Positions 1 to 64,000 of a stretch of DNA of 64,000 nt are shown one piece after another. Source of the DNA: an uncultured Bryobacterales bacterium (GTDB taxonomy: Bacteria > Acidobacteriota > Terriglobia > Bryobacterales > UBA6623); assembly GCA_958295955.1 (NCBI GenBank), contig OY282420.1:2122435-2186434 (forward strand), written 5' to 3'. The number at the start of each line of letters is the position of its first letter. Position 1 is the stretch's first letter. A program made the translations under genes and the position numbers. A model generated the notes under the pieces. It searched no databases. It was not told the DNA's origin and saw only the letters and a list, made by a program, of their open reading frames with translations.

Positions 1-131
1 GACGGGTAGGAGATGTCCGGCAGCAGATTCAGCGCCAAGCGGTCGAGCGAGACCGCTCCGAACAACAGGACCGCCACGACGACCATGAAGACACTGACCG
101 GTCTGTGAATGGCGGTGCGGACGGTGTTCAT
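1..131 (-). CDS. RND efflux permease, N-terminal fragment
   Basis: Start of an inner-membrane RND (HAE1-like) multidrug permease that runs off the left edge of the window; only about 43 residues are visible. Translated from the ATG at 129-131, it opens with the family's usual pattern: a short cytoplasmic stretch ending in HRPV, a first membrane helix of about 18 hydrophobic residues, then NLLPDISYP, the motif at the head of the periplasmic porter domain. An AGGA element lies six bases upstream of the start. The adaptor gene ends only seven bases upstream, so the two are co-transcribed and should form one pump. The family call is firm; the substrate is unknown. Confidence 0.85.
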   Translation of the reverse strand, partial: MNTVRTAIHRPVSVFMVVVAVLLFGAVSLDRLALNLLPDISYP

Positions 132-138
132 GCGGGTC

Positions 139-1353
139 CTAGCCGTCGATCACGCGCGTCTTGTCGCCGTCTTTGAGATTGCCTTGGCCCGCTGTCACCA
201 CCCGGTCGCCGGCCTCGATTCCGGAGAGGACCTCGTAGGCGGTGTCGTCCTGATAACCCAATTCGACGGCGCGCCGCTCGGCGGTGTTGTCGTTTGCGAT
301 AAATACGAAAGTTCCGCCGTCTTCCTCGACAACCGCCTGCTTCGGAATCAGCACGACATCGTCGTGCGTGTCCGTCTCGATTTCCACCAGAACGAAGGCG
401 CCGGGGCGGAAGTTGGCATTCGACGGCCGCAACTCGGTCGTCACCTTGACCGTGCCGGTTGCGTCATCGACGACGGGGCTGACGCGCACAACGCGGCCTT
501 TGACCTCTTCGCCGCCGTCCATGCTCATGCGGATGACGGCCTTTTGCTCGGGCCGCACCCGCTGCGAGTCTTGCTCGGCCAGATGCACATCGGCGAATAG
601 CGGCGTAAACACCCCTACTTTGAACAACTTGTCGGAGTTGCGCACGGTCTGGCCCAGTTCGACGGCGCGCTCCGTCACGCGGCATGAAAAGGGCGCAACG
701 ATCCGCGTCCGCGAGATCAGCAACTTGACCTTGCGGATCTCGGATTCCAACTCCTCGATGCGGTGGTTCCGTTCCCGAACCGTCGCCGCCTCGACGCGCT
801 GGTCGTGCAGCAAATCGTCGAGTCGATGCCGCATGGCGGCGACCTCGGTATCGCTCACCAGACCCTCGGCGAGCGCTTCTTCGTTCCGCTCCAGATCGGC
901 GCGTTGATTCCTGATCTGCGTATCCGCCTTTTCGCGGCGGATTTCCGCCGATTCGCGTTGCGCCTTCGTCTGCGCCAAGCGCTGTTCCGCAAGCGCCAAG
1001 TCGATCTGCAGGTCGCGGTCGTCCAGGCTCGCCAGCAAACTCCCCTTGCGCACGAAATCGCCTTCTTCCACGGCCACCGAGCGGACAACGCCGTCCGCCT
1101 GACTCGTAATTTCGACCGCGCGCATGGCCCGCAGATTCGCCGTCGAGACCAGCAGGTCGGAGATCGCGCCGCGGACCGCCGGCTGCACCGCGACCGGAAT
1201 CGCAGCGCCGTTCTCTTTCTCGTCTTTGGTCTTGGCTTCGGCGGCGGCCGCGGCTTCCGAACCGTAATGCTGCAGGCCGTAATATCCGCCGGCGCCCAAA
1301 ACGGCCAAAAGCAGCAAAATCAGATATGCCTTGGCCCGATCGCTCATGCTCAT
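139..1353 (-). CDS. RND/HlyD-type periplasmic adaptor (membrane fusion protein)
   Basis: Periplasmic adaptor subunit, 404 residues, that would link an RND permease to an outer-membrane channel. A single N-terminal membrane segment spans residues 10-25. The first lipoyl half (around ITSQADGVVRSVAVEEGDFV, residues 82-101) is followed by a charged alpha-helical hairpin at about 115-215. The second lipoyl half begins near RIVAPFSCRV, and beta-barrel and membrane-proximal domains follow to the C terminus. Length and order fit the family. Start: ATG at 1351-1353 with GGGAG four bases upstream; an in-frame ATG two codons later is also possible and better spaced. The permease gene starts seven bases after this stop, which makes the pairing secure. 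Confidence 0.9.
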   Translation of the reverse strand: MSMSDRAKAYLILLLLAVLGAGGYYGLQHYGSEAAAAAEAKTKDEKENGAAIPVAVQPAVRGAISDLLVSTANLRAMRAVEITSQADGVVRSVAVEEGDFVRKGSLLASLDDRDLQIDLALAEQRLAQTKAQRESAEIRREKADTQIRNQRADLERNEEALAEGLVSDTEVAAMRHRLDDLLHDQRVEAATVRERNHRIEELESEIRKVKLLISRTRIVAPFSCRVTERAVELGQTVRNSDKLFKVGVFTPLFADVHLAEQDSQRVRPEQKAVIRMSMDGGEEVKGRVVRVSPVVDDATGTVKVTTELRPSNANFRPGAFVLVEIETDTHDDVVLIPKQAVVEEDGGTFVFIANDNTAERRAVELGYQDDTAYEVLSGIEAGDRVVTAGQGNLKDGDKTRVIDG

Positions 1354-1583
1354 GCTTCTCCCGCCGCGCGAGTCCTTGCGCCGCGGCGTCTGTTAGGGAA
1401 TACGCAAACCCACCGCTGCTTGTTCCCCCTAAAACGACTGGGCCGTCAGTACTTGCTCTTACTATTGAGTTTGACGCAGCCACCGCCGATTCGGATGCAA
1501 AAATTTCCCTTGGCAACAACGGGGCGCGAGCCTGCGCGTCGAGCGCTGCCCGCCCAAGGCGTGTCGCCGCCGAACGGACGGCG

Positions 1584-2231
1584 CTAAACGCCCAACAGTC
1601 GCTTGAAAGGCTGTTGCCGCGCGACCGCCGCCAAATCCGGGTCCTTCCGGGCCAGTATCCGATTCTGCGGGTCGATCCGAATCGACCTCCGCAGGGCCTC
1701 GAAAGCTCCCTTCGCGTCGCCTGACAATACCTTCAAGACTGAAAGCGCATAAAGAGCGTGCGCGGCGTTGCGGTCCATTCTCAAGGCCCTGTTCAAGTAC
1801 GTTTCCGCTTCCTTGAGCCGCGAATCGTTGATGAGTTGCACCGCATAGTTGTAATGCTCTTCCACGGTCTTCAACCGGGGCTTGGCGCGCGCGGACTGCT
1901 CTTCGCAGATCCGCAGATAAACGCCCGCGCGGTGATTCAAGCCCACGTTGGGGCCGCCCGCAACCTTTTCGAGCAGCGCCCGCGCCCGACCGAACTGGCG
2001 GTTTTGGAACAACTGGACGGCTTTGCCGAACTGAGCCGCCTGTCTTTCTTCGGCCTCGCGTCCGGCGCGCGCTCTCTCGCCGGCCGCCGGTTTCTTCGCT
2101 CTTTTACGCGCAGCCTTGCGCGGCCGTTTGCGAGCCGGCGCCGTCTCCGCTTCCGCGGTCGCTTGCGCGGCTTGTTCAAAAGCCTCGTCAGCCGTCTTGG
2201 CGGCAGTCTTCTCGTCCGCTTTCTTCGCCAT
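1584..2231 (-). CDS. TPR-repeat protein with basic N terminus
   Basis: Protein of about 215 residues. The first 70 residues are rich in Lys, Arg, Ala and Glu (KRPRKAARKRAKK) and probably disordered. The rest is helical with tetratricopeptide features: GKAVQLFQNRQFGRARALLE, then an EEHYNYAVQLINDSRLKEAE unit, then LNRALRMDRNAAHALYALSV. No signal peptide or membrane segment is seen, so it is predicted cytoplasmic, perhaps a scaffold that also binds nucleic acid or acidic partners through its basic arm. I chose the ATG at 2229-2231 because it gives a natural MAKK start with GGAG just upstream (tight spacing); an in-frame ATG at 2247-2249 would add six residues. The partner is unknown. Confidence 0.65.
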   Translation of the reverse strand: MAKKADEKTAAKTADEAFEQAAQATAEAETAPARKRPRKAARKRAKKPAAGERARAGREAEERQAAQFGKAVQLFQNRQFGRARALLEKVAGGPNVGLNHRAGVYLRICEEQSARAKPRLKTVEEHYNYAVQLINDSRLKEAETYLNRALRMDRNAAHALYALSVLKVLSGDAKGAFEALRRSIRIDPQNRILARKDPDLAAVARQQPFKRLLGV

Positions 2232-2450
2232 ATCTCCAGGCCGCCGCATGCGGCAACAGCTTGAGGCCCGGCAGCCGCCGAGCGCCGCCGGAAGCGACGG
2301 ATTGGTTTATAGCAAATTTGGAGGAATTGGGCAACTTGCCGCGCGGCGGGGCGCCGTTTTCTTTATCGTTCCCTCTTGCGCAAGGCAAGCGTGAAAATGT
2401 GAAAATGCCGGCGGCCCGTTTGCCAAGAAGGCGTTTCGGGCGCGCGCGGA

Positions 2451-2456
2451 TATAAT
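2451..2456 (+). promoter_or_regulatory. -10 box (TATAAT) for a possibly leaderless ccsA transcript
   Basis: A perfect TATAAT lies six bases before the ATG at 2463, so transcription would be expected to begin at or next to the start codon itself. No Shine-Dalgarno sequence is visible between the box and the ATG. A TTGCCA at 2420-2425 is too far away to act as a standard -35. The hexamer is seen in the sequence; leaderless expression is inferred. Confidence 0.45.
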
Positions 2457-2462
2457 GCCGAT

Positions 2463-3278
2463 ATGGAAGCATGGAGCGCCGTCTTGCTGTGGGCTGCTCT
2501 GGCGCTCTACTCGTTCGGACTGGCCCATGCTCTCTACAGCGTCATCAAACAGAGCCATAAAATCTTTCTGCCGGCGCTCTATGCGTTCGGCGCCGGCGCC
2601 GCGGCGCATTTCGTTTCGATGGTCATGCTGGGAACCGCGCAGGCGCGCTGCCCGGTGCAAACCCTGCAGCAAATGGCGTCGATGACGGCGTTTTCGATAA
2701 CGGTCGTCTTTCTGGCCGCGTATTGGCGTTTCAAATACGAAAGCCTCGCCGTGTTCGTGTTCCCCATCGTGTTCGTGTTGACTCTCGTAGGCTCTCTCGG
2801 CGATTCGCCGCTCGCCGTCGACCGGTCGCTGAACCGCTGGTGGTTGTCCGTACACGTCGTGCTTTTCCTTTTCGGATACGCGGCGCTGTTTCTGACTTGC
2901 GTTGCGGGCGTGATGTACATCATTCAAGAGCGCGAATTGAAATCGAAGAAGCCGCGCGCTTTTTACTACCGGCTGCCGCCGTTAGGGAAACTCGACGAGA
3001 TCGGCTACCAGGCGCTGGCGGTGGGGTTCGTGCTGGTAACGCTCGGGCTGATTGCCGCTTCGGTCTGGGCATTTGCGGAATGGGGCGCGAATTGGATCGT
3101 CGATCCGACCATCGCGCTGGCCTTTTTGACCTGGGCGATTTACCTGGCGATGGTCTTCAGCCGCCTGGCGGTCGGCTGGCGCGGGCGCAAAGGCGCTTAC
3201 TTCTCGATTGCGGGCTTCGGTTGCGCCGCGTTGACTTGGGTGATCAACAGCGGCATGCATTCGTTCATGAGCCGATGA
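2463..3278 (+). CDS. CcsA/HemX-family membrane protein
   Basis: Integral membrane protein of 271 residues with about eight hydrophobic segments, in the CcsA/HemX family. CcsA-type proteins handle heme for cytochrome c maturation; HemX-type relatives encoded beside hemA affect glutamyl-tRNA reductase levels. The family signature is the tryptophan and histidine-bearing helix RWWLSVHVVLFLFGYAALF (about residues 123-141), followed by a short basic loop (QERELKSKK). Its TGA overlaps the hemA start (ATGA at 3275-3278), which makes translational coupling likely and favours the HemX-type reading. No ResB/Ccs1 partner is present in the window. A TATAAT just before the ATG suggests a leaderless message. 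Confidence 0.75.
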   Translation: MEAWSAVLLWAALALYSFGLAHALYSVIKQSHKIFLPALYAFGAGAAAHFVSMVMLGTAQARCPVQTLQQMASMTAFSITVVFLAAYWRFKYESLAVFVFPIVFVLTLVGSLGDSPLAVDRSLNRWWLSVHVVLFLFGYAALFLTCVAGVMYIIQERELKSKKPRAFYYRLPPLGKLDEIGYQALAVGFVLVTLGLIAASVWAFAEWGANWIVDPTIALAFLTWAIYLAMVFSRLAVGWRGRKGAYFSIAGFGCAALTWVINSGMHSFMSR

Positions 3279-4537
3279 GTGTCCTTGTTTTCGGTTTGAG
3301 CCACAAGACCGCTCCGGTCGAGGTGCGCGAGCGGCTTGCCTTCCCCGACGAGCAGGCGTGTGTCGTGGCGCAGGAACTGACCCGGCAATCGGCTCTGAAC
3401 GAAGCGATGGTGCTTTCGACCTGCAACCGCGTCGAGTTTCTTGTGCGCGGAGAGGAATGCGACCCGCGGGACGAGATCCTCGCCTACTTGCGGGAGTCCC
3501 TGGAGACGACGCCGGCGCAGGCGGAGGAATTCTTTTACAGCCATGCCGGCCGCGGCGCGATCCGTCATCTCTTCCGCGTGGCCTCCAGCCTCGATTCGAT
3601 GGTCATCGGCGAGCCTCAGATTCTGGGACAGGTGAAGGACGCTTACCAGCGGGCCAAAGACGCGGGCACGCTTTTCGGGCCGCTGGACCAACTGGTTTCC
3701 AGCGCGTTCCGCGTCGCGCGGCGCGTGCGCAACGAAACCGGAATCGGCGAGATGGCGATTTCGATCAGTTACGTTGCGGTCGAGTTGGCCAAGAAAATTT
3801 TCGGCGAAATGGAAGGGCTTTCGGTGCTGCTGATCGGAGCGGGCGAAATGGCCGAGAACGCCGCCCTTCATCTGCAAAACAGCGGTATCTCGAAACTTTA
3901 CGTCATGAACCGAACGCATGAGCGCGCGGCGGCGCTCGCGGAGCGGTTCAACGGTTCGGCCGTGCAATTCGACCGCCTGCTGGAGTTGCTGCAACACGTT
4001 GACATCGTGATCGCCTCGACAGGGGCGCCGGGATATATCCTGTCCAAAGACACGGCGCGCGGAGTCATCGCCTCGCGCAAGAACAAGCCGATCTTTCTCG
4101 TCGATATCGCGGTGCCGAGAGACATCGATCCCGAGATCAACGCCGTGGACAACATGTTCGTTTACGACATCGACGATCTGGAGCAAGTCGCCGAAGCGAA
4201 TCTCAGGCAGCGCCGCCACGAAGCCGAGATCGCCGAGAGGATCGTCGACGATGAGGTCGAGAAGATGCTGCAGCGTTTCCGCACGCACGAAGTTTCGCCG
4301 ACGATCGTTTCGCTCAACCGCAAGCTGGAAACCATCAGACAAAGCGAATTGGAGCGTTTCCGCGGCAAGCTGAGCGGGCTCACCCATGAGCAGGAAGAGG
4401 CCGTCGAAGCGCTGACCCGCGGCATGATGAATAAGGTGGCCCACCGCCCGATCGTCGAAATGAAGCGCAGCGCCGCAGACCCGAAGGAGTCGGGATCCAT
4501 CGACCGCATTCGGCGGGCGTTCGGCCTCGACGACTAA
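3275..4537 (+). CDS. hemA: Glutamyl-tRNA reductase
   Basis: Catalyses NADPH-dependent reduction of glutamyl-tRNA to glutamate-1-semialdehyde, the first committed step of C5 heme synthesis, in the cytoplasm. The protein has 420 residues, the usual size. The catalytic cysteine sits at residue 50 in LSTCNRVE, and the N terminus has the family GLSHKTAPVEVRE motif. The NADPH-binding Rossmann fold is seen at VLLIGAGEMAE, and a C-terminal helical dimerisation domain ends the protein. The ATG at 3275 overlaps the stop of the upstream ccsA/hemX gene, and the TAA abuts the ATG of hemC, so this is a tight heme operon. Aminomutase (hemL) and later genes are not in the window. Confidence 0.97.
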   Translation: MSVLVFGLSHKTAPVEVRERLAFPDEQACVVAQELTRQSALNEAMVLSTCNRVEFLVRGEECDPRDEILAYLRESLETTPAQAEEFFYSHAGRGAIRHLFRVASSLDSMVIGEPQILGQVKDAYQRAKDAGTLFGPLDQLVSSAFRVARRVRNETGIGEMAISISYVAVELAKKIFGEMEGLSVLLIGAGEMAENAALHLQNSGISKLYVMNRTHERAAALAERFNGSAVQFDRLLELLQHVDIVIASTGAPGYILSKDTARGVIASRKNKPIFLVDIAVPRDIDPEINAVDNMFVYDIDDLEQVAEANLRQRRHEAEIAERIVDDEVEKMLQRFRTHEVSPTIVSLNRKLETIRQSELERFRGKLSGLTHEQEEAVEALTRGMMNKVAHRPIVEMKRSAADPKESGSIDRIRRAFGLDD

Positions 4538-5437
4538 ATGAACCGGCGGCAATTCACGATCGGCGCGCGCGGGTCGAAGCTGGCGCTTTGGCAGGCGCGC
4601 TGGACCGAGGCGCGGCTGCGCGAGTTCGGCTTCGCCGCCTCGGTGCAAGTCATCAAAACTACGGGCGACAAAATCAGCGCTGCGCCGCTTGCCGAAGTTG
4701 CGGCCGGCGCGGGACTCAAGGGCGTCTTCACCAAGGAAATCGAAGAAGCGCTTCTCGACGGCCGCATCGACTTGGCGGTCCATAGCTTGAAGGACTTGCC
4801 CACCGAGCTCGACGGGCGGCTGGAGATAGGCTGCATCCCCAAGCGCGCCGACCCGCGCGATGCGCTCGTAGGGAAAAAACTCGCGGAACTCGGCCTCGGA
4901 GACCGTGTCGGGACCGGCTCGCTGCGCCGCTCCGCCCAATTCAAGCAACTCAAGCCGGATGTCGCCATCGAAGGCATCCGGGGCAACGTGGACACGCGGC
5001 TGCGAAAACTCGCCGAAGGGCGGTACGACGCCGTCCTGCTGGCGGCAGCGGGCTTGCGCCGGCTGGGACTCGAAGCATGCATCGCCGAGATATTGGAGCC
5101 CGACATCATGGCGCCGGCGGTCGGCCAAGGCGCCTTGGCGATCGAGATCCGCGCCGGCGACGAGCGCGCGCGGACTGCCCTGACGCCCCTGCGCCACCGG
5201 GAAACGGCTGCCGCGGTGACCGCGGAAAGGGCGCTGCTGCACGCCTTTGGAGGCGGCTGCCAAGTCCCCTTGGGCGCTTACGGGCGCGTCGCGGCCGGCC
5301 GGCTCATACTGGACGCCGCGGGGGTTTCCACAAGCGGCTGCGCGATTCGCGCCTCCGCCGAGGGCCGCATTGACGAAGCGCGGGCGGTCGGCGCAACCGC
5401 GGCGGCGAAGCTGCGGGAACTGGGCGCGGCGCTGTAA
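4538..5437 (+). CDS. hemC: Porphobilinogen deaminase (hydroxymethylbilane synthase)
   Basis: Polymerises four porphobilinogen molecules into hydroxymethylbilane. Length is 299 residues, normal for the family. Diagnostic stretches are IGARGSKLALWQA near the N terminus, DLAVHSLKDLPTE (residues 78-90) carrying the catalytic aspartate, GTGSLRRSAQ, and the dipyrromethane-cofactor attachment site GGGCQVPLGA with Cys241. The ATG directly follows the hemA TAA with no gap, so expression is expected to be coupled to hemA. A convergent dus gene ends 18 bases beyond the stop, so the heme cluster ends here. Confidence 0.97.
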   Translation: MNRRQFTIGARGSKLALWQARWTEARLREFGFAASVQVIKTTGDKISAAPLAEVAAGAGLKGVFTKEIEEALLDGRIDLAVHSLKDLPTELDGRLEIGCIPKRADPRDALVGKKLAELGLGDRVGTGSLRRSAQFKQLKPDVAIEGIRGNVDTRLRKLAEGRYDAVLLAAAGLRRLGLEACIAEILEPDIMAPAVGQGALAIEIRAGDERARTALTPLRHRETAAAVTAERALLHAFGGGCQVPLGAYGRVAAGRLILDAAGVSTSGCAIRASAEGRIDEARAVGATAAAKLRELGAAL

Positions 5438-5455
5438 GCATCGCCGCGGAACGGC

Positions 5456-6481
5456 CTACGCCGCGGCTCCGAGCTGTCCTTCGAAAAATTCGCTGACCGC
5501 GGCGCAGGCTTCCTCTTGCGACCGGACGCGGTAGATCGCTTTGCGCAGCCTTGCCCCATTGCGCACGCCGCGGGTAAAGTAAGCCGCGAATTGCTTCATC
5601 TTGCCGAGCGGATCGCCGGATATCTTGTCGCCGTCGCGCGCCAATCTGCGGTAATAGTCGCTGAGCAGGCGGTAGCGGTCGGCCTCGGTCGGCCGGTCGT
5701 AGCGTCCGGTTGCGATATATTGCCGGATTTGCCGGAAGATCCAGGGGTTCGAGGAAGCCGCGCGGCCGATCATCACCCCGTCGCAGCCGGTGTGCCGGAA
5801 CATCCGCAGGCAGTCTTGGGGCGAAAACACGTCGCCGTTGCCGACGACCGGAATGCCCACCGCTTGCTTCAGGGCGGCGATGCGGTCCCAATCGGCTTCG
5901 CCGGCATAACCCTGCGCTCTGGTCCGGCCGTGGAGCGCGATGCCCTGCAAGCCGCAGTCCTCGGCGAGACGGCCCATCTGCGCGTAAACCAGGCGATCTT
6001 CGTCCCAACCGGTGCGGATCTTGCAGGTAAAAGGGATGGCGACCGCGGCGCGCACCGCCTTGAGGATTCTTTCGGCGAGCGGCAGATCGCGCAGCAACCC
6101 GGAGCCGCCGTTGCACTTGACAACTTTCTTTACCGGACAACCGAAGTTCATATCGATGCCGTCAAAACCGGCGTCTTCGACCACGCGGGCGGCGTCGGCC
6201 AGCACCTCGGGATCCGAGCCGAAAAGCTGCGCCACGATCGGGTGCTCGTCGGGTTCGTAGTGCAGATAGTTGAACGGTCTGCGCCTGTTCTTCGCGGCCG
6301 GGCCGCCGCGATGCGCGACGACGCCGTGCGCGTTGGTGAACTCCGTCATGATCAGCCCGCAACCGCCCAGGCTGCGAATGACGCGGCGGAAGACGGTATC
6401 CGTCAAGCCGGCCATCGGGGCGAGAATCAAGGCGGGTTCGACTGCGAGCGAACCGAAACGCAACCGCTCGGGAATTGCCAC
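5456..6481 (-). CDS. dus: tRNA-dihydrouridine synthase (DusB-like)
   Basis: FMN-dependent enzyme that reduces uridine to dihydrouridine in tRNA D-loops. The protein has 341 residues. Features include the N-terminal barrel motif LILAPMAGLTDTVFR, the active-site cysteine in MNFGCPVKKV (about residues 105-115), the HGRTRAQGY motif, and the flavin phosphate-binding VVGNGDVFS and GVMIGRAA segments. The C-terminal helical tRNA-binding domain is present (GKMKQFAAYFTRG). The start is a GTG at 6479-6481; the barrel motif begins about 20 residues later as expected, although no strong ribosome-binding site is visible. It is convergent with hemC and divergent from greA. Confidence 0.93.
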   Translation of the reverse strand: MAIPERLRFGSLAVEPALILAPMAGLTDTVFRRVIRSLGGCGLIMTEFTNAHGVVAHRGGPAAKNRRRPFNYLHYEPDEHPIVAQLFGSDPEVLADAARVVEDAGFDGIDMNFGCPVKKVVKCNGGSGLLRDLPLAERILKAVRAAVAIPFTCKIRTGWDEDRLVYAQMGRLAEDCGLQGIALHGRTRAQGYAGEADWDRIAALKQAVGIPVVGNGDVFSPQDCLRMFRHTGCDGVMIGRAASSNPWIFRQIRQYIATGRYDRPTEADRYRLLSDYYRRLARDGDKISGDPLGKMKQFAAYFTRGVRNGARLRKAIYRVRSQEEACAAVSEFFEGQLGAAA

Positions 6482-6581
6482 TCTATTGCGATTTTAACCG
6501 GTGTTGCGGGCAATGCCGCGGCAGCGCCGCCAATCGAGCGGGAAGGCGCGGCTGCAGCGCCCCGACGCGGCGCAAAACCCG

Positions 6582-6587
6582 TATAAT
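6582..6587 (+). promoter_or_regulatory. -10 box (TATAAT) upstream of greA
   Basis: A perfect TATAAT in the dus-greA divergent intergenic region, 96 bases ahead of the greA ATG. No convincing -35 hexamer is present at 16-18 bases upstream. An ATG at 6593, five bases past the box, opens a 36-codon frame that overlaps the greA start; see findings. Confidence 0.4.
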
Positions 6588-6683
6588 TCTAAATGAAGGA
6601 CAGGTTTCGGCGGACTCCGGCCGCGGCGGTCCGGGGTTTGCCTGCCGGCCTGCCGCACCAATGCGCTTGGAGACGCCTCGATC

Positions 6684-7154
6684 ATGGGGTTGAAAATCAT
6701 TGAGAAGCTCGAAGCCGAGATACGGCAATTGGACTACGAGCTGCATAACGAGTTGCCCAAGGAAATCCAAAAGGCGCGGGAACTCGGAGACCTCAGCGAG
6801 AACGCGGAATACTCGGCCGCCAAAGAGCGCCAGAGCCTCGTGGGCTCCCGCATGGCGCAACTTACCGCGCGTCTCGCCAAGCTCAAAATGATCGATCTGT
6901 CGAAAATTCCAAACGACGTGGCCGGCCTCGGCTCGACGGTTGTCGTTTACGATGTCGGCCGGGACAGGGAAATCACCTACGAGTTGGTGACCTCGGAAGA
7001 AGCGGACGCGCCCGCCGGCAAAATTTCCACCACGTCGCCGATCGGACGCTCGTTGATGGGCAAGCGGGACGGCGACGTCGCAGAGGCCCGAACTCCGGGC
7101 GGAATCAAGGAATTCGAGATCTTGAGTCTGATTACGATTCACGATCGGGAATAG
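6684..7154 (+). CDS. greA: Transcription elongation factor GreA
   Basis: Binds RNA polymerase through the secondary channel and stimulates cleavage of backtracked RNA. It has 156 residues, the usual length. The N-terminal coiled-coil hairpin runs to about residue 75, with the acidic tip GDLSENAEYSAAKERQ (Asp36 and Glu39 correspond to the catalytic pair). The FKBP-like C-terminal domain ends in GIKEFEILSLITI. The ATG at 6684 gives an N terminus a few residues shorter than some relatives. A GGAG about 13 bases upstream is the only ribosome-binding candidate. The next gene starts eight bases after the stop and is probably co-transcribed. Confidence 0.95.
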   Translation: MGLKIIEKLEAEIRQLDYELHNELPKEIQKARELGDLSENAEYSAAKERQSLVGSRMAQLTARLAKLKMIDLSKIPNDVAGLGSTVVVYDVGRDREITYELVTSEEADAPAGKISTTSPIGRSLMGKRDGDVAEARTPGGIKEFEILSLITIHDRE

Positions 7155-7162
7155 CGGACAAG

Positions 7163-7834
7163 ATGTCGTTCACGAAATCCATCGGCAAGGGCGCCGGCTA
7201 CGTTCTGCTCCGGCTGGTGCAGGTGCTGACCCTCAGCGGCGTCCACCCCAACGTGTTGACGCTGATCGGCCTGGTGGTCAACGGCGTCGCCGCCTGGATT
7301 TTGTCCCGAGGCGAATTCCTGTATGCGGGCCTGGTGATTCTAGGCGCCGCCGTGTTCGACCTGACCGACGGCGCGGTGGCCCGAAACGCCAACAAGGTAA
7401 CGCGGTTCGGCGGTTTTCTCGATTCCGTAATGGACCGCTACTCAGACCTTATCCTGCTGACGGGACTGCTCGTTTATTACGCGGGCATCAACCGCTTCGG
7501 GTACATCGTCCTCACGGCGGTGGCGATGATCGGCACGGTTCTCGTCAGCTACAGCCGGTCGCGGGCCGAAAATGTGATCGAGTCGTGCAAAGTCGGATTT
7601 CTCGAGCGGCCGGAACGGATCGTGCTGATCATTATCGGCGCCTTGTTCAACCGCATGGCGCCGGTTCTGTGGGTGCTGGCCGTGCTCTCCAACCTGACGG
7701 TCATTCACCGCATCGTGCATACCTGGCGCGAAACGCGCCGGCTGGACGAGTTGCAGGGCGCCCGGGCGGAGATCCCGGAGGAAAAAGCGGAAGCGGCCGG
7801 CGCGGAACTGCAAAAAGGCTATCGCTCGATTTAG
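7163..7834 (+). CDS. CDP-alcohol phosphatidyltransferase family protein
   Basis: Integral membrane enzyme of 223 residues that transfers a phosphatidyl (or phospho-alcohol) group from a CDP-linked donor to an alcohol, at the cytoplasmic face of the inner membrane. The full catalytic motif is visible: D66-xx-D69-G70-xx-A73-R74, then G83-xxx-D87-xxx-D91, within DLTDGAVARN and GGFLDSVMDR. About six hydrophobic segments surround it. The polar alcohol substrate (glycerol phosphate, inositol phosphate or another) cannot be told from sequence. It follows greA by eight bases. Confidence 0.88.
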   Translation: MSFTKSIGKGAGYVLLRLVQVLTLSGVHPNVLTLIGLVVNGVAAWILSRGEFLYAGLVILGAAVFDLTDGAVARNANKVTRFGGFLDSVMDRYSDLILLTGLLVYYAGINRFGYIVLTAVAMIGTVLVSYSRSRAENVIESCKVGFLERPERIVLIIIGALFNRMAPVLWVLAVLSNLTVIHRIVHTWRETRRLDELQGARAEIPEEKAEAAGAELQKGYRSI

Positions 7835-7900
7835 GCGTCAAGCCGCGCCGCTGCACGCCCGCCGACAAAAACAGCCGCCTCATTCGCCTTGATAAACTGG

Positions 7901-8974
7901 ATGTTTTGGGGTGTGGCGCCGCTTCTTCCGCGGCTTGGCCGCGTGAGTACCCGACAGGCATGGGTTGGAGTTTTGTCCGGGCCGTTCAGACTTATCGGAC
8001 TGTTGACCGCGGCGTTGGCGGCGGCGCCGCTTGCCCCTGCTTGGCAGGACAGTTGGGAAGCCTCGATTTCGTCCGGCCGCAGGGCGTTGGCCGGCCGCCA
8101 TTTCGAGCAGGCCGAAGCGCGGCTTGAACAGGCCCTGGAGCAAGCCCGCGGGTTTGCGGAAAACGATCCCAGGCGGGTCCGCTCGCTCATGGAACTGGCC
8201 AAGCTGCACCGCGCGCGCGGCGACTACGCGCGGCCCGAGACGCTGTACCGCGAAGCGGACCCGCTCGCCCGCCGGGCATGGGGCGCCGAAAGCGCGGAAT
8301 ACGCAAGCATGCTCAACGAGGTCGGGCGCTACTACCATGCCCGGCGCAAGTACGATTTGGCCGAACAATTCTACAAACAGAGTTTCGGCATCCGCACACG
8401 GCTGCTCGGCCGGGAACACGCCGACGTCGCCGCCAGCATCAACAATCTGGCGGTCTTGTACGAGAACCAGGTACTCTACCCGAAGGCGGAAGTTTATTAC
8501 CGGACCGCGCTCGACATCCGCGAAAAGGCTCTGGGCGGCGACCACGTCGATACGATTTTGACCTTGGAGCACTTTTCCCGGCTGTTGCATAAATTGTCGC
8601 GGTCAGACGAAGCCGAAGCGCTGGCCCGCCGCGCCCGCGCTTACCGCGAAGCACGGTTCGCGCAGACGGCCGCTGTCGATCTCGGCGAGATCCCTACCGG
8701 CGGGGATGTGCGCCCCGCCGAGCTCGTCGAACGCACCGAACCCGTTTACACCGACGAAGCGCGCATTGCCCGGCAGGAGGGCAGCGTGCTGCTCGATGTC
8801 GAGATTGACTCCGAAGGGCGGGTCGGAAACTTCCGGGTTGTCCGGCAACTCGGGCTGGGCCTGGACGAAATGGCCGTCGAGGCGGTAAAGCAGTGGCGGT
8901 TTCGGCCGGCGCGCCTGCGCGGGCGCCGAGCGCCTTCCCGCGCGCGCCTCGAAATCGCTTTCCGGCTGATGTAG
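7901..8974 (+). CDS. Exported TPR protein with TonB-like C-terminal domain
   Basis: Protein of about 357 residues with two recognisable parts. A central block of kinesin-light-chain-like tetratricopeptide repeats (for example LLGREHADVAASINNLAVLYENQ) covers about residues 60-235. The last 90 residues form a TonB C-terminal-type domain (PVYTDEARIARQEGSVLLDV, then MAVEAVKQWRFRPA). A hydrophobic leader (FRLIGLLTAALAAAPLA) precedes the repeats and suggests export. The start is uncertain: TTG 7889, ATG 7901 and GTG 7943 are in frame, and the GTG gives the most compact signal peptide. Its likely setting is the periplasm; the classical proline-rich TonB spacer is absent. Confidence 0.75.
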   Translation: MFWGVAPLLPRLGRVSTRQAWVGVLSGPFRLIGLLTAALAAAPLAPAWQDSWEASISSGRRALAGRHFEQAEARLEQALEQARGFAENDPRRVRSLMELAKLHRARGDYARPETLYREADPLARRAWGAESAEYASMLNEVGRYYHARRKYDLAEQFYKQSFGIRTRLLGREHADVAASINNLAVLYENQVLYPKAEVYYRTALDIREKALGGDHVDTILTLEHFSRLLHKLSRSDEAEALARRARAYREARFAQTAAVDLGEIPTGGDVRPAELVERTEPVYTDEARIARQEGSVLLDVEIDSEGRVGNFRVVRQLGLGLDEMAVEAVKQWRFRPARLRGRRAPSRARLEIAFRLM

Positions 8975-9184
8975 CCGTTACGCCATACCGCCCGTGCGTC
9001 GATGCCTCAAGGCGCCAACGCGGAGTTCGTCGACCCGCAGGGCAATTCGTTGCCGAAACCCGACCGGGCTAGCGCGGAGCAACGTCATTTCCTCCGAAGC
9101 AGCGGACCGCCGATCCTCCCGGTCGGTAGCATCCCGCTTCGCATAGGACGCGACGCTTTATATCTTGGGTTTTCCGCGCCGGGA

Positions 9185-9439
9185 TCAGGGCAGCAGTTTC
9201 AGCGTAGCCAAAATGCCGATGATGCCTGCCGCCTGGACCCACAAAGTGCGGTTGACGTAGACCCGAAGCTCAGCGATCTCCGTCCTGACTCCGGCAATGT
9301 CTGCCTTGGTCGCAACATCCGCGCCGATGCTTTTTACGGGAGTGGCGACGATTGCCTCGGCCAGAGGCTCACTTGCCCCGGCCGCCTTCAACTCCTTGAC
9401 GGCCTCATGCGTATTGAGCGATTGTGCTTGGCGCCGTCT
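9185..9439 (-). pseudogene. Small DUF1640-like coiled-coil/membrane protein, apparently missing its start
   Basis: The frame reads NTHEAVKELKAAGASEPLAE, which resembles the head of DUF1640-type proteins (a helical segment that recognises the AGxxEEQAE pattern). A short coiled-coil (DIAGVRTEIAELRVYVNRTL) and one C-terminal membrane helix (AAGIIGILATLKLL) follow. Upstream, an in-frame TAG at 9440-9442 is met before any ATG or GTG. The only internal start would be a TTG that cuts off the conserved head. The true family is longer, so this looks like a decayed or 5'-truncated copy. A tiny functional protein starting at the TTG (9391) cannot be excluded. Confidence 0.4.
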
Positions 9440-9462
9440 CTAAATGCGATTTCGACGGCGCC
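9430..9462. repeat. Nine-base inverted repeat near the broken small gene
   Basis: Perfect arms GGCGCCGTC (9430-9438) and GACGGCGCC (9454-9462) are separated by 15 bases and straddle the in-frame stop of the DUF1640-like remnant. No T-tract follows on either strand, so it is not a standard rho-independent terminator, though it could end the transcript of the upstream proteinase pair. Confidence 0.5.
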
Positions 9463-9497
9463 GCATGAACGGCGACAGTCAGCCCCGCCAATGGGCC

Positions 9498-9707
9498 TCA
9501 GCCGCTTCGATTGTGGAGGCCGGTCCGATTCCGACCCAGCGGCGGTTCCAGATTGTAACCCGGCTTCTCGGGTTTCACGCCGAGCTTCTTGAGTTCCTGG
9601 TGCAGTGCCTTGTGGGCTTTGACGATGCGGAAGTCGATTTTCGGATTCTGAACAAGTATCTCTTCCGGCTGCAATACCGGCCTCGGCGCTTTTCGCTGTG
9701 TATCCAT
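9498..9707 (-). CDS. Small protein (69 residues) coupled to the SDH proteinase
   Basis: Unrecognised small basic protein. It has no signal peptide or membrane segment. The centre is helical and charged (KIDFRIVKAHKALHQELKKL), followed by a Pro/Gly-rich tail (GVKPEKPGYNLEPPLG). Its ATG lies one base past the TGA of the proteinase gene (TGATATG on the minus strand), a spacing typical of translational coupling, which suggests a partner, adaptor or substrate of that proteinase. Base composition matches the proteinase gene and is less GC-rich than the flanks. Function unknown; the coupling is the main support for it being real. Confidence 0.6.
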   Translation of the reverse strand: MDTQRKAPRPVLQPEEILVQNPKIDFRIVKAHKALHQELKKLGVKPEKPGYNLEPPLGRNRTGLHNRSG

Positions 9708-9708
9708 A

Positions 9709-10605
9709 TCAAAAATACTCCTTCGTCTGGACGAAAGAATACAACTTTTCCCTATGCAGATAGTCTTTCAACAACCCGAAGTATTGCCGAACCTGCTTGT
9801 GCAGTTCGGGATTGTCTTCAAGATTATCGATCCTCAATCCGACTTCTTCCTGCAGTGTCCTCTTATCGATCGCCCGTCCGTGAGAATGCCATCGTTCCGG
9901 GTCGTTCAACAACTCCGCTATCTTCCTGGCGCGTTCCGTCTTCATGTCTTGTGTGACTTCTCTACATTGCGTTTCCGTCTCGTTCCAGTTCTTGAATTTG
10001 TGCCGAGACAACCACTTGATGAGAAGTTCGACCGACAACTCCCGCGCTTGTTCGAACTGATATAGCTCACCGAGGTCCAGTTTGTCCAAAAGCGCATATT
10101 CAACGGTGGTAAGCTGGCCGTCCTGTGCCTTTTGGTTGAGACGCTCGAACTGGTTCAAATACGATAGCGCGGGAAGCAAATTCCCATCCTTCTCAATTTG
10201 TGGGTCGATCGGCCCCAGACAGGACAAGTGATCCATCATGATTCGGTCCGCGCTCAAGGCAAATATCGTCCCGGCCGACATTGCTCGATCCGGCACGATC
10301 ATCGTGACATCTTCATAAACGAATCGCAAGACCGTCACCATCCGCTCTACGACTTCGACGACCCCGCCGGGCGTGTCCAGGATTACGGCAACGGATCTTT
10401 TCCTATCAGAAAGCCGGTGTATAGCGTCACGAAGCCGAAATTCGAGACCGGGCAGAATAGGACTGACTAACGCGACAACATCGGCGCCAAGTGACTCGTC
10501 AATGGTCTCAAGGTGCTTGGTCAACTGACTCTTGATGCGATCATCGACCGGCCTCAGTACGGGATCCATTGTATATGTGTTGGGGAAGCGATCCCCTTTC
10601 ATCAT
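9709..10605 (-). CDS. SDH-type (ClpP/SppA-like) serine proteinase
   Basis: Protein of 298 residues in the serine dehydrogenase proteinase family (PF01972), distant relatives of ClpP and SppA with a crotonase-like fold. Visible motifs are VAVILDTPGGVVEVVERMV (about residues 72-90), which forms the oxyanion side, and DRAMSAGTIFALSADRI, in which the serine of MSAGT is the expected nucleophile. These are followed by MMDHLSCLGPIDPQI, the usual site of the next active-site residues. A helical C-terminal region follows. There is no signal peptide; other ATG codons lie at 10602 and near 10569. About 50% GC in a counted line (10081-10140) versus 70% in 8161-8220 suggests transfer. Natural substrates of this family are poorly known. 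Confidence 0.8.
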   Translation of the reverse strand: MMKGDRFPNTYTMDPVLRPVDDRIKSQLTKHLETIDESLGADVVALVSPILPGLEFRLRDAIHRLSDRKRSVAVILDTPGGVVEVVERMVTVLRFVYEDVTMIVPDRAMSAGTIFALSADRIMMDHLSCLGPIDPQIEKDGNLLPALSYLNQFERLNQKAQDGQLTTVEYALLDKLDLGELYQFEQARELSVELLIKWLSRHKFKNWNETETQCREVTQDMKTERARKIAELLNDPERWHSHGRAIDKRTLQEEVGLRIDNLEDNPELHKQVRQYFGLLKDYLHREKLYSFVQTKEYF

Positions 10606-10632
10606 AGCAGCTTCGCCTCCAAGGCAAAAGAA

Positions 10633-10666
10633 AAGGGGTTCTTTCCGCGGCGGGAAAGAACCCCTT
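10633..10666 (-). terminator. Rho-independent terminator after the beta-helix gene
   Basis: Fourteen-base perfect stem: AAGGGGTTCTTTCC (10633-10646) pairs with GGAAAGAACCCCTT (10653-10666) across a six-base loop. On the minus strand the stem is followed by TTTTCTTTT. It lies 45 bases past the stop at 10711 and so ends the TIGR03437-TonB receptor-beta-helix unit. Confidence 0.85.
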
Positions 10667-10710
10667 GAATCGGTTGCCGCCGCCGTTGCGGCGGGCTGCT
10701 GCGTTCCGCG

Positions 10711-12390
<1,680 letters not shown>

Positions 12391-12414
12391 TGCTTGTCGT
12401 CTCCTCATATGGCC

Positions 12415-12427
12415 GGGGGGGGGGGGG
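12415..12427. repeat. Run of 13 G (13 C on the coding strand of the neighbours)
   Basis: Homopolymer between the TonB receptor stop (12446) and the ribosome-binding site of the beta-helix gene (12401-12406). It begins 25 bases upstream of the start codon at 12390. Its length could vary by slippage. Short GGCCGG/CCGGCC arms flank it (12411 and 12432 regions). Confidence 0.8.
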
Positions 12428-12445
12428 CTCCGGCCGGATTGAAAA

Positions 12446-15238
12446 TCAAAACACCCGGAAACTGGTTCCGATGGTGAAAGAGCGGCCCATGTAATACCTG
12501 TGGTAGGTCAGGCCGCCGATAGTCCACCTCCAACGGGCGTCGCCGAGGTTCTCGACGGCCGCCCGTATCTTCCAACGGTCCTCGCCCTTGAGCATGTACT
12601 CGTAAACGAGGTCCGTCGTCGTCATGCCGTCCTGGATCACGTCCGGCAGCCCGAAAGCGCCGACGTCCGCAATCCGGTTGGAAAAATAGTTGAGATAAAA
12701 ACGGGCCGTGCTGCGCGCCTTGGGACGGGCCCATTCGGCGATGACGTTGGCCACGTAGCGGGACTGCCCCTGCATGGGGCGCTGCAGAGAGGTCAGGATT
12801 TGCCTGCTTCTCCCGCTGAGATCGATATTCGAATCGACGAAGGTGAAATTCGAGGAAACCGCGAACTCCCGCAGCTTGGGCGAAAGGAAATTCAGTCCCC
12901 GCCGAAACTCGGCCTCGATGCCGTAATTCTTCGCCGCCCGGGCGTTGGTGAAGGTGCGCAGCAGAGCCACGGCGGCGATCATCGTCTGCTCGATCGGCGA
13001 TTCGAAATCCTTGTAGAAGAAACTCGCCGCCAGCAACTGGTTGCCGCCGGGGAAATACTCCCAGCGGACGTCGTAATTGGAAATGTCGGTCTGCCGCAGG
13101 TCGGGGTTGCCGATCGTCTGCAGACCGCCGACGACGTTGAGGAAGCCGAACCGCGCCAATTCGCGGAAATCGGGACGGGAAACGGTGCGGCTGTAGCCGA
13201 CGCGCAGGTTCTGTTTCGGCGATATCGAATAGATCAGGTTCACCGCGGGCAGGTAGTTTTTGGTTTGGAACGGCGCTTCCTCGCGGCCGGCGGCGGGGTT
13301 GAACTGGTCGAAGGTGGTGACGTTCTGATTTACGTCTTCAACGCGCAGGCCGGAAATCAGCCGCCACTTGGCGCCGAAGTTCAACTCCACCATGCCGTAG
13401 TAACCGAAGACGTCGCGCACGCCGCGGTAGGCGTCGGTGATGCGGGTTGTCTCGTTCAACTCGAAGCCCCACGGGCGGATGTTCTCTTCGGCAAACAATT
13501 GGTTCGGCGGCAGCGTCAGGTCGATGCCCCGGCTGCCGCGCAGGTTGAAACGGAAGCGTCGCGAGCGGAAATCGCGACCCCGGCTCGCATAGTTGGCGCC
13601 GAACTTCAGCGCCCCGCTGAACGAACCGCGGTAGAAGGGAACGAGCATGTCCACGCCGGGATTGAGGATGGTCTCTTCGAGATCGTTGAACATGCGGAAG
13701 GCGCTCTGGCTGTCGTCGAAGAAACGGAAATCTCCCCCTTCGTAGATTTGCAGGCTTTCGCGCAGGTCGGGCTCGTCGCGGGCCGCCCTGGAGTAGGCCA
13801 TCGACCAGGTCAGGACGCTGTTGCCCAGGCCCTTGAAGAGGTGCTCCGACTCGACCTGCGAGTTCTGGATGGTTCTCTCGATGTAGCGCAGACGCTGGTT
13901 GCGGATGTCGGTATTGAAGTCCTGGTAATACCCCTCGTAATAGCGGGCGTTGTCGTCCGTATCGTGGGAATAGAAATTCCGCCAAGCGACCTTGTGCGCG
14001 GGCGAGAACTGGTACGAGAGGTTGAATACGCCGCCGAGCCTTGACGACTCGGTGGACTCGTCGTAGTCGAAAGCGCTCTGCAGCACTGGGGCGCCGGCAA
14101 CGCCTTGCGCATACCCCGGCGGGGGAAAGTAGTAGTTGCGTTCCTGATCGAAGATCGTCTGCAGCGAGTTGGAAAAGGTCAACGCGCCGACCACGCCCAG
14201 CTTGCCGAACGTGTTGCCGGCAACGACGTTCCAACTCATCGAAGGACGGTTCAGGTCGCGCGCCGATCGCTCCCAGTTCGTCGAGAACTGTCTGCCGAGC
14301 TCTTGCAGCTCGCCGCTGGAAAAGTTGAAGCGGTCCACGCGCGTATCGGAGGGGACCGCGGCGGGCAGCGAGCGCGAGCCGTCGTCGAAGCCGAAAAAGT
14401 CCCTGCCGCCGCCGGGGTAGTCGAGCCATGCGCTGCCCTGCGTTTGGTCGTTGAAGCCGATCGAGTAGCTGACGCTGAAGGTCGGCTTGGTAGGAAACTC
14501 GGTGGTCTCGACCTGCACCAAGCCGGCCGAAAACTCTCCCTGCAGGTCGGGGGAATAGGTTTTGAGCACCTTGATGTTGTTGATCAGGTTGGCGGGAAAC
14601 AGGTCGAGCGGGACGACGCGGCGTTCCGGCTCGGTCGTCGCCAGCATCGCGTTGTTCAGCGTGGTGGCGCTGTAGCGCGGGTCGAGTCCGCGCACGTAAA
14701 CGAAGTCGTTCATGGTGGTGACGCCGGTCACCTTTTCCAATGCCTCGGCGGCGTCGGACGCCATGCCGCCCTTGATCTCCTCGGCGCCGATCGTGTCGGA
14801 GACGGTGGAAGAGAGCCTGCGCTCGACCAGCATCGCCTCCGCCGTGGCGACCGCCGGAGCGATCTCGGCGACGACATCGACAACGGTTTTCTCGCTCGTG
14901 GAAGACATGACGGTGCTGCCGTCGATCATCTCGCCGGCAACGACCACCAAGCCCTCTACGGCAACCGCCTGGTAGTGCGGCGATTGGAAGGTCGCCTTGT
15001 AGGTTCCCGGGGGAACCCCGTCGATCGTGTAGCTGCCCTCGATCGTCGTGACCGCGGTTATCGTGGCCGGGCCGGCCAACTCGACCTGCACCTGCGGGAT
15101 GGCGTTGCCGGTGGATGCATCGTAAACGAAGCCCAGAACCGTGCCCCCCGTCTCTTGCGCAGAGAGGCCCCCTGCCGCGATCAGAGCCGCCAGAGCAGCC
15201 GCCGCAATGGTCCGCGAGTGAAGAAAATCCGTACGCAT
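12446..15238 (-). CDS. TonB-dependent outer-membrane receptor with carboxypeptidase-regulatory-like domain
   Basis: Outer-membrane active transporter, 930 residues. The signal peptide (TIAAAALAALIAAGGLSAQ) is followed by a carboxypeptidase-regulatory-like/CnaB domain at about 30-110 (VLGFVYDASTGNAIPQVQVE, then GSYTIDGVPPGTYKATFQS). The plug domain at about 140-250 contains EALEKVTGVTTMNDFVYVRG and DLDP-like segments, and then comes the beta-barrel. The last strand ends in an aromatic residue (IGTSFRVF), as needed for barrel assembly. It stands between a TIGR03437 gene (42 bases upstream) and an exported beta-helix gene, all on one strand. The receptor class takes up large or scarce ligands using TonB/ExbB/ExbD energy; the ligand is not predictable. 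A TonB-like protein is encoded at 7901-8974, but no ExbBD is present here. Confidence 0.92.
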   Translation of the reverse strand: MRTDFLHSRTIAAAALAALIAAGGLSAQETGGTVLGFVYDASTGNAIPQVQVELAGPATITAVTTIEGSYTIDGVPPGTYKATFQSPHYQAVAVEGLVVVAGEMIDGSTVMSSTSEKTVVDVVAEIAPAVATAEAMLVERRLSSTVSDTIGAEEIKGGMASDAAEALEKVTGVTTMNDFVYVRGLDPRYSATTLNNAMLATTEPERRVVPLDLFPANLINNIKVLKTYSPDLQGEFSAGLVQVETTEFPTKPTFSVSYSIGFNDQTQGSAWLDYPGGGRDFFGFDDGSRSLPAAVPSDTRVDRFNFSSGELQELGRQFSTNWERSARDLNRPSMSWNVVAGNTFGKLGVVGALTFSNSLQTIFDQERNYYFPPPGYAQGVAGAPVLQSAFDYDESTESSRLGGVFNLSYQFSPAHKVAWRNFYSHDTDDNARYYEGYYQDFNTDIRNQRLRYIERTIQNSQVESEHLFKGLGNSVLTWSMAYSRAARDEPDLRESLQIYEGGDFRFFDDSQSAFRMFNDLEETILNPGVDMLVPFYRGSFSGALKFGANYASRGRDFRSRRFRFNLRGSRGIDLTLPPNQLFAEENIRPWGFELNETTRITDAYRGVRDVFGYYGMVELNFGAKWRLISGLRVEDVNQNVTTFDQFNPAAGREEAPFQTKNYLPAVNLIYSISPKQNLRVGYSRTVSRPDFRELARFGFLNVVGGLQTIGNPDLRQTDISNYDVRWEYFPGGNQLLAASFFYKDFESPIEQTMIAAVALLRTFTNARAAKNYGIEAEFRRGLNFLSPKLREFAVSSNFTFVDSNIDLSGRSRQILTSLQRPMQGQSRYVANVIAEWARPKARSTARFYLNYFSNRIADVGAFGLPDVIQDGMTTTDLVYEYMLKGEDRWKIRAAVENLGDARWRWTIGGLTYHRYYMGRSFTIGTSFRVF

Positions 15239-15280
15239 TGGAGTGTTCCTGTACTTGCTGCCTTTCGATTGCCCTGTCCG

Positions 15281-16051
15281 CTATTCGGCCACGTAAATCG
15301 TGACTTCCGAATTGCTGCTCGGACGGCCGCCCAGCGTCACGAGCAACGGCAGCGGCCCGGCGACGTAAGGCGCGGCGGGGACCTGCAGGTTGAGTTGCCA
15401 CAACCCCACGAATCCCGGCGCCAAGCCGCTCCAAAAAACCGTTCCTTCCGCGCCGCCGAAGAACGCCCGCGCGGTTTGCTCGCCCGTGCTCAACCCGTCG
15501 GGGGGATTGCCGTCCGCGGGCGTGTTGTCCACCGGACCGATGCCTGTGCCGTAAACGATAACGGCGCCGCCGCGGTTTACGGGGTTGTCCGCGCCGTTCA
15601 GCGAACCGTCGGCATGGTGGACGACCAAGTTGAAAATCGCCGGGTCGGTTTCCGCCGTCAACACGACTCCCCTTACCTCGGCGCCGCCGACGTTGACGAC
15701 GATCGGCGCAGGCCCGACTCCCGGAGCAGATCCGATGACCGGCACGCCCCACGGAATCTGCAGATTGATCTGACCCTCCGAAACGTAGAGCAGCGGCGCC
15801 GGCAGGCCGCCCACGGTAACCATGACCCCGCCCAGCGTGATCGGCAAGGGCAGCGCGGCCGCGGCTTCCGTAGCGGCTCCGGCGAAAGCCCCGTAAGCCG
15901 ACGCCAAGCTGCCCGGCGCCACCGGGTAGCCCGCCCTCGACCCGGCGGAGTTCACGACCGCAATCTGGGCTTGGGCCGATGCCGCGGCAAATCCCAAAAC
16001 CGTAACCGCCATCGCGGCGGGAAGCAACAAACAGACCTTGTTTTTCTTCAT
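15281..16051 (-). CDS. Exported TIGR03437-family protein
   Basis: Secreted protein of 256 residues. The signal peptide (MKKNKVCLLLPAAMAVTVLG followed by FAAASAQA) leads into essentially one TIGR03437 domain, a beta-rich unit found mainly in Solibacter and relatives: IAVVNSAGSRAGYPVAPGS at the head, VSEGQINLQIPWGVPV and GAVIVYGTGIGPVDNTP in the middle, and a final LLVTLGGRPS strand. In many relatives this domain is the C-terminal part of much larger exported proteins; here it stands alone. The ATG at 16049-16051 was chosen because it directly opens a normal signal peptide; the frame is open further upstream. It is probably the first gene of the unit with the TonB receptor. Function unknown. 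Confidence 0.85.
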   Translation of the reverse strand: MKKNKVCLLLPAAMAVTVLGFAAASAQAQIAVVNSAGSRAGYPVAPGSLASAYGAFAGAATEAAAALPLPITLGGVMVTVGGLPAPLLYVSEGQINLQIPWGVPVIGSAPGVGPAPIVVNVGGAEVRGVVLTAETDPAIFNLVVHHADGSLNGADNPVNRGGAVIVYGTGIGPVDNTPADGNPPDGLSTGEQTARAFFGGAEGTVFWSGLAPGFVGLWQLNLQVPAAPYVAGPLPLLVTLGGRPSSNSEVTIYVAE

Positions 16052-16237
16052 AGAATCCAATTCCTTCGGTGCGCCGCCCCGGCCGGCAACAGCCCGGCGG
16101 CTTGCTGAAACAGAAGAAAAGTGCCTACGCCGTTTCTCGAAACTCTCTCGCCCGCAGGGCAATCGGCGCTTCAAACCCCCAACCTTAGCGAACGTGTTTT
16201 ACACTCCGGTGACACACTGATGAATTCCCGATGAATC

Positions 16238-16421
16238 TCACGCGCCTTCCCGCAGGGTGTAGCCGAACCCGCGCAGCGCGTGAATGAATTGCGGATTCGA
16301 CGGGTCGGGCGCCGGCGCCCGTCTGCGCGCCGCTGAGCTTGAACCCATCCTGCTCGAATGCGTAGCGCAGCAGATTGTAGAGGTCCGAATCGTCTTCGAT
16401 CAGCGTGATCTCGGCCTTCAT
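16238..16421 (-). pseudogene. Internally deleted OmpR/PhoB-type response regulator
   Basis: The frame from the ATG at 16419-16421 reads as the first 35-40 residues of a receiver domain (ITLIEDDSDLYNLLRYAFEQ, then DGFKLSGAQTG), with the acidic pair of the phosphorylation pocket. The sequence then jumps, one frame over, to SNPQFIHALRGFGYTLREGA followed by TGA. That is the exact C-terminal wing of an OmpR/PhoB winged-helix domain. About 150 residues, including the phospho-acceptor region and most of the DNA-binding domain, are missing. The join falls at a 14-base perfect palindrome (16307-16320). No histidine kinase gene is nearby. Confidence 0.8.
16307..16320. repeat. 14-base palindrome at the deletion joint
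   Basis: GGGCGCCGGCGCCC is its own reverse complement. It sits where the receiver-domain reading frame ends and the winged-helix reading frame begins, so it may mark or have promoted the deletion. Confidence 0.7.
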
Positions 16422-16551
16422 CGCCGTCCATGCCTTCAACTTAACCGGCAGCCCGTTACGGGGAGGTTACGGCCCGTTGAAAAGCTCGTGAATCGACGCA
16501 GTGGGGCGCAAGCGCGAGAAAAATTCCCGCCGCGGCGCCCCGGCAGGGCGG

Positions 16552-19023
16552 TCACTTGGTTTGAAAGGCTTCGCTGCGAATAACCCGAACGATCAAATCC
16601 CGGAAGCCGTACCCCTGCGCGGGCTCGGCATCGACGATCCGCCGCACGGTCCGCTCGTCCCCGGCGGACAGCGGCGAGCGGCCCGTCGCGTACTCCAGCA
16701 GCTTGGCGGTCAGACAGGCCGTGAAAAGCCGCGGCCGCGCGAGCAGATAGCGCTTGATGTCGTCCGGGCCGTTGAGCCGGACGCCGTCCGGCAACACGCC
16801 GCTTGCCTCCACCGGCTGCTCCTCCTGCCGTTCGTCCTCCCGGTAGTAGGCGGACCGCCAGCCGCCGACGGCGTCGAAGTTTTCCAACGCCAGGCCCAGC
16901 GGATCGATTTCGGCGTGGCATGCGGCGCAAGACTCCTGTTGCTGGTGCGCCGCCAGGATTTCGCGGACCGTTTTCGCCTGCGAGATATCGACCACGAGGG
17001 CGGGCACGTCGGCCGGCGGGGGCGGAGGAGGCGTTCCGAAAAGGTTTTCGAGCACCCAGACGCCGCGCAGGATGGGCGACGACTCCACGCCGTCGCCGGT
17101 CGCGGCGAGCACCCCGGAAAGGCCCAGCACGCCGCCGCGCTGCGCGACGTGGGCCGGAACCTCCGCGCCGAGCGCGCTCAGGTCAAGCCGCTCGGGCTCG
17201 GGCCAACGAAGGCTCTGCCGCTGGTCGGCCTCCAGCCGGCGCAAATCCACTTCGTTTCCGGGGATGCCCCAAGCGATGCGCATCGGTTCGTTGGCGTAGG
17301 TGAAATCCGAATCGATGAAGGTCCGAATCGAGCGGTTCTGCTGCAGAATCTCGTCGAAAAACATCTCCGTGGAGCGCACCATGCCGTAACGGATCAACTC
17401 GCTCCAGACGTGGCGGTTGTCACAAACCATTACGGACCGGGCCTTGCGGTTGCCGAGCCACTGACCGGTGAAATGTTTCACGAACTGCTGCGCTTTAGGG
17501 TCGCGGATCATGCGGGCGACCTGCCCGCCGAGCGCATCCGGGTCCGCCGGAAGATTGCGGGCGGCCAGGTCGAACAACTCGGCGTCGGGCATCGTGCTCC
17601 ACAGGAAATACGACATGCGCGAGGCCAGCCCGTAAGCGTCCAGCTTGCCTTCCCGCGATTCTCGATAGAGAAACTGCGGCGAGCTCAGGATCCGGCGGAT
17701 GCCGTAATGAATGCCGTACTCGGGAAGCGGGGCCGCGGCCATGTGCCGCAGAACGCTTGCCGTCAAGTCGCGCTTTTCGGCATCCGTCAACGGCCTCCGG
17801 AAAGCGCGCTCCGCCGGCGGGAGCAAAACCGAGATCGCGTATGCGGCGTCCCGAGTCGGCTTGCGGTTCTGGAGAAACGCTTCCTGCCGCGGCAACGGCC
17901 GCACCGGGCCGCTGACGATCATCCGCTCGAAGCGGATCGTAGGCTCGGTCGATGCTTGCGCTTCCTCCAGATACGTCTTGAGCAGCCGCCTCAGATCTTC
18001 GGTGTTCCCCGGCTCCCGCCGCAGTTCCGGGGGATACTGTTTTTGCAGCCGGTTTTCGCAATAGAGGTGAAAGTTCTCGCCCTTTTCGAGCGGAACGTCC
18101 ACTTCCAGAAACTGCGGCTCGCCGTTGGCGACCTCCAGCGACGCAACCAACGGCAGGTCGGCGCGGCCGGCGCGTTTGGGCAGGTTGTAATCGCTGAAGT
18201 TGAGCGCGTAAAAGCCCAGCCGCAAGGGCCTGCCGTCGGCTCCGCGCTCCGCCTCCGCGCTGACTTTCAGCCGCACGCGATAGATGCCCGACTCGTGCGC
18301 GGCGAATGCCTTGTCCCACAAGGCGCCGGACCAGCCGGCGATATTGACGCCGGTGAAATAGAGGCCCGATGCATCGCCTTCGCGGGTCCAAAAAGGGGTG
18401 CGGGCAGGGTCTTGCCCGATGCTCCCGCGCGCCGACTCGGAACGAATTCGGCGGACGTCGGGGAGGGGGACCATGCGATCGGCAATATCGGTTGCGACTT
18501 GCAGGTACGCGTCCAACAGCGCCGGGGTAAAGAACATGCCTTCTGCAATCGTGTCGAAACGCAAGCTGTTGGCGTCTTCGGGAAACGTCGGCGGCAGGCG
18601 GATTTCGCGGATACCGAAAAGATCGCGAAGGGTATTGAGATATTCGATCCGATGCAGTCTGCGGATCAGCGTTCCGCCGGCTTTCGCGTCGGCGCCGGCG
18701 AGCGCCGCGGCGAACCTTTCGCGCTCGGCCGGCGTCGGGCGCCGCGGCGCTTTCGGCGGCGGCATGACGCCGCGGGCAACGTAATCGAGCGCGCGCCGCC
18801 TTTGCTCTTGCGCGTCCGGACCGGTCGGCTCGCGGAAAACGGCGGCGATGCGCAAACCCGCCTGGGGGTTGTCCGCCCCGTGGCAGGCAACGCAGTACTC
18901 GTTGACGAACCGGCGGCGGAACGCTTCCGTGTTTTCCGCTCCGGCGTTCTCCGGCTCGGCGGCGGCAAGCGTGCCGATGACGGCAGCGGCGGCGATTGCG
19001 GCCCGGCGGAAACAACCGTTCAT
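16552..19023 (-). CDS. DUF1587/DUF1592/DUF1588/DUF1585 heme-binding exported protein
   Basis: Large exported protein of 823 residues. After a signal peptide comes a c-type heme site CVACH (Cys44, Cys47, His48), then a DUF1587 segment (RLHRIEYLNTLRDLFGI). DUF1595 and DUF1592 regions fill the middle (ASRMSYFLWSTMPDAELFDL, then FVKHFTGQWLG). DUF1588 carries a second CAACH motif (about residues 698-702), followed by ENFDAVGGWR, and DUF1585 closes with the YATGRSPLS stretch. This domain order is shared by planctomycete and acidobacterial proteins of unknown function, thought to be periplasmic redox proteins. Its ATG overlaps the TGA of the DUF1552 gene (ATGA at 19020-19023), so the two form a unit. 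Confidence 0.9.
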   Translation of the reverse strand: MNGCFRRAAIAAAAVIGTLAAAEPENAGAENTEAFRRRFVNEYCVACHGADNPQAGLRIAAVFREPTGPDAQEQRRRALDYVARGVMPPPKAPRRPTPAERERFAAALAGADAKAGGTLIRRLHRIEYLNTLRDLFGIREIRLPPTFPEDANSLRFDTIAEGMFFTPALLDAYLQVATDIADRMVPLPDVRRIRSESARGSIGQDPARTPFWTREGDASGLYFTGVNIAGWSGALWDKAFAAHESGIYRVRLKVSAEAERGADGRPLRLGFYALNFSDYNLPKRAGRADLPLVASLEVANGEPQFLEVDVPLEKGENFHLYCENRLQKQYPPELRREPGNTEDLRRLLKTYLEEAQASTEPTIRFERMIVSGPVRPLPRQEAFLQNRKPTRDAAYAISVLLPPAERAFRRPLTDAEKRDLTASVLRHMAAAPLPEYGIHYGIRRILSSPQFLYRESREGKLDAYGLASRMSYFLWSTMPDAELFDLAARNLPADPDALGGQVARMIRDPKAQQFVKHFTGQWLGNRKARSVMVCDNRHVWSELIRYGMVRSTEMFFDEILQQNRSIRTFIDSDFTYANEPMRIAWGIPGNEVDLRRLEADQRQSLRWPEPERLDLSALGAEVPAHVAQRGGVLGLSGVLAATGDGVESSPILRGVWVLENLFGTPPPPPPADVPALVVDISQAKTVREILAAHQQQESCAACHAEIDPLGLALENFDAVGGWRSAYYREDERQEEQPVEASGVLPDGVRLNGPDDIKRYLLARPRLFTACLTAKLLEYATGRSPLSAGDERTVRRIVDAEPAQGYGFRDLIVRVIRSEAFQTK

Positions 19024-20300
19024 GTCAGAATGCCGTTCAAGTCCGACTCGCTCGTGCCGAAGCGGTCAACCTCGAACCCGAGCCGCTGCAGGACGGTTAC
19101 GTAGAGGTCGCAGGCCATTTCGTTTTTCAAGGCGCCTTCGCCGCAGGAAACGTGGCGCCGGTGCTTGAGTCCGCCGCCGGCGACAAGTAGCGGATAATTC
19201 GTCCGCCGATGAGCGGCGGCGTCGCCCATCGCGCTGCCGATCAGCGTGACGGTCGAATCGAGCAGGCTTCCGCCGTCGGGGTCGGGGCTGTCTTTCAACG
19301 ATTTCAGGAATCGCGCCGCGCCTTCCATGTGCTTGCGTTCGATGGCCAGCAGCCCGTCGATTTTTTCCTGCTTGTTGCCGTGGTGCGAGAGGCGGTGGTA
19401 GCCCTCGCTCATCAACTTGCCGTCAAGCGCGAGGGCGCGGTCGGTAATCGGAATCGTCAGCGAGATGACCCGCGTGGAGTCGTTCTTGACGGCGAGGGCC
19501 ATCAGATCCCACATCAAGTCTTCGTTATCGAGCAGGAACGAGCCGTCGACGTTTTCTTCCACGGGCAGCGCGAACTTCGCGGGAGGCGTGGGGAAAGGTT
19601 TGTCCAGCCAGTCGCGCCGGCGCTTCAGCTTCCCTTCGACGTCGCGAATGGATGAGAAATACTCATCGAGCTTCAGCCGGTCGTCCGCGTTGACCTTGCC
19701 GCTCAGGCCGTGCGCCTCCGCGGTGAGCTCGTCCAGCAGGCTTTTCCCCGATTCGATCAGGTACGTTTGCTTTCTCAGCGCAACGGAGCCGGCGCCGAAA
19801 ACGCGCGCGTACAAAACGCTGGGGCGCAACGTGACGGGCAAGGGGACCCCGGACGGCGTGAATGACAGCGACGCCTTCTGCTGCGCTTCGCCGCAGCACA
19901 ACTGCAGCGACTCGTAGCGCGTGTCCTTGCCCAGCACCGGCGCGGCGAATTGATCGAGGGAAATGCCGCGGACAACGTGGCCGATATACAGCGTGTACAC
20001 CAGTTCGTGCCCGTTGCCCGTCGGCCCCTTGTGATCGAGGCCGGATACGGTGGTGAAATCGGCGCCGAGTCCCGCCGCATCGAGCGGCTGCGCGAGCCGC
20101 GGGGAACCGCCGTCCGCAAAAAATTCGGGCTTATAGAAACCGAGTTGGGAGCCCACGCAAACGAGCCGCTTGGGTTGCGCCGCCGTGCGCCGCTCTTGCG
20201 CCCGCAGCCCTCCGGGCAGCGACGGCAAAAACGGAAGAGCGAGGCTGTAAGAAGCCCCGCGAAGGAATTGCCTGCGGTCATGGAAAAACTTGCGTCTCAT
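19020..20300 (-). CDS. DUF1552 family Tat-exported protein
   Basis: Protein of 426 residues with a twin-arginine leader (DRRQFLRG within the first 20 residues, then a hydrophobic stretch). The body matches DUF1552: VGSQLGFYKPEFF near the head, GNGHELVYTLYIGHVVRGIS, DQFAAPVLGKDTRYESLQL, and a C-terminal LLVAGGGLKHRRHVSC. DUF1552 and DUF1592 genes are routinely neighbours in Planctomycetes, Verrucomicrobia and Acidobacteria. The fold is suggested to be phosphatase- or sulfatase-like but the activity is not known. I chose the ATG at 20298-20300 because the Tat motif follows at once; the frame is open upstream. The four-base overlap with the downstream heme protein gene supports co-translation. 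Confidence 0.9.
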   Translation of the reverse strand: MRRKFFHDRRQFLRGASYSLALPFLPSLPGGLRAQERRTAAQPKRLVCVGSQLGFYKPEFFADGGSPRLAQPLDAAGLGADFTTVSGLDHKGPTGNGHELVYTLYIGHVVRGISLDQFAAPVLGKDTRYESLQLCCGEAQQKASLSFTPSGVPLPVTLRPSVLYARVFGAGSVALRKQTYLIESGKSLLDELTAEAHGLSGKVNADDRLKLDEYFSSIRDVEGKLKRRRDWLDKPFPTPPAKFALPVEENVDGSFLLDNEDLMWDLMALAVKNDSTRVISLTIPITDRALALDGKLMSEGYHRLSHHGNKQEKIDGLLAIERKHMEGAARFLKSLKDSPDPDGGSLLDSTVTLIGSAMGDAAAHRRTNYPLLVAGGGLKHRRHVSCGEGALKNEMACDLYVTVLQRLGFEVDRFGTSESDLNGILT

Positions 20301-20447
20301 GCGGGGGCCTCCGGGTCGTCCAAGCTTGGCCGGCACTGTCAGCATAGCCGAGGCGCGCCCGCGCCGCAAGGTTTTTCGACGCAGGCCGGGTTTGCGGAAC
20401 GGGGATCCCGGCATGGAACAATGAAGGGAGCATTCCAAAAAATCTTG

Positions 20448-20524
20448 GGGCGGCTAGCTCAGTTGGTTGGAGCGCCTGCCTTACAAGCAGGAGGCCGCCG
20501 GTTCGAGTCCGGCGCCGCCCACCA
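20448..20524 (+). tRNA. tRNA-Val (anticodon TAC)
   Basis: Complete cloverleaf with an encoded CCA end. Acceptor arms GGGCGGC (20448-20454) and GCCGCCC (20514-20520), D-arm GCTC...GAGC, anticodon stem CCTGC/GCAGG around loop CTTACAA, giving anticodon TAC (reads GUA and other Val codons), and T-arm GCCGG-TTCGAGT-CCGGC. A discriminator A and CCA follow. It stands between two divergent protein units. Confidence 0.97.
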
Positions 20525-20595
20525 TAATCCAATTTTTTTGTAATGCAGGCCGGGAGGCTGAGTCAGCCTACGAAGCCGTTGAGGAAATCCGCGAC

Positions 20596-20832
20596 ATGGC
20601 CGGCCTAAACGTCATCGCCGAACTCAGCGCGCGCATCGACGCTTCGGCAGCGCGTAGCGAACGCAGCAACACTGAACTCGGCGCACGCATCGACGCTTTG
20701 GGCGCGCGCATCGATACTTTGGCCGCGCGCATCGACACTCTCCAGAAGGTGATTTGGCCGCTGGTCATCGCCATATCCGCCGCGCTGCTCAGCGCGGTCG
20801 GCGGCGACCTGTTCACGCTGTTCAAGGGTTGA
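20596..20832 (+). CDS. Small coiled-coil protein with C-terminal membrane anchor
   Basis: Protein of 78 residues just downstream of tRNA-Val. Residues 5-50 form a coiled coil with three exact-length heptads (GARIDAL, GARIDTL, AARIDTL, residues 29-49), followed by one membrane helix (VIWPLVIAISAALLSAVGG) and a short tail. Short proteins of this shape (coiled coil plus C-terminal anchor) are common and resemble the C-terminal half of DUF1640-type proteins. The ATG at 20596 is the first that excludes the tRNA; no clear ribosome-binding site is seen. Its 3' end overlaps the convergent FG-GAP gene by 11 bases. Function unknown. Confidence 0.5.
   Translation: MAGLNVIAELSARIDASAARSERSNTELGARIDALGARIDTLAARIDTLQKVIWPLVIAISAALLSAVGGDLFTLFKG
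20680..20742. repeat. Three 21-base coding repeats
   Basis: Three consecutive diverged 21-base units, each encoding (G/A)ARID(A/T)L, within the small coiled-coil gene. Unit number may vary between strains. Confidence 0.7.
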
Positions 20833-22453
20833 CCGCCGCTTGCGGCGCCGCCTCGACGAGGCGGTGCGTCATGCCGGCCGCGAGACCGCTCAGACTCTGG
20901 CGCAGGCCGCTCGGCCAGCGAATCTCGACATCCGCCGCTTTTGCCCCCCCGAGGCCGAAGTGGAGGCGCAGATCGTTTTGCGACAGGTAACTGCCGCCGC
21001 TGCGCACGGAATCCACTTGACTGCGCCCGCCGGCGGTGACGCGCACGCGGGCGCCGACCGCGCTGCGGTTCGACTGCACGCCCTCGAGCTTCAGGGCAAT
21101 CCAGGAATTCTCGGGCTCGCCGGCGAATCGGATCAGGGCGGGCGGCTCGTTCTGGCTGTTGATCAGCGCTTCGACCCGCCCGTCGTTGTCGTAGTCCCCG
21201 AGGGCCAGGCCGCGGGCGGCGTGCGTTTCCGTAACGCCGGGACCCGCTGTTTCCGCCGCGTCCTCGAAGCGCCCGCCGCCGCGGTTGCGGTAGAGGATCG
21301 ACCGCTGCCGGTAGCGGATGCCGCTCTCCAGACCGGCCGCTTCGGGGAAGACGTGTCCGTTGACGAGCAACAGGTCTTTCCAACCGTCATTGTCCACGTC
21401 GAAAAACCCGGCGCCCCAACCGACATGGCGCGTGTTCCGGCCGACGCCGGCGGCGAGCGTCGCCTCGTCGAAGTCGCCCGCGCCGCGGTTGCGGTAGAGC
21501 GTGGATCGCTCGTCGGAAAAGTTCGTGCGAAAGATGTCGACCGCGGCGTCGCCGTCGTAGTCGCCGGCGGCGACTCCCATGCCGGAGAGCGCCCGGCCGT
21601 CGGCATCGAGCGCCGCGCCGCGGAACAGCGCCTCGTCCTCGAACTTTCCGCCGCCCCGGTTGATATACAGCAGCGACGGGGTGCGGTCGCAAGCAACGTA
21701 GAGATCGACCCGCCCGTCGTTGTTCCAATCGCCGGTGACCACGCCGAGCGCATAGTTTCGAGCCGGCGCGGCGATTCCCGACTCCACCGAAACGTCGGTG
21801 AAGCCGCCTTCGCCGTCGTTGCGGTAGAGCAGATTGCGGTCGAAGGGCAGGCCGCGCGGGCCGCAGGCAACGGGAATGCTGCGGTAGTAGCAGTAGGGGT
21901 TGGCGCCGGGGCGCGGCGTCGTCTCGAAGTCGAACTTCAGGTAGTTGGCCACGAACAAGTCGAGGTCGCCGTCGTTGTCGTAGTCGAGGAAGGCGCAGCC
22001 GGTGTTATAGCGAACCCGGTCTTGCAGCAACCCGGCGGACGCGGCTACGTCGGCGAAGCGTTCGCCCGCGAGGTTGCGGTAGAGCCGGTTGCGGCCCCAA
22101 TAGGTGACGAGAAAATCGGTGTAGCCGTCGTTGTCGTAATCGCCCGCGCAAACGCCTTGGCCCCAGCCTTCGCTCTCGAGACCCGCGGCCGCGGTGACGT
22201 CGGCGAAGCGGCCCTCGTCGTTGCGGTACAGGCGGTTGACGCCGCCCTTGCCGGACACGAGAAAGGCATCGAGATCGCCGTCGTTGTCGTAGTCGATCCA
22301 GGCCGCTCCGCTGCCGGTGGTTTCCAGAATCCAGGTCTTCGCTTCGTCGCCGCCGTTGGGGAAGACGTGCGTCAAACCGACCTCGGCGGCCACGTTGACC
22401 GACTGCGCCGCGGCCGCGGCCGCCAGCCCGAGCGCCGCAAGCAGCCGGGTCAC
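20822..22453 (-). CDS. Exported FG-GAP/VCBS-repeat protein with ASPIC/UnbV domain
   Basis: Exported protein of 543 residues. A short signal peptide (LLAALGLAAAAAAQS) is followed by a seven-bladed-propeller-like array of FG-GAP/VCBS repeats with calcium-binding DxDxDG loops (IDYDNDGDLDAFLVSG, GDYDNDGYTDFLVTY, LDYDNDGDLDLFVANY and others). The last 70 residues form an ASPIC/UnbV domain (VDSVRSGGSYLSQNDLRLHF, then IRWPSGLRQSL). Such CRTAC1-like proteins are extracellular; in bacteria their roles are largely unknown. The start is a GTG at 22451-22453 overlapping the TGA of the upstream TPR gene (GTGA), which settles the start. It is the last gene of a dense minus-strand cluster. Confidence 0.88.
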   Translation of the reverse strand: MTRLLAALGLAAAAAAQSVNVAAEVGLTHVFPNGGDEAKTWILETTGSGAAWIDYDNDGDLDAFLVSGKGGVNRLYRNDEGRFADVTAAAGLESEGWGQGVCAGDYDNDGYTDFLVTYWGRNRLYRNLAGERFADVAASAGLLQDRVRYNTGCAFLDYDNDGDLDLFVANYLKFDFETTPRPGANPYCYYRSIPVACGPRGLPFDRNLLYRNDGEGGFTDVSVESGIAAPARNYALGVVTGDWNNDGRVDLYVACDRTPSLLYINRGGGKFEDEALFRGAALDADGRALSGMGVAAGDYDGDAAVDIFRTNFSDERSTLYRNRGAGDFDEATLAAGVGRNTRHVGWGAGFFDVDNDGWKDLLLVNGHVFPEAAGLESGIRYRQRSILYRNRGGGRFEDAAETAGPGVTETHAARGLALGDYDNDGRVEALINSQNEPPALIRFAGEPENSWIALKLEGVQSNRSAVGARVRVTAGGRSQVDSVRSGGSYLSQNDLRLHFGLGGAKAADVEIRWPSGLRQSLSGLAAGMTHRLVEAAPQAAVNP

Positions 22454-23463
22454 TGTTGGGGAAGTTCTCCTATCCGCCGCAGAAAATCGGTGAATTCGCC
22501 CTCGGGGGAGCGTTGCATCTCGTCGAGACGCTTTTTGACCGCGAGCGCCTCGGACTCGCGGCCCGCGTTGCGGTAGGCGAGCATCAGGTTGTAGTGCGCG
22601 GATTCGCTTTGCGGCGCCAACTCTACGGCCCGTTCGAGCAACTCGACCGCACGCGGCCAACTCTTTTGCGCGGACAGCGCGCGGCCCAACGCAGTCAGCG
22701 CCTCGGAAAAGTCGGGGTCCAGCCGCACGGCGTTTTCAAGCCGCTCGCGAGCCGCTTCATGTTCTCCTTCGACTTCGAGGATGCGCGCAATCTGGTATTC
22801 CGCAACCGAGTCGTTGGGGTTCAAGCGCAGCTCGGCTTCGAATTCGCGGCGGGCGGCCGCCAACGCTTCGGGCGCATGCGATTCCATCAGCAGCGCGCGC
22901 CCGAGCCGGTAGTGCAAATTGATCGCCCGGGGATTCTTTTCGACTGCCCGGCGGTACTCGGCGACCGCCTCGGAGAACCGGCCGCGGATCTCGAAAATTT
23001 CGGCGGACAACTGGTTGACTCGAAACGAAGCCGGCGCCTTGTCGAACATCCGCTCGACGGCGTCGTTCCACGCCTTCAGATGAAGGCGGGCGATTTCATA
23101 GAGCACGTCGCCGTCATCGGGAAATTCGCTTGCCAGCAGGTTCAGCAAGCTCAACGCGCCGGCGAAGCTTTTTTCGGCAATCCGGCAACGCGCCAGGGCC
23201 AGCCCCGCGAGACGCATGACTTGCCGGTCGGATTTTTCGTCGAACGCGGCCTGCAGCCCGCCGGCGGCTTGGCCGCAGCGCCCGGTCGCGGCCCGCGCCA
23301 GAGCAACGAAGGCGCGGGCGCGCTTGTCGGGCAAACCCTCGAGCGCGGCCTCGGCCGCCGTGTAGCGGCCCTGCTCGAAGAGCTCGATGCCTTCCAGGAC
23401 CGATTGCGCCTGAACGGAAGCCGCCGCCAAGACCAGCAGCGCAAGGCGACTAATGGCCGGCAT
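22450..23463 (-). CDS. Exported TPR-repeat protein
   Basis: Protein of 337 residues with a signal peptide (ISRLALLVLAAASVQAQS) and then almost continuous tetratricopeptide repeats, for example YTAAEAALEGLPDKRARAFV, FSEAVAEYRRAVEKNPRAIN, HEAARERLENAVRLDPDFSE and WPRAVELLERAVELAPQSES. It is predicted periplasmic or lipid-free secreted, a protein-binding scaffold for the exported FG-GAP proteins on either side. The ATG overlaps the end of the 81-residue gene by 14 bases, and its stop overlaps the GTG of the FG-GAP gene. Coupled translation of all three is likely. Confidence 0.82.
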   Translation of the reverse strand: MPAISRLALLVLAAASVQAQSVLEGIELFEQGRYTAAEAALEGLPDKRARAFVALARAATGRCGQAAGGLQAAFDEKSDRQVMRLAGLALARCRIAEKSFAGALSLLNLLASEFPDDGDVLYEIARLHLKAWNDAVERMFDKAPASFRVNQLSAEIFEIRGRFSEAVAEYRRAVEKNPRAINLHYRLGRALLMESHAPEALAAARREFEAELRLNPNDSVAEYQIARILEVEGEHEAARERLENAVRLDPDFSEALTALGRALSAQKSWPRAVELLERAVELAPQSESAHYNLMLAYRNAGRESEALAVKKRLDEMQRSPEGEFTDFLRRIGELPQQ

Positions 23464-23695
23464 CGTCCATCACCAGATCGAGGCCGCCGAAACGGCCGCG
23501 GCGCTTGCCGTCGAGGTAACGGAAACGCAACAGCGGCGGATCGCCCGGCGCCAGCACGGCCTCGGGCAGCAGCCGTTGCGACGAGGTCGCGCCGAGCGTC
23601 AGCACGCGCCCGGAGCGGGCGATGCGCTCGACCGCCCGGTCCGCCGGAGCGGCGGCGGTCGCCGCGAACAGACAGAACAACCCGGCAAGTCTCAT
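23450..23695 (-). CDS. Small exported protein (81 residues)
   Basis: Unrecognised small protein with a clear signal peptide (MRLAGLFCLFAATAAAPADR) and a mature part of about 60 residues with alternating polar and hydrophobic residues (VLTLGATSSQRLLPEAVLA, then PPLLRFRYLDGKRRGRFGG), suggesting a small beta fold. Its ATG overlaps the TGA of the large FG-GAP/UnbV/TPR gene (ATGA at 23692-23695) and its end overlaps the next TPR gene by 14 bases. The double overlap and signal peptide argue that it is real and belongs to this unit. Function unknown. Confidence 0.65.
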   Translation of the reverse strand: MRLAGLFCLFAATAAAPADRAVERIARSGRVLTLGATSSQRLLPEAVLAPGDPPLLRFRYLDGKRRGRFGGLDLVMDDAGH

Positions 23696-26600
23696 GGGCG
23701 CGTCAACTCCTCCAGCGCCTTGCGGCCCGTTTCGCTTTCGGGAACCGCGGCCAACAACTGCTCCAGCACGCCGCGCGCGCGGGGGCGGTCTCCCGCGCGA
23801 ACATGGATGCGCGCCAGGTTGATGTAGAGCATCTCCTCGCGCGGGGCGACCCGCAGCCCGTAGCGCAGGGCGGCCCGCGCTTCGTCGGGACGGCCCGTCC
23901 GTATGTAGAGCACCGCCAGATTATTGATTGCCGAAGCATTGTCGCGCTGCGCCTCGATCGCCTTCTGGAACAGCGCTTTCGCTTCGTCGAGGCGGTCTTG
24001 CTTGGCCAGCAACAACCCCAGACGGTCGGCCGTGTCGGAGTCGCCCGGGTCGATATCGAGCGCTTTGCGGTACATGCGCTCGGCGGCGGCCGCGTCCCCG
24101 AGGCGCGCATAGGCCAGTCCGGCGTTGGCCTGCGCGAACGAAAAATCGGGATCGATGGCCAGCGCCCGCGCAAACCGTTCCAGCGCCGCCTCGTAATTGC
24201 CTTCCTCCAGGGAGAGGCCGCCGAGGTTGTTCCACAGTTCCGGGGAGTCCCGGCGCAAGCGCGCAGCGCGCTCCAGATGCGTTTTCGCCTCGGGGAGTCT
24301 CTTCGCTCCCAAGTGGATTTGCCCGACAGCCAGCAGGGTCTTGAAGTTTTCAGGATCGCGGCGGATCACCTCTTCAAGATAAGGCAATGCCTGTTGCGGG
24401 TAACCGGCGCCGAAAAAAGCCGCGCCGTGCCGGAAGTAATTGCGCGCCGGCGGCGCGGCGTAGAACCCCGGGAACGGCAGCGCCCGCGCCGGCGCTTCGC
24501 CTGCCGCCGCCAGATCGCGAACCGCCTCGCCGGCGGAGGGCAGGCCCGGGTACAGCTTCACCGCGCGGGAGTCCGCGTCGAGCAACAGCGTCAAGGGCAG
24601 CGACAGCCCGACCCGGTAATCGAAAATATAGCGCCGGAACAAGGCGTACCAGGCCGCCGCTTGCGGCTCCTCCGCCCGGAGATCGACGGCTTGCCAGGGA
24701 ACGGCCGCGGGCGGCGGCGGCCGCTCGCCGGCGGCGAGACAGACGAACCCCGGACCGGGACGTTTTTCCGGCAGCGGCAACGGGTCGAGCAGCCAGGTCG
24801 GCTCGAACGTTTCTTCGTTGACGGCCTCGAGCGCCGCTTCGCCCCGCGGCCAGGGGCGGGGCGCGAACGGCCGCTTCGACGCCACTCCCGCCCCCTCGAC
24901 GATCTCGTAAAGATGCTCGGCTTCGAGATCGTCGAGGGTCTCGACCGCTCCCGACGGCCAGCGAATCGTAGCCCGCGCGCGCTGTGCCTTGCCCAGCCCG
25001 AAGTGCAGCCGCTTGGTGTGCTGGCAGAGGTATCCCGAACCGGCGTGCAGCCCCTGCGACGTTGTCCCGCCGGCGGCGAAGACGAGCGTGACCCAGGCGC
25101 CGATCGCGTCTCGGTTCGAGCGCACCCCGCGCAGGCTGAGCGCCAAGGCGCGGTTTGCGCCGAACGAGCGGTTGCGCAACGCGCGCGCCTGCGGCGCGAG
25201 GCGGCTTTTGAGCAGCAGATCGAGCCGGCCGTCGCCGTCCAGATCCGTCGCCGCGAACGCACGGCTGTCTTCCGCGAAATCGAGTCCCGACACGCCGGAA
25301 AAGTCGAAGTAGCGGCCTGCGCGGCGCGCGTAGAACACGTTGGGCTCGCGGCCGTTCCAGGATTTGCCCTCGCGCACGAATTGGTTGAGCGCATTCCAGC
25401 CGGCCTCGTAGGGTCTCGACGGCGAGGCGTCGGCGCCCGACTGGGCCGCGACTCGCCGCCAGAAGAAACCCTCCAGGTCTTCGGCCGCGCCGTTGGTCAG
25501 CATGCCCGCGGCGACGTAGAGTTCGGGAACGCCGTCGCAATCGAAATCCAGGCCCTCGCCGGCCCACGACCAACGGCCCATCTCGACTTGCTCTTGCGCG
25601 CCCGTTTCCTCGAAGGTTCCGTCGCCGCGGTTGCGGTAGAGGGAGTTGCCCTTGACGTGGCGGCGGAATTCCTCGCGCAGGCCGTTTTCGGCAACGAGCG
25701 CAAACGCCGGGTCCGCGATCAGGCGCCGCCCGGCCGCCGTCCACATGTTGGTGACGTAGAGATCGGGACGGCCGTCGCCGTCGTAGTCCAGCCAGCTTGC
25801 GCTCATGCCCGGTCCGAGGTCTTGCGCGCCGCTCTCCGCGGCGATATCGCGGAAGCGCTCGCCGTCGAACTTGTACAGGTTGTTGCGGCCGAAGTCGTTG
25901 GCCACGTAGAGTTCGGGCCGCGCGTCGCCGTCGTAGTCGCACCAGGCGGCGGCGAAGCTGTAGCGGTCGTTGTTGCGGTCGAGGCCCACCCGCGCCGTGA
26001 CGTCTTCGAACGACCCGGAGCCGTCCGCGGCAAGCCGATTGCGGAACAGGAAATTCGGCGGACCGCCCGTCGAATCGTGATACGGCGCCGGGTAATTGTA
26101 TTGATCTTCGCTCTGAAAGTAGATGTAGGCGCACAGGTAGAGGTCGAGGCGGCCGTCGCCGTCGTAGTCGGCCGCGGCCATGCCGGTGAACGTGCCGCGC
26201 GGCGGCCGGGCAAAGCGGAATGCGTCCGCCCGGAGCTCGAAGCGGCCGCCGCCGCGGTTGAGAAAGTAGAGCGGCCGGCCGGCCACGACGACCAGGTCTT
26301 GCAGGCCGGCGTTGCGGAAGTCGGCAAACAGCGCGCTCGAGCAGTTGTCGAGCAGGCCGACGCCGGCCTCTGCGGTGATGTCGCGCAGCGCGCCGTCGGG
26401 GCCGCGGCGGTAGAGGCGGTTGGGCAGGCCCCCGGGCTGACAGACGTAGATCTCGTCGAAGCCGTCGTTGTCGATGTCGCCGACGGCGATGCCGTTCTGC
26501 CCGTAAACGTCGATGCCGCAGGCCGAATCGAGGCGCGAGCGCCAGTAAGGGACGCCGCGCAAGAGCTGCTCCCGAAACGAGTCCGCCGCGCCGAACAGTC

Positions 26601-27201
26601 CTGCCGTGGCGTCCTCGAAGAGCTTTCGCGGGGAGAAGGTCCGCGACTCGTCCAGAGGCGCGAACGACTCCGCCTGCCGCCCGCGCCAACCGATGCGCCA
26701 ATGTCCGACGCGGTATTCGAGGCGGCCGCCGGCCCGCGAGGCGATTTCGTAGCGCACGCGGCCTGCGTCGAGGGGAAAGAACCGCGCGGCGCGGACCTCC
26801 CCCAGGGAATCGATCCAGCGGGCAAGAGCCGCGGAAAATTCGCCCGCGCCGAGCGTTTGCGCGGCGTAGCGGGCAACCTCGGCGTCGTCCGCGGCGGGCT
26901 CGTAGGCAACGGGGTTCGGGTCGCCGCCGCGGAAGCCCTCAGCCGGCGGCAGGCGCCGGGTTTCGAGCAGCCTGTCCAGGACGGAGGCGATCTCTACGGC
27001 GCGTTTCTCGCTCGCGAACTCGTCGTTCTCGGGGTCGATCAGCGGCCGCAGCTTCTCGAACGCCGGCGTCTCGGCGAAGCGCGCGGGGAAGCGCGCCTGC
27101 TCCGTCTCGGCGGCGGCCGCGGGCGGCGCCGGCCCATACCTGAGCGCTCCGGCCGCTCCGGCGGCCGTCAAAAAGCGGCGCCGATTCAGATGCTCAGCCA
27201 T
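23692..27201 (-). CDS. Tat-exported FG-GAP / UnbV / TPR multidomain protein
   Basis: Very large exported protein of 1169 residues. A twin-arginine leader (LNRRRFLTAAGAAGALRYG) is followed by a region without recognised domain (about 40-230), then FG-GAP/VCBS repeats with DxDxDG loops (GDIDNDGFDEIYVCQ, ADYDGDGRLDLYLCA, LDYDGDGRPDLYVTN) at about 240-660. An ASPIC/UnbV domain ends near residue 770 (TIRWPSGAVETLDDLEAEHL). A stretch resembling a thioredoxin-fold core but lacking CxxC (LSLPLTLLLDADSRAVKLYPG) lies around 860, and at least six TPR units occupy about 925-1165. The start at 27199-27201 is supported by the Tat motif and by a 16-base overlap with the upstream gene. Central component of the cluster; activity unknown. 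Confidence 0.85.
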   Translation of the reverse strand: MAEHLNRRRFLTAAGAAGALRYGPAPPAAAAETEQARFPARFAETPAFEKLRPLIDPENDEFASEKRAVEIASVLDRLLETRRLPPAEGFRGGDPNPVAYEPAADDAEVARYAAQTLGAGEFSAALARWIDSLGEVRAARFFPLDAGRVRYEIASRAGGRLEYRVGHWRIGWRGRQAESFAPLDESRTFSPRKLFEDATAGLFGAADSFREQLLRGVPYWRSRLDSACGIDVYGQNGIAVGDIDNDGFDEIYVCQPGGLPNRLYRRGPDGALRDITAEAGVGLLDNCSSALFADFRNAGLQDLVVVAGRPLYFLNRGGGRFELRADAFRFARPPRGTFTGMAAADYDGDGRLDLYLCAYIYFQSEDQYNYPAPYHDSTGGPPNFLFRNRLAADGSGSFEDVTARVGLDRNNDRYSFAAAWCDYDGDARPELYVANDFGRNNLYKFDGERFRDIAAESGAQDLGPGMSASWLDYDGDGRPDLYVTNMWTAAGRRLIADPAFALVAENGLREEFRRHVKGNSLYRNRGDGTFEETGAQEQVEMGRWSWAGEGLDFDCDGVPELYVAAGMLTNGAAEDLEGFFWRRVAAQSGADASPSRPYEAGWNALNQFVREGKSWNGREPNVFYARRAGRYFDFSGVSGLDFAEDSRAFAATDLDGDGRLDLLLKSRLAPQARALRNRSFGANRALALSLRGVRSNRDAIGAWVTLVFAAGGTTSQGLHAGSGYLCQHTKRLHFGLGKAQRARATIRWPSGAVETLDDLEAEHLYEIVEGAGVASKRPFAPRPWPRGEAALEAVNEETFEPTWLLDPLPLPEKRPGPGFVCLAAGERPPPPAAVPWQAVDLRAEEPQAAAWYALFRRYIFDYRVGLSLPLTLLLDADSRAVKLYPGLPSAGEAVRDLAAAGEAPARALPFPGFYAAPPARNYFRHGAAFFGAGYPQQALPYLEEVIRRDPENFKTLLAVGQIHLGAKRLPEAKTHLERAARLRRDSPELWNNLGGLSLEEGNYEAALERFARALAIDPDFSFAQANAGLAYARLGDAAAAERMYRKALDIDPGDSDTADRLGLLLAKQDRLDEAKALFQKAIEAQRDNASAINNLAVLYIRTGRPDEARAALRYGLRVAPREEMLYINLARIHVRAGDRPRARGVLEQLLAAVPESETGRKALEELTRP

Positions 27202-28454
27202 TGCGCCGCGGTTGCGAACACTTCTTCGAGGCGAATCGGCTTGTCGGCTTGCAGCAGCGGAAAATCCGCCGGGCCGATCGCCAGCAAGGCGTCCATGCCC
27301 TCGCCCACGAACAGGTAGGCGGTGTTGCGGCGGTACTCGGCGTATTTCTCGCACTCCCGCCAGACGTACTCGTAGAAGATCTCCAGATCGACATACGAGC
27401 CGAGCATGTCGGCCTGGGTCGGAATCGGGTTCGTCTCCTCCTGGTCGGAGTAAATCAGCAAACTCGAGAACGGCTTGACCTTGTTGCGGATGCCGAACGC
27501 CACGCACACGAGAGCGGGGCGGGCGCGGCGGATCGCCTGCACCGCCGCCCATTCCACGAACGTGTTGTTGATCAGCAGCGTCCCGTTGCCGTTCAGCAAG
27601 ACCGACTGCAAAAAATCGCGCAGCGCCGGGTCGCCGCCCGCCGCCCGCTTCAACGCTCCCGGATTCATGCGCTGCAAGCGCTCGCCGAGTTGCCGGGGTC
27701 CCGGGATTTGCTCGCGGGTCACCATTGCGTTGACCTGCTCCATGAGGATTTCGCGCAGTTCGGCCAGGCGGCCGTAGCTCAGGCCCGTCCAGCCGGAGAT
27801 GGATTCCGCCAGGCGGTGCAGCGAGTCTTCGGCCTCGACGACCCAGGCGTCGTAGGGGTCTTGCGTCCGCGTTGCGCCGAAGCGGTCGAACAAGGCCGCG
27901 GCGCGTGCGGCGCGCGGCGCTCCGCTGAACATGCGCGCCAGATAATCCTCCGGCGCATCGGACTCGTCGAGCGCCAGATTCACCAGCTTGCCTTTTCCTT
28001 GCAGGCGGCGCCACATGCGGTCCGGACCCATCGGCAATTCCGAGGGCGAAACGACGACGACGAGCCGCGGCCGGCCGCGGCGCGCGACCTCGGCGTCGAG
28101 CAGGGGGTCGATGCGCCCGAAGATATCCGCGATGACTTGGCGCCATTCGGCCAGATGGCGGTTGCGCTGCAGGAAATCGACGTGCTCGAGCGTGAATTCC
28201 CTGGTGCTCCAGGTGCGGCGGTCAACGCCCATCTTTGCTTCGACCGCGCGGAGCGGAGCGAAGAGCCGCTCGACGGCTTGGTTGTCCGAGCGGGCGAGCA
28301 TGCCGAACAGCCGCTCGAAGTAACCGCGTTCGGCCGGGAACAGTTTTTTCCAGTCCTCGATGCGGTCGAAGGAATACGCCGCGAAGGTGGGCGGCAGGCG
28401 GTCGAAGAGGCCGTCGTCGATCAGCGTTTGCAGCTTGCGGCTGACTTTGGCCAT
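27186..28454 (-). CDS. Unrecognised 422-residue protein in the FG-GAP cluster
   Basis: I do not recognise a family. The protein has no signal peptide or membrane helix, so it should be cytoplasmic, unlike all its neighbours. It is mostly helical and charged, with a central alpha/beta-looking part: RPRLVVVVSPSELPMG (about 128-143), NGNGTLLINNTFVEWAAVQA and ALVCVAFGIRNKVKPFSSLL (about 295-335), then a Tyr/Glu-rich helix (LEIFYEYVWRECEKYAEYRR). Two parallel-strand-like segments ending in small residues suggest a Rossmann-like or hydrolase fold, but no catalytic motif can be named. It starts nine bases after the phosphatase-fold gene and overlaps the large FG-GAP gene by 16 bases, so co-expression is near certain. 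Confidence 0.75.
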   Translation of the reverse strand: MAKVSRKLQTLIDDGLFDRLPPTFAAYSFDRIEDWKKLFPAERGYFERLFGMLARSDNQAVERLFAPLRAVEAKMGVDRRTWSTREFTLEHVDFLQRNRHLAEWRQVIADIFGRIDPLLDAEVARRGRPRLVVVVSPSELPMGPDRMWRRLQGKGKLVNLALDESDAPEDYLARMFSGAPRAARAAALFDRFGATRTQDPYDAWVVEAEDSLHRLAESISGWTGLSYGRLAELREILMEQVNAMVTREQIPGPRQLGERLQRMNPGALKRAAGGDPALRDFLQSVLLNGNGTLLINNTFVEWAAVQAIRRARPALVCVAFGIRNKVKPFSSLLIYSDQEETNPIPTQADMLGSYVDLEIFYEYVWRECEKYAEYRRNTAYLFVGEGMDALLAIGPADFPLLQADKPIRLEEVFATAAQWLSI

Positions 28455-28463
28455 CGTCCGCCC

Positions 28464-29621
28464 TCAAATCAATTCCGCAATCGGCCGGCCGGCGGTCTCG
28501 CCGAGCTTCACGCCAAGCAACTCCGCCGCCGTGGCGCAAATGTCCACGTGGGCGATCGGCCGGTCGGTTTCGCCCTTTGCCGCGCCCGCGCCGAGAGCCA
28601 GCATCCACGTGTTGCGGCACGAGGGGTCGCCGCTGCGGTGGTTCAGAAAGCCGTTCGCCGTGTCGGCGTCGCCGTCGCGGCCCAGTTCGGGGAGCGTCAG
28701 CATGAGCGTCCGGCCCTTGTAGGCGGGGTTCGTCTGCGCCTCGTCCCACAACATGCCGCAAAGGCGGTCGGTCTTGGCGATCGCCTGCAGATAAAGCGAG
28801 TAGGCGCCCCAGTGGGCGACGTCCATGTCCCAGAAATTGACCAGCATCAGGCGCGGCGCGAACTCGCGCATCACCTCGCGGGCGACGAAGAAGGTCAACT
28901 CGTCTCCGGAACTGGGCGCTTCGGGGCCGTGGATGTACTCGACCAGGCTGCGCGTGAGCGTGTCCTTGACCTGACGGTCGAGCCGCCGGCCGCCCTCGAA
29001 GATCGTCCAGCCGATGCCTTCGTAGCCGGCGTTGAGAATGTTCTCGAGGCGGCGCAGCACGTTGGCGCGGTCGGCGACGCCCGCGGCCGGGGCGCGGGCG
29101 ATGACGCCGGAGACGGCTTCGAGCAGCAACTGCTTGGGAAGCACGACGTTGGCGCCGAAGGGCTCGCCGAAATCGCGGCTGCGGCCCGCGCCCATCGTGG
29201 CGAAGCTCTTGTTGGTGCAGATCGCCCAGGCGTCCGTCGGCCCGGCGCCGCTCGCCTTGCGGTAGCGCTCGAACAGCGTGGGACTCGCCGCGCGGCCGAA
29301 GCCGAAATCGTCCACGCGCTGCCAGTTGCCGGTCACGATCGACGAGGTGGAGTTGTAGTGCGAAAGGACTCCCGAATTGATGCAGGTCTTGAAAAAACGG
29401 CCTTCGGACCGCAGCGCCCGCAGGCGGGGAATGTTGCGCAGGCCCTCGGGCGCGAACGTTTCGGCGTAGCGCACGCCGCCGCCGAAAGTGACCAGAATGA
29501 TTTTCAGATCGCCTTCGGCCCGCGGCTCGGGCTCCTGCGCCCGCAAACGCCAAGGCAAAAGCCGGTCGGCGATGGCCAAGCCCGACAGGCGGAGAAATTG
29601 GCGCTTCGAGAGCGAGAACAC
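28464..29621 (-). CDS. Exported alkaline-phosphatase-fold (DUF1501-like) protein
   Basis: Protein of 385 residues with a Tat-like leader (SKRQFLRLSGLAIADRLL). The body has the layout of the alkaline phosphatase/sulfatase superfamily: an early strand with ILVTFGGGVRYAETFAPEGL where the first metal ligands are expected, RLRALRSEGRFFKTCINSGV, LMLVNFWDMDVAHWGAYSLY in the middle, and a late metal-ligand region (LPELGRDGDADTANGFLNHR, then IAHVDICATAAELLGV). The first-motif Asp and the Ser/Thr nucleophile are not obvious, so catalysis is unproven and it may be closer to DUF1501 proteins. It is followed nine bases later by the 422-residue gene and preceded by a molybdenum-enzyme gene 62 bases upstream. 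Confidence 0.65.
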   Translation of the reverse strand: MFSLSKRQFLRLSGLAIADRLLPWRLRAQEPEPRAEGDLKIILVTFGGGVRYAETFAPEGLRNIPRLRALRSEGRFFKTCINSGVLSHYNSTSSIVTGNWQRVDDFGFGRAASPTLFERYRKASGAGPTDAWAICTNKSFATMGAGRSRDFGEPFGANVVLPKQLLLEAVSGVIARAPAAGVADRANVLRRLENILNAGYEGIGWTIFEGGRRLDRQVKDTLTRSLVEYIHGPEAPSSGDELTFFVAREVMREFAPRLMLVNFWDMDVAHWGAYSLYLQAIAKTDRLCGMLWDEAQTNPAYKGRTLMLTLPELGRDGDADTANGFLNHRSGDPSCRNTWMLALGAGAAKGETDRPIAHVDICATAAELLGVKLGETAGRPIAELI

Positions 29622-29683
29622 TTTCTATATGGTAATGCCCAAGCGCGTTCGCTCGGCAGGCGGCGGCCCGGGCGGGCAAGCGG

Positions 29684-30364
29684 TCAGTACGCGGTAATCT
29701 CGCCGCCGGAAATCTTTCGACGGACGTTCCTGCCCAGGTCCAGCGGATGATCGTAGCCGGCCAGAATCTCGCCGCTCGGCGAATAGTAGGGGCCGATGTC
29801 GCAGGCCATCGATCCCTCGCCCTTCTCGACAAAGGTGATCCTGGTGATCAGCTTGGCCGACTTGTAACCGTACTTCGAGGGGTCGATCAAGCGCAGCGGC
29901 GCGCCGTGGCTGTCGCTCAGCGGCTCGCCGTTCATGCGCAGCGCCATGAGCACGCGGGGAGCGGTCATCTCTTCCAGCGACATGTACTCGTACCACTTGT
30001 CATGACAGTCGATGCGCACCGCGGTTGCGCCGGCGCGGGGCCGCACGTCTTCAAGAAGCTCGCCGAAGCGGAAGCCGCCCCACGACGCCCGCGCCGACCA
30101 GCACTGCACGCACTTCATGCGCGAGCTTTGCTCGACTTGGCCGTAATGCTCGAGGTCGTCCGTCGAAAACGCGCGCGGACGCTCGACGAGGCCGCCGACC
30201 TGCAAGCGGTACGACGCCCGCTCGAGCGGCGGCACGGGGTTGTACCACATGAGGCGGAACCCGTGTTTGTCGGGCTCGTCGCTGGGCAGCAGCAGTTTTT
30301 GCTCGGCGCCCGCCGCCGCTCCGGCTGCCGCGCCCATCGCGGCCAGGAACTTTCGCCGTTTCAT
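29684..30364 (-). CDS. Sulfite-oxidase-type molybdenum enzyme (MsrP-like catalytic subunit)
   Basis: Exported molybdopterin-dependent oxidoreductase of 226 residues, similar in size and layout to the catalytic subunit MsrP, which repairs methionine sulfoxide in periplasmic proteins. The leader (MKRRKFLAAMGAAAGAAAG) has the paired arginines of a Tat signal. The cofactor-ligand cysteine is expected in KCVQCWSARASWGGFRFGEL (Cys85 or Cys88), and YGYKSAKLITRITFVEKGEG is the conserved substrate-side segment. The membrane heme partner MsrQ is not encoded in the window. It is likely the first gene of the cluster to 20822. Sulfite oxidase or another reductase activity cannot be excluded. Confidence 0.82.
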   Translation of the reverse strand: MKRRKFLAAMGAAAGAAAGAEQKLLLPSDEPDKHGFRLMWYNPVPPLERASYRLQVGGLVERPRAFSTDDLEHYGQVEQSSRMKCVQCWSARASWGGFRFGELLEDVRPRAGATAVRIDCHDKWYEYMSLEEMTAPRVLMALRMNGEPLSDSHGAPLRLIDPSKYGYKSAKLITRITFVEKGEGSMACDIGPYYSPSGEILAGYDHPLDLGRNVRRKISGGEITAY

Positions 30365-30527
30365 CGTTGCCCTTCCCCCATATTCATCGTACTACCTCGT
30401 TGCGGTTTGCAGGGCGCCTTGCCTGCCTGCCGCAGGCCGCAATCATCGGCACGCTTCGCGCCTGTCCCCGATCTTTACTACGAGGACGCGCAAAGCGGCG
30501 TCTTGCCGTCCGTCCCGCGCACGGCGC

Positions 30528-31058
30528 CTAGGGGCTTGCCGTTGACGGCGGGGAAGCGGACGGCCCCGCGGAGGCCGCGCTCTCGACCAACTCGATGACC
30601 GTCGCGCCGCGGTCGGCGCGCGCGCCCAGTTTCCAGAAATAAACAGGGATCGACCACGCGGCTACGACCACGCCGATCAGGAGCGCGGGATTGCCTTGCC
30701 CGCGTTCCCCCCAGGCGTTCCCGAATCCCATCAAGGCGGCAAGGCCCGCGCCGCCGCCGAGGATGCGCTTGAGCCTGCGATCCGTCCGATAGGTAATGCG
30801 AATCTCGCGGATGTCTTTACGCGCGAAAGTTTCCGTCGAGCCGCCGCGCTTGAGCATCAGGCCGGCATCGTCCGCGCCGGCAAGCTTCCCCTTCAATTGC
30901 TTGCCCGATTGCAGCAGAACCCGGATCGGCGGACGGACGCCGTCCTCCGCCAGCATGGTCCGCGCTTGCGCCCAATCGGCCTGGACCGTAACGACCTCGG
31001 CCATGCCCGGCGGAACCGCCAGAACCAGAATCAACAGTAACGCAACCGTGTGTTTCAT
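30528..31058 (-). CDS. Small exported/membrane protein with Sm-like beta segment
   Basis: Protein of 176 residues with a signal peptide (MKHTVALLLILVLAVPPGMA). A beta-rich stretch (PIRVLLQSGKQLKGKLAG, then GLMLKRGGSTETFARKDIRE, about residues 43-85) has the rhythm of Sm/LSm-like domains that recur in acidobacterial envelope proteins. One or two hydrophobic segments follow (ILGGGAGLAALMGFG and LLIGVVVAAWSIPVYFW), and a Ser/Pro-rich tail ends it. AAGGAGG (31064-31070) lies five bases before the ATG and fixes the start. It is monocistronic as far as can be seen. Function unknown. Confidence 0.7.
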   Translation of the reverse strand: MKHTVALLLILVLAVPPGMAEVVTVQADWAQARTMLAEDGVRPPIRVLLQSGKQLKGKLAGADDAGLMLKRGGSTETFARKDIREIRITYRTDRRLKRILGGGAGLAALMGFGNAWGERGQGNPALLIGVVVAAWSIPVYFWKLGARADRGATVIELVESAASAGPSASPPSTASP

Positions 31059-31247
31059 CGTTTCCTCCTTTGGTTTTTCCACAAACAGCACGTTCCAAGG
31101 GAATCCGGAAAGCCATGCCGCGGCCGTCTTCGTCCCTCTGCTTAATAGACGAGACGAACCGGCAAGCGATGACACTTTTTTTTCGACTTTTTTCGGCAGG
31201 CATGTTCCCGCCGTCTTTCCAACGCACTGCCGCGCGCTGGAAACGGC

Positions 31248-31281
31248 AAGGGGCTCACGCCTTGGCAAGCGTGAGCCCCTT
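31248..31281 (-). terminator. Strong hairpin downstream of the 1135-residue TonB receptor gene
   Basis: Thirteen-base perfect arms AAGGGGCTCACGC (31248-31260) and GCGTGAGCCCCTT (31269-31281) with an eight-base loop, 41 bases past the receptor stop. The minus-strand side lacks a clean T-run (GCCGTTTCC), whereas the plus side is followed by GGGTTTT. A role in ending or stabilising the receptor message is likely. Confidence 0.65.
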
Positions 31282-31294
31282 GGGTTTTGCAGAG

Positions 31295-31312
31295 ACCGCC
31301 TTCTCAGGCGGT
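31295..31312. terminator. Second small hairpin before the receptor stop-proximal hairpin
   Basis: ACCGCCT (31295-31301) pairs with AGGCGGT (31306-31312) over a four-base loop, 10 bases from the receptor stop and 14 bases before the larger hairpin. The tandem arrangement suggests a structured 3' end. Confidence 0.5.
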
Positions 31313-31322
31313 TCCACCGGTT

Positions 31323-34300
31323 TTAGAACATGAACCGCACGGCCAACTGAAGCTGGCGGTTCGACCCGGCTACCGTGTTGGCGACGGTCCCGAAATCACC
31401 GGAGCCGTGAGTCGTGCTTATGCTGCGAACGTTGAACTGCGGGGTATTCGTCAGGTTGAACGACTCCAGGCGGAACTGGGCCTTCATGCCCTCGTTGATG
31501 CGGAAGTCCTTGAACAACGAGAGGTCCACCGTTCTCGTGGGCGGCCCGATGTTCGAGTAGTTGCCGAGCATGCCGAAGGTGCCGGGCGCCGGGTCCATGA
31601 AGGCCGACGTGTCGAACCACTCCTCGGGGCTGCGGCCGCCAGACGGCGCGGCGTTGGGGTCTTTGCCCGGAACGGGGTCGGGCCGCGTGGTGCCGGAGCA
31701 CGAGCAAACCGCCCGGTTGGTGCCCACGTTGAAGTAGTTGCCCGTCTGCAGCGTCATGATGCCGTTGAGCTGCCAGCCGCCGGCGATGGTGCGCGCCGCG
31801 CCGGTCAGGTTCTTGCCGATAGGCAACTGCCAGTTGCCGCTGAGCACGAAGCGGTGGCGTACGTCGAAGCTGGCGTGGGCATACTCCAGGGACTGGTGCG
31901 GCGAGCGGTTGCCCGGCCCGCCCGAGAGCGTCGTGCCCGAGTCGGCCAGCGCGTGCCCCCAAGTGTAGGCGGCCAGGAAGCCCAAGCCGTTGGAGAAGCG
32001 CCGGTCCCACTTGGCCGTCAGCGCATGGTAGGCCGAGCGGGCGTTGCTGTTGGTGAAGCTGATGTTGGAATTGCCCACGAACTTGAACGGGCGTCGGCTA
32101 AGCCTGTCGATGTTCGGCCGCGGGTCGGTCACCGGCTGGTTGCCGTTGTAGTTGTCGGTCAGGCGGTTGCCCTTCGAGCCGATGTAGGCGATCTCCATGA
32201 CCGAGTTCCAGCCCATGTCCCTCTGGATGTTGAGGTTCCACTTGTTGACCAGCGGCCAGCGGCGGCGCGTATAGACCGAGCGGAAGCTGATCGGCGCATT
32301 GCCGGTGAACGAATCCACCGGGAACCCGTCGGAGAAGCGGTCGATGAAGGGGTTGCGCGCGGAGGCGCGGGGCGGGTTGAAGCGGACTTCCTGGTTGAAG
32401 GGCACGTTCTCGCCGCGGTTGGGGTTGCCGCCCTCGTTCTCCTCGGCGCCGTAGAACATGCCGAAGCCGGCGCGGACGACCAAGCCCGGCTGCGCCTCGT
32501 AGGCGAAGCCGATGCGCGGAGCGATGTTGCTCTTGTCCCAGCCGGTCAGGTAGGTCGAGGCGACGCCGCGCTCCACGGCGATGCCGGGGAAATCGGTGGC
32601 GAAGTTGGGCGGCAGCGGCGCGTCCTGGTCTTTGCCCATGGGAATGACCAGCGTCGGCTGCGCGTGGTCGTGGCCGAACACGTCGAGGTGGGCCTGGCGA
32701 CCGAATTTCTCGCCGATCGGGCTGGTCACCTCGTAGCGGATGCCGATGTTGACGGTCAGCTTCGAAGAGACCTTCCAGTCGTCCTGCGCGTAGAACGAGT
32801 AGGCGTCCTTGAACGACGAGATGAAGTTCGAGGTGGTGATGCGGCTGAAGCCCGGAACGCCGAGCAGCCACGAGGCCATGCCGTCGCCGGTGTCGTTGAA
32901 GCCGACCTGGTTGGTGTGGTCTTGGCGGAAGTCCATGCGCCCGCGCGGCGAAGGCACCTGGAAGAAGGGGAAGCCGATCGGGCGGTACTCCGCGCCGAAC
33001 TTGAAGGCGTGCGCGCCCTTGTTCCAGGAGACGTTCTGGATGAAGTCCCAGACGTTGCTGTATTCCTGCGTGGGCAGCCACTCCGAGCCGCCGACCGTCG
33101 AATAGCCTTGCGGGCCGATGCGCATCAGGCCGCCGTTATTGGTGGTGAACGGGTTGAGGCCGCCGATGCCCAGCGACGAGAACGAGTCGCTGTCGGCGTT
33201 GGCCTGCGTGCGCGTGGTGATCAGCCGCGAATACGAGACGCGCGACTCGGTAATCAAGGCGGGCGACCAGATCTTGGTGTAGCTGATCATCGCGTTGCGG
33301 CTCTGATTCTTTTCCTGCTCGCCCAGGAAGCCGCCGGCGTCGAGATCGCCGGGCAAGGGGGGGGACTGCATCTTGTCTTCCTCGATCCAGCTCACGCTGC
33401 CGAAGATGCTGTCGTTGTCGGAGATGCGGTGGTCGATGCGCACGTCGAACTGATCGACGTTGCGCGTCGCCTCGCGCTGGGTGAAGAAGTTCCTCCCCGG
33501 ACGTTTGCCCGGGGCGGCAATGTCGTGGTTCGGCGCCGGGTACTGGCCGATCAACTGCGCCGCGACGGGGTCGAACATGGCGTTCGGAATCCTGTTGTTG
33601 GGGAAGGGGTCGCGTACGTCCAGGACGCCGTTGACATCGCGCTGGGTGAACGGATCGAAGATCTGGCCGCGCATCACGGTGTTGCCCAACTCGTCCATAC
33701 CCTGCACGTCGCCGCTGATCAGGTTGGAGAAATCGCCGCCGGCGAAGCCGGCGCTGGGTACTATCAGGTTGCTGGAGAGACTGCCGTCCTCGATGCGCGT
33801 GCCCTGGTAGTCGGCGAACCAGAAGGTGCGGTCTTTGACCAGCGGGCCGCCGATGGCCAGCCCGTACTGATCCTGGCCGTAAACGCCTTTTTCCTGTCCG
33901 GCGCGGTTGGCCTGCCAGGTGTTGGCGTTCATGGCGTCGTCCTGCAGGAACCAGAAGGCCGTGCCGTGAACGTCGTTGCTGCCCGATTTGATGGTGATGT
34001 TGACTACGCCGCCGGCCGCGCGGCCGTATTCGGCGTTATAGCCGTTGGTCAGGATCTGCATTTCGCCGATGGCCTCGACCGAGGGGCCGACGACGTAGGC
34101 GGTCTGGTTGATGAAGTCGATGACGTTGACGTTGTTATCGACGCCGTTGAGCAGGAAGTTGTTCTGGCCGTTGGAGCGCACGCCGTTGGCCGAGAAGCCG
34201 CCGCCGGCCGCGTCGCGCGCGCCGGGCTCGGCGGGCACGACCGCGGGCACCGTGCGCGCCAGGAAGGCGAAACGGCGCTGGCCGCCCAAGGGCAACTCGC

Positions 34301-34730
34301 TGGTCTGACGGCTCTCGAGGTTGCCGCCCATCTGCGTGGTCTCGGTCTGCAGCGCCGGAGGCTGCGCGGTGACCTCGATGGTCTCGGTGACTTGACCGAT
34401 CTCGAGCACGAAGTTGGCCTGTACGCGGGACGAGGACTGCACCAGCACGCCGGTCTGCACGCCCTTCTTGAAGCCCGCCGTCTCGGCCGAGACGGTATAG
34501 GTGCCGGGCTTGATCAGCGGACGGATGTAGTTGCCCGCCGCGTCGGACTCCACCAGGTCGGTGACGCCCGTCGATTCCTCGACGATGGTAATGGACGCCC
34601 CGGGAATGGCCGCGCCCGAGGGGTCGGTGACCGCGCCCAAAATCGTTCCCATGTCGCGCTGCGCCGTCGCGGGCGCAGCGAGACAAAGGAGCAGCGCCGG
34701 CATGAGCAGCGCCAAATACAGGTTACGCAT
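31323..34730 (-). CDS. Large TonB-dependent (Oar-like) outer-membrane receptor
   Basis: Outer-membrane protein of 1135 residues of the type greatly expanded in Acidobacteriota. The signal peptide (LYLALLMPALLLCLAAPATAQ) is followed by a carboxypeptidase-regulatory-like domain at about 25-110 (ILGAVTDPSGAAIPGASITI, then GTYTVSAETAGFKKGVQTG). The plug at about 140-260 includes FSANGVRSNGQNNFLLNGVD and YNAEYGRAAGGVVNITIKSG. The rest is beta-barrel, ending in the aromatic QLAVRFMF. GGAG at 34742-34745 serves the ATG at 34730. A sigma-70-like promoter lies about 95 bases further upstream. The ligand is unknown; related genes sit next to polymer- and peptide-degradation genes, but here the neighbour is a divergent FG-GAP/UnbV protein. 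Confidence 0.92.
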   Translation of the reverse strand: MRNLYLALLMPALLLCLAAPATAQRDMGTILGAVTDPSGAAIPGASITIVEESTGVTDLVESDAAGNYIRPLIKPGTYTVSAETAGFKKGVQTGVLVQSSSRVQANFVLEIGQVTETIEVTAQPPALQTETTQMGGNLESRQTSELPLGGQRRFAFLARTVPAVVPAEPGARDAAGGGFSANGVRSNGQNNFLLNGVDNNVNVIDFINQTAYVVGPSVEAIGEMQILTNGYNAEYGRAAGGVVNITIKSGSNDVHGTAFWFLQDDAMNANTWQANRAGQEKGVYGQDQYGLAIGGPLVKDRTFWFADYQGTRIEDGSLSSNLIVPSAGFAGGDFSNLISGDVQGMDELGNTVMRGQIFDPFTQRDVNGVLDVRDPFPNNRIPNAMFDPVAAQLIGQYPAPNHDIAAPGKRPGRNFFTQREATRNVDQFDVRIDHRISDNDSIFGSVSWIEEDKMQSPPLPGDLDAGGFLGEQEKNQSRNAMISYTKIWSPALITESRVSYSRLITTRTQANADSDSFSSLGIGGLNPFTTNNGGLMRIGPQGYSTVGGSEWLPTQEYSNVWDFIQNVSWNKGAHAFKFGAEYRPIGFPFFQVPSPRGRMDFRQDHTNQVGFNDTGDGMASWLLGVPGFSRITTSNFISSFKDAYSFYAQDDWKVSSKLTVNIGIRYEVTSPIGEKFGRQAHLDVFGHDHAQPTLVIPMGKDQDAPLPPNFATDFPGIAVERGVASTYLTGWDKSNIAPRIGFAYEAQPGLVVRAGFGMFYGAEENEGGNPNRGENVPFNQEVRFNPPRASARNPFIDRFSDGFPVDSFTGNAPISFRSVYTRRRWPLVNKWNLNIQRDMGWNSVMEIAYIGSKGNRLTDNYNGNQPVTDPRPNIDRLSRRPFKFVGNSNISFTNSNARSAYHALTAKWDRRFSNGLGFLAAYTWGHALADSGTTLSGGPGNRSPHQSLEYAHASFDVRHRFVLSGNWQLPIGKNLTGAARTIAGGWQLNGIMTLQTGNYFNVGTNRAVCSCSGTTRPDPVPGKDPNAAPSGGRSPEEWFDTSAFMDPAPGTFGMLGNYSNIGPPTRTVDLSLFKDFRINEGMKAQFRLESFNLTNTPQFNVRSISTTHGSGDFGTVANTVAGSNRQLQLAVRFMF

Positions 34731-35227
34731 AGCGATTTTCTCTCCTTCGAAAAACTTGTTCTTGAAACGATGACAGAGGACCGAAACAAAGGAAGGCGCA
34801 AGCCCCCCCTACTCAATCCCCACCATGGGGCATTATGACAAACCGCCCGCAGTCAAGTCAACAACAATCGACCGATTGCAAAGCATTGATTCCAAAAGAT
34901 TTGCTATGAATTTACGGATTTTGCGGGGCAATTCTATGAAAATCGGGATTTTGGGGCGCGGCTTGCCTTGCGGGTCGATGACCCTCGGGCGCCGGCGAAA
35001 GTCTGAAAGGCCATGCCGCCGGCGCCGCGCAAGTCCGCTGGTAAACTATTGTTCGGGCCTTCCTGAAGGCTCACGCCATCGAGCGGCTTCCAGGCGATGA
35101 CGCGCTTCCCGGACTTATGGACCTCGGAGGGACAGCCCTCAAGCCGACCGGCGGCCCCTCCGGCGAAGAGTTCGCGCGCGGCTTGCGGAATGCCCAGCGG
35201 TCCGCCGGCCGCAGGCGCAATGTCCGG
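34731..35227. other. 497-base divergent intergenic region
   Basis: No convincing gene is seen here. It holds the receptor's ribosome-binding site and promoter on the left and an AT-rich core (21 G/C in the 60 bases of 34861-34920, versus about two thirds elsewhere). The right third is GC-rich and leads to the FG-GAP/UnbV start at 35228; an upstream in-frame ATG at 35117 would extend that protein by an arginine-rich stretch that is not a signal peptide. Confidence 0.6.
34832..34861 (-). promoter_or_regulatory. Sigma-70-type promoter for the 1135-residue TonB receptor
   Basis: On the minus strand, TTGACT (34856-34861) is followed after 18 bases by CATAAT (34832-34837), each five of six to consensus. 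The predicted transcript start near 34825 would leave a leader of about 95 bases before the ATG at 34730. A second TTGACT (34851-34856) overlaps the first, at poor spacing. Confidence 0.6.
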
Positions 35228-36913
35228 ATGAGACTCTACCGGCTTTTTCTGGGCATTCCGGCGCTTTTGGGCGCCGCGGGGCCGCACTATCGGGATGTCG
35301 CCGCGGAGTGGGGGATCGCCGAAACCGTCACGTTCGGCAATCCTGCCGCCAACGATTTCATCCTGGAAACGACCGGCACGGGGGCGGCTATATTCGATTT
35401 CGACGGCGACGGCGACAACGACGTCTTCGTGGTCAACGGCACGACGTTCGAGTTGGAAGCCGCGGGCGAGAGTCCGCTTGCGCACCTTTACGAGAACGAC
35501 GGGGCGGGCCGCTTCCGGGAGATTGGCGCGCAGGCCGGGTTGACCAAGACCGGCTGGGGGCAGGGCGTCTGCGCCGGCGACTACGACAACGACGGCGCGA
35601 CCGACCTGTTCGTCACCTACTTCGGGTCGAACGTGCTCTACCGCAACCTGGGCGGCAAGTTCGAAGACGCGACGCGCAAGGCGAAACTGCCCGCCGCGGG
35701 GCGGCGCTGGGGCGCGGGCTGCGCCTTTCTCGATTACGACCGCGACGGGAACCTGGATATTTTCGTTGCCAACTATGTCGATCTCGATCTCGAAAATACG
35801 CCCAAGCCGGGCTCCGGCGAGGAGTGCCGCTGGAAGGGCCTGCCCGTGATGTGCGGCCCGCGCGGGCTGCCGCGCGCGTTCAACGCGCTGTACCGCAACC
35901 GCGGCGACGGCGCGTTCGAGGACGTGTCGGAGCAAGCCGGCATCCTCGCCCCCGGCGGGCGCTACGGCCTGGGGGTCGTCAGCGCGGACTTCAACAACGA
36001 CGGGCTGACCGACATCTACGTCGGCTGCGACATGACCGCCGGCCTGCTCTACCAGAACAACGGCGACGGGACGTTCTCCGAGACGGGCGGCGAAACCGGC
36101 GTCGCCTACAACGTCAACGGCCAACTGCAAGCAGGCATGGGCGTCGCCGTCGCCGACTACGACGGCAACGGGTTTCTGGACATCGTGAAAACCAATTTCT
36201 CGGGAGACCTGCCCTCGCTCTACAACAACGAAGACGGCTTTTTCTTCGAGGACGTCTCGATGGGCGCGGGGCTGGGCGTCAACCAGTTGCTGGGCTGGGG
36301 CGTCGTCTTCGTCGACGCCGACGAAGACTCCCGTCCCGACATCCTGATGGCCCACGGCCACGTTTACCCCGAGGTGGACGCGGCGTCGATCGGCGAGACT
36401 TACCGCCAGCCGATGCTGTTTTACCGCAACGCCGGCGGCGGGCGCTTCACGGACGACACCGCCGGGGCCGGAGAGGCGCTGGCGCAAAAGCGCCCCTCGC
36501 GCGGCATGGCCGCGGGCGACCTGGACGGCGACGGACATCCCGAGATCGTGGTCGTCAATCTCAACGCGCCGCCGACGCTGCTGCGCAACACGGCGGAGTT
36601 GGCCAACGCAGCGGCGGTCGAGTTGATCGGCGGCAAGTCGAACCGCAGCGCGATAGGCGCGCGGGCGCTGGCGCGGTTTTCCGGCAAAACCGTTATCCGC
36701 GAAGTCTCCGGCGGCGGCAGCTATTTTTCGCAGAACGACCTGACGCTGTACTTCGGCCTCGGCGGCGCCGAGCGGATCGAGCGGCTCGAGGTCGCGTGGC
36801 CCAGCGGAAGAAAGCAAAGCTGGACCGATCTCGCCGCGAACCGCCGCCATACCCTGACCGAAGGGAAACGCAAGGCCGCATCGACCCCGCTGCGGCGCCG
36901 GCCCGTACCGTAG
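35228..36913 (+). CDS. Exported FG-GAP/VCBS-repeat protein with ASPIC/UnbV domain
   Basis: Third protein of this type in the window, 561 residues. A short leader (MRLYRLFLGIPALLGAAG) is followed by propeller-type repeats with calcium-loop motifs (FDFDGDGDNDVFVVNG, GDYDNDGATDLFVTYFG, LDYDRDGNLDIFVANY, ADFNNDGLTDIYVG, ADYDGNGFLDIVKTN), then an ASPIC/UnbV domain at about 465-540 (IREVSGGGSYFSQNDLTLYF, then VAWPSGRKQSW). It is very close in layout to the protein at 20822-22453. I chose the ATG at 35228 because it gives a signal peptide; an upstream ATG adds a non-leader extension. It is divergent from the large TonB receptor and followed after 91 bases by the oxidoreductase set. Confidence 0.87.
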   Translation: MRLYRLFLGIPALLGAAGPHYRDVAAEWGIAETVTFGNPAANDFILETTGTGAAIFDFDGDGDNDVFVVNGTTFELEAAGESPLAHLYENDGAGRFREIGAQAGLTKTGWGQGVCAGDYDNDGATDLFVTYFGSNVLYRNLGGKFEDATRKAKLPAAGRRWGAGCAFLDYDRDGNLDIFVANYVDLDLENTPKPGSGEECRWKGLPVMCGPRGLPRAFNALYRNRGDGAFEDVSEQAGILAPGGRYGLGVVSADFNNDGLTDIYVGCDMTAGLLYQNNGDGTFSETGGETGVAYNVNGQLQAGMGVAVADYDGNGFLDIVKTNFSGDLPSLYNNEDGFFFEDVSMGAGLGVNQLLGWGVVFVDADEDSRPDILMAHGHVYPEVDAASIGETYRQPMLFYRNAGGGRFTDDTAGAGEALAQKRPSRGMAAGDLDGDGHPEIVVVNLNAPPTLLRNTAELANAAAVELIGGKSNRSAIGARALARFSGKTVIREVSGGGSYFSQNDLTLYFGLGGAERIERLEVAWPSGRKQSWTDLAANRRHTLTEGKRKAASTPLRRRPVP

Positions 36914-37004
36914 CAATCCGTGCGATACTGGATTGGCCCTCAAGGCGCGTAACGCCGCCTGCGCGACTTGCGCCGCGGGCGGCCGGACAAGGCGGGCGCA
37001 GATT

Positions 37005-38354
37005 ATGGAACGCAGAAACTTTCTCAAGGCCGCCGCGTTGACCGCGGCTTCGTCCCGGCGCGTTGCGGGCGCAAACGAACGCGTGCGCATCGCGCTGATC
37101 GGCGCCGGAGGCCGCGGCAAAAGCGTCGCCCGGCAGATCGTCGAGGGCAGCGTGAACGTCGAATACGCGGCGTTCTGCGACCTCCTCGACTCGCAGGCCG
37201 AGCAGGCCAAGGAAGAATTCGGCGGGACCGCCGCCACCTACCGCGACTTCCGCGACGCGCTCGACCTGAAAGAAATCGACGCGGTGCATATCGCCACGCC
37301 GGATCATTGGCACGCCATTCCGGCGGTGACGGCCTGCCAAGCGGGCAAGCACGTCTATTGCGAGAAGCCGCTGACGCACAACATCGTCGAGGGGCAGGCA
37401 GTGGTCCGCGCGGCCCGCGAAAACAAGGGCAAGGTCTTTCTGACCGGAATGCAGCACCGCTCCCAGCCGCACTTCATGGACATCGCGCGGATGATCAACG
37501 ACGGAGAGTTGCGCGACGTCCACTTCGTGCGCATCTGGAACTACGTCAACACGATGCCCTACGGCATTCCCGATACGCCCAACGAGCCGGTTCCCGAGGG
37601 CCTCGATTGGGACATGTACATGGGGCCCGCGCCTTACCGTCCCTACAACCCCCGGCTGCACCTGCGCAGCTACCGCTACTTCAAAGATCTGGCCGGCGGG
37701 ATGATTACCGATTTCGGCATTCACCGCTTCGACACCGTGCATCAGATCATGGACACGGACAAACCCTTTGCGATCGCCGCCGCCGGCGGGCGCTTCGCCG
37801 TCGGCGGGATGGGCGAACATCCCGACGTCTTGCAGGTCAGCTACGAATATCCCGGGTTCGTCGTCAGCTACGAGACGCTGAGCGTCAATGGGTTCGGCGC
37901 CGTCGGACGGCTGACGCCCGGCATGAATCTGCACGGCGCCCGCGGCGAAGAAAACCGCCCCAACGGCATGGCCTTCTACGGCTCGAACGGAACGGTCGTC
38001 GCCGACCGCCTGGGCTACGAGGTGCTGCCGGCCGGCCCCAAAAGGATCAACGAGTACGACCGCACGCCGCCGGCCGGCCCCAAGCTGCAGCGCAGCCACG
38101 AGAACAACCCGGAGCCCACGCTGCTGCACGGCCGACATTTCATCCGCTGCATCCGCGAAGGCGAGAAGCCGCGCTGCGATGCGTTGGTCGGGCACCGCTC
38201 CAGCGCCGTCGCGCACCTGGGCAACATCGCCTACGCAGTCGGCCGCAAGCTCCGCTGGGACGGCGAAAAAGAACGCTTCGACTCCGATCCCGAAGCGGAC
38301 AAGCTGCTCGGCCGCAAGGCCCGGCCGCCCTGGGATTCGATTACGACCGGATAA
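37005..38354 (+). CDS. Tat-exported Gfo/Idh/MocA-family oxidoreductase
   Basis: NAD(P)-dependent sugar-type dehydrogenase of 449 residues. The leader MERRNFLKAAALTAASS has a Tat-like RRNFL motif. The Rossmann dinucleotide site is IALIGAGGRGKSVA (about residues 29-42), and the family's catalytic-side EKP motif is in YCEKPLTHNIVEG. A C-terminal alpha/beta substrate domain follows (GGMITDFGIHRFDTVHQIMD). Exported members usually carry their cofactor tightly bound and oxidise or convert sugars outside the cytoplasm. The TIM-barrel gene follows 22 bases after the stop. Together with the PVC heme lipoprotein this looks like a periplasmic sugar-oxidising set; the substrate is unknown. Confidence 0.88.
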   Translation: MERRNFLKAAALTAASSRRVAGANERVRIALIGAGGRGKSVARQIVEGSVNVEYAAFCDLLDSQAEQAKEEFGGTAATYRDFRDALDLKEIDAVHIATPDHWHAIPAVTACQAGKHVYCEKPLTHNIVEGQAVVRAARENKGKVFLTGMQHRSQPHFMDIARMINDGELRDVHFVRIWNYVNTMPYGIPDTPNEPVPEGLDWDMYMGPAPYRPYNPRLHLRSYRYFKDLAGGMITDFGIHRFDTVHQIMDTDKPFAIAAAGGRFAVGGMGEHPDVLQVSYEYPGFVVSYETLSVNGFGAVGRLTPGMNLHGARGEENRPNGMAFYGSNGTVVADRLGYEVLPAGPKRINEYDRTPPAGPKLQRSHENNPEPTLLHGRHFIRCIREGEKPRCDALVGHRSSAVAHLGNIAYAVGRKLRWDGEKERFDSDPEADKLLGRKARPPWDSITTG

Positions 38355-38376
38355 AATCGCGGACGCGGAGGAGGGC

Positions 38377-39426
38377 ATGACCAGACGACAGATCTTGCAG
38401 GCTGCGGCCGGAACGGCGCTCGCGGCCCCGGCGCCGGCGGCGGCGCGCAAAATTCTCAAGAACATGGGCTCGGCCGGCCCGGGGCTGCGCTTCCGCATCC
38501 GCGCGGCCGAAGCGGCGGGCAAGGAATGGGACATCGTCGAATACTGCCGCGGCAAGGGCCTCGGCGGCGCGCACGTGCGGCTGCCCCGGGGCCTCGACCC
38601 CGCCAAGCTCAAAAAGCTGCGCGGCCGGATCGAAAAATACGATATGCGGCTGACGGTAACCGTCCGCTCGCCGGCGGACGACGGCGACCTGGCGCGCTAC
38701 GCAGCCGAGATCAAGGCGGCTGCGGAAATGGGCGGCCGCGTGGTCTGCGTCCACGACTATTTTTCGGGGCGGCGCTACGAGCAGTTCCGGACGGCGGCCG
38801 AATTCCACGAATTTTTCGCCAAGTGCAAAACCGCCGTGCAGCGCGCCGAGCCGGTCTTGCGCAAGCACAAAATGCCGCTCGCCATCGAGAACCACAAGGG
38901 CTGGCGGTCGGACGAGCTCGCGGAGTGGGTCGAAACCACGGGCAGCGAGTACGTCGGCGTGGGGCTCGACATGGTGAACAACGTTTCCCTGATCGAGACG
39001 CCGATGCAAACGGTCGAGACGCTTGCGCCGTACGCCTTGTTCGTCAGCTTCAGAGACGTCGCCGTGGATTTTTACGAGGACGGGCTGCTGCTCTCGGAAG
39101 TTCCGCTGGGCGAAGGGCGTTACGATCTGGCGGCGGTTGTCGCCATGCTCCAGAAACGCAAGCCGGACATGCTCTTCCAACTCGAGATCATCACCCGCGA
39201 CCCGCTCAAAGTACCGATCTTCACCGCCGACTACTGGAAAATCTACGACGAAAAAAGCCCGGTTCCGCCGCACGATCTCGCGCGGCTTGTCGCCTGGGCG
39301 CGCAAACATCCGCCGAAACATCCGCTGCCGCGGGTCGGCGGCCTGACCGCCGGGCAGCAACTCGCGCTCGAGGACACCTACAATCAGCGCTCCATCGACT
39401 ACGCGCGGGCCAATCTGCCGCTGTAG
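38377..39426 (+). CDS. Exported sugar phosphate isomerase/epimerase-like TIM-barrel protein
   Basis: Protein of 349 residues in the xylose-isomerase-like TIM-barrel superfamily. The leader MTRRQILQAAAGTALAAPAP has a twin-arginine pair. Metal-binding positions expected in this fold are seen at Glu171 (PLAIENHKGW), Asp198 (VGVGLDMVNN), and Glu270 (LFQLEIITRD). Barrel strands such as GRVVCVHDYFSG and YALFVSFRDVAVDF fall between. Export argues against a sugar-phosphate substrate; relatives beside Gfo/Idh/MocA genes act on keto-sugars or their derivatives. GGAGGAGG precedes the ATG at 38377 and fixes the start. Follows the oxidoreductase by 22 bases and precedes the heme lipoprotein by 10. Confidence 0.82.
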   Translation: MTRRQILQAAAGTALAAPAPAAARKILKNMGSAGPGLRFRIRAAEAAGKEWDIVEYCRGKGLGGAHVRLPRGLDPAKLKKLRGRIEKYDMRLTVTVRSPADDGDLARYAAEIKAAAEMGGRVVCVHDYFSGRRYEQFRTAAEFHEFFAKCKTAVQRAEPVLRKHKMPLAIENHKGWRSDELAEWVETTGSEYVGVGLDMVNNVSLIETPMQTVETLAPYALFVSFRDVAVDFYEDGLLLSEVPLGEGRYDLAAVVAMLQKRKPDMLFQLEIITRDPLKVPIFTADYWKIYDEKSPVPPHDLARLVAWARKHPPKHPLPRVGGLTAGQQLALEDTYNQRSIDYARANLPL

Positions 39427-39436
39427 GGCGCCGGCC

Positions 39437-42400
39437 ATGCATCGAGGCGCCCCCGCCGCGCTGACGGCATTGGCGGCCCTGGCGCTGACCGGCTGCTCGC
39501 CCGGTGCGGAAGACAGCCGCAGCGCCGGGCGGGCGGTCGCCAACCTCGATATTTATCCCGGACTCGAAGCCTCGCTGTTCGCCTCCGAGCCGATGTTGTC
39601 GAACCCCACCAACATCGCCGTCGACCACCGCGGGCGCGTCTGGGTCTGCGACGTCGTCAATTACCGCGAGCGCGCCCGCAACAACGACCGGCCCGCGGGC
39701 GACCGCATCCTGATCCTCACCGACGAAGACGGCGACGGCGCCGCCGATTCCTCGAAGGTGTACTACCAGGGGCGCGACATCGACGCCGCGCTGGGCATCG
39801 CCGTGATGGGCAAGCACACGATCGTCACCGCCGCCCCGAACGTGATCGTCTTCACCGACGAAGACGGCGACGACAAGCCGGACCGCAAGGAATATCTGTT
39901 TACCAACTCCGGCGCGCCGCAGAACGACCATTCCACCCATTCGGTGCTGTTCGGCCCCGACGGCAAACTCTACTGGAACATGGGCAACGGCGGCCGTTAC
40001 GTCGGCGGCAAGGACGGACGGCTGACGATCGACCGGGCGGGGAACCCGGTTCTCGACCGCAACTACGTCAATTTCCTGCGCGAAAACCCTGAAGCCGACC
40101 GGCCCGACTTTTCCCGCGGCTACGAAAACAGGGAAAGCCCCTACCAGGGCGGCATGGTCTTCCGCGCCAATCTCGACGGCAGCGATTTCGAAGTCCTCGG
40201 CCATAATTTTCGGAACAACTACGAGGTCGCGGCGGACTCGTTCGGCAACCTCTGGCAGACGGACAACGACGACGACGGCAACTACGCCGTGCGCATCAAC
40301 CACATCCTGGAATTCGGCAACTACGGATACCGCGATGAAATGACCGGCGCAAGCAACCAGGCGCCCCGCACGGGCCGCAGCGAGGAGATTCCCCGGCGCC
40401 ACTGGCATCAAAACGACCCCGGCGTCGTGCCCAATCTGCTGATTACGGGCGCCGGCTCGCCGACCGGCATCAGCGTATATGAAGGGCGGCTGCTGCCGCG
40501 CGAGTTTTGGGACCAGGTTCTCTACGCCGACGCCGGACCAGGCGTTCTGCGGGCCGTCCTGACCGCGCCCGACGGCGCCGGCTACAGCGCGGAGACGGTC
40601 GACATCCTCAAGGGCGAACGCGACAAATGGGTGCGTCCGGTGGACGTCGCCACGGCCCCGGACGGCTCGCTTTTCTGCAGCGACTGGTACGACCCGGTCA
40701 TCGGCTGGAACCGCATGGAAGACGCAGGCCGCGGGCGCATCTTCCGCATCGCGCCGCGGGGCCGCCGCTACGCGCCGGAGGAACACGACTTCGCCGCCGT
40801 CGCCGGCGCCGTCGAGGCGCTGAAAAATCCGAACCATGCCGTGCGCTACCTGGCCTGGACGACGCTCCATGAGAACCAGGAGGAAGCCGAGCCCGCTCTG
40901 GCGGAAATGTTCACCGGCGCCGGCGAGCCCCGCCTGCGCGCCCGGGCGCTTTGGCTGCTGGCGAAATTCGACGGGCGCGGCGCATATTACGTCGGCCGGG
41001 CGCTCGACGACGCGGACGAGAACATACGCATCGTCGGGCTGCGCGCCGCGCGGCAGATCGGTCTGGATCTGGTTCCGATCGTCGAGCGGCTGGCGGCGGA
41101 CCCTTCGCCCCGGGTGCGCCGCGAGTGCGCCATCGCGCTGCGCGGCCTGCGCGCGCCCGAAGCGCCGGCCTTGTGGGCCGCGCTCGCGGCGCGGCACGAC
41201 GGCAAAGACCGCTGGTATCTGGAAGCGCTCGGCATCGCCGCGGACGGCCGCTGGAACGCCTGCCTGCGCGCCTGGCCGGCCCGCGCCGGCGCGTTGTGGG
41301 ACTCGCCCGCGGGCCGCGATATCGTCTGGCGCTCGCGGGCCGACGCAACGCCCGATTACCTGGCGCGCATCCTCCACGGCTCTCCGCTCGAGAAGCAAGA
41401 CGCCGCGCGCTACCTGCGCGCTTTCGATTTCCAGAAAGACTCCGCGGCCAAGGCGCGCAACTTGCGCAAGCTCGCCTTCGGCCGGCCGGGCAGCCGCACG
41501 CCGAGCGACGTTTTCATCGCCTCCGAAGCTCTTTTGCGGCTGCCGGAAATCGACTTGGCGGCGAACCCCCGCATGCGCAAGGCGGTCGTCGAGTTGCTCG
41601 ACCGGGCGCAAGGCACTGAGCAGTTCGCGCGCCTGGCGCAGCGGTACAAGCTCCGCGAGCACTATCCGGCGCTGATGGCGTCGGCGGCCGCGAACAAAGA
41701 CAATCCGCTCGGGATCGCCTCGATTACAACGCTGCTCGCAGCGGATGCCGCCGACGTCATCGAAGATTTCATCCGCCGCAATCCGGCCGCCGCCGTCGAT
41801 GCGGCAGCGGCGCTGGGCAACAGCCGCAACGCCCGGGCCGTCCCCCTGCTGGAGACCGTCATGCTCGATGCGGCGGCGCCGCCGCTGCTGCGGGAACAGG
41901 CCGTCCGCTCGCTGGCGGGCATCCGCCAAGGCGCGGAAACCCTGATCGCCCTGGCCCGCGCGGGGGCATTCCCCCAGGAACTGCGAGAGACCGCGGGCGC
42001 CGCCATGACGCGCTCCATGCATGCGCGCATGCGAGCGGAGGCGGAACGGCTGTTCCCCGTGCCGCCCATGAAAAACAACGAGCCGCTGCCCGGCATGACG
42101 GACCTGCTGGTGCTGGTCGGCAACGCCGCGCGCGGCGCCGAGGTATTCGAGTCGGCCACTTGCGCGGATTGCCACGTCATCGCCGGCAAGGGCGTGAATT
42201 TCGGCCCGGACCTCTCTAAAATCGGCGACAAGCTATCCACGGCCGGACTCTACGAATCCATTCTCGACCCCAGCGCCGGCGTCTCCCCCGACTTCCGGCT
42301 GCAGCATTTCGAGCTGGCGGGCAACGAGCTCGTTTCGGGGATCGTCGTCAACGAAACCGCCGGCGCGGTGACTCTGCGCATGGAAGGCGGCGCGGCGGCG

Positions 42401-42529
42401 GACTACGCCAAGCAAGACATCCTGAGCCGCCGCGAGTCCTCCGTATCGGCGATGCCCGACGACCTGCAAGAGCAAATGTCGGTGGACGATCTCGTCGATC
42501 TCGTCGAATACCTGAGCAGGCTGCGGTAA
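39437..42529 (+). CDS. PVC-type heme-binding lipoprotein (membrane-bound dehydrogenase domain, HEAT repeats)
   Basis: Exported lipoprotein of 1030 residues: lipobox LTGC at the end of the signal peptide, then a beta-propeller dehydrogenase-type domain (TIGR02604-like) at about 35-440 (PTNIAVDHRGRVWVCDVVNY, then NYEVAADSFGNLWQTDNDDD and GAGSPTGISVYEG). HEAT-type helical repeats follow at about 450-870. A C-terminal TIGR02603-like domain has the c-heme site CADCH near residues 909-913, then GVNFGPDLSKIGDKLSTAGL. Members are common in Planctomycetes, Verrucomicrobia and Acidobacteria, and are thought to pass electrons from sugar oxidation. Tight spacing to the two upstream exported enzymes suggests they act together. 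Confidence 0.9.
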   Translation: MHRGAPAALTALAALALTGCSPGAEDSRSAGRAVANLDIYPGLEASLFASEPMLSNPTNIAVDHRGRVWVCDVVNYRERARNNDRPAGDRILILTDEDGDGAADSSKVYYQGRDIDAALGIAVMGKHTIVTAAPNVIVFTDEDGDDKPDRKEYLFTNSGAPQNDHSTHSVLFGPDGKLYWNMGNGGRYVGGKDGRLTIDRAGNPVLDRNYVNFLRENPEADRPDFSRGYENRESPYQGGMVFRANLDGSDFEVLGHNFRNNYEVAADSFGNLWQTDNDDDGNYAVRINHILEFGNYGYRDEMTGASNQAPRTGRSEEIPRRHWHQNDPGVVPNLLITGAGSPTGISVYEGRLLPREFWDQVLYADAGPGVLRAVLTAPDGAGYSAETVDILKGERDKWVRPVDVATAPDGSLFCSDWYDPVIGWNRMEDAGRGRIFRIAPRGRRYAPEEHDFAAVAGAVEALKNPNHAVRYLAWTTLHENQEEAEPALAEMFTGAGEPRLRARALWLLAKFDGRGAYYVGRALDDADENIRIVGLRAARQIGLDLVPIVERLAADPSPRVRRECAIALRGLRAPEAPALWAALAARHDGKDRWYLEALGIAADGRWNACLRAWPARAGALWDSPAGRDIVWRSRADATPDYLARILHGSPLEKQDAARYLRAFDFQKDSAAKARNLRKLAFGRPGSRTPSDVFIASEALLRLPEIDLAANPRMRKAVVELLDRAQGTEQFARLAQRYKLREHYPALMASAAANKDNPLGIASITTLLAADAADVIEDFIRRNPAAAVDAAAALGNSRNARAVPLLETVMLDAAAPPLLREQAVRSLAGIRQGAETLIALARAGAFPQELRETAGAAMTRSMHARMRAEAERLFPVPPMKNNEPLPGMTDLLVLVGNAARGAEVFESATCADCHVIAGKGVNFGPDLSKIGDKLSTAGLYESILDPSAGVSPDFRLQHFELAGNELVSGIVVNETAGAVTLRMEGGAAADYAKQDILSRRESSVSAMPDDLQEQMSVDDLVDLVEYLSRLR

Positions 42530-42608
42530 ATCGTCCTGCGCCGCTCGGGTACACTGGAACACGGCCCCAAGACGCGCCCGGTTGCGCCGCGCCAAGGGCA
42601 ATGAACCC

Positions 42609-43928
42609 ATGCCTACCGCCTCGTCCCAGGATCACAACCGCGCCCTGTTGGCTGAAAACGACCCGGAAATCCATGCCGCGCTGAGCGGCGAGGAAGCCCG
42701 TCAGGCTTCCGGGATCGAGTTGATCCCGTCGGAAAACTATACCTACCCGGAGGTATTGGCGGCGCTCGGCTCGGTCTTCACCAACAAATACTCCGAAGGC
42801 TACCCCGGCCGGCGCTACTACGGCGGACAGGAGTTCACCGATGTCATCGAGCGGGTCGCCCGCAGCCGCGCCAAGCGGATTTTCCGCTGCGAGCACGCCA
42901 ACGTCCAGCCGCTCTCCGGCGCGCCGATGAACGCCGCCGTCTATCTGTGCATGCTCGAGCCGGGCGACACCGTGCTCGGCATGGACCTCTCCCACGGAGG
43001 CCATCTCACGCACGGCGCGCCCGTCTCGCACATGGGCAAGCTCTACAACTGGGTCCGCTACAAGTCGGACCCGTCGAACCAGGGCCGGATCGATTTCGAC
43101 GAGTTGCGCAAGACCGCCCGCGAGCACAAGCCGAAAATGATCGTCTGCGGCTACTCGTCGTATCCGCGCGACTACGACTACAACGAATTCAAGCGCATCG
43201 CCGACGAGGTCGGCGCGCTGACGATGGCCGACGTCTCGCACATCGGCGGACTCATCGCCGGAGGCGTAATGAGCAACCCGTGCGACTACGGTTTCGACTT
43301 CGTCACCACGACCACGCACAAATCGATGCGCGGCCCGCGCGGCGGCATGATCCTCTGCAAGAAAGAATTCCGCCGGGAGATCGACAAATCGGTCTTTCCG
43401 GGGATGCAGGGCGGCCCGCACATGAACGCCGTCGCCGGCGTCGCAATCGCCTTGGGCAAGGCCCTCCGGCCCGAATTCCAGACGTACGCGCGGCAGGTGC
43501 TCGACAACGCGCAAGCGCTGGCGAAGACCTTGACGGCCGGCGGCGCCGCGCTGGTCACCGGCGGCACCGAGAACCACATGATGGTCGTGGACTGCATCGC
43601 CGGCTTTGCAATCGACGGCAGGGTTGCCGAAGAAGCGCTCGACCGGGTCTCCATTACCTGCAACAAGCAAGTCATCCCCGACGACCCGAATCCCCCGCTG
43701 CGGCCCAGCGGCATCCGGCTGGGCACGCCGGCGGCAACCACGCGCGGCATGGGTTTGCTCGAGATGGAACGCCTGGGCGGCTGGATGCTCGAAGCGCTGC
43801 GCCATCACGACGACGAGGCGGCGCTCGCGCGGGTGAAGGCGGCGGTCGAAGACATGTGCCGCCGCTTCCCGGTGCCCGGGATCGGCGCAGAGCAAGACGG
43901 CTGCGCGGGCCCGCCCGCCGGGATTTAA
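42609..43928 (+). CDS. glyA: Serine hydroxymethyltransferase
   Basis: PLP enzyme that converts serine and tetrahydrofolate to glycine and methylene-tetrahydrofolate in the cytoplasm. Length is 439 residues, slightly above the usual 415-430. Family stretches are GIELIPSENYTYPEVLAALG, NKYSEGYPGRRYYGG, and the PLP lysine Lys238 in VTTTTHKSMRGPRGG; most homologues have THKT(L)RGPRG, so the Ser-Met pair is a mild variant. The ATG at 42609 starts the natural N terminus; an ATG at 42601 is out of frame with it. The stop shares TTAA with the stop of the convergent TPR gene (43925-43928). Confidence 0.94.
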   Translation: MPTASSQDHNRALLAENDPEIHAALSGEEARQASGIELIPSENYTYPEVLAALGSVFTNKYSEGYPGRRYYGGQEFTDVIERVARSRAKRIFRCEHANVQPLSGAPMNAAVYLCMLEPGDTVLGMDLSHGGHLTHGAPVSHMGKLYNWVRYKSDPSNQGRIDFDELRKTAREHKPKMIVCGYSSYPRDYDYNEFKRIADEVGALTMADVSHIGGLIAGGVMSNPCDYGFDFVTTTTHKSMRGPRGGMILCKKEFRREIDKSVFPGMQGGPHMNAVAGVAIALGKALRPEFQTYARQVLDNAQALAKTLTAGGAALVTGGTENHMMVVDCIAGFAIDGRVAEEALDRVSITCNKQVIPDDPNPPLRPSGIRLGTPAATTRGMGLLEMERLGGWMLEALRHHDDEAALARVKAAVEDMCRRFPVPGIGAEQDGCAGPPAGI

Positions 43929-44908
43929 CGGCGCAGCGCGGCGAGTTGCGCGCGGGCCGGCGCCGCTTCGTTCTCGAGCTCTTCGATGCGCCGCTCGAGC
44001 GCTCTCGCCAGGCGCGGCGGCATGCGCGCGAAGCGCTGCTCGTCGGCTTCGTATTTGCGATAGACCTCTTTGAAAATTTCGAGGGCGAGCGCCTCGTCTC
44101 CGGCGTCGAGCTGCATGGCGGCCATTTCGAGCTGCAGGACGTAGTTGCGGGGGTAGTCCCGGAGCAGCGCGCCCAGCATTCTCGCCGCCTCCAGCGGACG
44201 GCCCTCGCGCCGATGCACCAGCGCCATGAGCGCCCGCGCTTCATCGCGCGCATGGCCGCCCTCGCGGGCAACGCGGGCGACCATCGCTTCGCCCCTGGCC
44301 TTGTTGCCGCGAACGCCGCCGAACGCGATCACCGCCCGCGCCGCCCAGGGGAGGCTGCCGATTACGTATTCCTGCACGCCGGCGACCAGATCGGCATCCA
44401 CAAATTGGGGATGGTATTTGCGCAGGCTGTTGCTGAACTTCCGCGCCCGCCTGCCGTTTCTCAGCGCCCGAAAATAGGCTTTATCGACCATGAACAGATA
44501 GTTCGCGCGAAGGGCGTAGTTGTGCGAGAGCGCGAACAGGGCGGCGCGGTCGCCGGGGGCCTCTTCGAGCCGGGCGGCGGCGAGCGGACGGCACTGCTCG
44601 AGGTAGCCGAAAATCTCGTCCTTGACCCCCGGGTCGGGCTTCGGCTTCTTTCTCCGGAGGAAGCGGTTGTCGCTCTTGAACGCGCTGGTCTCCAGCATCC
44701 CGAGACGGTTCAACTCCTTGTAAAGAACCGCCGTCGCGAGGTGGTTGTAGATCGACGGATCGTCCGGCTCGGCCCGGAGAACTCTTTGGTAGGCGGCGAC
44801 CGCCTCGTCGTATTCGAGATTGAAGTAGTGGTCGTGGCCCGCGGCGCGGTCGTCCGCCGCGGCCGCGGCCGCCGCAAGAAAGACCAGACCGGCTGCGGGA
44901 ACTCGCAC
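43925..44908 (-). CDS. Exported TPR-like protein
   Basis: Protein of 327 residues with a signal peptide (MRVPAAGLVFLAAAAAAADD). Tetratricopeptide-like helices are present at both ends: YFNLEYDEAVAAYQRVLRAE near the head, GRPLEAARMLGALLRDYPRN and GDEALALEIFKEVYRKYEAD near the tail. The middle (FALSHNYALRANYLFMVDKA and FVDADLVAGVQEYVIGSL) is helical and conserved-looking but not assignable. Likely a periplasmic scaffold. It ends tail-to-tail with glyA by a four-base overlap and is preceded 19 bases upstream by a methyltransferase gene, so it belongs to the bactofilin-methyltransferase unit. Confidence 0.75.
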   Translation of the reverse strand: MRVPAAGLVFLAAAAAAADDRAAGHDHYFNLEYDEAVAAYQRVLRAEPDDPSIYNHLATAVLYKELNRLGMLETSAFKSDNRFLRRKKPKPDPGVKDEIFGYLEQCRPLAAARLEEAPGDRAALFALSHNYALRANYLFMVDKAYFRALRNGRRARKFSNSLRKYHPQFVDADLVAGVQEYVIGSLPWAARAVIAFGGVRGNKARGEAMVARVAREGGHARDEARALMALVHRREGRPLEAARMLGALLRDYPRNYVLQLEMAAMQLDAGDEALALEIFKEVYRKYEADEQRFARMPPRLARALERRIEELENEAAPARAQLAALRR

Positions 44909-44927
44909 CCTGACTCTCAGACGCAGC

Positions 44928-45590
44928 CTAGCGAACGGCGATTACTTCCCTCAAACTGTCGCGGCTCAAAAAAAACTGGGTCAGTTTGAAATCTTGAAGC
45001 ATCGTCTCGAGATTCCGATTGGTGAAAGTCGTGGGGAGCGTCCGCCGGCAATGGGCCGTCGCCCGCAAGCCTCCGGCCGGCTCGATCGCGTACCGACAGA
45101 CCGGAACTTTTTCGCCTTTCGGCTGGCTGTGGAAGAAGCACAGGACGACTCCGTCGGGGCGCACGATTGCGGTCAGTCTCGAGACCATGCGCTGCAGCAA
45201 CTCGCCATCGAGGAAGTGCAGGACGTCCCAAACCAGGATCCCGTCGAACATACCCTCCGGAAACGACAGATGCCGATCGACAAACCGCTGCGCCGCGAGG
45301 TCGTCGAATCTTTTGTGCGGCATCCGCGCGCGTTCGTCGTCGAAGGCGCGCAACAGATCGACCGCGTGGACGCGGACGCCCTTTTCAGCCCAATAACGGG
45401 CATTGGAGTCGATCAATCCGCCGAGATCGAATATCCGGCCTTCGGCTTCCGGAAGCTGTCTCATGAAACGGGCCAGGCCGTTGCTCTCGCGGCGCAGGGT
45501 TTGCGGCGGCGTTTCCTCGCCGGGGAGCGTCTTGCGGCGCACTTTGATGCGGGACATGCCCGGCGGCGTCTCGAAGTCTTTCCCGTACAC
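44928..45590 (-). CDS. Class I SAM-dependent methyltransferase-like protein
   Basis: Cytoplasmic protein of 220 residues. The SAM-binding motif I is GRIFDLGGLIDSNARYWAEK (about 50-70), followed by the acidic strand RVHAVDLLRA, then FDGILVWDVLHFLDGELLQR, a usual post-motif position, and RPDGVVLCFFHSQP. Motif I has LGG in place of the common GxG, still acceptable. The substrate is unknown. It lies between a bactofilin gene (61 bases upstream) and a TPR gene, suggesting an envelope-linked role. Start: ATG 45590 or an in-frame ATG 33 bases on; neither has a strong ribosome-binding site. Confidence 0.75.
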   Translation of the reverse strand: MYGKDFETPPGMSRIKVRRKTLPGEETPPQTLRRESNGLARFMRQLPEAEGRIFDLGGLIDSNARYWAEKGVRVHAVDLLRAFDDERARMPHKRFDDLAAQRFVDRHLSFPEGMFDGILVWDVLHFLDGELLQRMVSRLTAIVRPDGVVLCFFHSQPKGEKVPVCRYAIEPAGGLRATAHCRRTLPTTFTNRNLETMLQDFKLTQFFLSRDSLREVIAVR

Positions 45591-45651
45591 TGTCTGTTTC
45601 AGATCCTTGAACGCAAATCGGGCAACCTTCTCGCGCGCCCCGGAGACCCGC

Positions 45652-46299
45652 TCACTTTACGCCGGGCTTGGGGGTTGCGGGTTTGGGAGCATTGGGTTTG
45701 GGAGCATTGGGTTTCGGAACGGCAGGTTTCGGAACGGCGGGTTTGGGAACGGCGGGTTTGGGGGCGCTTGCCGGCCGGCCGGCTTGGCCCGGTTTCGCAT
45801 TGCCGGCGGTCGCCTGCGTCCGTTTGGGTTTTATGATGTCTATGCTGCCGCTGAATACGGCGCCTTCCTCCATAACGATATTGCCGGCAACGATATCGCC
45901 TTCGAACGAACCGGTCTTGCGAATTTCGATGCGCTCGGCCACATGCACCTTGCCTTTCAGGCCGCCCAACAGAACGAGGGTGCGCACGTTAACGTCGGCT
46001 TCAACGGCGCCGTTCACGCCGATCGTCAAGCAACCGCGCTCCAGCTTGACGGAGCCCTTGACGATGCCGTCCAGGTAAACGTCTTCCTGGGCGGTAATCT
46101 CGCCCTTGATGTTCATCGAGTTGCCGATGCGCGTGCCGGTCGGCGAACTTGGAGCGGGCGGCTTGGCCCCCTGGCGTTCCGCGGGGCGCGCAGGCGAGGA
46201 ACGCTCCGCGGGACTCAACGGCGGGCGGTCTCCGCTCCGAGCCGACGCAGGCCGCGCAGCCGGATTCTCCGTGTCTTCTCTGTCTTTTCTTCCCCACAT
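45652..46299 (-). CDS. Bactofilin (polymer-forming cytoskeletal protein)
   Basis: Cytoskeletal protein of about 215 residues. A proline- and arginine-rich N-terminal arm precedes the right-handed beta-helical bactofilin domain (about 60-165), seen as rungs such as SMNIKGEITAQEDVYLDGIV, KGSVKLERGCLTIGVNGAVE, LVLLGGLKGKVHVAERIEIR and FEGDIVAGNIVMEEGAVFSG. The C terminus carries seven tandem pentapeptides of the form PKPxx. Bactofilins polymerise without nucleotide and organise cell-wall or chromosome-segregation factors. I chose the ATG at 46297-46299 (MWGRKDRED) as the typical family start; ATGs 42-45 bases upstream are in frame. Probably the first gene of a unit with the methyltransferase and TPR protein. 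Confidence 0.9.
   Translation of the reverse strand: MWGRKDREDTENPAARPASARSGDRPPLSPAERSSPARPAERQGAKPPAPSSPTGTRIGNSMNIKGEITAQEDVYLDGIVKGSVKLERGCLTIGVNGAVEADVNVRTLVLLGGLKGKVHVAERIEIRKTGSFEGDIVAGNIVMEEGAVFSGSIDIIKPKRTQATAGNAKPGQAGRPASAPKPAVPKPAVPKPAVPKPNAPKPNAPKPATPKPGVK
45658..45762. repeat. Seven 15-base tandem repeats in the bactofilin tail
   Basis: The repeat units encode PKPAV three times, PKPNA twice, then PKPAT and PKPGV. Units differ at few bases, so copy number may vary by slippage without changing the reading frame. Confidence 0.85.
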
Positions 46300-46554
46300 A
46301 ATAATTCCGAAAGCTTTCCCGAACAGCCTAGCAGATTCCATCATACACGTAGCGCGGGCGTCTTATCGAATACAAACCGAGGCTGAAGGAGGGGAATGCA
46401 CCGGCGAAGGGGTGGGGCAAGCGGCGCAAGATCTGCCGTCGCCGCCGCGCCGCGGGCGCATAGCACCAACAGCCGGTGGGAAACGCCCCGCGAATGCAGT
46501 ATGGTAAAAAATGGGGCGCAGCGGCGCCCGGATGGAAGAAAGAGAGCAGGACTT

Positions 46555-48582
46555 ATGGCGGCTACCGCGGCAGTCAATACCGGCGAGCGAATCGTTCCCG
46601 ATGGGGTCGCCCAAGAGCTTTTTCACAAGATGCTCCAGTGCTACTACGTCGAGGAGCGCTCCAAGACTTTCGTCAAGCAGGGCAAGACAGCCTTCTACGC
46701 TTCGACCCGCGGACACGAAAAAGTCCAGGTCGGCGTGCCCATGCTGATGAAGCCGGGGCACGACTGGTTCTACACCTACTACCGCGAGAAGAGCGTCGCC
46801 GTGGCGCTGGGCATGCCCTACAAAGATATTTTCCTCGGCCTGCTGAACCGTGACGGCGACCCGAACTCGGGCGGCGTGAACATGCCGGAGCAGTGGTCGT
46901 CGCGGGAACTCAACATCGTCGCCCAGAGCGCCTGCACGGGCACCCAGTATCTCCCCGCGGTGGGCATGGCCAAGGCGATGAAGCACGACGGCTCGGACGC
47001 CATCGTATATGCCGCGTCGGGCGAGGGCGCAACGAGCCAAGGCGAATTTTTCGAGGCGTTGAATTGGGCCAACCGGGAAAAGCTGCCGGTTCTTTTCGTC
47101 GTGCAGAACAACGGCTACGCGATCAGCGTGCCGCAGAAATATCAGACCGCCTCGAAGGTTCACCGCATCGCCGAGGGGTTCGGACTGCCGACGTTCAACC
47201 TCGACGGGACCTGGTTCGAGCCGATGTACCAGTTGCTGCCCGGGATCATCGGGGACATTCGCGCGGGCAAGGGTCCGGTGCTGGTCGAGTTCAACGTGGT
47301 GCGGCTGGACCATCATTCGTCGTCGGACGATCAGCGCAAATACCGCACCGCGGAAGAAATCCGCACGGCGGTCGAGAGAGACCCGATCTTGCAGACCGAG
47401 CAGTATTTGCTGCAGAACGAGATCATGGGCGGGGCCGAGATCGAGTCGCTGCGCGCGGCGATCAAGGAAGAGGTCGACAAGGCGGCCGAAGAAGCCGACC
47501 GGCACCCGTTTCCGCAAAATTACGACCTGCTGGAGCATGTTTTCTCAAAAGAAAAGCCCGTTGCCGAAGAGACGCAGCCGCATGCCGCCGGCGGCAAGGT
47601 CTCGATGGTGCAGGCGCTCAACAACGGCTTGCGCGAAGAGATGCGGCGGAACCCGAAGATCGTAATGTGGGGCGAGGATATTCAAGACCCCAAGGGCGGC
47701 GTGTTCGGCGTCACCAAGGGGCTGACCGACGAATTCGGCGAGGAACGCTGCAAGAACGCGACGCTCGCGGAAGCCTCGATCGTGGGCATCGCCGGCGGCA
47801 TGGGCTCCGGCGGATACAAGCCGATTATCGAAATTCAGTTCGCGGACTACATCTGGCCCGGATTCATGCAGATGCGCGACGAGATCGCCCCGATGCGCTG
47901 GCGCAGCGACGGCGTCTGGGGGTGTCCGCTGGTTTGCCGCGTCGCGGTCGGCGGGTACATCAAAGGCGGTCCGTGGCACTCGGCGAATATCGAGAGCTAC
48001 TATGCGCACGTGCCCGGCTGGCAAGTGGCCTACCCAAGCTGCGCGCAGGACGCAAAGGGCCTGATCAAAACCGCGGCCCGCATGGCGGACCCGGTGCTCT
48101 TCCTCGAGCACAAGGGCCTCTACCGCGCCATGCCGGCGCGCACGCCCGAGCCGGACGAGAATTACCTGATCCCGTTCGGCAAGGCGCGCAAGCGCCGCGA
48201 GGGCGCCGACCTGACGATCGTGACCTGGGGCTATACGACCCATCAGTGCGAAACCGCCGCCCGGGCGCTGGAGGAAGAGCGTGGGGCGTCGGTCGAGATC
48301 ATCGACCTGCGGACGATCGTCCCCTGGGACAAAGAGGCGGTGCTCGCCAGCGTGCGCAAGACGAACCGCGTGCTGATCGCGCACGAAGATACGTTGACCA
48401 TGGGCTTCGGCGCGGAGGTCGCGGCGGTGGTTGCGGACGAATGTTTCAGCGACCTGGACGCTCCGGTCGCGCGGCTCGGCGCCAAAGACTGCTTCATTCC
48501 GTCCGCGCCGAACCTCGAGCGCGAAGCGCTGCCGTCGGAAGCGACGATTCGCGCGGCTGCCGAGCGCGTGTTGGCTTTTTAG
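46555..48582 (+). CDS. Fused alpha/beta E1 component of a 2-oxo acid dehydrogenase
   Basis: Thiamine-diphosphate enzyme of 675 residues in which the E1 alpha (about 1-350) and E1 beta (about 375-675) chains, separate in many bacteria, are one polypeptide. The TPP site is GEGATSQGEFFEALN through FVVQNNGYAI (residues 156-190), the GDG-NN motif with Glu in place of Asp. Alpha-part SIVAQSACTGTQ is typical of the branched-chain type. Beta-part stretches include IVMWGEDIQDPKGGVFGVTK and EASIVGIAGGMGSGGYKPII. It acts on pyruvate or branched-chain 2-oxo acids; E2 and E3 are not in the window. The ATG at 46555 gives the best start. A DUF192 gene follows six bases later. Confidence 0.88.
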   Translation: MAATAAVNTGERIVPDGVAQELFHKMLQCYYVEERSKTFVKQGKTAFYASTRGHEKVQVGVPMLMKPGHDWFYTYYREKSVAVALGMPYKDIFLGLLNRDGDPNSGGVNMPEQWSSRELNIVAQSACTGTQYLPAVGMAKAMKHDGSDAIVYAASGEGATSQGEFFEALNWANREKLPVLFVVQNNGYAISVPQKYQTASKVHRIAEGFGLPTFNLDGTWFEPMYQLLPGIIGDIRAGKGPVLVEFNVVRLDHHSSSDDQRKYRTAEEIRTAVERDPILQTEQYLLQNEIMGGAEIESLRAAIKEEVDKAAEEADRHPFPQNYDLLEHVFSKEKPVAEETQPHAAGGKVSMVQALNNGLREEMRRNPKIVMWGEDIQDPKGGVFGVTKGLTDEFGEERCKNATLAEASIVGIAGGMGSGGYKPIIEIQFADYIWPGFMQMRDEIAPMRWRSDGVWGCPLVCRVAVGGYIKGGPWHSANIESYYAHVPGWQVAYPSCAQDAKGLIKTAARMADPVLFLEHKGLYRAMPARTPEPDENYLIPFGKARKRREGADLTIVTWGYTTHQCETAARALEEERGASVEIIDLRTIVPWDKEAVLASVRKTNRVLIAHEDTLTMGFGAEVAAVVADECFSDLDAPVARLGAKDCFIPSAPNLEREALPSEATIRAAAERVLAF

Positions 48583-48588
48583 CGCGCT

Positions 48589-49089
48589 ATGCGGATGCAA
48601 CGGGCCCGGACGGCGTTGCGCTTGCCGGCGGCGATCGTCCTGCTATCGTTGGCCTGCGGCGACAGCGCGGCGCCCGGGAATCCCGCCGGCGGTGGAAAGG
48701 TTTATCGGCCCGAGCTGCCGACCGCAGCGGTCACGCTGCCCGACAACGCCGTCATTGAGGCCGAACTGGCCGTTACCCCGGAAGAGCAGAGCCGCGGGCT
48801 GATGTTCCGCGAGTATCTGCCGCCCGACAAGGGGATGCTCTTCGTGGCCGCGGAGCCGCGGCGGCGCGGGTTCTGGATGTACCAGTGCCTCATTCCTCTG
48901 GACATCGTCTGGCTCGACGGCAATCGCGAGATCGTAGAGATCGAAGCGGACGTTCCGCCCTGCAAAGAAGTCGATGCGCGCCGATGCCCGGCCTACGGCG
49001 GCGCCGTGGACTCGGTGTACGTGCTGGAATTGGCCGCGGGTCAAGCGGCGGCGCACGGCTTGCAACCGGGCGGGCGGATCGATTTTTAG
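48589..49089 (+). CDS. DUF192 family exported protein
   Basis: Protein of 166 residues with a short hydrophobic leader (LRLPAAIVLLSLACGDSAAP); the cysteine after SLA could be a lipid-attachment site, though the lipobox is weak. The DUF192 domain follows: AELAVTPEEQSRGLMFREYL, then GMLFVAAEPRRRGFWMYQCL, where family members have the F-W-M signature, then IPLDIVWLDGNREIVEIE. DUF192 proteins are small periplasmic or secreted domains of unknown function, often in conserved operons. It follows the E1 gene by six bases. Confidence 0.85.
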   Translation: MRMQRARTALRLPAAIVLLSLACGDSAAPGNPAGGGKVYRPELPTAAVTLPDNAVIEAELAVTPEEQSRGLMFREYLPPDKGMLFVAAEPRRRGFWMYQCLIPLDIVWLDGNREIVEIEADVPPCKEVDARRCPAYGGAVDSVYVLELAAGQAAAHGLQPGGRIDF

Positions 49090-49169
49090 CGCGGCTCGCT
49101 CCGTAACCGAGTTCTCTTGAAATTCGCCTGTTCGGTGAGCGGAGGAGTTGCGCCCGGCGTAAAAAGCCT

Positions 49170-50399
49170 ATGTGGACAAAACGAATTATCGCGATTGCGA
49201 TCGGGCTGGGGCTCGTGTACCTGGTCGGCTCGAAGGTTTATGAGGCGAATCGGCAGGCGTCCGCGCCGGCCAAGAAGAAAGGCGGCGGGCGCGTGGTCAA
49301 TGTCGATCTGACCTCCGCGCGTATCGGCGAGGTGCGCGAGGAACTGCTGCTTACCGGCTCGCTCAAGCCCAAGGAAGTGGTGGACGTCAACGCCAAGGCG
49401 ACGGGACGGGTGGAAAAGATTCATTTTCTGGTCGGGGACCTTGTTCGCGCAGGTCAGTTGATCGCGGAGTTGGAAGACGACGAGCTCCTGCAGCAGGTCA
49501 AGCGTTCCGAAGCGTCCATCGAGGTATCGCAAGCCGGCGTGACCCAGCGCAAGGCCGAGTTGGCCAATACCAGAGCGAACCTCGACCGCGCGCGGCAGCT
49601 TTTCGAAGAAGAATTGCTCTCGCCCCAGGAGTATCAACAGCAACAGACTTCGCTGGAGGTGATGAACGCGCAGGTTTCGCTCGCGGAAGCACAGGCAACC
49701 CAGGCCGAAGCGGCGTTGAACGAATTGAAGATTCGGCTGGAGCAAACCAGGATTTACTCGCCGATGTCGGGAGTGGTGGCCGAGCGCCAAGTCGACCCGG
49801 GCGCGCTGGTCAACCCCAACAACCCGATCGTGCGCATTGTCAATTTGGCGACGATGGTGACGCAGGGCAACGTGCCCGAGCGCAACATCGGCAAGCTGAA
49901 AATCGGCAATCAGACAAAAGTCGAGGTGGACGCCATCCCGGGGGATGCGTTCAGCGGGCGCGTGGCCCGTATCGCGCCGGTGCTCGATGCGGCTACCCGC
50001 AGCGCGCTGATCGAAATCGATATCCCCAACCCGGAATTGGTTTTGAAAGCGGAAATGTTCGCCCGCATCACTCTTGACTTGGGCTCGATGCGCGAAGCGA
50101 CGTTGATCCCGCGCGACGGCCTGGTCTATCGCGGCCGGCAGCCGGGCGTGTACGTCGTCGAGGGCGGCGGCGACCGGCCCGTGTTCCGCGCGATCGAGAC
50201 CGGCATGACCCACGAGGGTCAGGTCGAGGTGCTGGCCAATCTCGACCCGGGGACGAAGATTGTCGGGCGCGGCGCGACCATGCTGCGCGACGGCGACCGC
50301 ATCGCCACCGGCGGCGCGGGCAAAAAAGGCGCCGACGGGAGCAAAAGCAGCGGCGGCGGCGCTAAAACAAGTTCCGCCGGCGCGGCCCGCGGCAGTTGA
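49170..50399 (+). CDS. RND periplasmic adaptor (membrane fusion protein)
   Basis: Adaptor of 409 residues for the RND permeases downstream. A single N-terminal membrane anchor (TKRIIAIAIGLGLVYLVGSK) is followed by a lipoyl half-domain (EVVDVNAKATGRVEKIHFLV) and a long coiled-coil hairpin (about 110-195, for example TQRKAELANTRANLDRARQL). The second lipoyl half (IYSPMSGVVAERQVDPGALV) and beta-barrel domain follow, and a low-complexity Gly/Ser/Lys tail ends it (GGAGKKGADGSKSSGGGAK). It precedes one permease by 85 bases and is the only adaptor for two permeases in this unit. Confidence 0.92.
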   Translation: MWTKRIIAIAIGLGLVYLVGSKVYEANRQASAPAKKKGGGRVVNVDLTSARIGEVREELLLTGSLKPKEVVDVNAKATGRVEKIHFLVGDLVRAGQLIAELEDDELLQQVKRSEASIEVSQAGVTQRKAELANTRANLDRARQLFEEELLSPQEYQQQQTSLEVMNAQVSLAEAQATQAEAALNELKIRLEQTRIYSPMSGVVAERQVDPGALVNPNNPIVRIVNLATMVTQGNVPERNIGKLKIGNQTKVEVDAIPGDAFSGRVARIAPVLDAATRSALIEIDIPNPELVLKAEMFARITLDLGSMREATLIPRDGLVYRGRQPGVYVVEGGGDRPVFRAIETGMTHEGQVEVLANLDPGTKIVGRGATMLRDGDRIATGGAGKKGADGSKSSGGGAKTSSAGAARGS

Positions 50400-50484
50400 A
50401 ATTTGCCGCGGCGCGCGGGCGCCGACCCGCAACGGCGGTATGATAAACGTGCGTTTTCATACACGCCCCCGTGCGGTGTAGGGA

Positions 50485-53400
50485 ATGAACTTACCCAACT
50501 TCTCGATCCACCGGCCGGTCACCATCCTGATGACCTGCCTGATCGCCATCCTGCTCGGCGGGATCGCGTTCGTCAATATCCCCGTCGATCTGATGCCCGA
50601 GACGGTCTATCCGACCATCAGCGTGCGCGCGGAGTACGAAGGGGTTGCGCCGGAAGAGATGGAAAACCTCGTGGTGCGTCCGCTTGAAGAAGCATTCGCG
50701 GCCGCGCCCGGCGTCGAGCAGATCGTCAGTTCCGTTTACCAGGGCCTGTGTTACGTGCGCGTCGGCTTCGATTACGACGTCAACGTCGACGAGGCGGCGA
50801 ACGAGTTGCGCGTGCGTCTCGACCGCGCGCGGCGCAACCTGCCCGAAGAGTTGGAACCGCCGACGATGTACAAGTACGACTCGTCGCAGTACCCCATCAT
50901 GTACATGACCGTATCGGCCGCGGACATGGACGCCAAGGAGTTGCGCCACTTCGTCGAAAAGCAGATTCAATACCGTCTCGAACGCGCTCCGGGCGTCGCC
51001 GCCTTCAACGTCCGCGGCGGCCTGCGCCGCGAGATTCACGTCGATTTGAATTTGAAAAAGCTGCGCGCGCTCGATCTTTCGATTGCCCGCGTCGTTCAAA
51101 TCCTGCGGCAGGAGAACATGAACCGCCCCGTCGGCCCGGTGGACGAAGGGCGTTTCGAGGTTCTGCTGCGCACGCGCGGCGAGTTCGAAAGCCTGGATGA
51201 AATCCGCAACGTCGTCATCACCACCCGCAACGGCGTTCCGGTTCACATCCGCGACATCGCGACCGTCGAAGACAGCCACGAGGATTCCGACTACCTGGTC
51301 AGCGTGGACGGCCAACCCGGCGTCCGGCTGTATGTCTATAAGCAGTCGGGGGCCAACACGGTCAAGGTGTCCGAGGCGCTGTGGCGGGAAGTGGACAAAA
51401 TCCACAGGGCGTTTCCCAATATCAGCGTCGAAAAAACCCGCGACAGCGCCGATTTCATCCGCGCCTCGATCACCAACGTCCAACGCGCAGCCATACAGGG
51501 CGGCGGCTTGGCGATCATCGTGCTGCTGTTTTTCCTGCGCAGCGTCTCCAGCACGCTGATTATCGGCGCGGCGATCCCGATTTCGGTGATTTCGACGTTC
51601 GCCCTGATGTACTTCAACGGCTTCACCTTGAACACGGTGTCGTTCGGCGGCTTGGCGCTGGGCGTCGGCATGCTGGTCGATAACGCCATCGTCGTTCTGG
51701 AGAACATCTACCGCCACCGCGAAGACGGCAAAGGCGCCTATCAAGCGTCTCTGGACGGCAGCAAGGAAGTCGCCATGGCGATCACGGCGTCGACGATGAC
51801 GACGGTCGCCGTGTTCGTGCCCGTGCTGTTCATCGGCGGAATGACCGCGCAAACGTTCAAGCAGTTGGCCTACGTCGTCAGTTTCGCCTTGTTCTGCTCG
51901 CTGATCATTGCGCTGACCGTCGTGCCCGCGCTTTGCTCGAAATTGATGGGGCGCCGCCAGGCGAGCGGGGCGCTCGCCGCGATCGCCCGCTGGGCCGGCG
52001 GCGTCCAGGACGATCTCGCCGACTCCTACGGCCGCATGGTCGCCCGGGCGCTCGACCGCAAGGCGTTAGTGACGCTCGGCGCGGCCTTGCTGTTCGCCGG
52101 CTCGATGTACCTGATTCCGTTGATCGGCGTCGAGCTTCAGCCCGAGGTGGACGAGGGCGAGATTCGCGTCAACGTCGAGTTGGAGCCCGGCACGCGCGTC
52201 GAGGTCACCGACAGCGTGATGCAGCAGTTGTGGCGCATCGCAACCGATTACGCCCCCGAGATCGCCACTTCGATGGTGAACTCCGGGGGAACGTCCGGCG
52301 GCTCCGGCGTCGGCGCCAATCAGGGAGAATTGCGCTTCAACCTCGTTCCGCAGGAGCAACGCACGCGCAGCGCGAAGGATATCGCCAACGAGTTGCGTCC
52401 CCTGCTGCAGGTCCATCCCGGAATGCTGGTGCGCACGCGCGTATCGAGCGGGATGTTCCGCCGCGGCCGCGGCGGCAACGACGACGGCGACCGCCTGTCG
52501 GTCGAGATCCGCGGACACAACATCGAAACCGCGGCGCAGTTGGCCGAGACCATCCGCGAAAGGATGTCCACCGTCCCCGGCGTGGCCGAGGCGCAGATCA
52601 GCCAGCGCCCCGGAATGCCTGAAATGCTGGTCGAAGTCGACCGCATGAAAGCGGCCAACATGGGCCTCAACGTCTCGGACATCGCCACGACCCTCGAAAC
52701 CGCGATCGGCGGCACGCGCAGCTCGATGTACCGCCAGGGCGGCGACGAGTTCAACATTCTGGTCCGGCTCCGCGAGGAAGACCGCTTGAACCTGCAGGCC
52801 GTCGGGCAGGTGCCGCTCACGACGCCCGCGGGGCGCACGATTCCGGCCGAAAGCGTGGTCGAGTTGCGCAGGCAGGAAGGCCCGACGTTCATCAGCCGCG
52901 TCGATGCGGAGCGCCGCCTCTACGTCACCGGCGCGGTCACGGACCGCGATCTCGGCAGCGTGATCGGCGACCTCGACGACGCGCTCGGCGGCATCCCGCT
53001 GCCGGAGGGGTTTTCGATCGAGTTCGGCGGCGAATACGAAGAGCAGCAGGAAGCCTTCCGCGATTTGCTGTTCGCCGCCATTCTGGCGCTGGTTCTGGTT
53101 TATATGGTCATGGCTTCGCAGTTCGAATCGCTGCGCGACCCGTTTCTGATCCTGTTCTCGGTGCCGCTGGCCGCAATCGGCGTCGTGTTGATGCTGCTGG
53201 TCACCGAAACTACGTTCAACCAGCAGGCATTCCTGGGGATTATCGTGCTGGTCGGCATCGTCGTCAATAACGCGATCGTGCTGATCGATTACACCAACCT
53301 CTTGCGGCGCGAGCAGCGGATCAATCTGCGCCGGGCGGTTGTGACGGCGGGCAGGCGGCGCTTGCGCCCCATTTTGATGACCACCATCACCACCGTGTTG

Positions 53401-53607
53401 GGACTCGGTCCCATGGCGCTCGGCCTGGGAGAAGGGGCCGAATTGCAGGCGCCGATGGCGCGGGTGGTGATCGGCGGCCTGCTGACTTCCACGCTGATCA
53501 CCTTGATCTTCATTCCGGTGATCTACACCGGACTCGAGGAACGGGTCGAAAGGGCGCGGGAACGGAAACCGGCGGCAGACCCGTTCGAGCCCGCCGCGGG
53601 CGATTAG
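50485..53607 (+). CDS. RND (HAE1-type) efflux permease, first of a pair
   Basis: Inner-membrane proton-driven transporter, 1040 residues, the usual size. It begins MNLPNFSIHRPVTILMTCLI with the first helix, then the DLMPETVYPTISV porter start. The membrane relay region GGLALGVGMLVDNAIVVLEN carries Asp at the first position of the AcrB Asp-Asp pair and Asn at the second, as in many HAE1 members. FRDLLFAAILALVLVYMVMA and the NNAIVLIDYTNLLRRE region complete the second half. Loops around residues 640-680 are Gly/Arg-rich (GMFRRGRGGNDDGDRL). The permease at 54829 is a close relative, suggesting tandem duplication with an insertion between. Confidence 0.95.
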   Translation: MNLPNFSIHRPVTILMTCLIAILLGGIAFVNIPVDLMPETVYPTISVRAEYEGVAPEEMENLVVRPLEEAFAAAPGVEQIVSSVYQGLCYVRVGFDYDVNVDEAANELRVRLDRARRNLPEELEPPTMYKYDSSQYPIMYMTVSAADMDAKELRHFVEKQIQYRLERAPGVAAFNVRGGLRREIHVDLNLKKLRALDLSIARVVQILRQENMNRPVGPVDEGRFEVLLRTRGEFESLDEIRNVVITTRNGVPVHIRDIATVEDSHEDSDYLVSVDGQPGVRLYVYKQSGANTVKVSEALWREVDKIHRAFPNISVEKTRDSADFIRASITNVQRAAIQGGGLAIIVLLFFLRSVSSTLIIGAAIPISVISTFALMYFNGFTLNTVSFGGLALGVGMLVDNAIVVLENIYRHREDGKGAYQASLDGSKEVAMAITASTMTTVAVFVPVLFIGGMTAQTFKQLAYVVSFALFCSLIIALTVVPALCSKLMGRRQASGALAAIARWAGGVQDDLADSYGRMVARALDRKALVTLGAALLFAGSMYLIPLIGVELQPEVDEGEIRVNVELEPGTRVEVTDSVMQQLWRIATDYAPEIATSMVNSGGTSGGSGVGANQGELRFNLVPQEQRTRSAKDIANELRPLLQVHPGMLVRTRVSSGMFRRGRGGNDDGDRLSVEIRGHNIETAAQLAETIRERMSTVPGVAEAQISQRPGMPEMLVEVDRMKAANMGLNVSDIATTLETAIGGTRSSMYRQGGDEFNILVRLREEDRLNLQAVGQVPLTTPAGRTIPAESVVELRRQEGPTFISRVDAERRLYVTGAVTDRDLGSVIGDLDDALGGIPLPEGFSIEFGGEYEEQQEAFRDLLFAAILALVLVYMVMASQFESLRDPFLILFSVPLAAIGVVLMLLVTETTFNQQAFLGIIVLVGIVVNNAIVLIDYTNLLRREQRINLRRAVVTAGRRRLRPILMTTITTVLGLGPMALGLGEGAELQAPMARVVIGGLLTSTLITLIFIPVIYTGLEERVERARERKPAADPFEPAAGD

Positions 53608-53715
53608 CAGGCCGTCGGGACGCCCGGCGGTTGACAGTTGTTAATTGTTTCCGGCCGCGGGCGGGCGCCGTAACCGGCTGCAGCGCCGAACGTCCTTATG
53701 CACGAAGGGGGAATT

Positions 53716-54759
53716 ATGACCGATCGGAACATCGACCGCCGCCAATTTCTGCGCGCTTCGGCGTTGGGCGCCGCGGGGCTTGCCGCCGGCGCCGCCAAGC
53801 AGACCGAGCCTCTCTCGGAAACCCTCGTCGCGCAGCTTTACGCCACTCTGAGCGAAGACCAGAAGCGCGTCATGCACTTCGACTTCGACGATCCGTTGCG
53901 CTCGCGCGTCGAGAACAACTGGCATGTTTCCTCCGCCCGCATCGGACGGTTTTTCAACCGCGATCAACAGGCGCTCATCCAGGACATTTTCTTCGGGATG
54001 CACAACCCCGAGTTCCACAAGCCGCTCGCGCAGCACTTGCGCGACGACGCCGGCGGGCTCGAGGGATACTCCGTCGGGCTGTTCGGCGAGCCCGGCAGCG
54101 GCAAGTTCGAGTTCGTCGTCACCGGCCGCCACATGACCGCGCGCTGCGACGGCGACTCGGTGGACGGCGCGGCGTTCGGCGGGCCGATTTTCTACGGACA
54201 CGAAGGCGACCGGTTTTACGAGCTGCCGACGCATCCCGATAACGTGTACTGGTTCCAGGCGTTGCGCGCCAACGAGGTCTTTCAGGCTCTGGACGGCAAG
54301 CAACGGGAAACGGCGCTGCGCGACCGCCTGCGGCGCGAAACGGGGACGGGAACGGTCGCGCTGCGCGCCGACGCCGAGCGGATTCCCGGCCTGCCGGTCG
54401 CCGATATGAGCCGCGATCAGCGCGGGCTGGTTGACAAGGTGCTCGAAGACCTGCTGCTGCCTTTCCGCGAGCAGGACCGCCTGGAAGCGATGAAGCTGAT
54501 TCGGGAAACCGGCGGGGTCGAGAGCCTCAAGATGTCGTTCTCCGCGGCGCAGGATCTGGGCAACGACGGCGTGTGGGACATTTGGGAGCTCGAAAGCCCC
54601 AACATGGTGTGGCACTTCCGCGGCGCGCCGCACGTCCACACTTACGTCAACATCCAGCGGGAAGCCGGCTGGCAACCGCCGGGAAGCTCCACCGGGCGCG
54701 GCGGCATGCGCGGGCGGGGCGGCGGTTTCGGGCGGCGGGGCCGCGGCCGCCGCGGTTGA
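53716..54759 (+). CDS. Tat-exported DUF3500-like protein between the two RND permeases
   Basis: Protein of 347 residues with a twin-arginine leader (NIDRRQFLRASALGAAGLAA). The body resembles DUF3500: FDFDDPLRSRVENNWHV near the head, the pattern FGEPGSGKFEFVVTGRHMTA followed by GGPIFYGHEG, and MVWHFRGAPHVHTYVNI near the end, with His residues that could bind a metal. It ends in a Gly/Arg-rich tail (GRGGMRGRGGGFGRRGRGRR). The ATG at 53716 is preceded by AAGGGGG at the right spacing and opens the Tat leader. Its position between two permeases of one pump unit suggests a periplasmic accessory or substrate-processing role; the activity is unknown. Confidence 0.72.
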   Translation: MTDRNIDRRQFLRASALGAAGLAAGAAKQTEPLSETLVAQLYATLSEDQKRVMHFDFDDPLRSRVENNWHVSSARIGRFFNRDQQALIQDIFFGMHNPEFHKPLAQHLRDDAGGLEGYSVGLFGEPGSGKFEFVVTGRHMTARCDGDSVDGAAFGGPIFYGHEGDRFYELPTHPDNVYWFQALRANEVFQALDGKQRETALRDRLRRETGTGTVALRADAERIPGLPVADMSRDQRGLVDKVLEDLLLPFREQDRLEAMKLIRETGGVESLKMSFSAAQDLGNDGVWDIWELESPNMVWHFRGAPHVHTYVNIQREAGWQPPGSSTGRGGMRGRGGGFGRRGRGRRG

Positions 54760-54828
54760 TTTAACTTTTCGCGGAGTAACCATCCCGCCGCGGAATTTCG
54801 CCCTAATGGAAGGCGGGTCCGTGCAACT

Positions 54829-57800
54829 ATGAGTCTTCCTGAATTTTCAATCAAACGTCCGGTGACGGTGCTGATGGCCGTCATGATCTGTCTGCTGCTG
54901 GGGGCGATTTCGTTCGTCGAGATTCCCGTCGATCTGATGCCCGAGATCGACTCGCCGACGCTGAGCATCACAACCGACTACGAGGGCGTGGCCCCCGAAG
55001 AAATCGAAACGCTGATCAGCCGCCCGATGGAGCAGATCGTCTCCTCGGCGCCGGGCGTCGAGCGGGTCAGCTCCGAGTCGAGCGAAGGCCGCTCCTCGGT
55101 GCGCGTGGAATTCGCCTACGGAATGGATATCGAAGTTGCCGCAGACGAGGTTCGCTCGCGTCTGGACCGCGGCCGCCGCGCGCTGCCGGACGATGTCGAC
55201 CCGCCCACGATCTTCAAATTCGACGTCACCCAATTCCCGATCATGTTCGTCACCCTGGCCTCTGCCGAGATGGACGCCAAGGAGTTGCGCTCATTCGTCG
55301 AGAAATCGATTCTGTACCGGCTCGAGCGCGTCAAGGGCGTGGGCCAGGTGCGCGTCGGCGGCGGTCTGCGCCGCGAAATTCACGTCGATCTGAACCTCGA
55401 AAAGCTGCGCGCCCTGAATCTCTCCGTCGCGCAGGTCGTGAACACGATCCGCCAGGAAAACATGAACCGCCCCGTCGGGCCGGTCAGAGAAGGCCGCTTC
55501 GACGTGTTGCTGCGCACCAGCGGCGAGTTCGACTCGGTCAACCAGATTTTGAATGTCTCGTTGACCTCGCGGGACGGCGTGCCGGTTTACGTGCGCGACG
55601 TCGCCGAAGTGGAGGACTCCCACGAAGACATCCGGCACTACGTCGGCGTCAACGGCCAGCCGGCGCTGCGCCTGATCCTCTTCAAGCAATCCGGCTCGAA
55701 CACGGTCAAGATTTCCCAATCGGTCTGGGACGAAGTGGAAAAAATCCATAAGGACTACCCGCAAATCAAGATCGAAAAAACGATGGACACCGCGGATTTC
55801 ATCAACTCCGCGATCAACAACGTCAAGGCCGCCGCCGGGGTGGGCGCGGTGTTGGCGGTAGTGGTCCTGCTGTTCTTCCTGCGCAGTTTTTCGAGCACGA
55901 TGATCATCGGCGTGGCGATCCCGATCTCGGTGATCTCGACCTTCTCTTTGATGTACTTCAACGGCTTCACGTTGAACACGGTCTCGTTCGGCGGATTGGC
56001 GTTGGGCGTCGGCATGCTGGTCGACAACGCGATCGTCGTGCTCGAAAACATCTACCGGCACCGGGAGCAGGGCAAGAAACCGAAGGAAGCGGCTCTGACC
56101 GGCAGCAGAGAGGTGGCGATGGCCATCACCGCTTCTACGTTCACCACGATCGCCGTATTCGTCCCCGTACTGTTCATGGGCGGGTACTCGGCGCAAACGT
56201 TCCAGCAATTGGCCTATGTGGTGTCGTTCGCGCTGCTCTGCTCGCTGGCGGTGGGCTTGACGGTGGTGCCGGCGCTTTGCTCCAGGTATTTGGGCAGCGG
56301 CCAAAGCGGTTTTCGCATCTTCAGTCCGCTGCAAAAGGCCATGACCTCGCTCTCGGAATCGTACGGCCACGGCATCCGCTGGGCGCTGGGCAACCGCCTG
56401 CTGGTCACGGCCTTCGCGGCCGGACTGCTCGGCGGCTCGGTATGGCTTTCCGACTATGTCGGCGTGGAACTCGAGCCGCAGGTCGACGACGGACAGATCC
56501 GCGTGAATGTCGAGTTGGAGTCCGGGACGCGCGCCGAAGTCACCAAGGACATCATCGACCGGATGGAGGCATTAGTCGTCGAGCGGGTGCCGGAAGCCGA
56601 ATACATCATGACCGAAGCGGGCAGCGACAGCCCGTTCCGCTCGATCTCTACGCACATCGGCGAGTTGCGCATCACGCTGTCCGATCAGTCGCTGCGCGAG
56701 CGCAACGCCCGCGAAATCACCAACGAGCTCCGCCCGCTGTTGACCGGCATCGCGCCCGGCGTTCAGGTGCGCACGCGCATCTCGGGCGGCAACTTCGGGC
56801 GGCGCCGCGGCGGCGGTGGCGGGGGCGACGGCGACAGACTGCAGGTGGCCATTCGCGGCTATTCCCCGGAAACTACGCAAAGCTTGGCGCTGCAAGCGCG
56901 GGACGCCATGCTCGCCGTGCCCGGAGTGGCGGAAGCCGAAGTCAGCCGCCGGCCGGGGACGCCGGAAATGTTGGTGCGCGTTGACCGCCTGAAAGCCGCC
57001 AGCGTCGGCATGTCGGTCGCCGAGGTCGCGGATACGCTGGAGACGGCCGTCGGCGGGCGCCGCTCGTCCTTCTACCGGGAAGAAGGCGACGAATACGACA
57101 TCGTCGTCCGCCTGCGCGAGGAAGACCGTCTCGATCTCGCGCAGGTCGGGCGCATCCCGCTGCGTACGCCGCGCGGCGAGTTGATTCATGCCGAGGACGT
57201 GGTCCGGCTGCAACGGCAGGAAGGCCCCGTTGAAATCAGCCGCGTCGATCAGGAACGTATCGTGTACGTTTCCGGGACGATCGCCGACCGCGACCTGGGC
57301 AGCATCATCAAAGACCTGGAAGTCGAGCTCGCCAAAATCAACCGCCCCGACGGCTACGAATTCCAGTTCGGCGGCGAATGGGAAGACCAGCAGGAGGCGT
57401 TCAGCGATTTGCTGTTCGCCGCCGTCCTGGCGCTGGTTCTGGTTTACATGGTGATGGCCGCTCAGTTCGAATCCCTGCGGGATCCGTTCATCATCCTGTT
57501 CTCGATTCCGCTGGCCGCGGTTGGCGTGGTGACGATGTTGGTGGCTACGAGCACGACTTTCAACATGCAAGGCTTCCTGGGGGTCATCGTGCTGGTCGGC
57601 ATTGTGGTCAACAATGCGATCGTGCTGATCGACTACACCAACCAATTGCGCCGCGACCACGGCTTCAGCATTCGCGAAGCCGTATCGACCGCCGGCGAGC
57701 GCCGCTTGCGGCCGATCCTGATGACGACCGTGACCACGGTGCTGGGCCTGGTTCCCATGGCGCTGGGAATCGGCGAGGGCTCGGAACTGCAAGTGCCGAT

Positions 57801-57954
57801 GGCGCGAGTCGTGATCGGCGGACTGCTGACCTCGACGCTGATTACCTTGATCTTCATCCCCGTGGTTTACGCCACCTTGGAAGAGCTCACTGAGCGTTCC
57901 TCGCGGCGCCGCGAGGATGTGCTCGGCGAGTTTCAGCCGGTCGAGGGCGATTAG
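54829..57954 (+). CDS. RND (HAE1-type) efflux permease, second of a pair
   Basis: Inner-membrane RND permease of 1041 residues, closely parallel to the one at 50485 from its N terminus (SLPEFSIKRPVTVLMAVMIC) through DLMPEIDSPTLSI, GGLALGVGMLVDNAIVVLEN and LLFAAVLALVLVYMVMAAQF to the C terminus (FQPVEGD). It has a Gly-rich insertion near 655-670 (GGNFGRRRGGGGGGDGDRLQ) that differs in length from the first. No second adaptor is present, so it probably shares the adaptor at 49170 and may form a heteromeric pump with the first permease, as MdtB/MdtC do. Its stop shares TTAG with the stop of the convergent hydrolase gene (57951-57954). Confidence 0.95.
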   Translation: MSLPEFSIKRPVTVLMAVMICLLLGAISFVEIPVDLMPEIDSPTLSITTDYEGVAPEEIETLISRPMEQIVSSAPGVERVSSESSEGRSSVRVEFAYGMDIEVAADEVRSRLDRGRRALPDDVDPPTIFKFDVTQFPIMFVTLASAEMDAKELRSFVEKSILYRLERVKGVGQVRVGGGLRREIHVDLNLEKLRALNLSVAQVVNTIRQENMNRPVGPVREGRFDVLLRTSGEFDSVNQILNVSLTSRDGVPVYVRDVAEVEDSHEDIRHYVGVNGQPALRLILFKQSGSNTVKISQSVWDEVEKIHKDYPQIKIEKTMDTADFINSAINNVKAAAGVGAVLAVVVLLFFLRSFSSTMIIGVAIPISVISTFSLMYFNGFTLNTVSFGGLALGVGMLVDNAIVVLENIYRHREQGKKPKEAALTGSREVAMAITASTFTTIAVFVPVLFMGGYSAQTFQQLAYVVSFALLCSLAVGLTVVPALCSRYLGSGQSGFRIFSPLQKAMTSLSESYGHGIRWALGNRLLVTAFAAGLLGGSVWLSDYVGVELEPQVDDGQIRVNVELESGTRAEVTKDIIDRMEALVVERVPEAEYIMTEAGSDSPFRSISTHIGELRITLSDQSLRERNAREITNELRPLLTGIAPGVQVRTRISGGNFGRRRGGGGGGDGDRLQVAIRGYSPETTQSLALQARDAMLAVPGVAEAEVSRRPGTPEMLVRVDRLKAASVGMSVAEVADTLETAVGGRRSSFYREEGDEYDIVVRLREEDRLDLAQVGRIPLRTPRGELIHAEDVVRLQRQEGPVEISRVDQERIVYVSGTIADRDLGSIIKDLEVELAKINRPDGYEFQFGGEWEDQQEAFSDLLFAAVLALVLVYMVMAAQFESLRDPFIILFSIPLAAVGVVTMLVATSTTFNMQGFLGVIVLVGIVVNNAIVLIDYTNQLRRDHGFSIREAVSTAGERRLRPILMTTVTTVLGLVPMALGIGEGSELQVPMARVVIGGLLTSTLITLIFIPVVYATLEELTERSSRRREDVLGEFQPVEGD

Positions 57955-59042
57955 CCGCCTGCTTCCCGCCCGTTGCCCGCCGGCGCGCCGAAGCCCCGCG
58001 GGATTCCTTCGAGAGCCAGTTCCGTCCAGCGGACATTGAAGCGCTCCCACTCGGCTTCTTCCGGCTCGTCGGTATGGCTGACGGGAAACTCCATGGTTTC
58101 CAGCGGGCATTCGAACCGATTGCGAATCGCGTAAACGGTCGCCGGCGGGACCACGATATCGCGGCGGCCGATGCCCAACAGCGTCGGGCTGCGGATCAGG
58201 GGCGCGAAGTTCATCGAGTCGAAATAGCGCAGCGTATCGCGGACGGCCGCGGCATGGCGCGGCTGTCTTTCGTGGAAGCGCCGCACTTCGACCGCCGAGC
58301 CCGCTCGCGCCAACTCGTTGCGGCCGTCGTGCCAACCGAAAGTGGGCGTGCCGATAGCCAGCAGATCGGCGCGCTGCGTGGCCGCCTGGGCCATGAGCGC
58401 CAGCGCCCCCGAAAAGCTGAAGCCGCGGAATACGAGGGAGCTTGTCCGGCCGCGCGCCAAGCCGTGCCCCACGCGGGCGGCCTGGATGTAATCGCAGACG
58501 GCCCCGCGCAGCATGTGGGCTTCGGGCGATTCGAACCCGGTCAGCATGAAGCCCCACGGCGAGCGCCGCTCCACGGCCTTGCGGGAACGGCCGAAACCGC
58601 GGATATCGACGCCGACCACGTTCAAGCCCTGCAGCGCCCATAACCATTGCACGCTGTAGCGCGAGTTGTAACCGTGCCCATGAACGACCAGCGGGCGGGG
58701 CCGGTCGTCCTGCCAAAAAAGCCGGTAGCCTGCAATCCGTACGCCGCCCCATGAGCGGAACCGCATGTTGCGCAGCTCGAGTTGCCGGTAAGGTTGGCGC
58801 CGGTCCGGCTCGCTTGCGGCCTCGGGGTCGAGAGCATCCAGCTCGCGGACGGTGCGCTTCCAGAAAGATTCGAATGCCGGCGGCGTCGTCAGCGCGGGCC
58901 TCGTTTGCCGGATCGACTCGCTCAGAGCATCCTTCCGTTCCGGCGCTTCGGGCGGCGCGTCCTGCCCGCTCCGGCCGGCCGGAGAAAAAATTATTGATGC
59001 TCTTGATAGGCGCACGAGAACGTAAATTTCGGATGCTACCAT
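57951..59042 (-). CDS. Alpha/beta hydrolase (acetyl-xylan-esterase-like)
   Basis: Cytoplasmic hydrolase of up to 363 residues, similar in layout to the AXE1 family: ALTTPPAFESFWKRTVREL at the head, ARPLVVHGHGYNSRYSVQWL as the oxyanion-strand region, LNVVGVDIRGFGRS, then the nucleophile elbow GFSFSGALAL. The elbow departs from GxSxG because the fifth residue is Ser. The acid is expected in LLGIGRRDIVVPPATVYAIR and the histidine in FPVSHTDEPEE. Start uncertain: the ATG at 59040-59042 leaves an extra N-terminal stretch that overlaps the divergent promoter area, and no closer in-frame ATG is seen. Substrate unknown. Confidence 0.78.
   Translation of the reverse strand: MVASEIYVLVRLSRASIIFSPAGRSGQDAPPEAPERKDALSESIRQTRPALTTPPAFESFWKRTVRELDALDPEAASEPDRRQPYRQLELRNMRFRSWGGVRIAGYRLFWQDDRPRPLVVHGHGYNSRYSVQWLWALQGLNVVGVDIRGFGRSRKAVERRSPWGFMLTGFESPEAHMLRGAVCDYIQAARVGHGLARGRTSSLVFRGFSFSGALALMAQAATQRADLLAIGTPTFGWHDGRNELARAGSAVEVRRFHERQPRHAAAVRDTLRYFDSMNFAPLIRSPTLLGIGRRDIVVPPATVYAIRNRFECPLETMEFPVSHTDEPEEAEWERFNVRWTELALEGIPRGFGAPAGNGREAGG
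58969..58984. repeat. 16-base perfect palindrome near the divergent starts
   Basis: CTCCGGCCGGCCGGAG is its own reverse complement, followed on the plus strand by AAAAAATTATT. It lies within the questionable N-terminal part of the hydrolase gene, 99 bases before the acyltransferase start, and could be an operator. Confidence 0.5.
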
Positions 59043-59082
59043 ACCGCCGCGGTTCGGGATTTCGATTCTCCTGGAGGGCGTT

Positions 59083-60588
59083 ATGCATACCCCCGTCGAT
59101 TTGCTGCGAGAATCCGAGTTCTTCAGTGTTTTCGAAGACGAAGACCTGTACGCGCTGTCGCGCCACGCCGTTCGCCTGACTTTCGACAAAGGCGAGCGCA
59201 TCATTGAAGAGGGCCGCCGCGCGGACCGGTTCTACGTAATCGAGCGCGGCACGGTCGAGCTCTCGTTCCTCGCGCCGGTCGATCCGGTGGAAGTGGACCC
59301 CGTGGTCGGCGGCGCGCGCGAGCAGGTGGCGATCCATACCATCAACCGGCCCGGCGTGTTGATCGGCTGGTCGGCGATGGTCGAGCCCTACATCTACCGA
59401 GCCGGCGCGGAGGCCTGCGAGACTTCGCGCCTGCTGGCCTTCGAGCGCGAGTTCGTCGAAGAGTATTGCGAGCGCCGGCCGGAGTTCGGCTGGCGGTTTC
59501 TGAAAAGAATCATGTGGGCGTTGGGCGACCGCCTCGGCGCCAGCCGCCAACAACTGGCCCGCCGCCGGGGTTCGGCGGATGCGCGGCGCGTCCGCGCAGT
59601 CATCGCCGAGCGGGCGTCCGGGTTGAGCATGAACTCGCCTCTGCACAAGGTTCCGCACTACCTCGAAGCGCGGCTGACGGTAGCCGATGCGTTCGAGATT
59701 CTCGAGCGCCTGGCAAAAATCGGCAGCGATCTGGAGCAGCGCCTGGCCCGGCAACTGCTTGCAAGCCTGGGCGAGGCGCGGCGGGAGGGAGCGGCGTTTC
59801 GGCAATTGCAGCGCATCTACGACGCGGTTGCCGAAGCGCCCGCGAGCGAGCCGCCGGAAGAAATTCGCCGCAAGTGCTGCGAAGAATTCGAGCGGCTCTA
59901 CGCCCTCACCGACTATCGCGTCGAAGGTTGGTCGAACCTGCCCGAGAAACCCGGATTCATCGTCCTGATGAACCATCTCGCCAATCACCCCGACAACACC
60001 CTGCCCAATCGATTTCAGTTGACCCTCGACACGCATTTCGTCAGCGCCGTCGTCCTCTATCGGCGCTACGGCCAGGCGCCGGTGCGCGTCGTGCGGCAGG
60101 CGGAGCCCGACGAGCTCGGCCACCGCCGGTATTTCGACCGGCTCGGTTACATCACGGTCTCGCGCGGTCGGCCGGCCGGAAATCCGGAGGACTCCGTCCG
60201 GCTCGTTGCCGAGTTGCGGAAACGGTTTGTCGAGGACGCCGCGGCCGTGCTGCAAGCGGGAGTCAATCTGGTGATCTGTCCCGAAGGCGGCTCGACCTCC
60301 ACCGAGGCTTCACCGATGGCTTTTCGCGCCGGAGCGTTCCGCATTGCCGAATACGCGCAAGAGGAACCCTGGATCGTGCCGGTCGCAGTCGCCAACTTCG
60401 ACAAGCAGATCACGCGGACGCGGCTGGCCGCGAAGATCTTTCCGCCGTTCCGCCTCTCGGATGCCGCGCCGCGCGGGTCGGGGGACGCCGCGCTCTACGA
60501 GTTCATCAACGGGCTGCGGCAGCGCTATCGAGCGTATGTTGCGGAAACCGCCATGTTGGCCGCCGCGCCCGAGGCTCGGGTCGCCTGA
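59083..60588 (+). CDS. Cyclic-nucleotide-binding domain fused to a PlsC-like acyltransferase
   Basis: Two-part protein of 501 residues. Residues 1-150 form a cyclic-nucleotide-binding-type sensor: LRESEFFSVFEDEDLYALSR, then FDKGERIIEEGRRADRFYVI, ERGTVELSFLAPVD and RPGVLIGWSAM. The C-terminal half (about 290-480) resembles glycerophosphate acyltransferases: motif I position IVLMNHLANHPDNTLPN (His298...Asp304), motif III CPEGGSTSTEASPMAFRAGA (about 399-418) and VPVAVANFD. Motif I has five residues between His and Asp in place of four, so activity needs testing. It is divergent from the hydrolase and convergent with gyrB. Start: ATG 59083, preceded by a GGAGG about six bases upstream. Confidence 0.78.
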   Translation: MHTPVDLLRESEFFSVFEDEDLYALSRHAVRLTFDKGERIIEEGRRADRFYVIERGTVELSFLAPVDPVEVDPVVGGAREQVAIHTINRPGVLIGWSAMVEPYIYRAGAEACETSRLLAFEREFVEEYCERRPEFGWRFLKRIMWALGDRLGASRQQLARRRGSADARRVRAVIAERASGLSMNSPLHKVPHYLEARLTVADAFEILERLAKIGSDLEQRLARQLLASLGEARREGAAFRQLQRIYDAVAEAPASEPPEEIRRKCCEEFERLYALTDYRVEGWSNLPEKPGFIVLMNHLANHPDNTLPNRFQLTLDTHFVSAVVLYRRYGQAPVRVVRQAEPDELGHRRYFDRLGYITVSRGRPAGNPEDSVRLVAELRKRFVEDAAAVLQAGVNLVICPEGGSTSTEASPMAFRAGAFRIAEYAQEEPWIVPVAVANFDKQITRTRLAAKIFPPFRLSDAAPRGSGDAALYEFINGLRQRYRAYVAETAMLAAAPEARVA

Positions 60589-60665
60589 CGCCGGGGCCGC
60601 CCGGTACAAGCGGACAGTTGGTTTGAGACAAGCGGCCCGACCCGAGCTGAACCCGCCGCCGGCCG

Positions 60666-64000
<3,335 letters not shown>

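Follow-up and report, generated by a model that had tools for sequence, protein, structure and literature searches.

The analysed window, 64,000 nucleotides of contig OY282420.1 from an uncultured Bryobacterales bacterium, carries a compact run of seven minus-strand genes (Table 1) that encode, from 5' to 3', MoCo226, P385, P422, a 1169-residue protein, S81, a 337-residue TPR protein and a 543-residue UnbV protein. The first two junctions are gaps of 62 and 9 bases, and these are followed by overlaps of 16, 4, 14 and 4 bases. A codon-model gene caller returned an identical set of seven genes, and the coordinates and overlaps given in the initial annotation of this DNA were borne out. All seven genes are real, but the neighbourhood is larger than the seven-gene extent first assigned to it and also includes an Oar-type TonB-dependent receptor gene and a divergent FG-GAP/UnbV gene. 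Farther upstream of MoCo226, gaps of 163 and 264 bases separate the gene for a 176-residue protein and then that for the receptor. Scans for promoters and terminators as bounds of an operon performed no better than on shuffled sequence.

Table 1. Genes of the cluster and its upstream neighbours in the window
Feature	Coordinates	Strand	Remarks
FG-GAP/UnbV protein, 598 aa	35117..36913	+	Divergent from receptor gene; Pfam FG-GAP_3 2.4e-47, UnbV_ASPIC 3.7e-20
Oar-type TonB-dependent receptor, 1135 aa, N-terminal CarboxypepD_reg	31323..34730	-	OMP_b-brl_4 5.7e-221, CarboxypepD_reg 2.9e-17
Exported protein, 176 aa, no Pfam match; membership uncertain	30528..31058	-	Same slot holds a TPR protein in relatives
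MoCo226, 226-aa Tat-exported SUOX-fold molybdenum enzyme (MsrP-like)	29684..30364	-	Oxidored_molyb 6.5e-33
P385, 385-aa Tat-exported protein, predicted alkaline-phosphatase superfamily; divergent DUF1501 relative	28464..29621	-	Fold from AF2 model
P422, 422-aa signal-less partner of P385	27186..28454	-	Predicted (AF2) helical domain 1-126 and degenerate alkaline-phosphatase-superfamily domain 127-422
FG-GAP/UnbV propeller, 1169 aa, Tat-exported, C-terminal TPR	23692..27201	-	FG-GAP_3 1.5e-39, UnbV 3.2e-17, TPR_2 5.6e-30
S81, 81-aa exported protein, near-invariant C-terminus	23450..23695	-	Matches no Pfam/NCBIfam family; conserved homologues
TPR protein, 337 aa, exported	22450..23463	-	TPR_11 3.5e-22
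FG-GAP/UnbV propeller, 543 aa, exported	20822..22453	-	GTG start, GTGA overlap; FG-GAP_3 9.2e-47, UnbV 4.6e-20

As read from the sequence, the N-termini of the 226-, 385- and 1169-residue proteins are of the Tat type, those of the 81-, 337- and 543-residue proteins are Sec-like, and P422 carries no signal peptide. These signals agree with the earlier claim that every product except the 422-residue protein is exported and, together with the receptor, support the envelope location that had been proposed. P422 begins 9 bases past the stop codon of P385 in the window, so that there is no room for a longer N-terminus. The same division extends to relatives, since a Tat-type (R/K)R-x-hydrophobic motif was present in the P385 member of 73 of 76 pairs, whereas a match near the N-terminus of P422 was found in only 6 of the 76.

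The possibility that S81 is a spurious reading frame was rejected, as its C-terminus is near-invariant even at loci where the gene does not overlap the next one. A homologue was present at 13 of 20 testable Bryobacterales-like loci, and the aligned homologues end in a common motif, (M/L)DDA(G/S)H. MoCo226 contains the motif MKCVQCWS, whose Cys we take by inspection to be in the molybdenum-binding position. A thioredoxin-like domain suspected by eye between the UnbV and TPR regions of the 1169-residue protein gave no Pfam match.

Three related loci (L059, L060 and L063) retain all seven families in order at about 50-70% identity. At L060 and L063 the full order is UnbV, receptor, TPR, molybdenum enzyme, P385, P422, FG-GAP/UnbV/TPR, 81-residue protein, TPR and UnbV, and L059 matches them in gene content and order but has the receptor on the other strand. 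A reduced core, consisting of the receptor, a TPR protein, P385, P422 and the divergent FG-GAP gene, is found in Acidobacteriaceae; the genes for the molybdenum enzyme, S81, the 337-residue TPR protein and the 543-residue UnbV protein occur mainly at Bryobacterales-like loci. The initial annotation had proposed that the joint occurrence of four or more of these families in distant genomes would support a system, and with seven of seven at three loci and the reduced core in Acidobacteriaceae the cluster passed this check.

Neighbours were counted only at loci with enough flanking sequence, referred to here as testable. A receptor gene on the same strand ended less than 3.5 kb upstream of the P385 gene at 31 of 39 such loci and one on the opposite strand was present at 2, where chance would be expected to place a receptor in one orientation at roughly 2% (an estimate from ∼42 receptors per 4.58 Mb). 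An FG-GAP/UnbV gene diverged from the receptor gene at 26 of 29 testable loci. The genome of the window itself contains 16 UnbV genes and about 42 Oar-type receptors; nine of these UnbV genes have such a receptor within 5 kb against 1.7 expected, a value reached in 0 of 20,000 simulations. UnbV proteins are therefore probably receptor partners in general, and the earlier description of the FG-GAP/UnbV proteins as orphan families needs amending to that extent. The mere adjacency of an FG-GAP gene was set aside as evidence because FG-GAP/TPR matches exceed 100 per genome in some relatives; for the 1169-residue protein there were 122-202 such matches per genome in six relatives.

The pairing of P385 with P422 was assessed by profile searches for each protein in the same 396 Acidobacteriota genomes, with a threshold of >240 bits for P385. 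P385 was detected in 30 genomes, P422 in 31 and both in 30, such that a single genome had P422 without P385 and none had a close P385 homologue without P422; two further genomes gave weaker P385-like matches only. The P422 gene followed that of P385 on the same strand in 76 pairs, at 66 of 80 fetched loci. Where a locus carried two pairs (n = 10), the distance profiles of members matched to their own partners were better than those of swapped partners in 10/10 cases, as expected of subtype-matched co-evolution, and in G155 one pair has both members broken. A scan of 84,980 species with one degenerate pattern returned 176 relatives, and the 80 of the 176 that were listed are all Acidobacteriota by title.

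Six relatives have a split cluster, and P385, P422 and the 1169-residue protein were retained in all of them (6/6), with a single copy of P385 per genome that is 74-76% identical. Here, the P422 gene lies near the S81, TPR and UnbV genes and far from that of P385. P385 is encoded beside MoCo226, next to a sensor kinase and a response regulator (three loci read), and the 1169-residue protein gene stands alone (two loci read). Retention of these genes despite the loss of linkage points to function rather than drag. The distance between P422 and P385 in the six genomes is compatible with tight co-translation, but is not what would be expected for it. The joint retention, taken with the co-occurrence counts, suggests that P385 and P422 are cognate partners, most likely in a heteromer.

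No Pfam or NCBIfam family matched P385. Its AF2 model (pLDDT 77.4) superposed on PafA with a Z of 27.2 (2.9 Å over 291 residues), and the predicted structures thus place P385 in the alkaline-phosphatase superfamily by fold. Among 80 homologues, His-88, Asp-240, Asp-265, His-270, Asp-285, Asp-316, Asp-318, His-328 and Asp-360 were invariant. In alignments, the canonical N-terminal Asp pair was replaced by Gly48-Gly49, the canonical Asp-His pair corresponded to Asp/Glu followed by a hydrophobic residue (Leu/Phe), and the nucleophile region did not align to Thr, Ser or Cys. The nucleophile and two-metal ligand set that are canonical for the superfamily were accordingly not recovered in P385. Given that these catalytic residues are missing, P385 may not be a hydrolase; with its invariant His and Asp residues it nevertheless resembles a metalloprotein whose site is non-standard.

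The relationship of P385 to DUF1501 (PF07394) proved to be distant. P385 did not reach the Pfam gathering cut-off for this family, the window protein giving no hit, and in a scan of its own genome, which has 33 ordinary DUF1501 genes besides P385, it was not among the matches listed. Weak DUF1501 matches were obtained with 6 of 16 P385 homologues (best E 8.1e-4). Alignment of the P385 profile to that of DUF1501 with hhalign revealed a common C-terminal motif block of 111 columns (E 5.7e-5, probability 66%). By these profile comparisons, P385 is a distant relative of DUF1501 and not a member.

P422 matched no Pfam or NCBIfam family, including the Pfam chaperone families, and attempts to identify it by sequence against the PDB and Pfam gave chance-level hits only. 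In its AF2 model (pLDDT 83.6), residues 127-422 matched iPGM and PafA with a Z of 16.7 (3.3-3.6 Å over 197-230 residues). A novel fold was therefore not supported, as all 50 structure matches listed were to the alkaline-phosphatase superfamily. A conserved His or Cys was sought among 89 homologues and none was found. Since it lacks both a signal peptide and any conserved His or Cys, P422 looks like a pseudoenzyme and is a probable non-catalytic partner of P385. The profiles of the two proteins aligned in register with hhalign (E 0.002), but with a probability of only 14%.

A carbohydrate context was apparent near some relatives. Among 109 flanking proteins of Acidobacteriaceae relatives, GH2_N was found 11 times, LacI five times, GH42 three times and GH92 and GH95 twice each, whereas 109 random proteins from related genomes yielded GH92, melibiase and fucosidase once each among the families listed; the comparison covers the 25 commonest families, and the flanks lack statistical independence. 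Both glycoside hydrolases and LacI regulators are thus commoner beside these relatives' loci than in stretches drawn at random from related genomes. GH2 was rejected as a fixed member directly downstream of P422, being present at only 7 of 38 loci. At the window itself, the Pfam scan revealed no glycoside hydrolase adjoining the cluster, and no SusD domain was found in any gene scanned between 10711 and 42529. Glycan uptake or processing is proposed as a role that the cluster may have.

These observations can be accommodated by the following working model. P385 would fold in the cytoplasm and be exported by Tat, and P422 would be carried with it into the periplasm, most likely as a hitchhiker. 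There, the pair would work with the Oar-type TonB-dependent receptor, the FG-GAP/UnbV propellers would bind substrate in the role played by SusD in Bacteroidota, the TPR proteins could serve as a scaffold, and the pair may act on a substituent of a glycan that is either imported or bound at the surface. As a whole, this reading of a conserved Acidobacteriota envelope module, in which a Tat-exported P385/P422 heteromer works with receptor, UnbV and TPR proteins on a glycan, is offered tentatively and falls somewhat short of being probable. The sharper proposal that a P385 with a non-standard site, together with a pseudoenzyme that shares its fold, lacks metal and rides Tat, forms the periplasmic heart of a receptor/UnbV/TPR uptake system known so far from Acidobacteriota alone is rather doubtful in so specific a form.

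The most pertinent alternative for P422 is that it remains cytoplasmic and has no place in the exported assembly. It would then serve P385, a Tat substrate, as a dedicated chaperone or proof-reader, the role that TorD and DmsD have for their enzymes. Such a role explains every observation made on the pair: P422 is signal-less, occurs almost without exception alongside a Tat substrate, has an N-terminal helical domain and has no conserved catalytic residues. It fits less well with P422 having the fold of its client and matching none of the chaperone families in Pfam, and with the six genomes in which it sits not with P385 but with the 81-residue, TPR and UnbV genes, whose products are exported. 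Hitchhiking is slightly favoured because P422 has the fold of its partner and, in the split clusters, lies with genes whose products are exported; a cytoplasmic chaperone is possible but somewhat unlikely.

The initial annotation had suggested an envelope complex that is possibly redox-linked through the MsrP-like enzyme. MoCo226 would then reduce oxidised groups on envelope proteins, with the other products as substrates or scaffold. The gene lies between those for the receptor and P385 at 6/6 testable Bryobacterales-like loci, and in the three split loci that were read it is still adjacent to P385, in company with the sensor kinase and response regulator. At distant loci, however, it occupies this position in only 2 of 25, the P385/P422 core persisting without it there in the other 23. 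MoCo226 also scored 91.7 bits against the NCBIfam equivalog model of MsrP, far below its cut-off of 207, and no MsrQ-like membrane protein was identified beside it. The redox proposal is therefore weak, and a repair function of this kind appears improbable. A further reading is that there is no functional system, and that separate envelope genes have been kept together by shared ancestry and by the size of the FG-GAP, TPR and receptor families. Given 16 genes for UnbV proteins and some 42 for such receptors in the genome, and FG-GAP/TPR matches to the 1169-residue protein that number 122-202 in each of six relatives, single neighbours can indeed arise by chance; the co-occurrence and subtype matching of P385 and P422 nevertheless far exceed chance, as does the orientation bias of the receptor (31 same-strand against 2 opposite of 39), and this reading is very improbable.

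In summary, the locus is a real conserved module for which no description was found, with an unusual enzyme/pseudoenzyme-like pair as its core, and is probably an undescribed cell-envelope system for sugar uptake or processing. The literature search, from which subscription journals were mostly absent, found nothing that links these families to Acidobacteriota receptors, or P385 and P422 to any described locus. Acidobacteriota rank among the most abundant bacteria of soils, and the module adds two as yet unnamed protein families that follow a clear one-to-one rule, UnbV/FG-GAP proteins that adjoin Oar-type receptors far above chance, and a genome with about 42 such receptors in which no SusD stands beside the receptor studied. 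Named strains of Edaphobacter, Granulicella and Terriglobus provide hosts in which the pair could be deleted.

Several known systems resemble parts of this module. In its workings it resembles a nutrient locus built around a receptor. Like the SusC/SusD loci of Bacteroidota, it combines a TonB-dependent receptor with partner proteins; unlike them, it has FG-GAP/UnbV and TPR proteins in place of SusD. Some relatives have genes for glycoside hydrolases and LacI regulators nearby, but no hydrolase adjoins the cluster in the window. MoCo226 shares with MsrP (YedY) the Oxidored_molyb domain, a Tat-type signal and a Cys in the presumed molybdenum-binding position, but has 226 residues and a score below the MsrP cut-off (91.7 against 207 bits). 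The predicted folds of P385 (Z 27.2) and P422 (Z 16.7) resemble the PafA/NPP/sulfatase branch, from which P385 differs in having neither the canonical nucleophile nor several of the metal ligands, and P422 in having no conserved His at all. Two subunits of PaoABC are reported to hitchhike through Tat (PMC4273604). Both cases have a signal-less protein encoded beside a partner that bears a Tat signal; the putative rider here would differ in being a pseudoenzyme with the fold of its carrier. In the DUF1552-PSCyt pair of this window, too, an exported protein has a fixed neighbour, although P385 and P422 fall outside those families.

A parallel to P385 is found in DUF1501, a family to which, to our knowledge, no function has been assigned, and whose members frequently have DUF1800 or planctomycete-type cytochrome (PSCyt) proteins as partners. 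Pairs of DUF1501 and DUF1800 genes have been reported, as has a twin-arginine motif (PMC5122149). P385 is likewise Tat-exported, has alkaline-phosphatase-like C-terminal motifs (D...H, (D/E)(F/L)GR and H) and has a fixed neighbour, but it scores below the family cut-off, and P422, its partner, has no match in Pfam. A family that is very abundant in this genome thereby gains a relative with a defined partner.

The genome that contains the window carries 16 UnbV loci and ∼42 loci with OMP_b-brl_4, the Pfam domain marking Oar-type TonB receptors. Within this genome, an Oar-type receptor was located ≤5 kb from an UnbV/ASPIC gene in 9 of 16 cases, a frequency far above that expected by chance. When the UnbV genes of the cluster itself were excluded, 8 of the remaining 13 lay within this distance of such a receptor. 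The same 4.6-Mb genome encodes 33 DUF1501 genes over the Pfam cut-off.

Features of the window outside the cluster, together with two broken copies of the signal-less P422 gene from other Acidobacteriota, are listed in the table. Relatives of both DUF1552 and PSCyt were found downstream of the module at one related locus (L072), and at another (L032) P422 is adjoined by a relative of the PSCyt member. The genes for UnbV543 and the 78-aa protein overlap by 11 bases at their 3' ends. The gene row beyond the divergent UnbV gene is likely a sugar-oxidation cluster.

Window features outside the cluster and broken P422 copies
Feature	Location	Strand	Remark
Small ORF resembling 78-aa protein	window 9185-9391	-	similar look
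DUF1552 + PSCyt (DUF1592/1588/1587/1585/1595) pair	window 16552-20300	-	immediately downstream of cluster
tRNA-Val	window 20448-20524	+	
78-aa coiled-coil-like protein	window 20596-20832	+	next after tRNA-Val
Gfo/Idh/MocA oxidoreductase, xylose-isomerase-like protein, DUF7133/cytochrome c protein	window 37005-42529	+	consecutive; beyond divergent UnbV gene
P422, broken	G155:C4:383843-385731		neighbouring P385 likewise broken
P422, broken	G329:C2:1879314-1881638		neighbouring P385 intact

At three further loci (L131, L133 and L135), P422 is separated from the pair formed by the molybdenum enzyme and the Tat-exported P385, and co-directional sensor kinase-like and response regulator-like genes precede this pair, which they may regulate.
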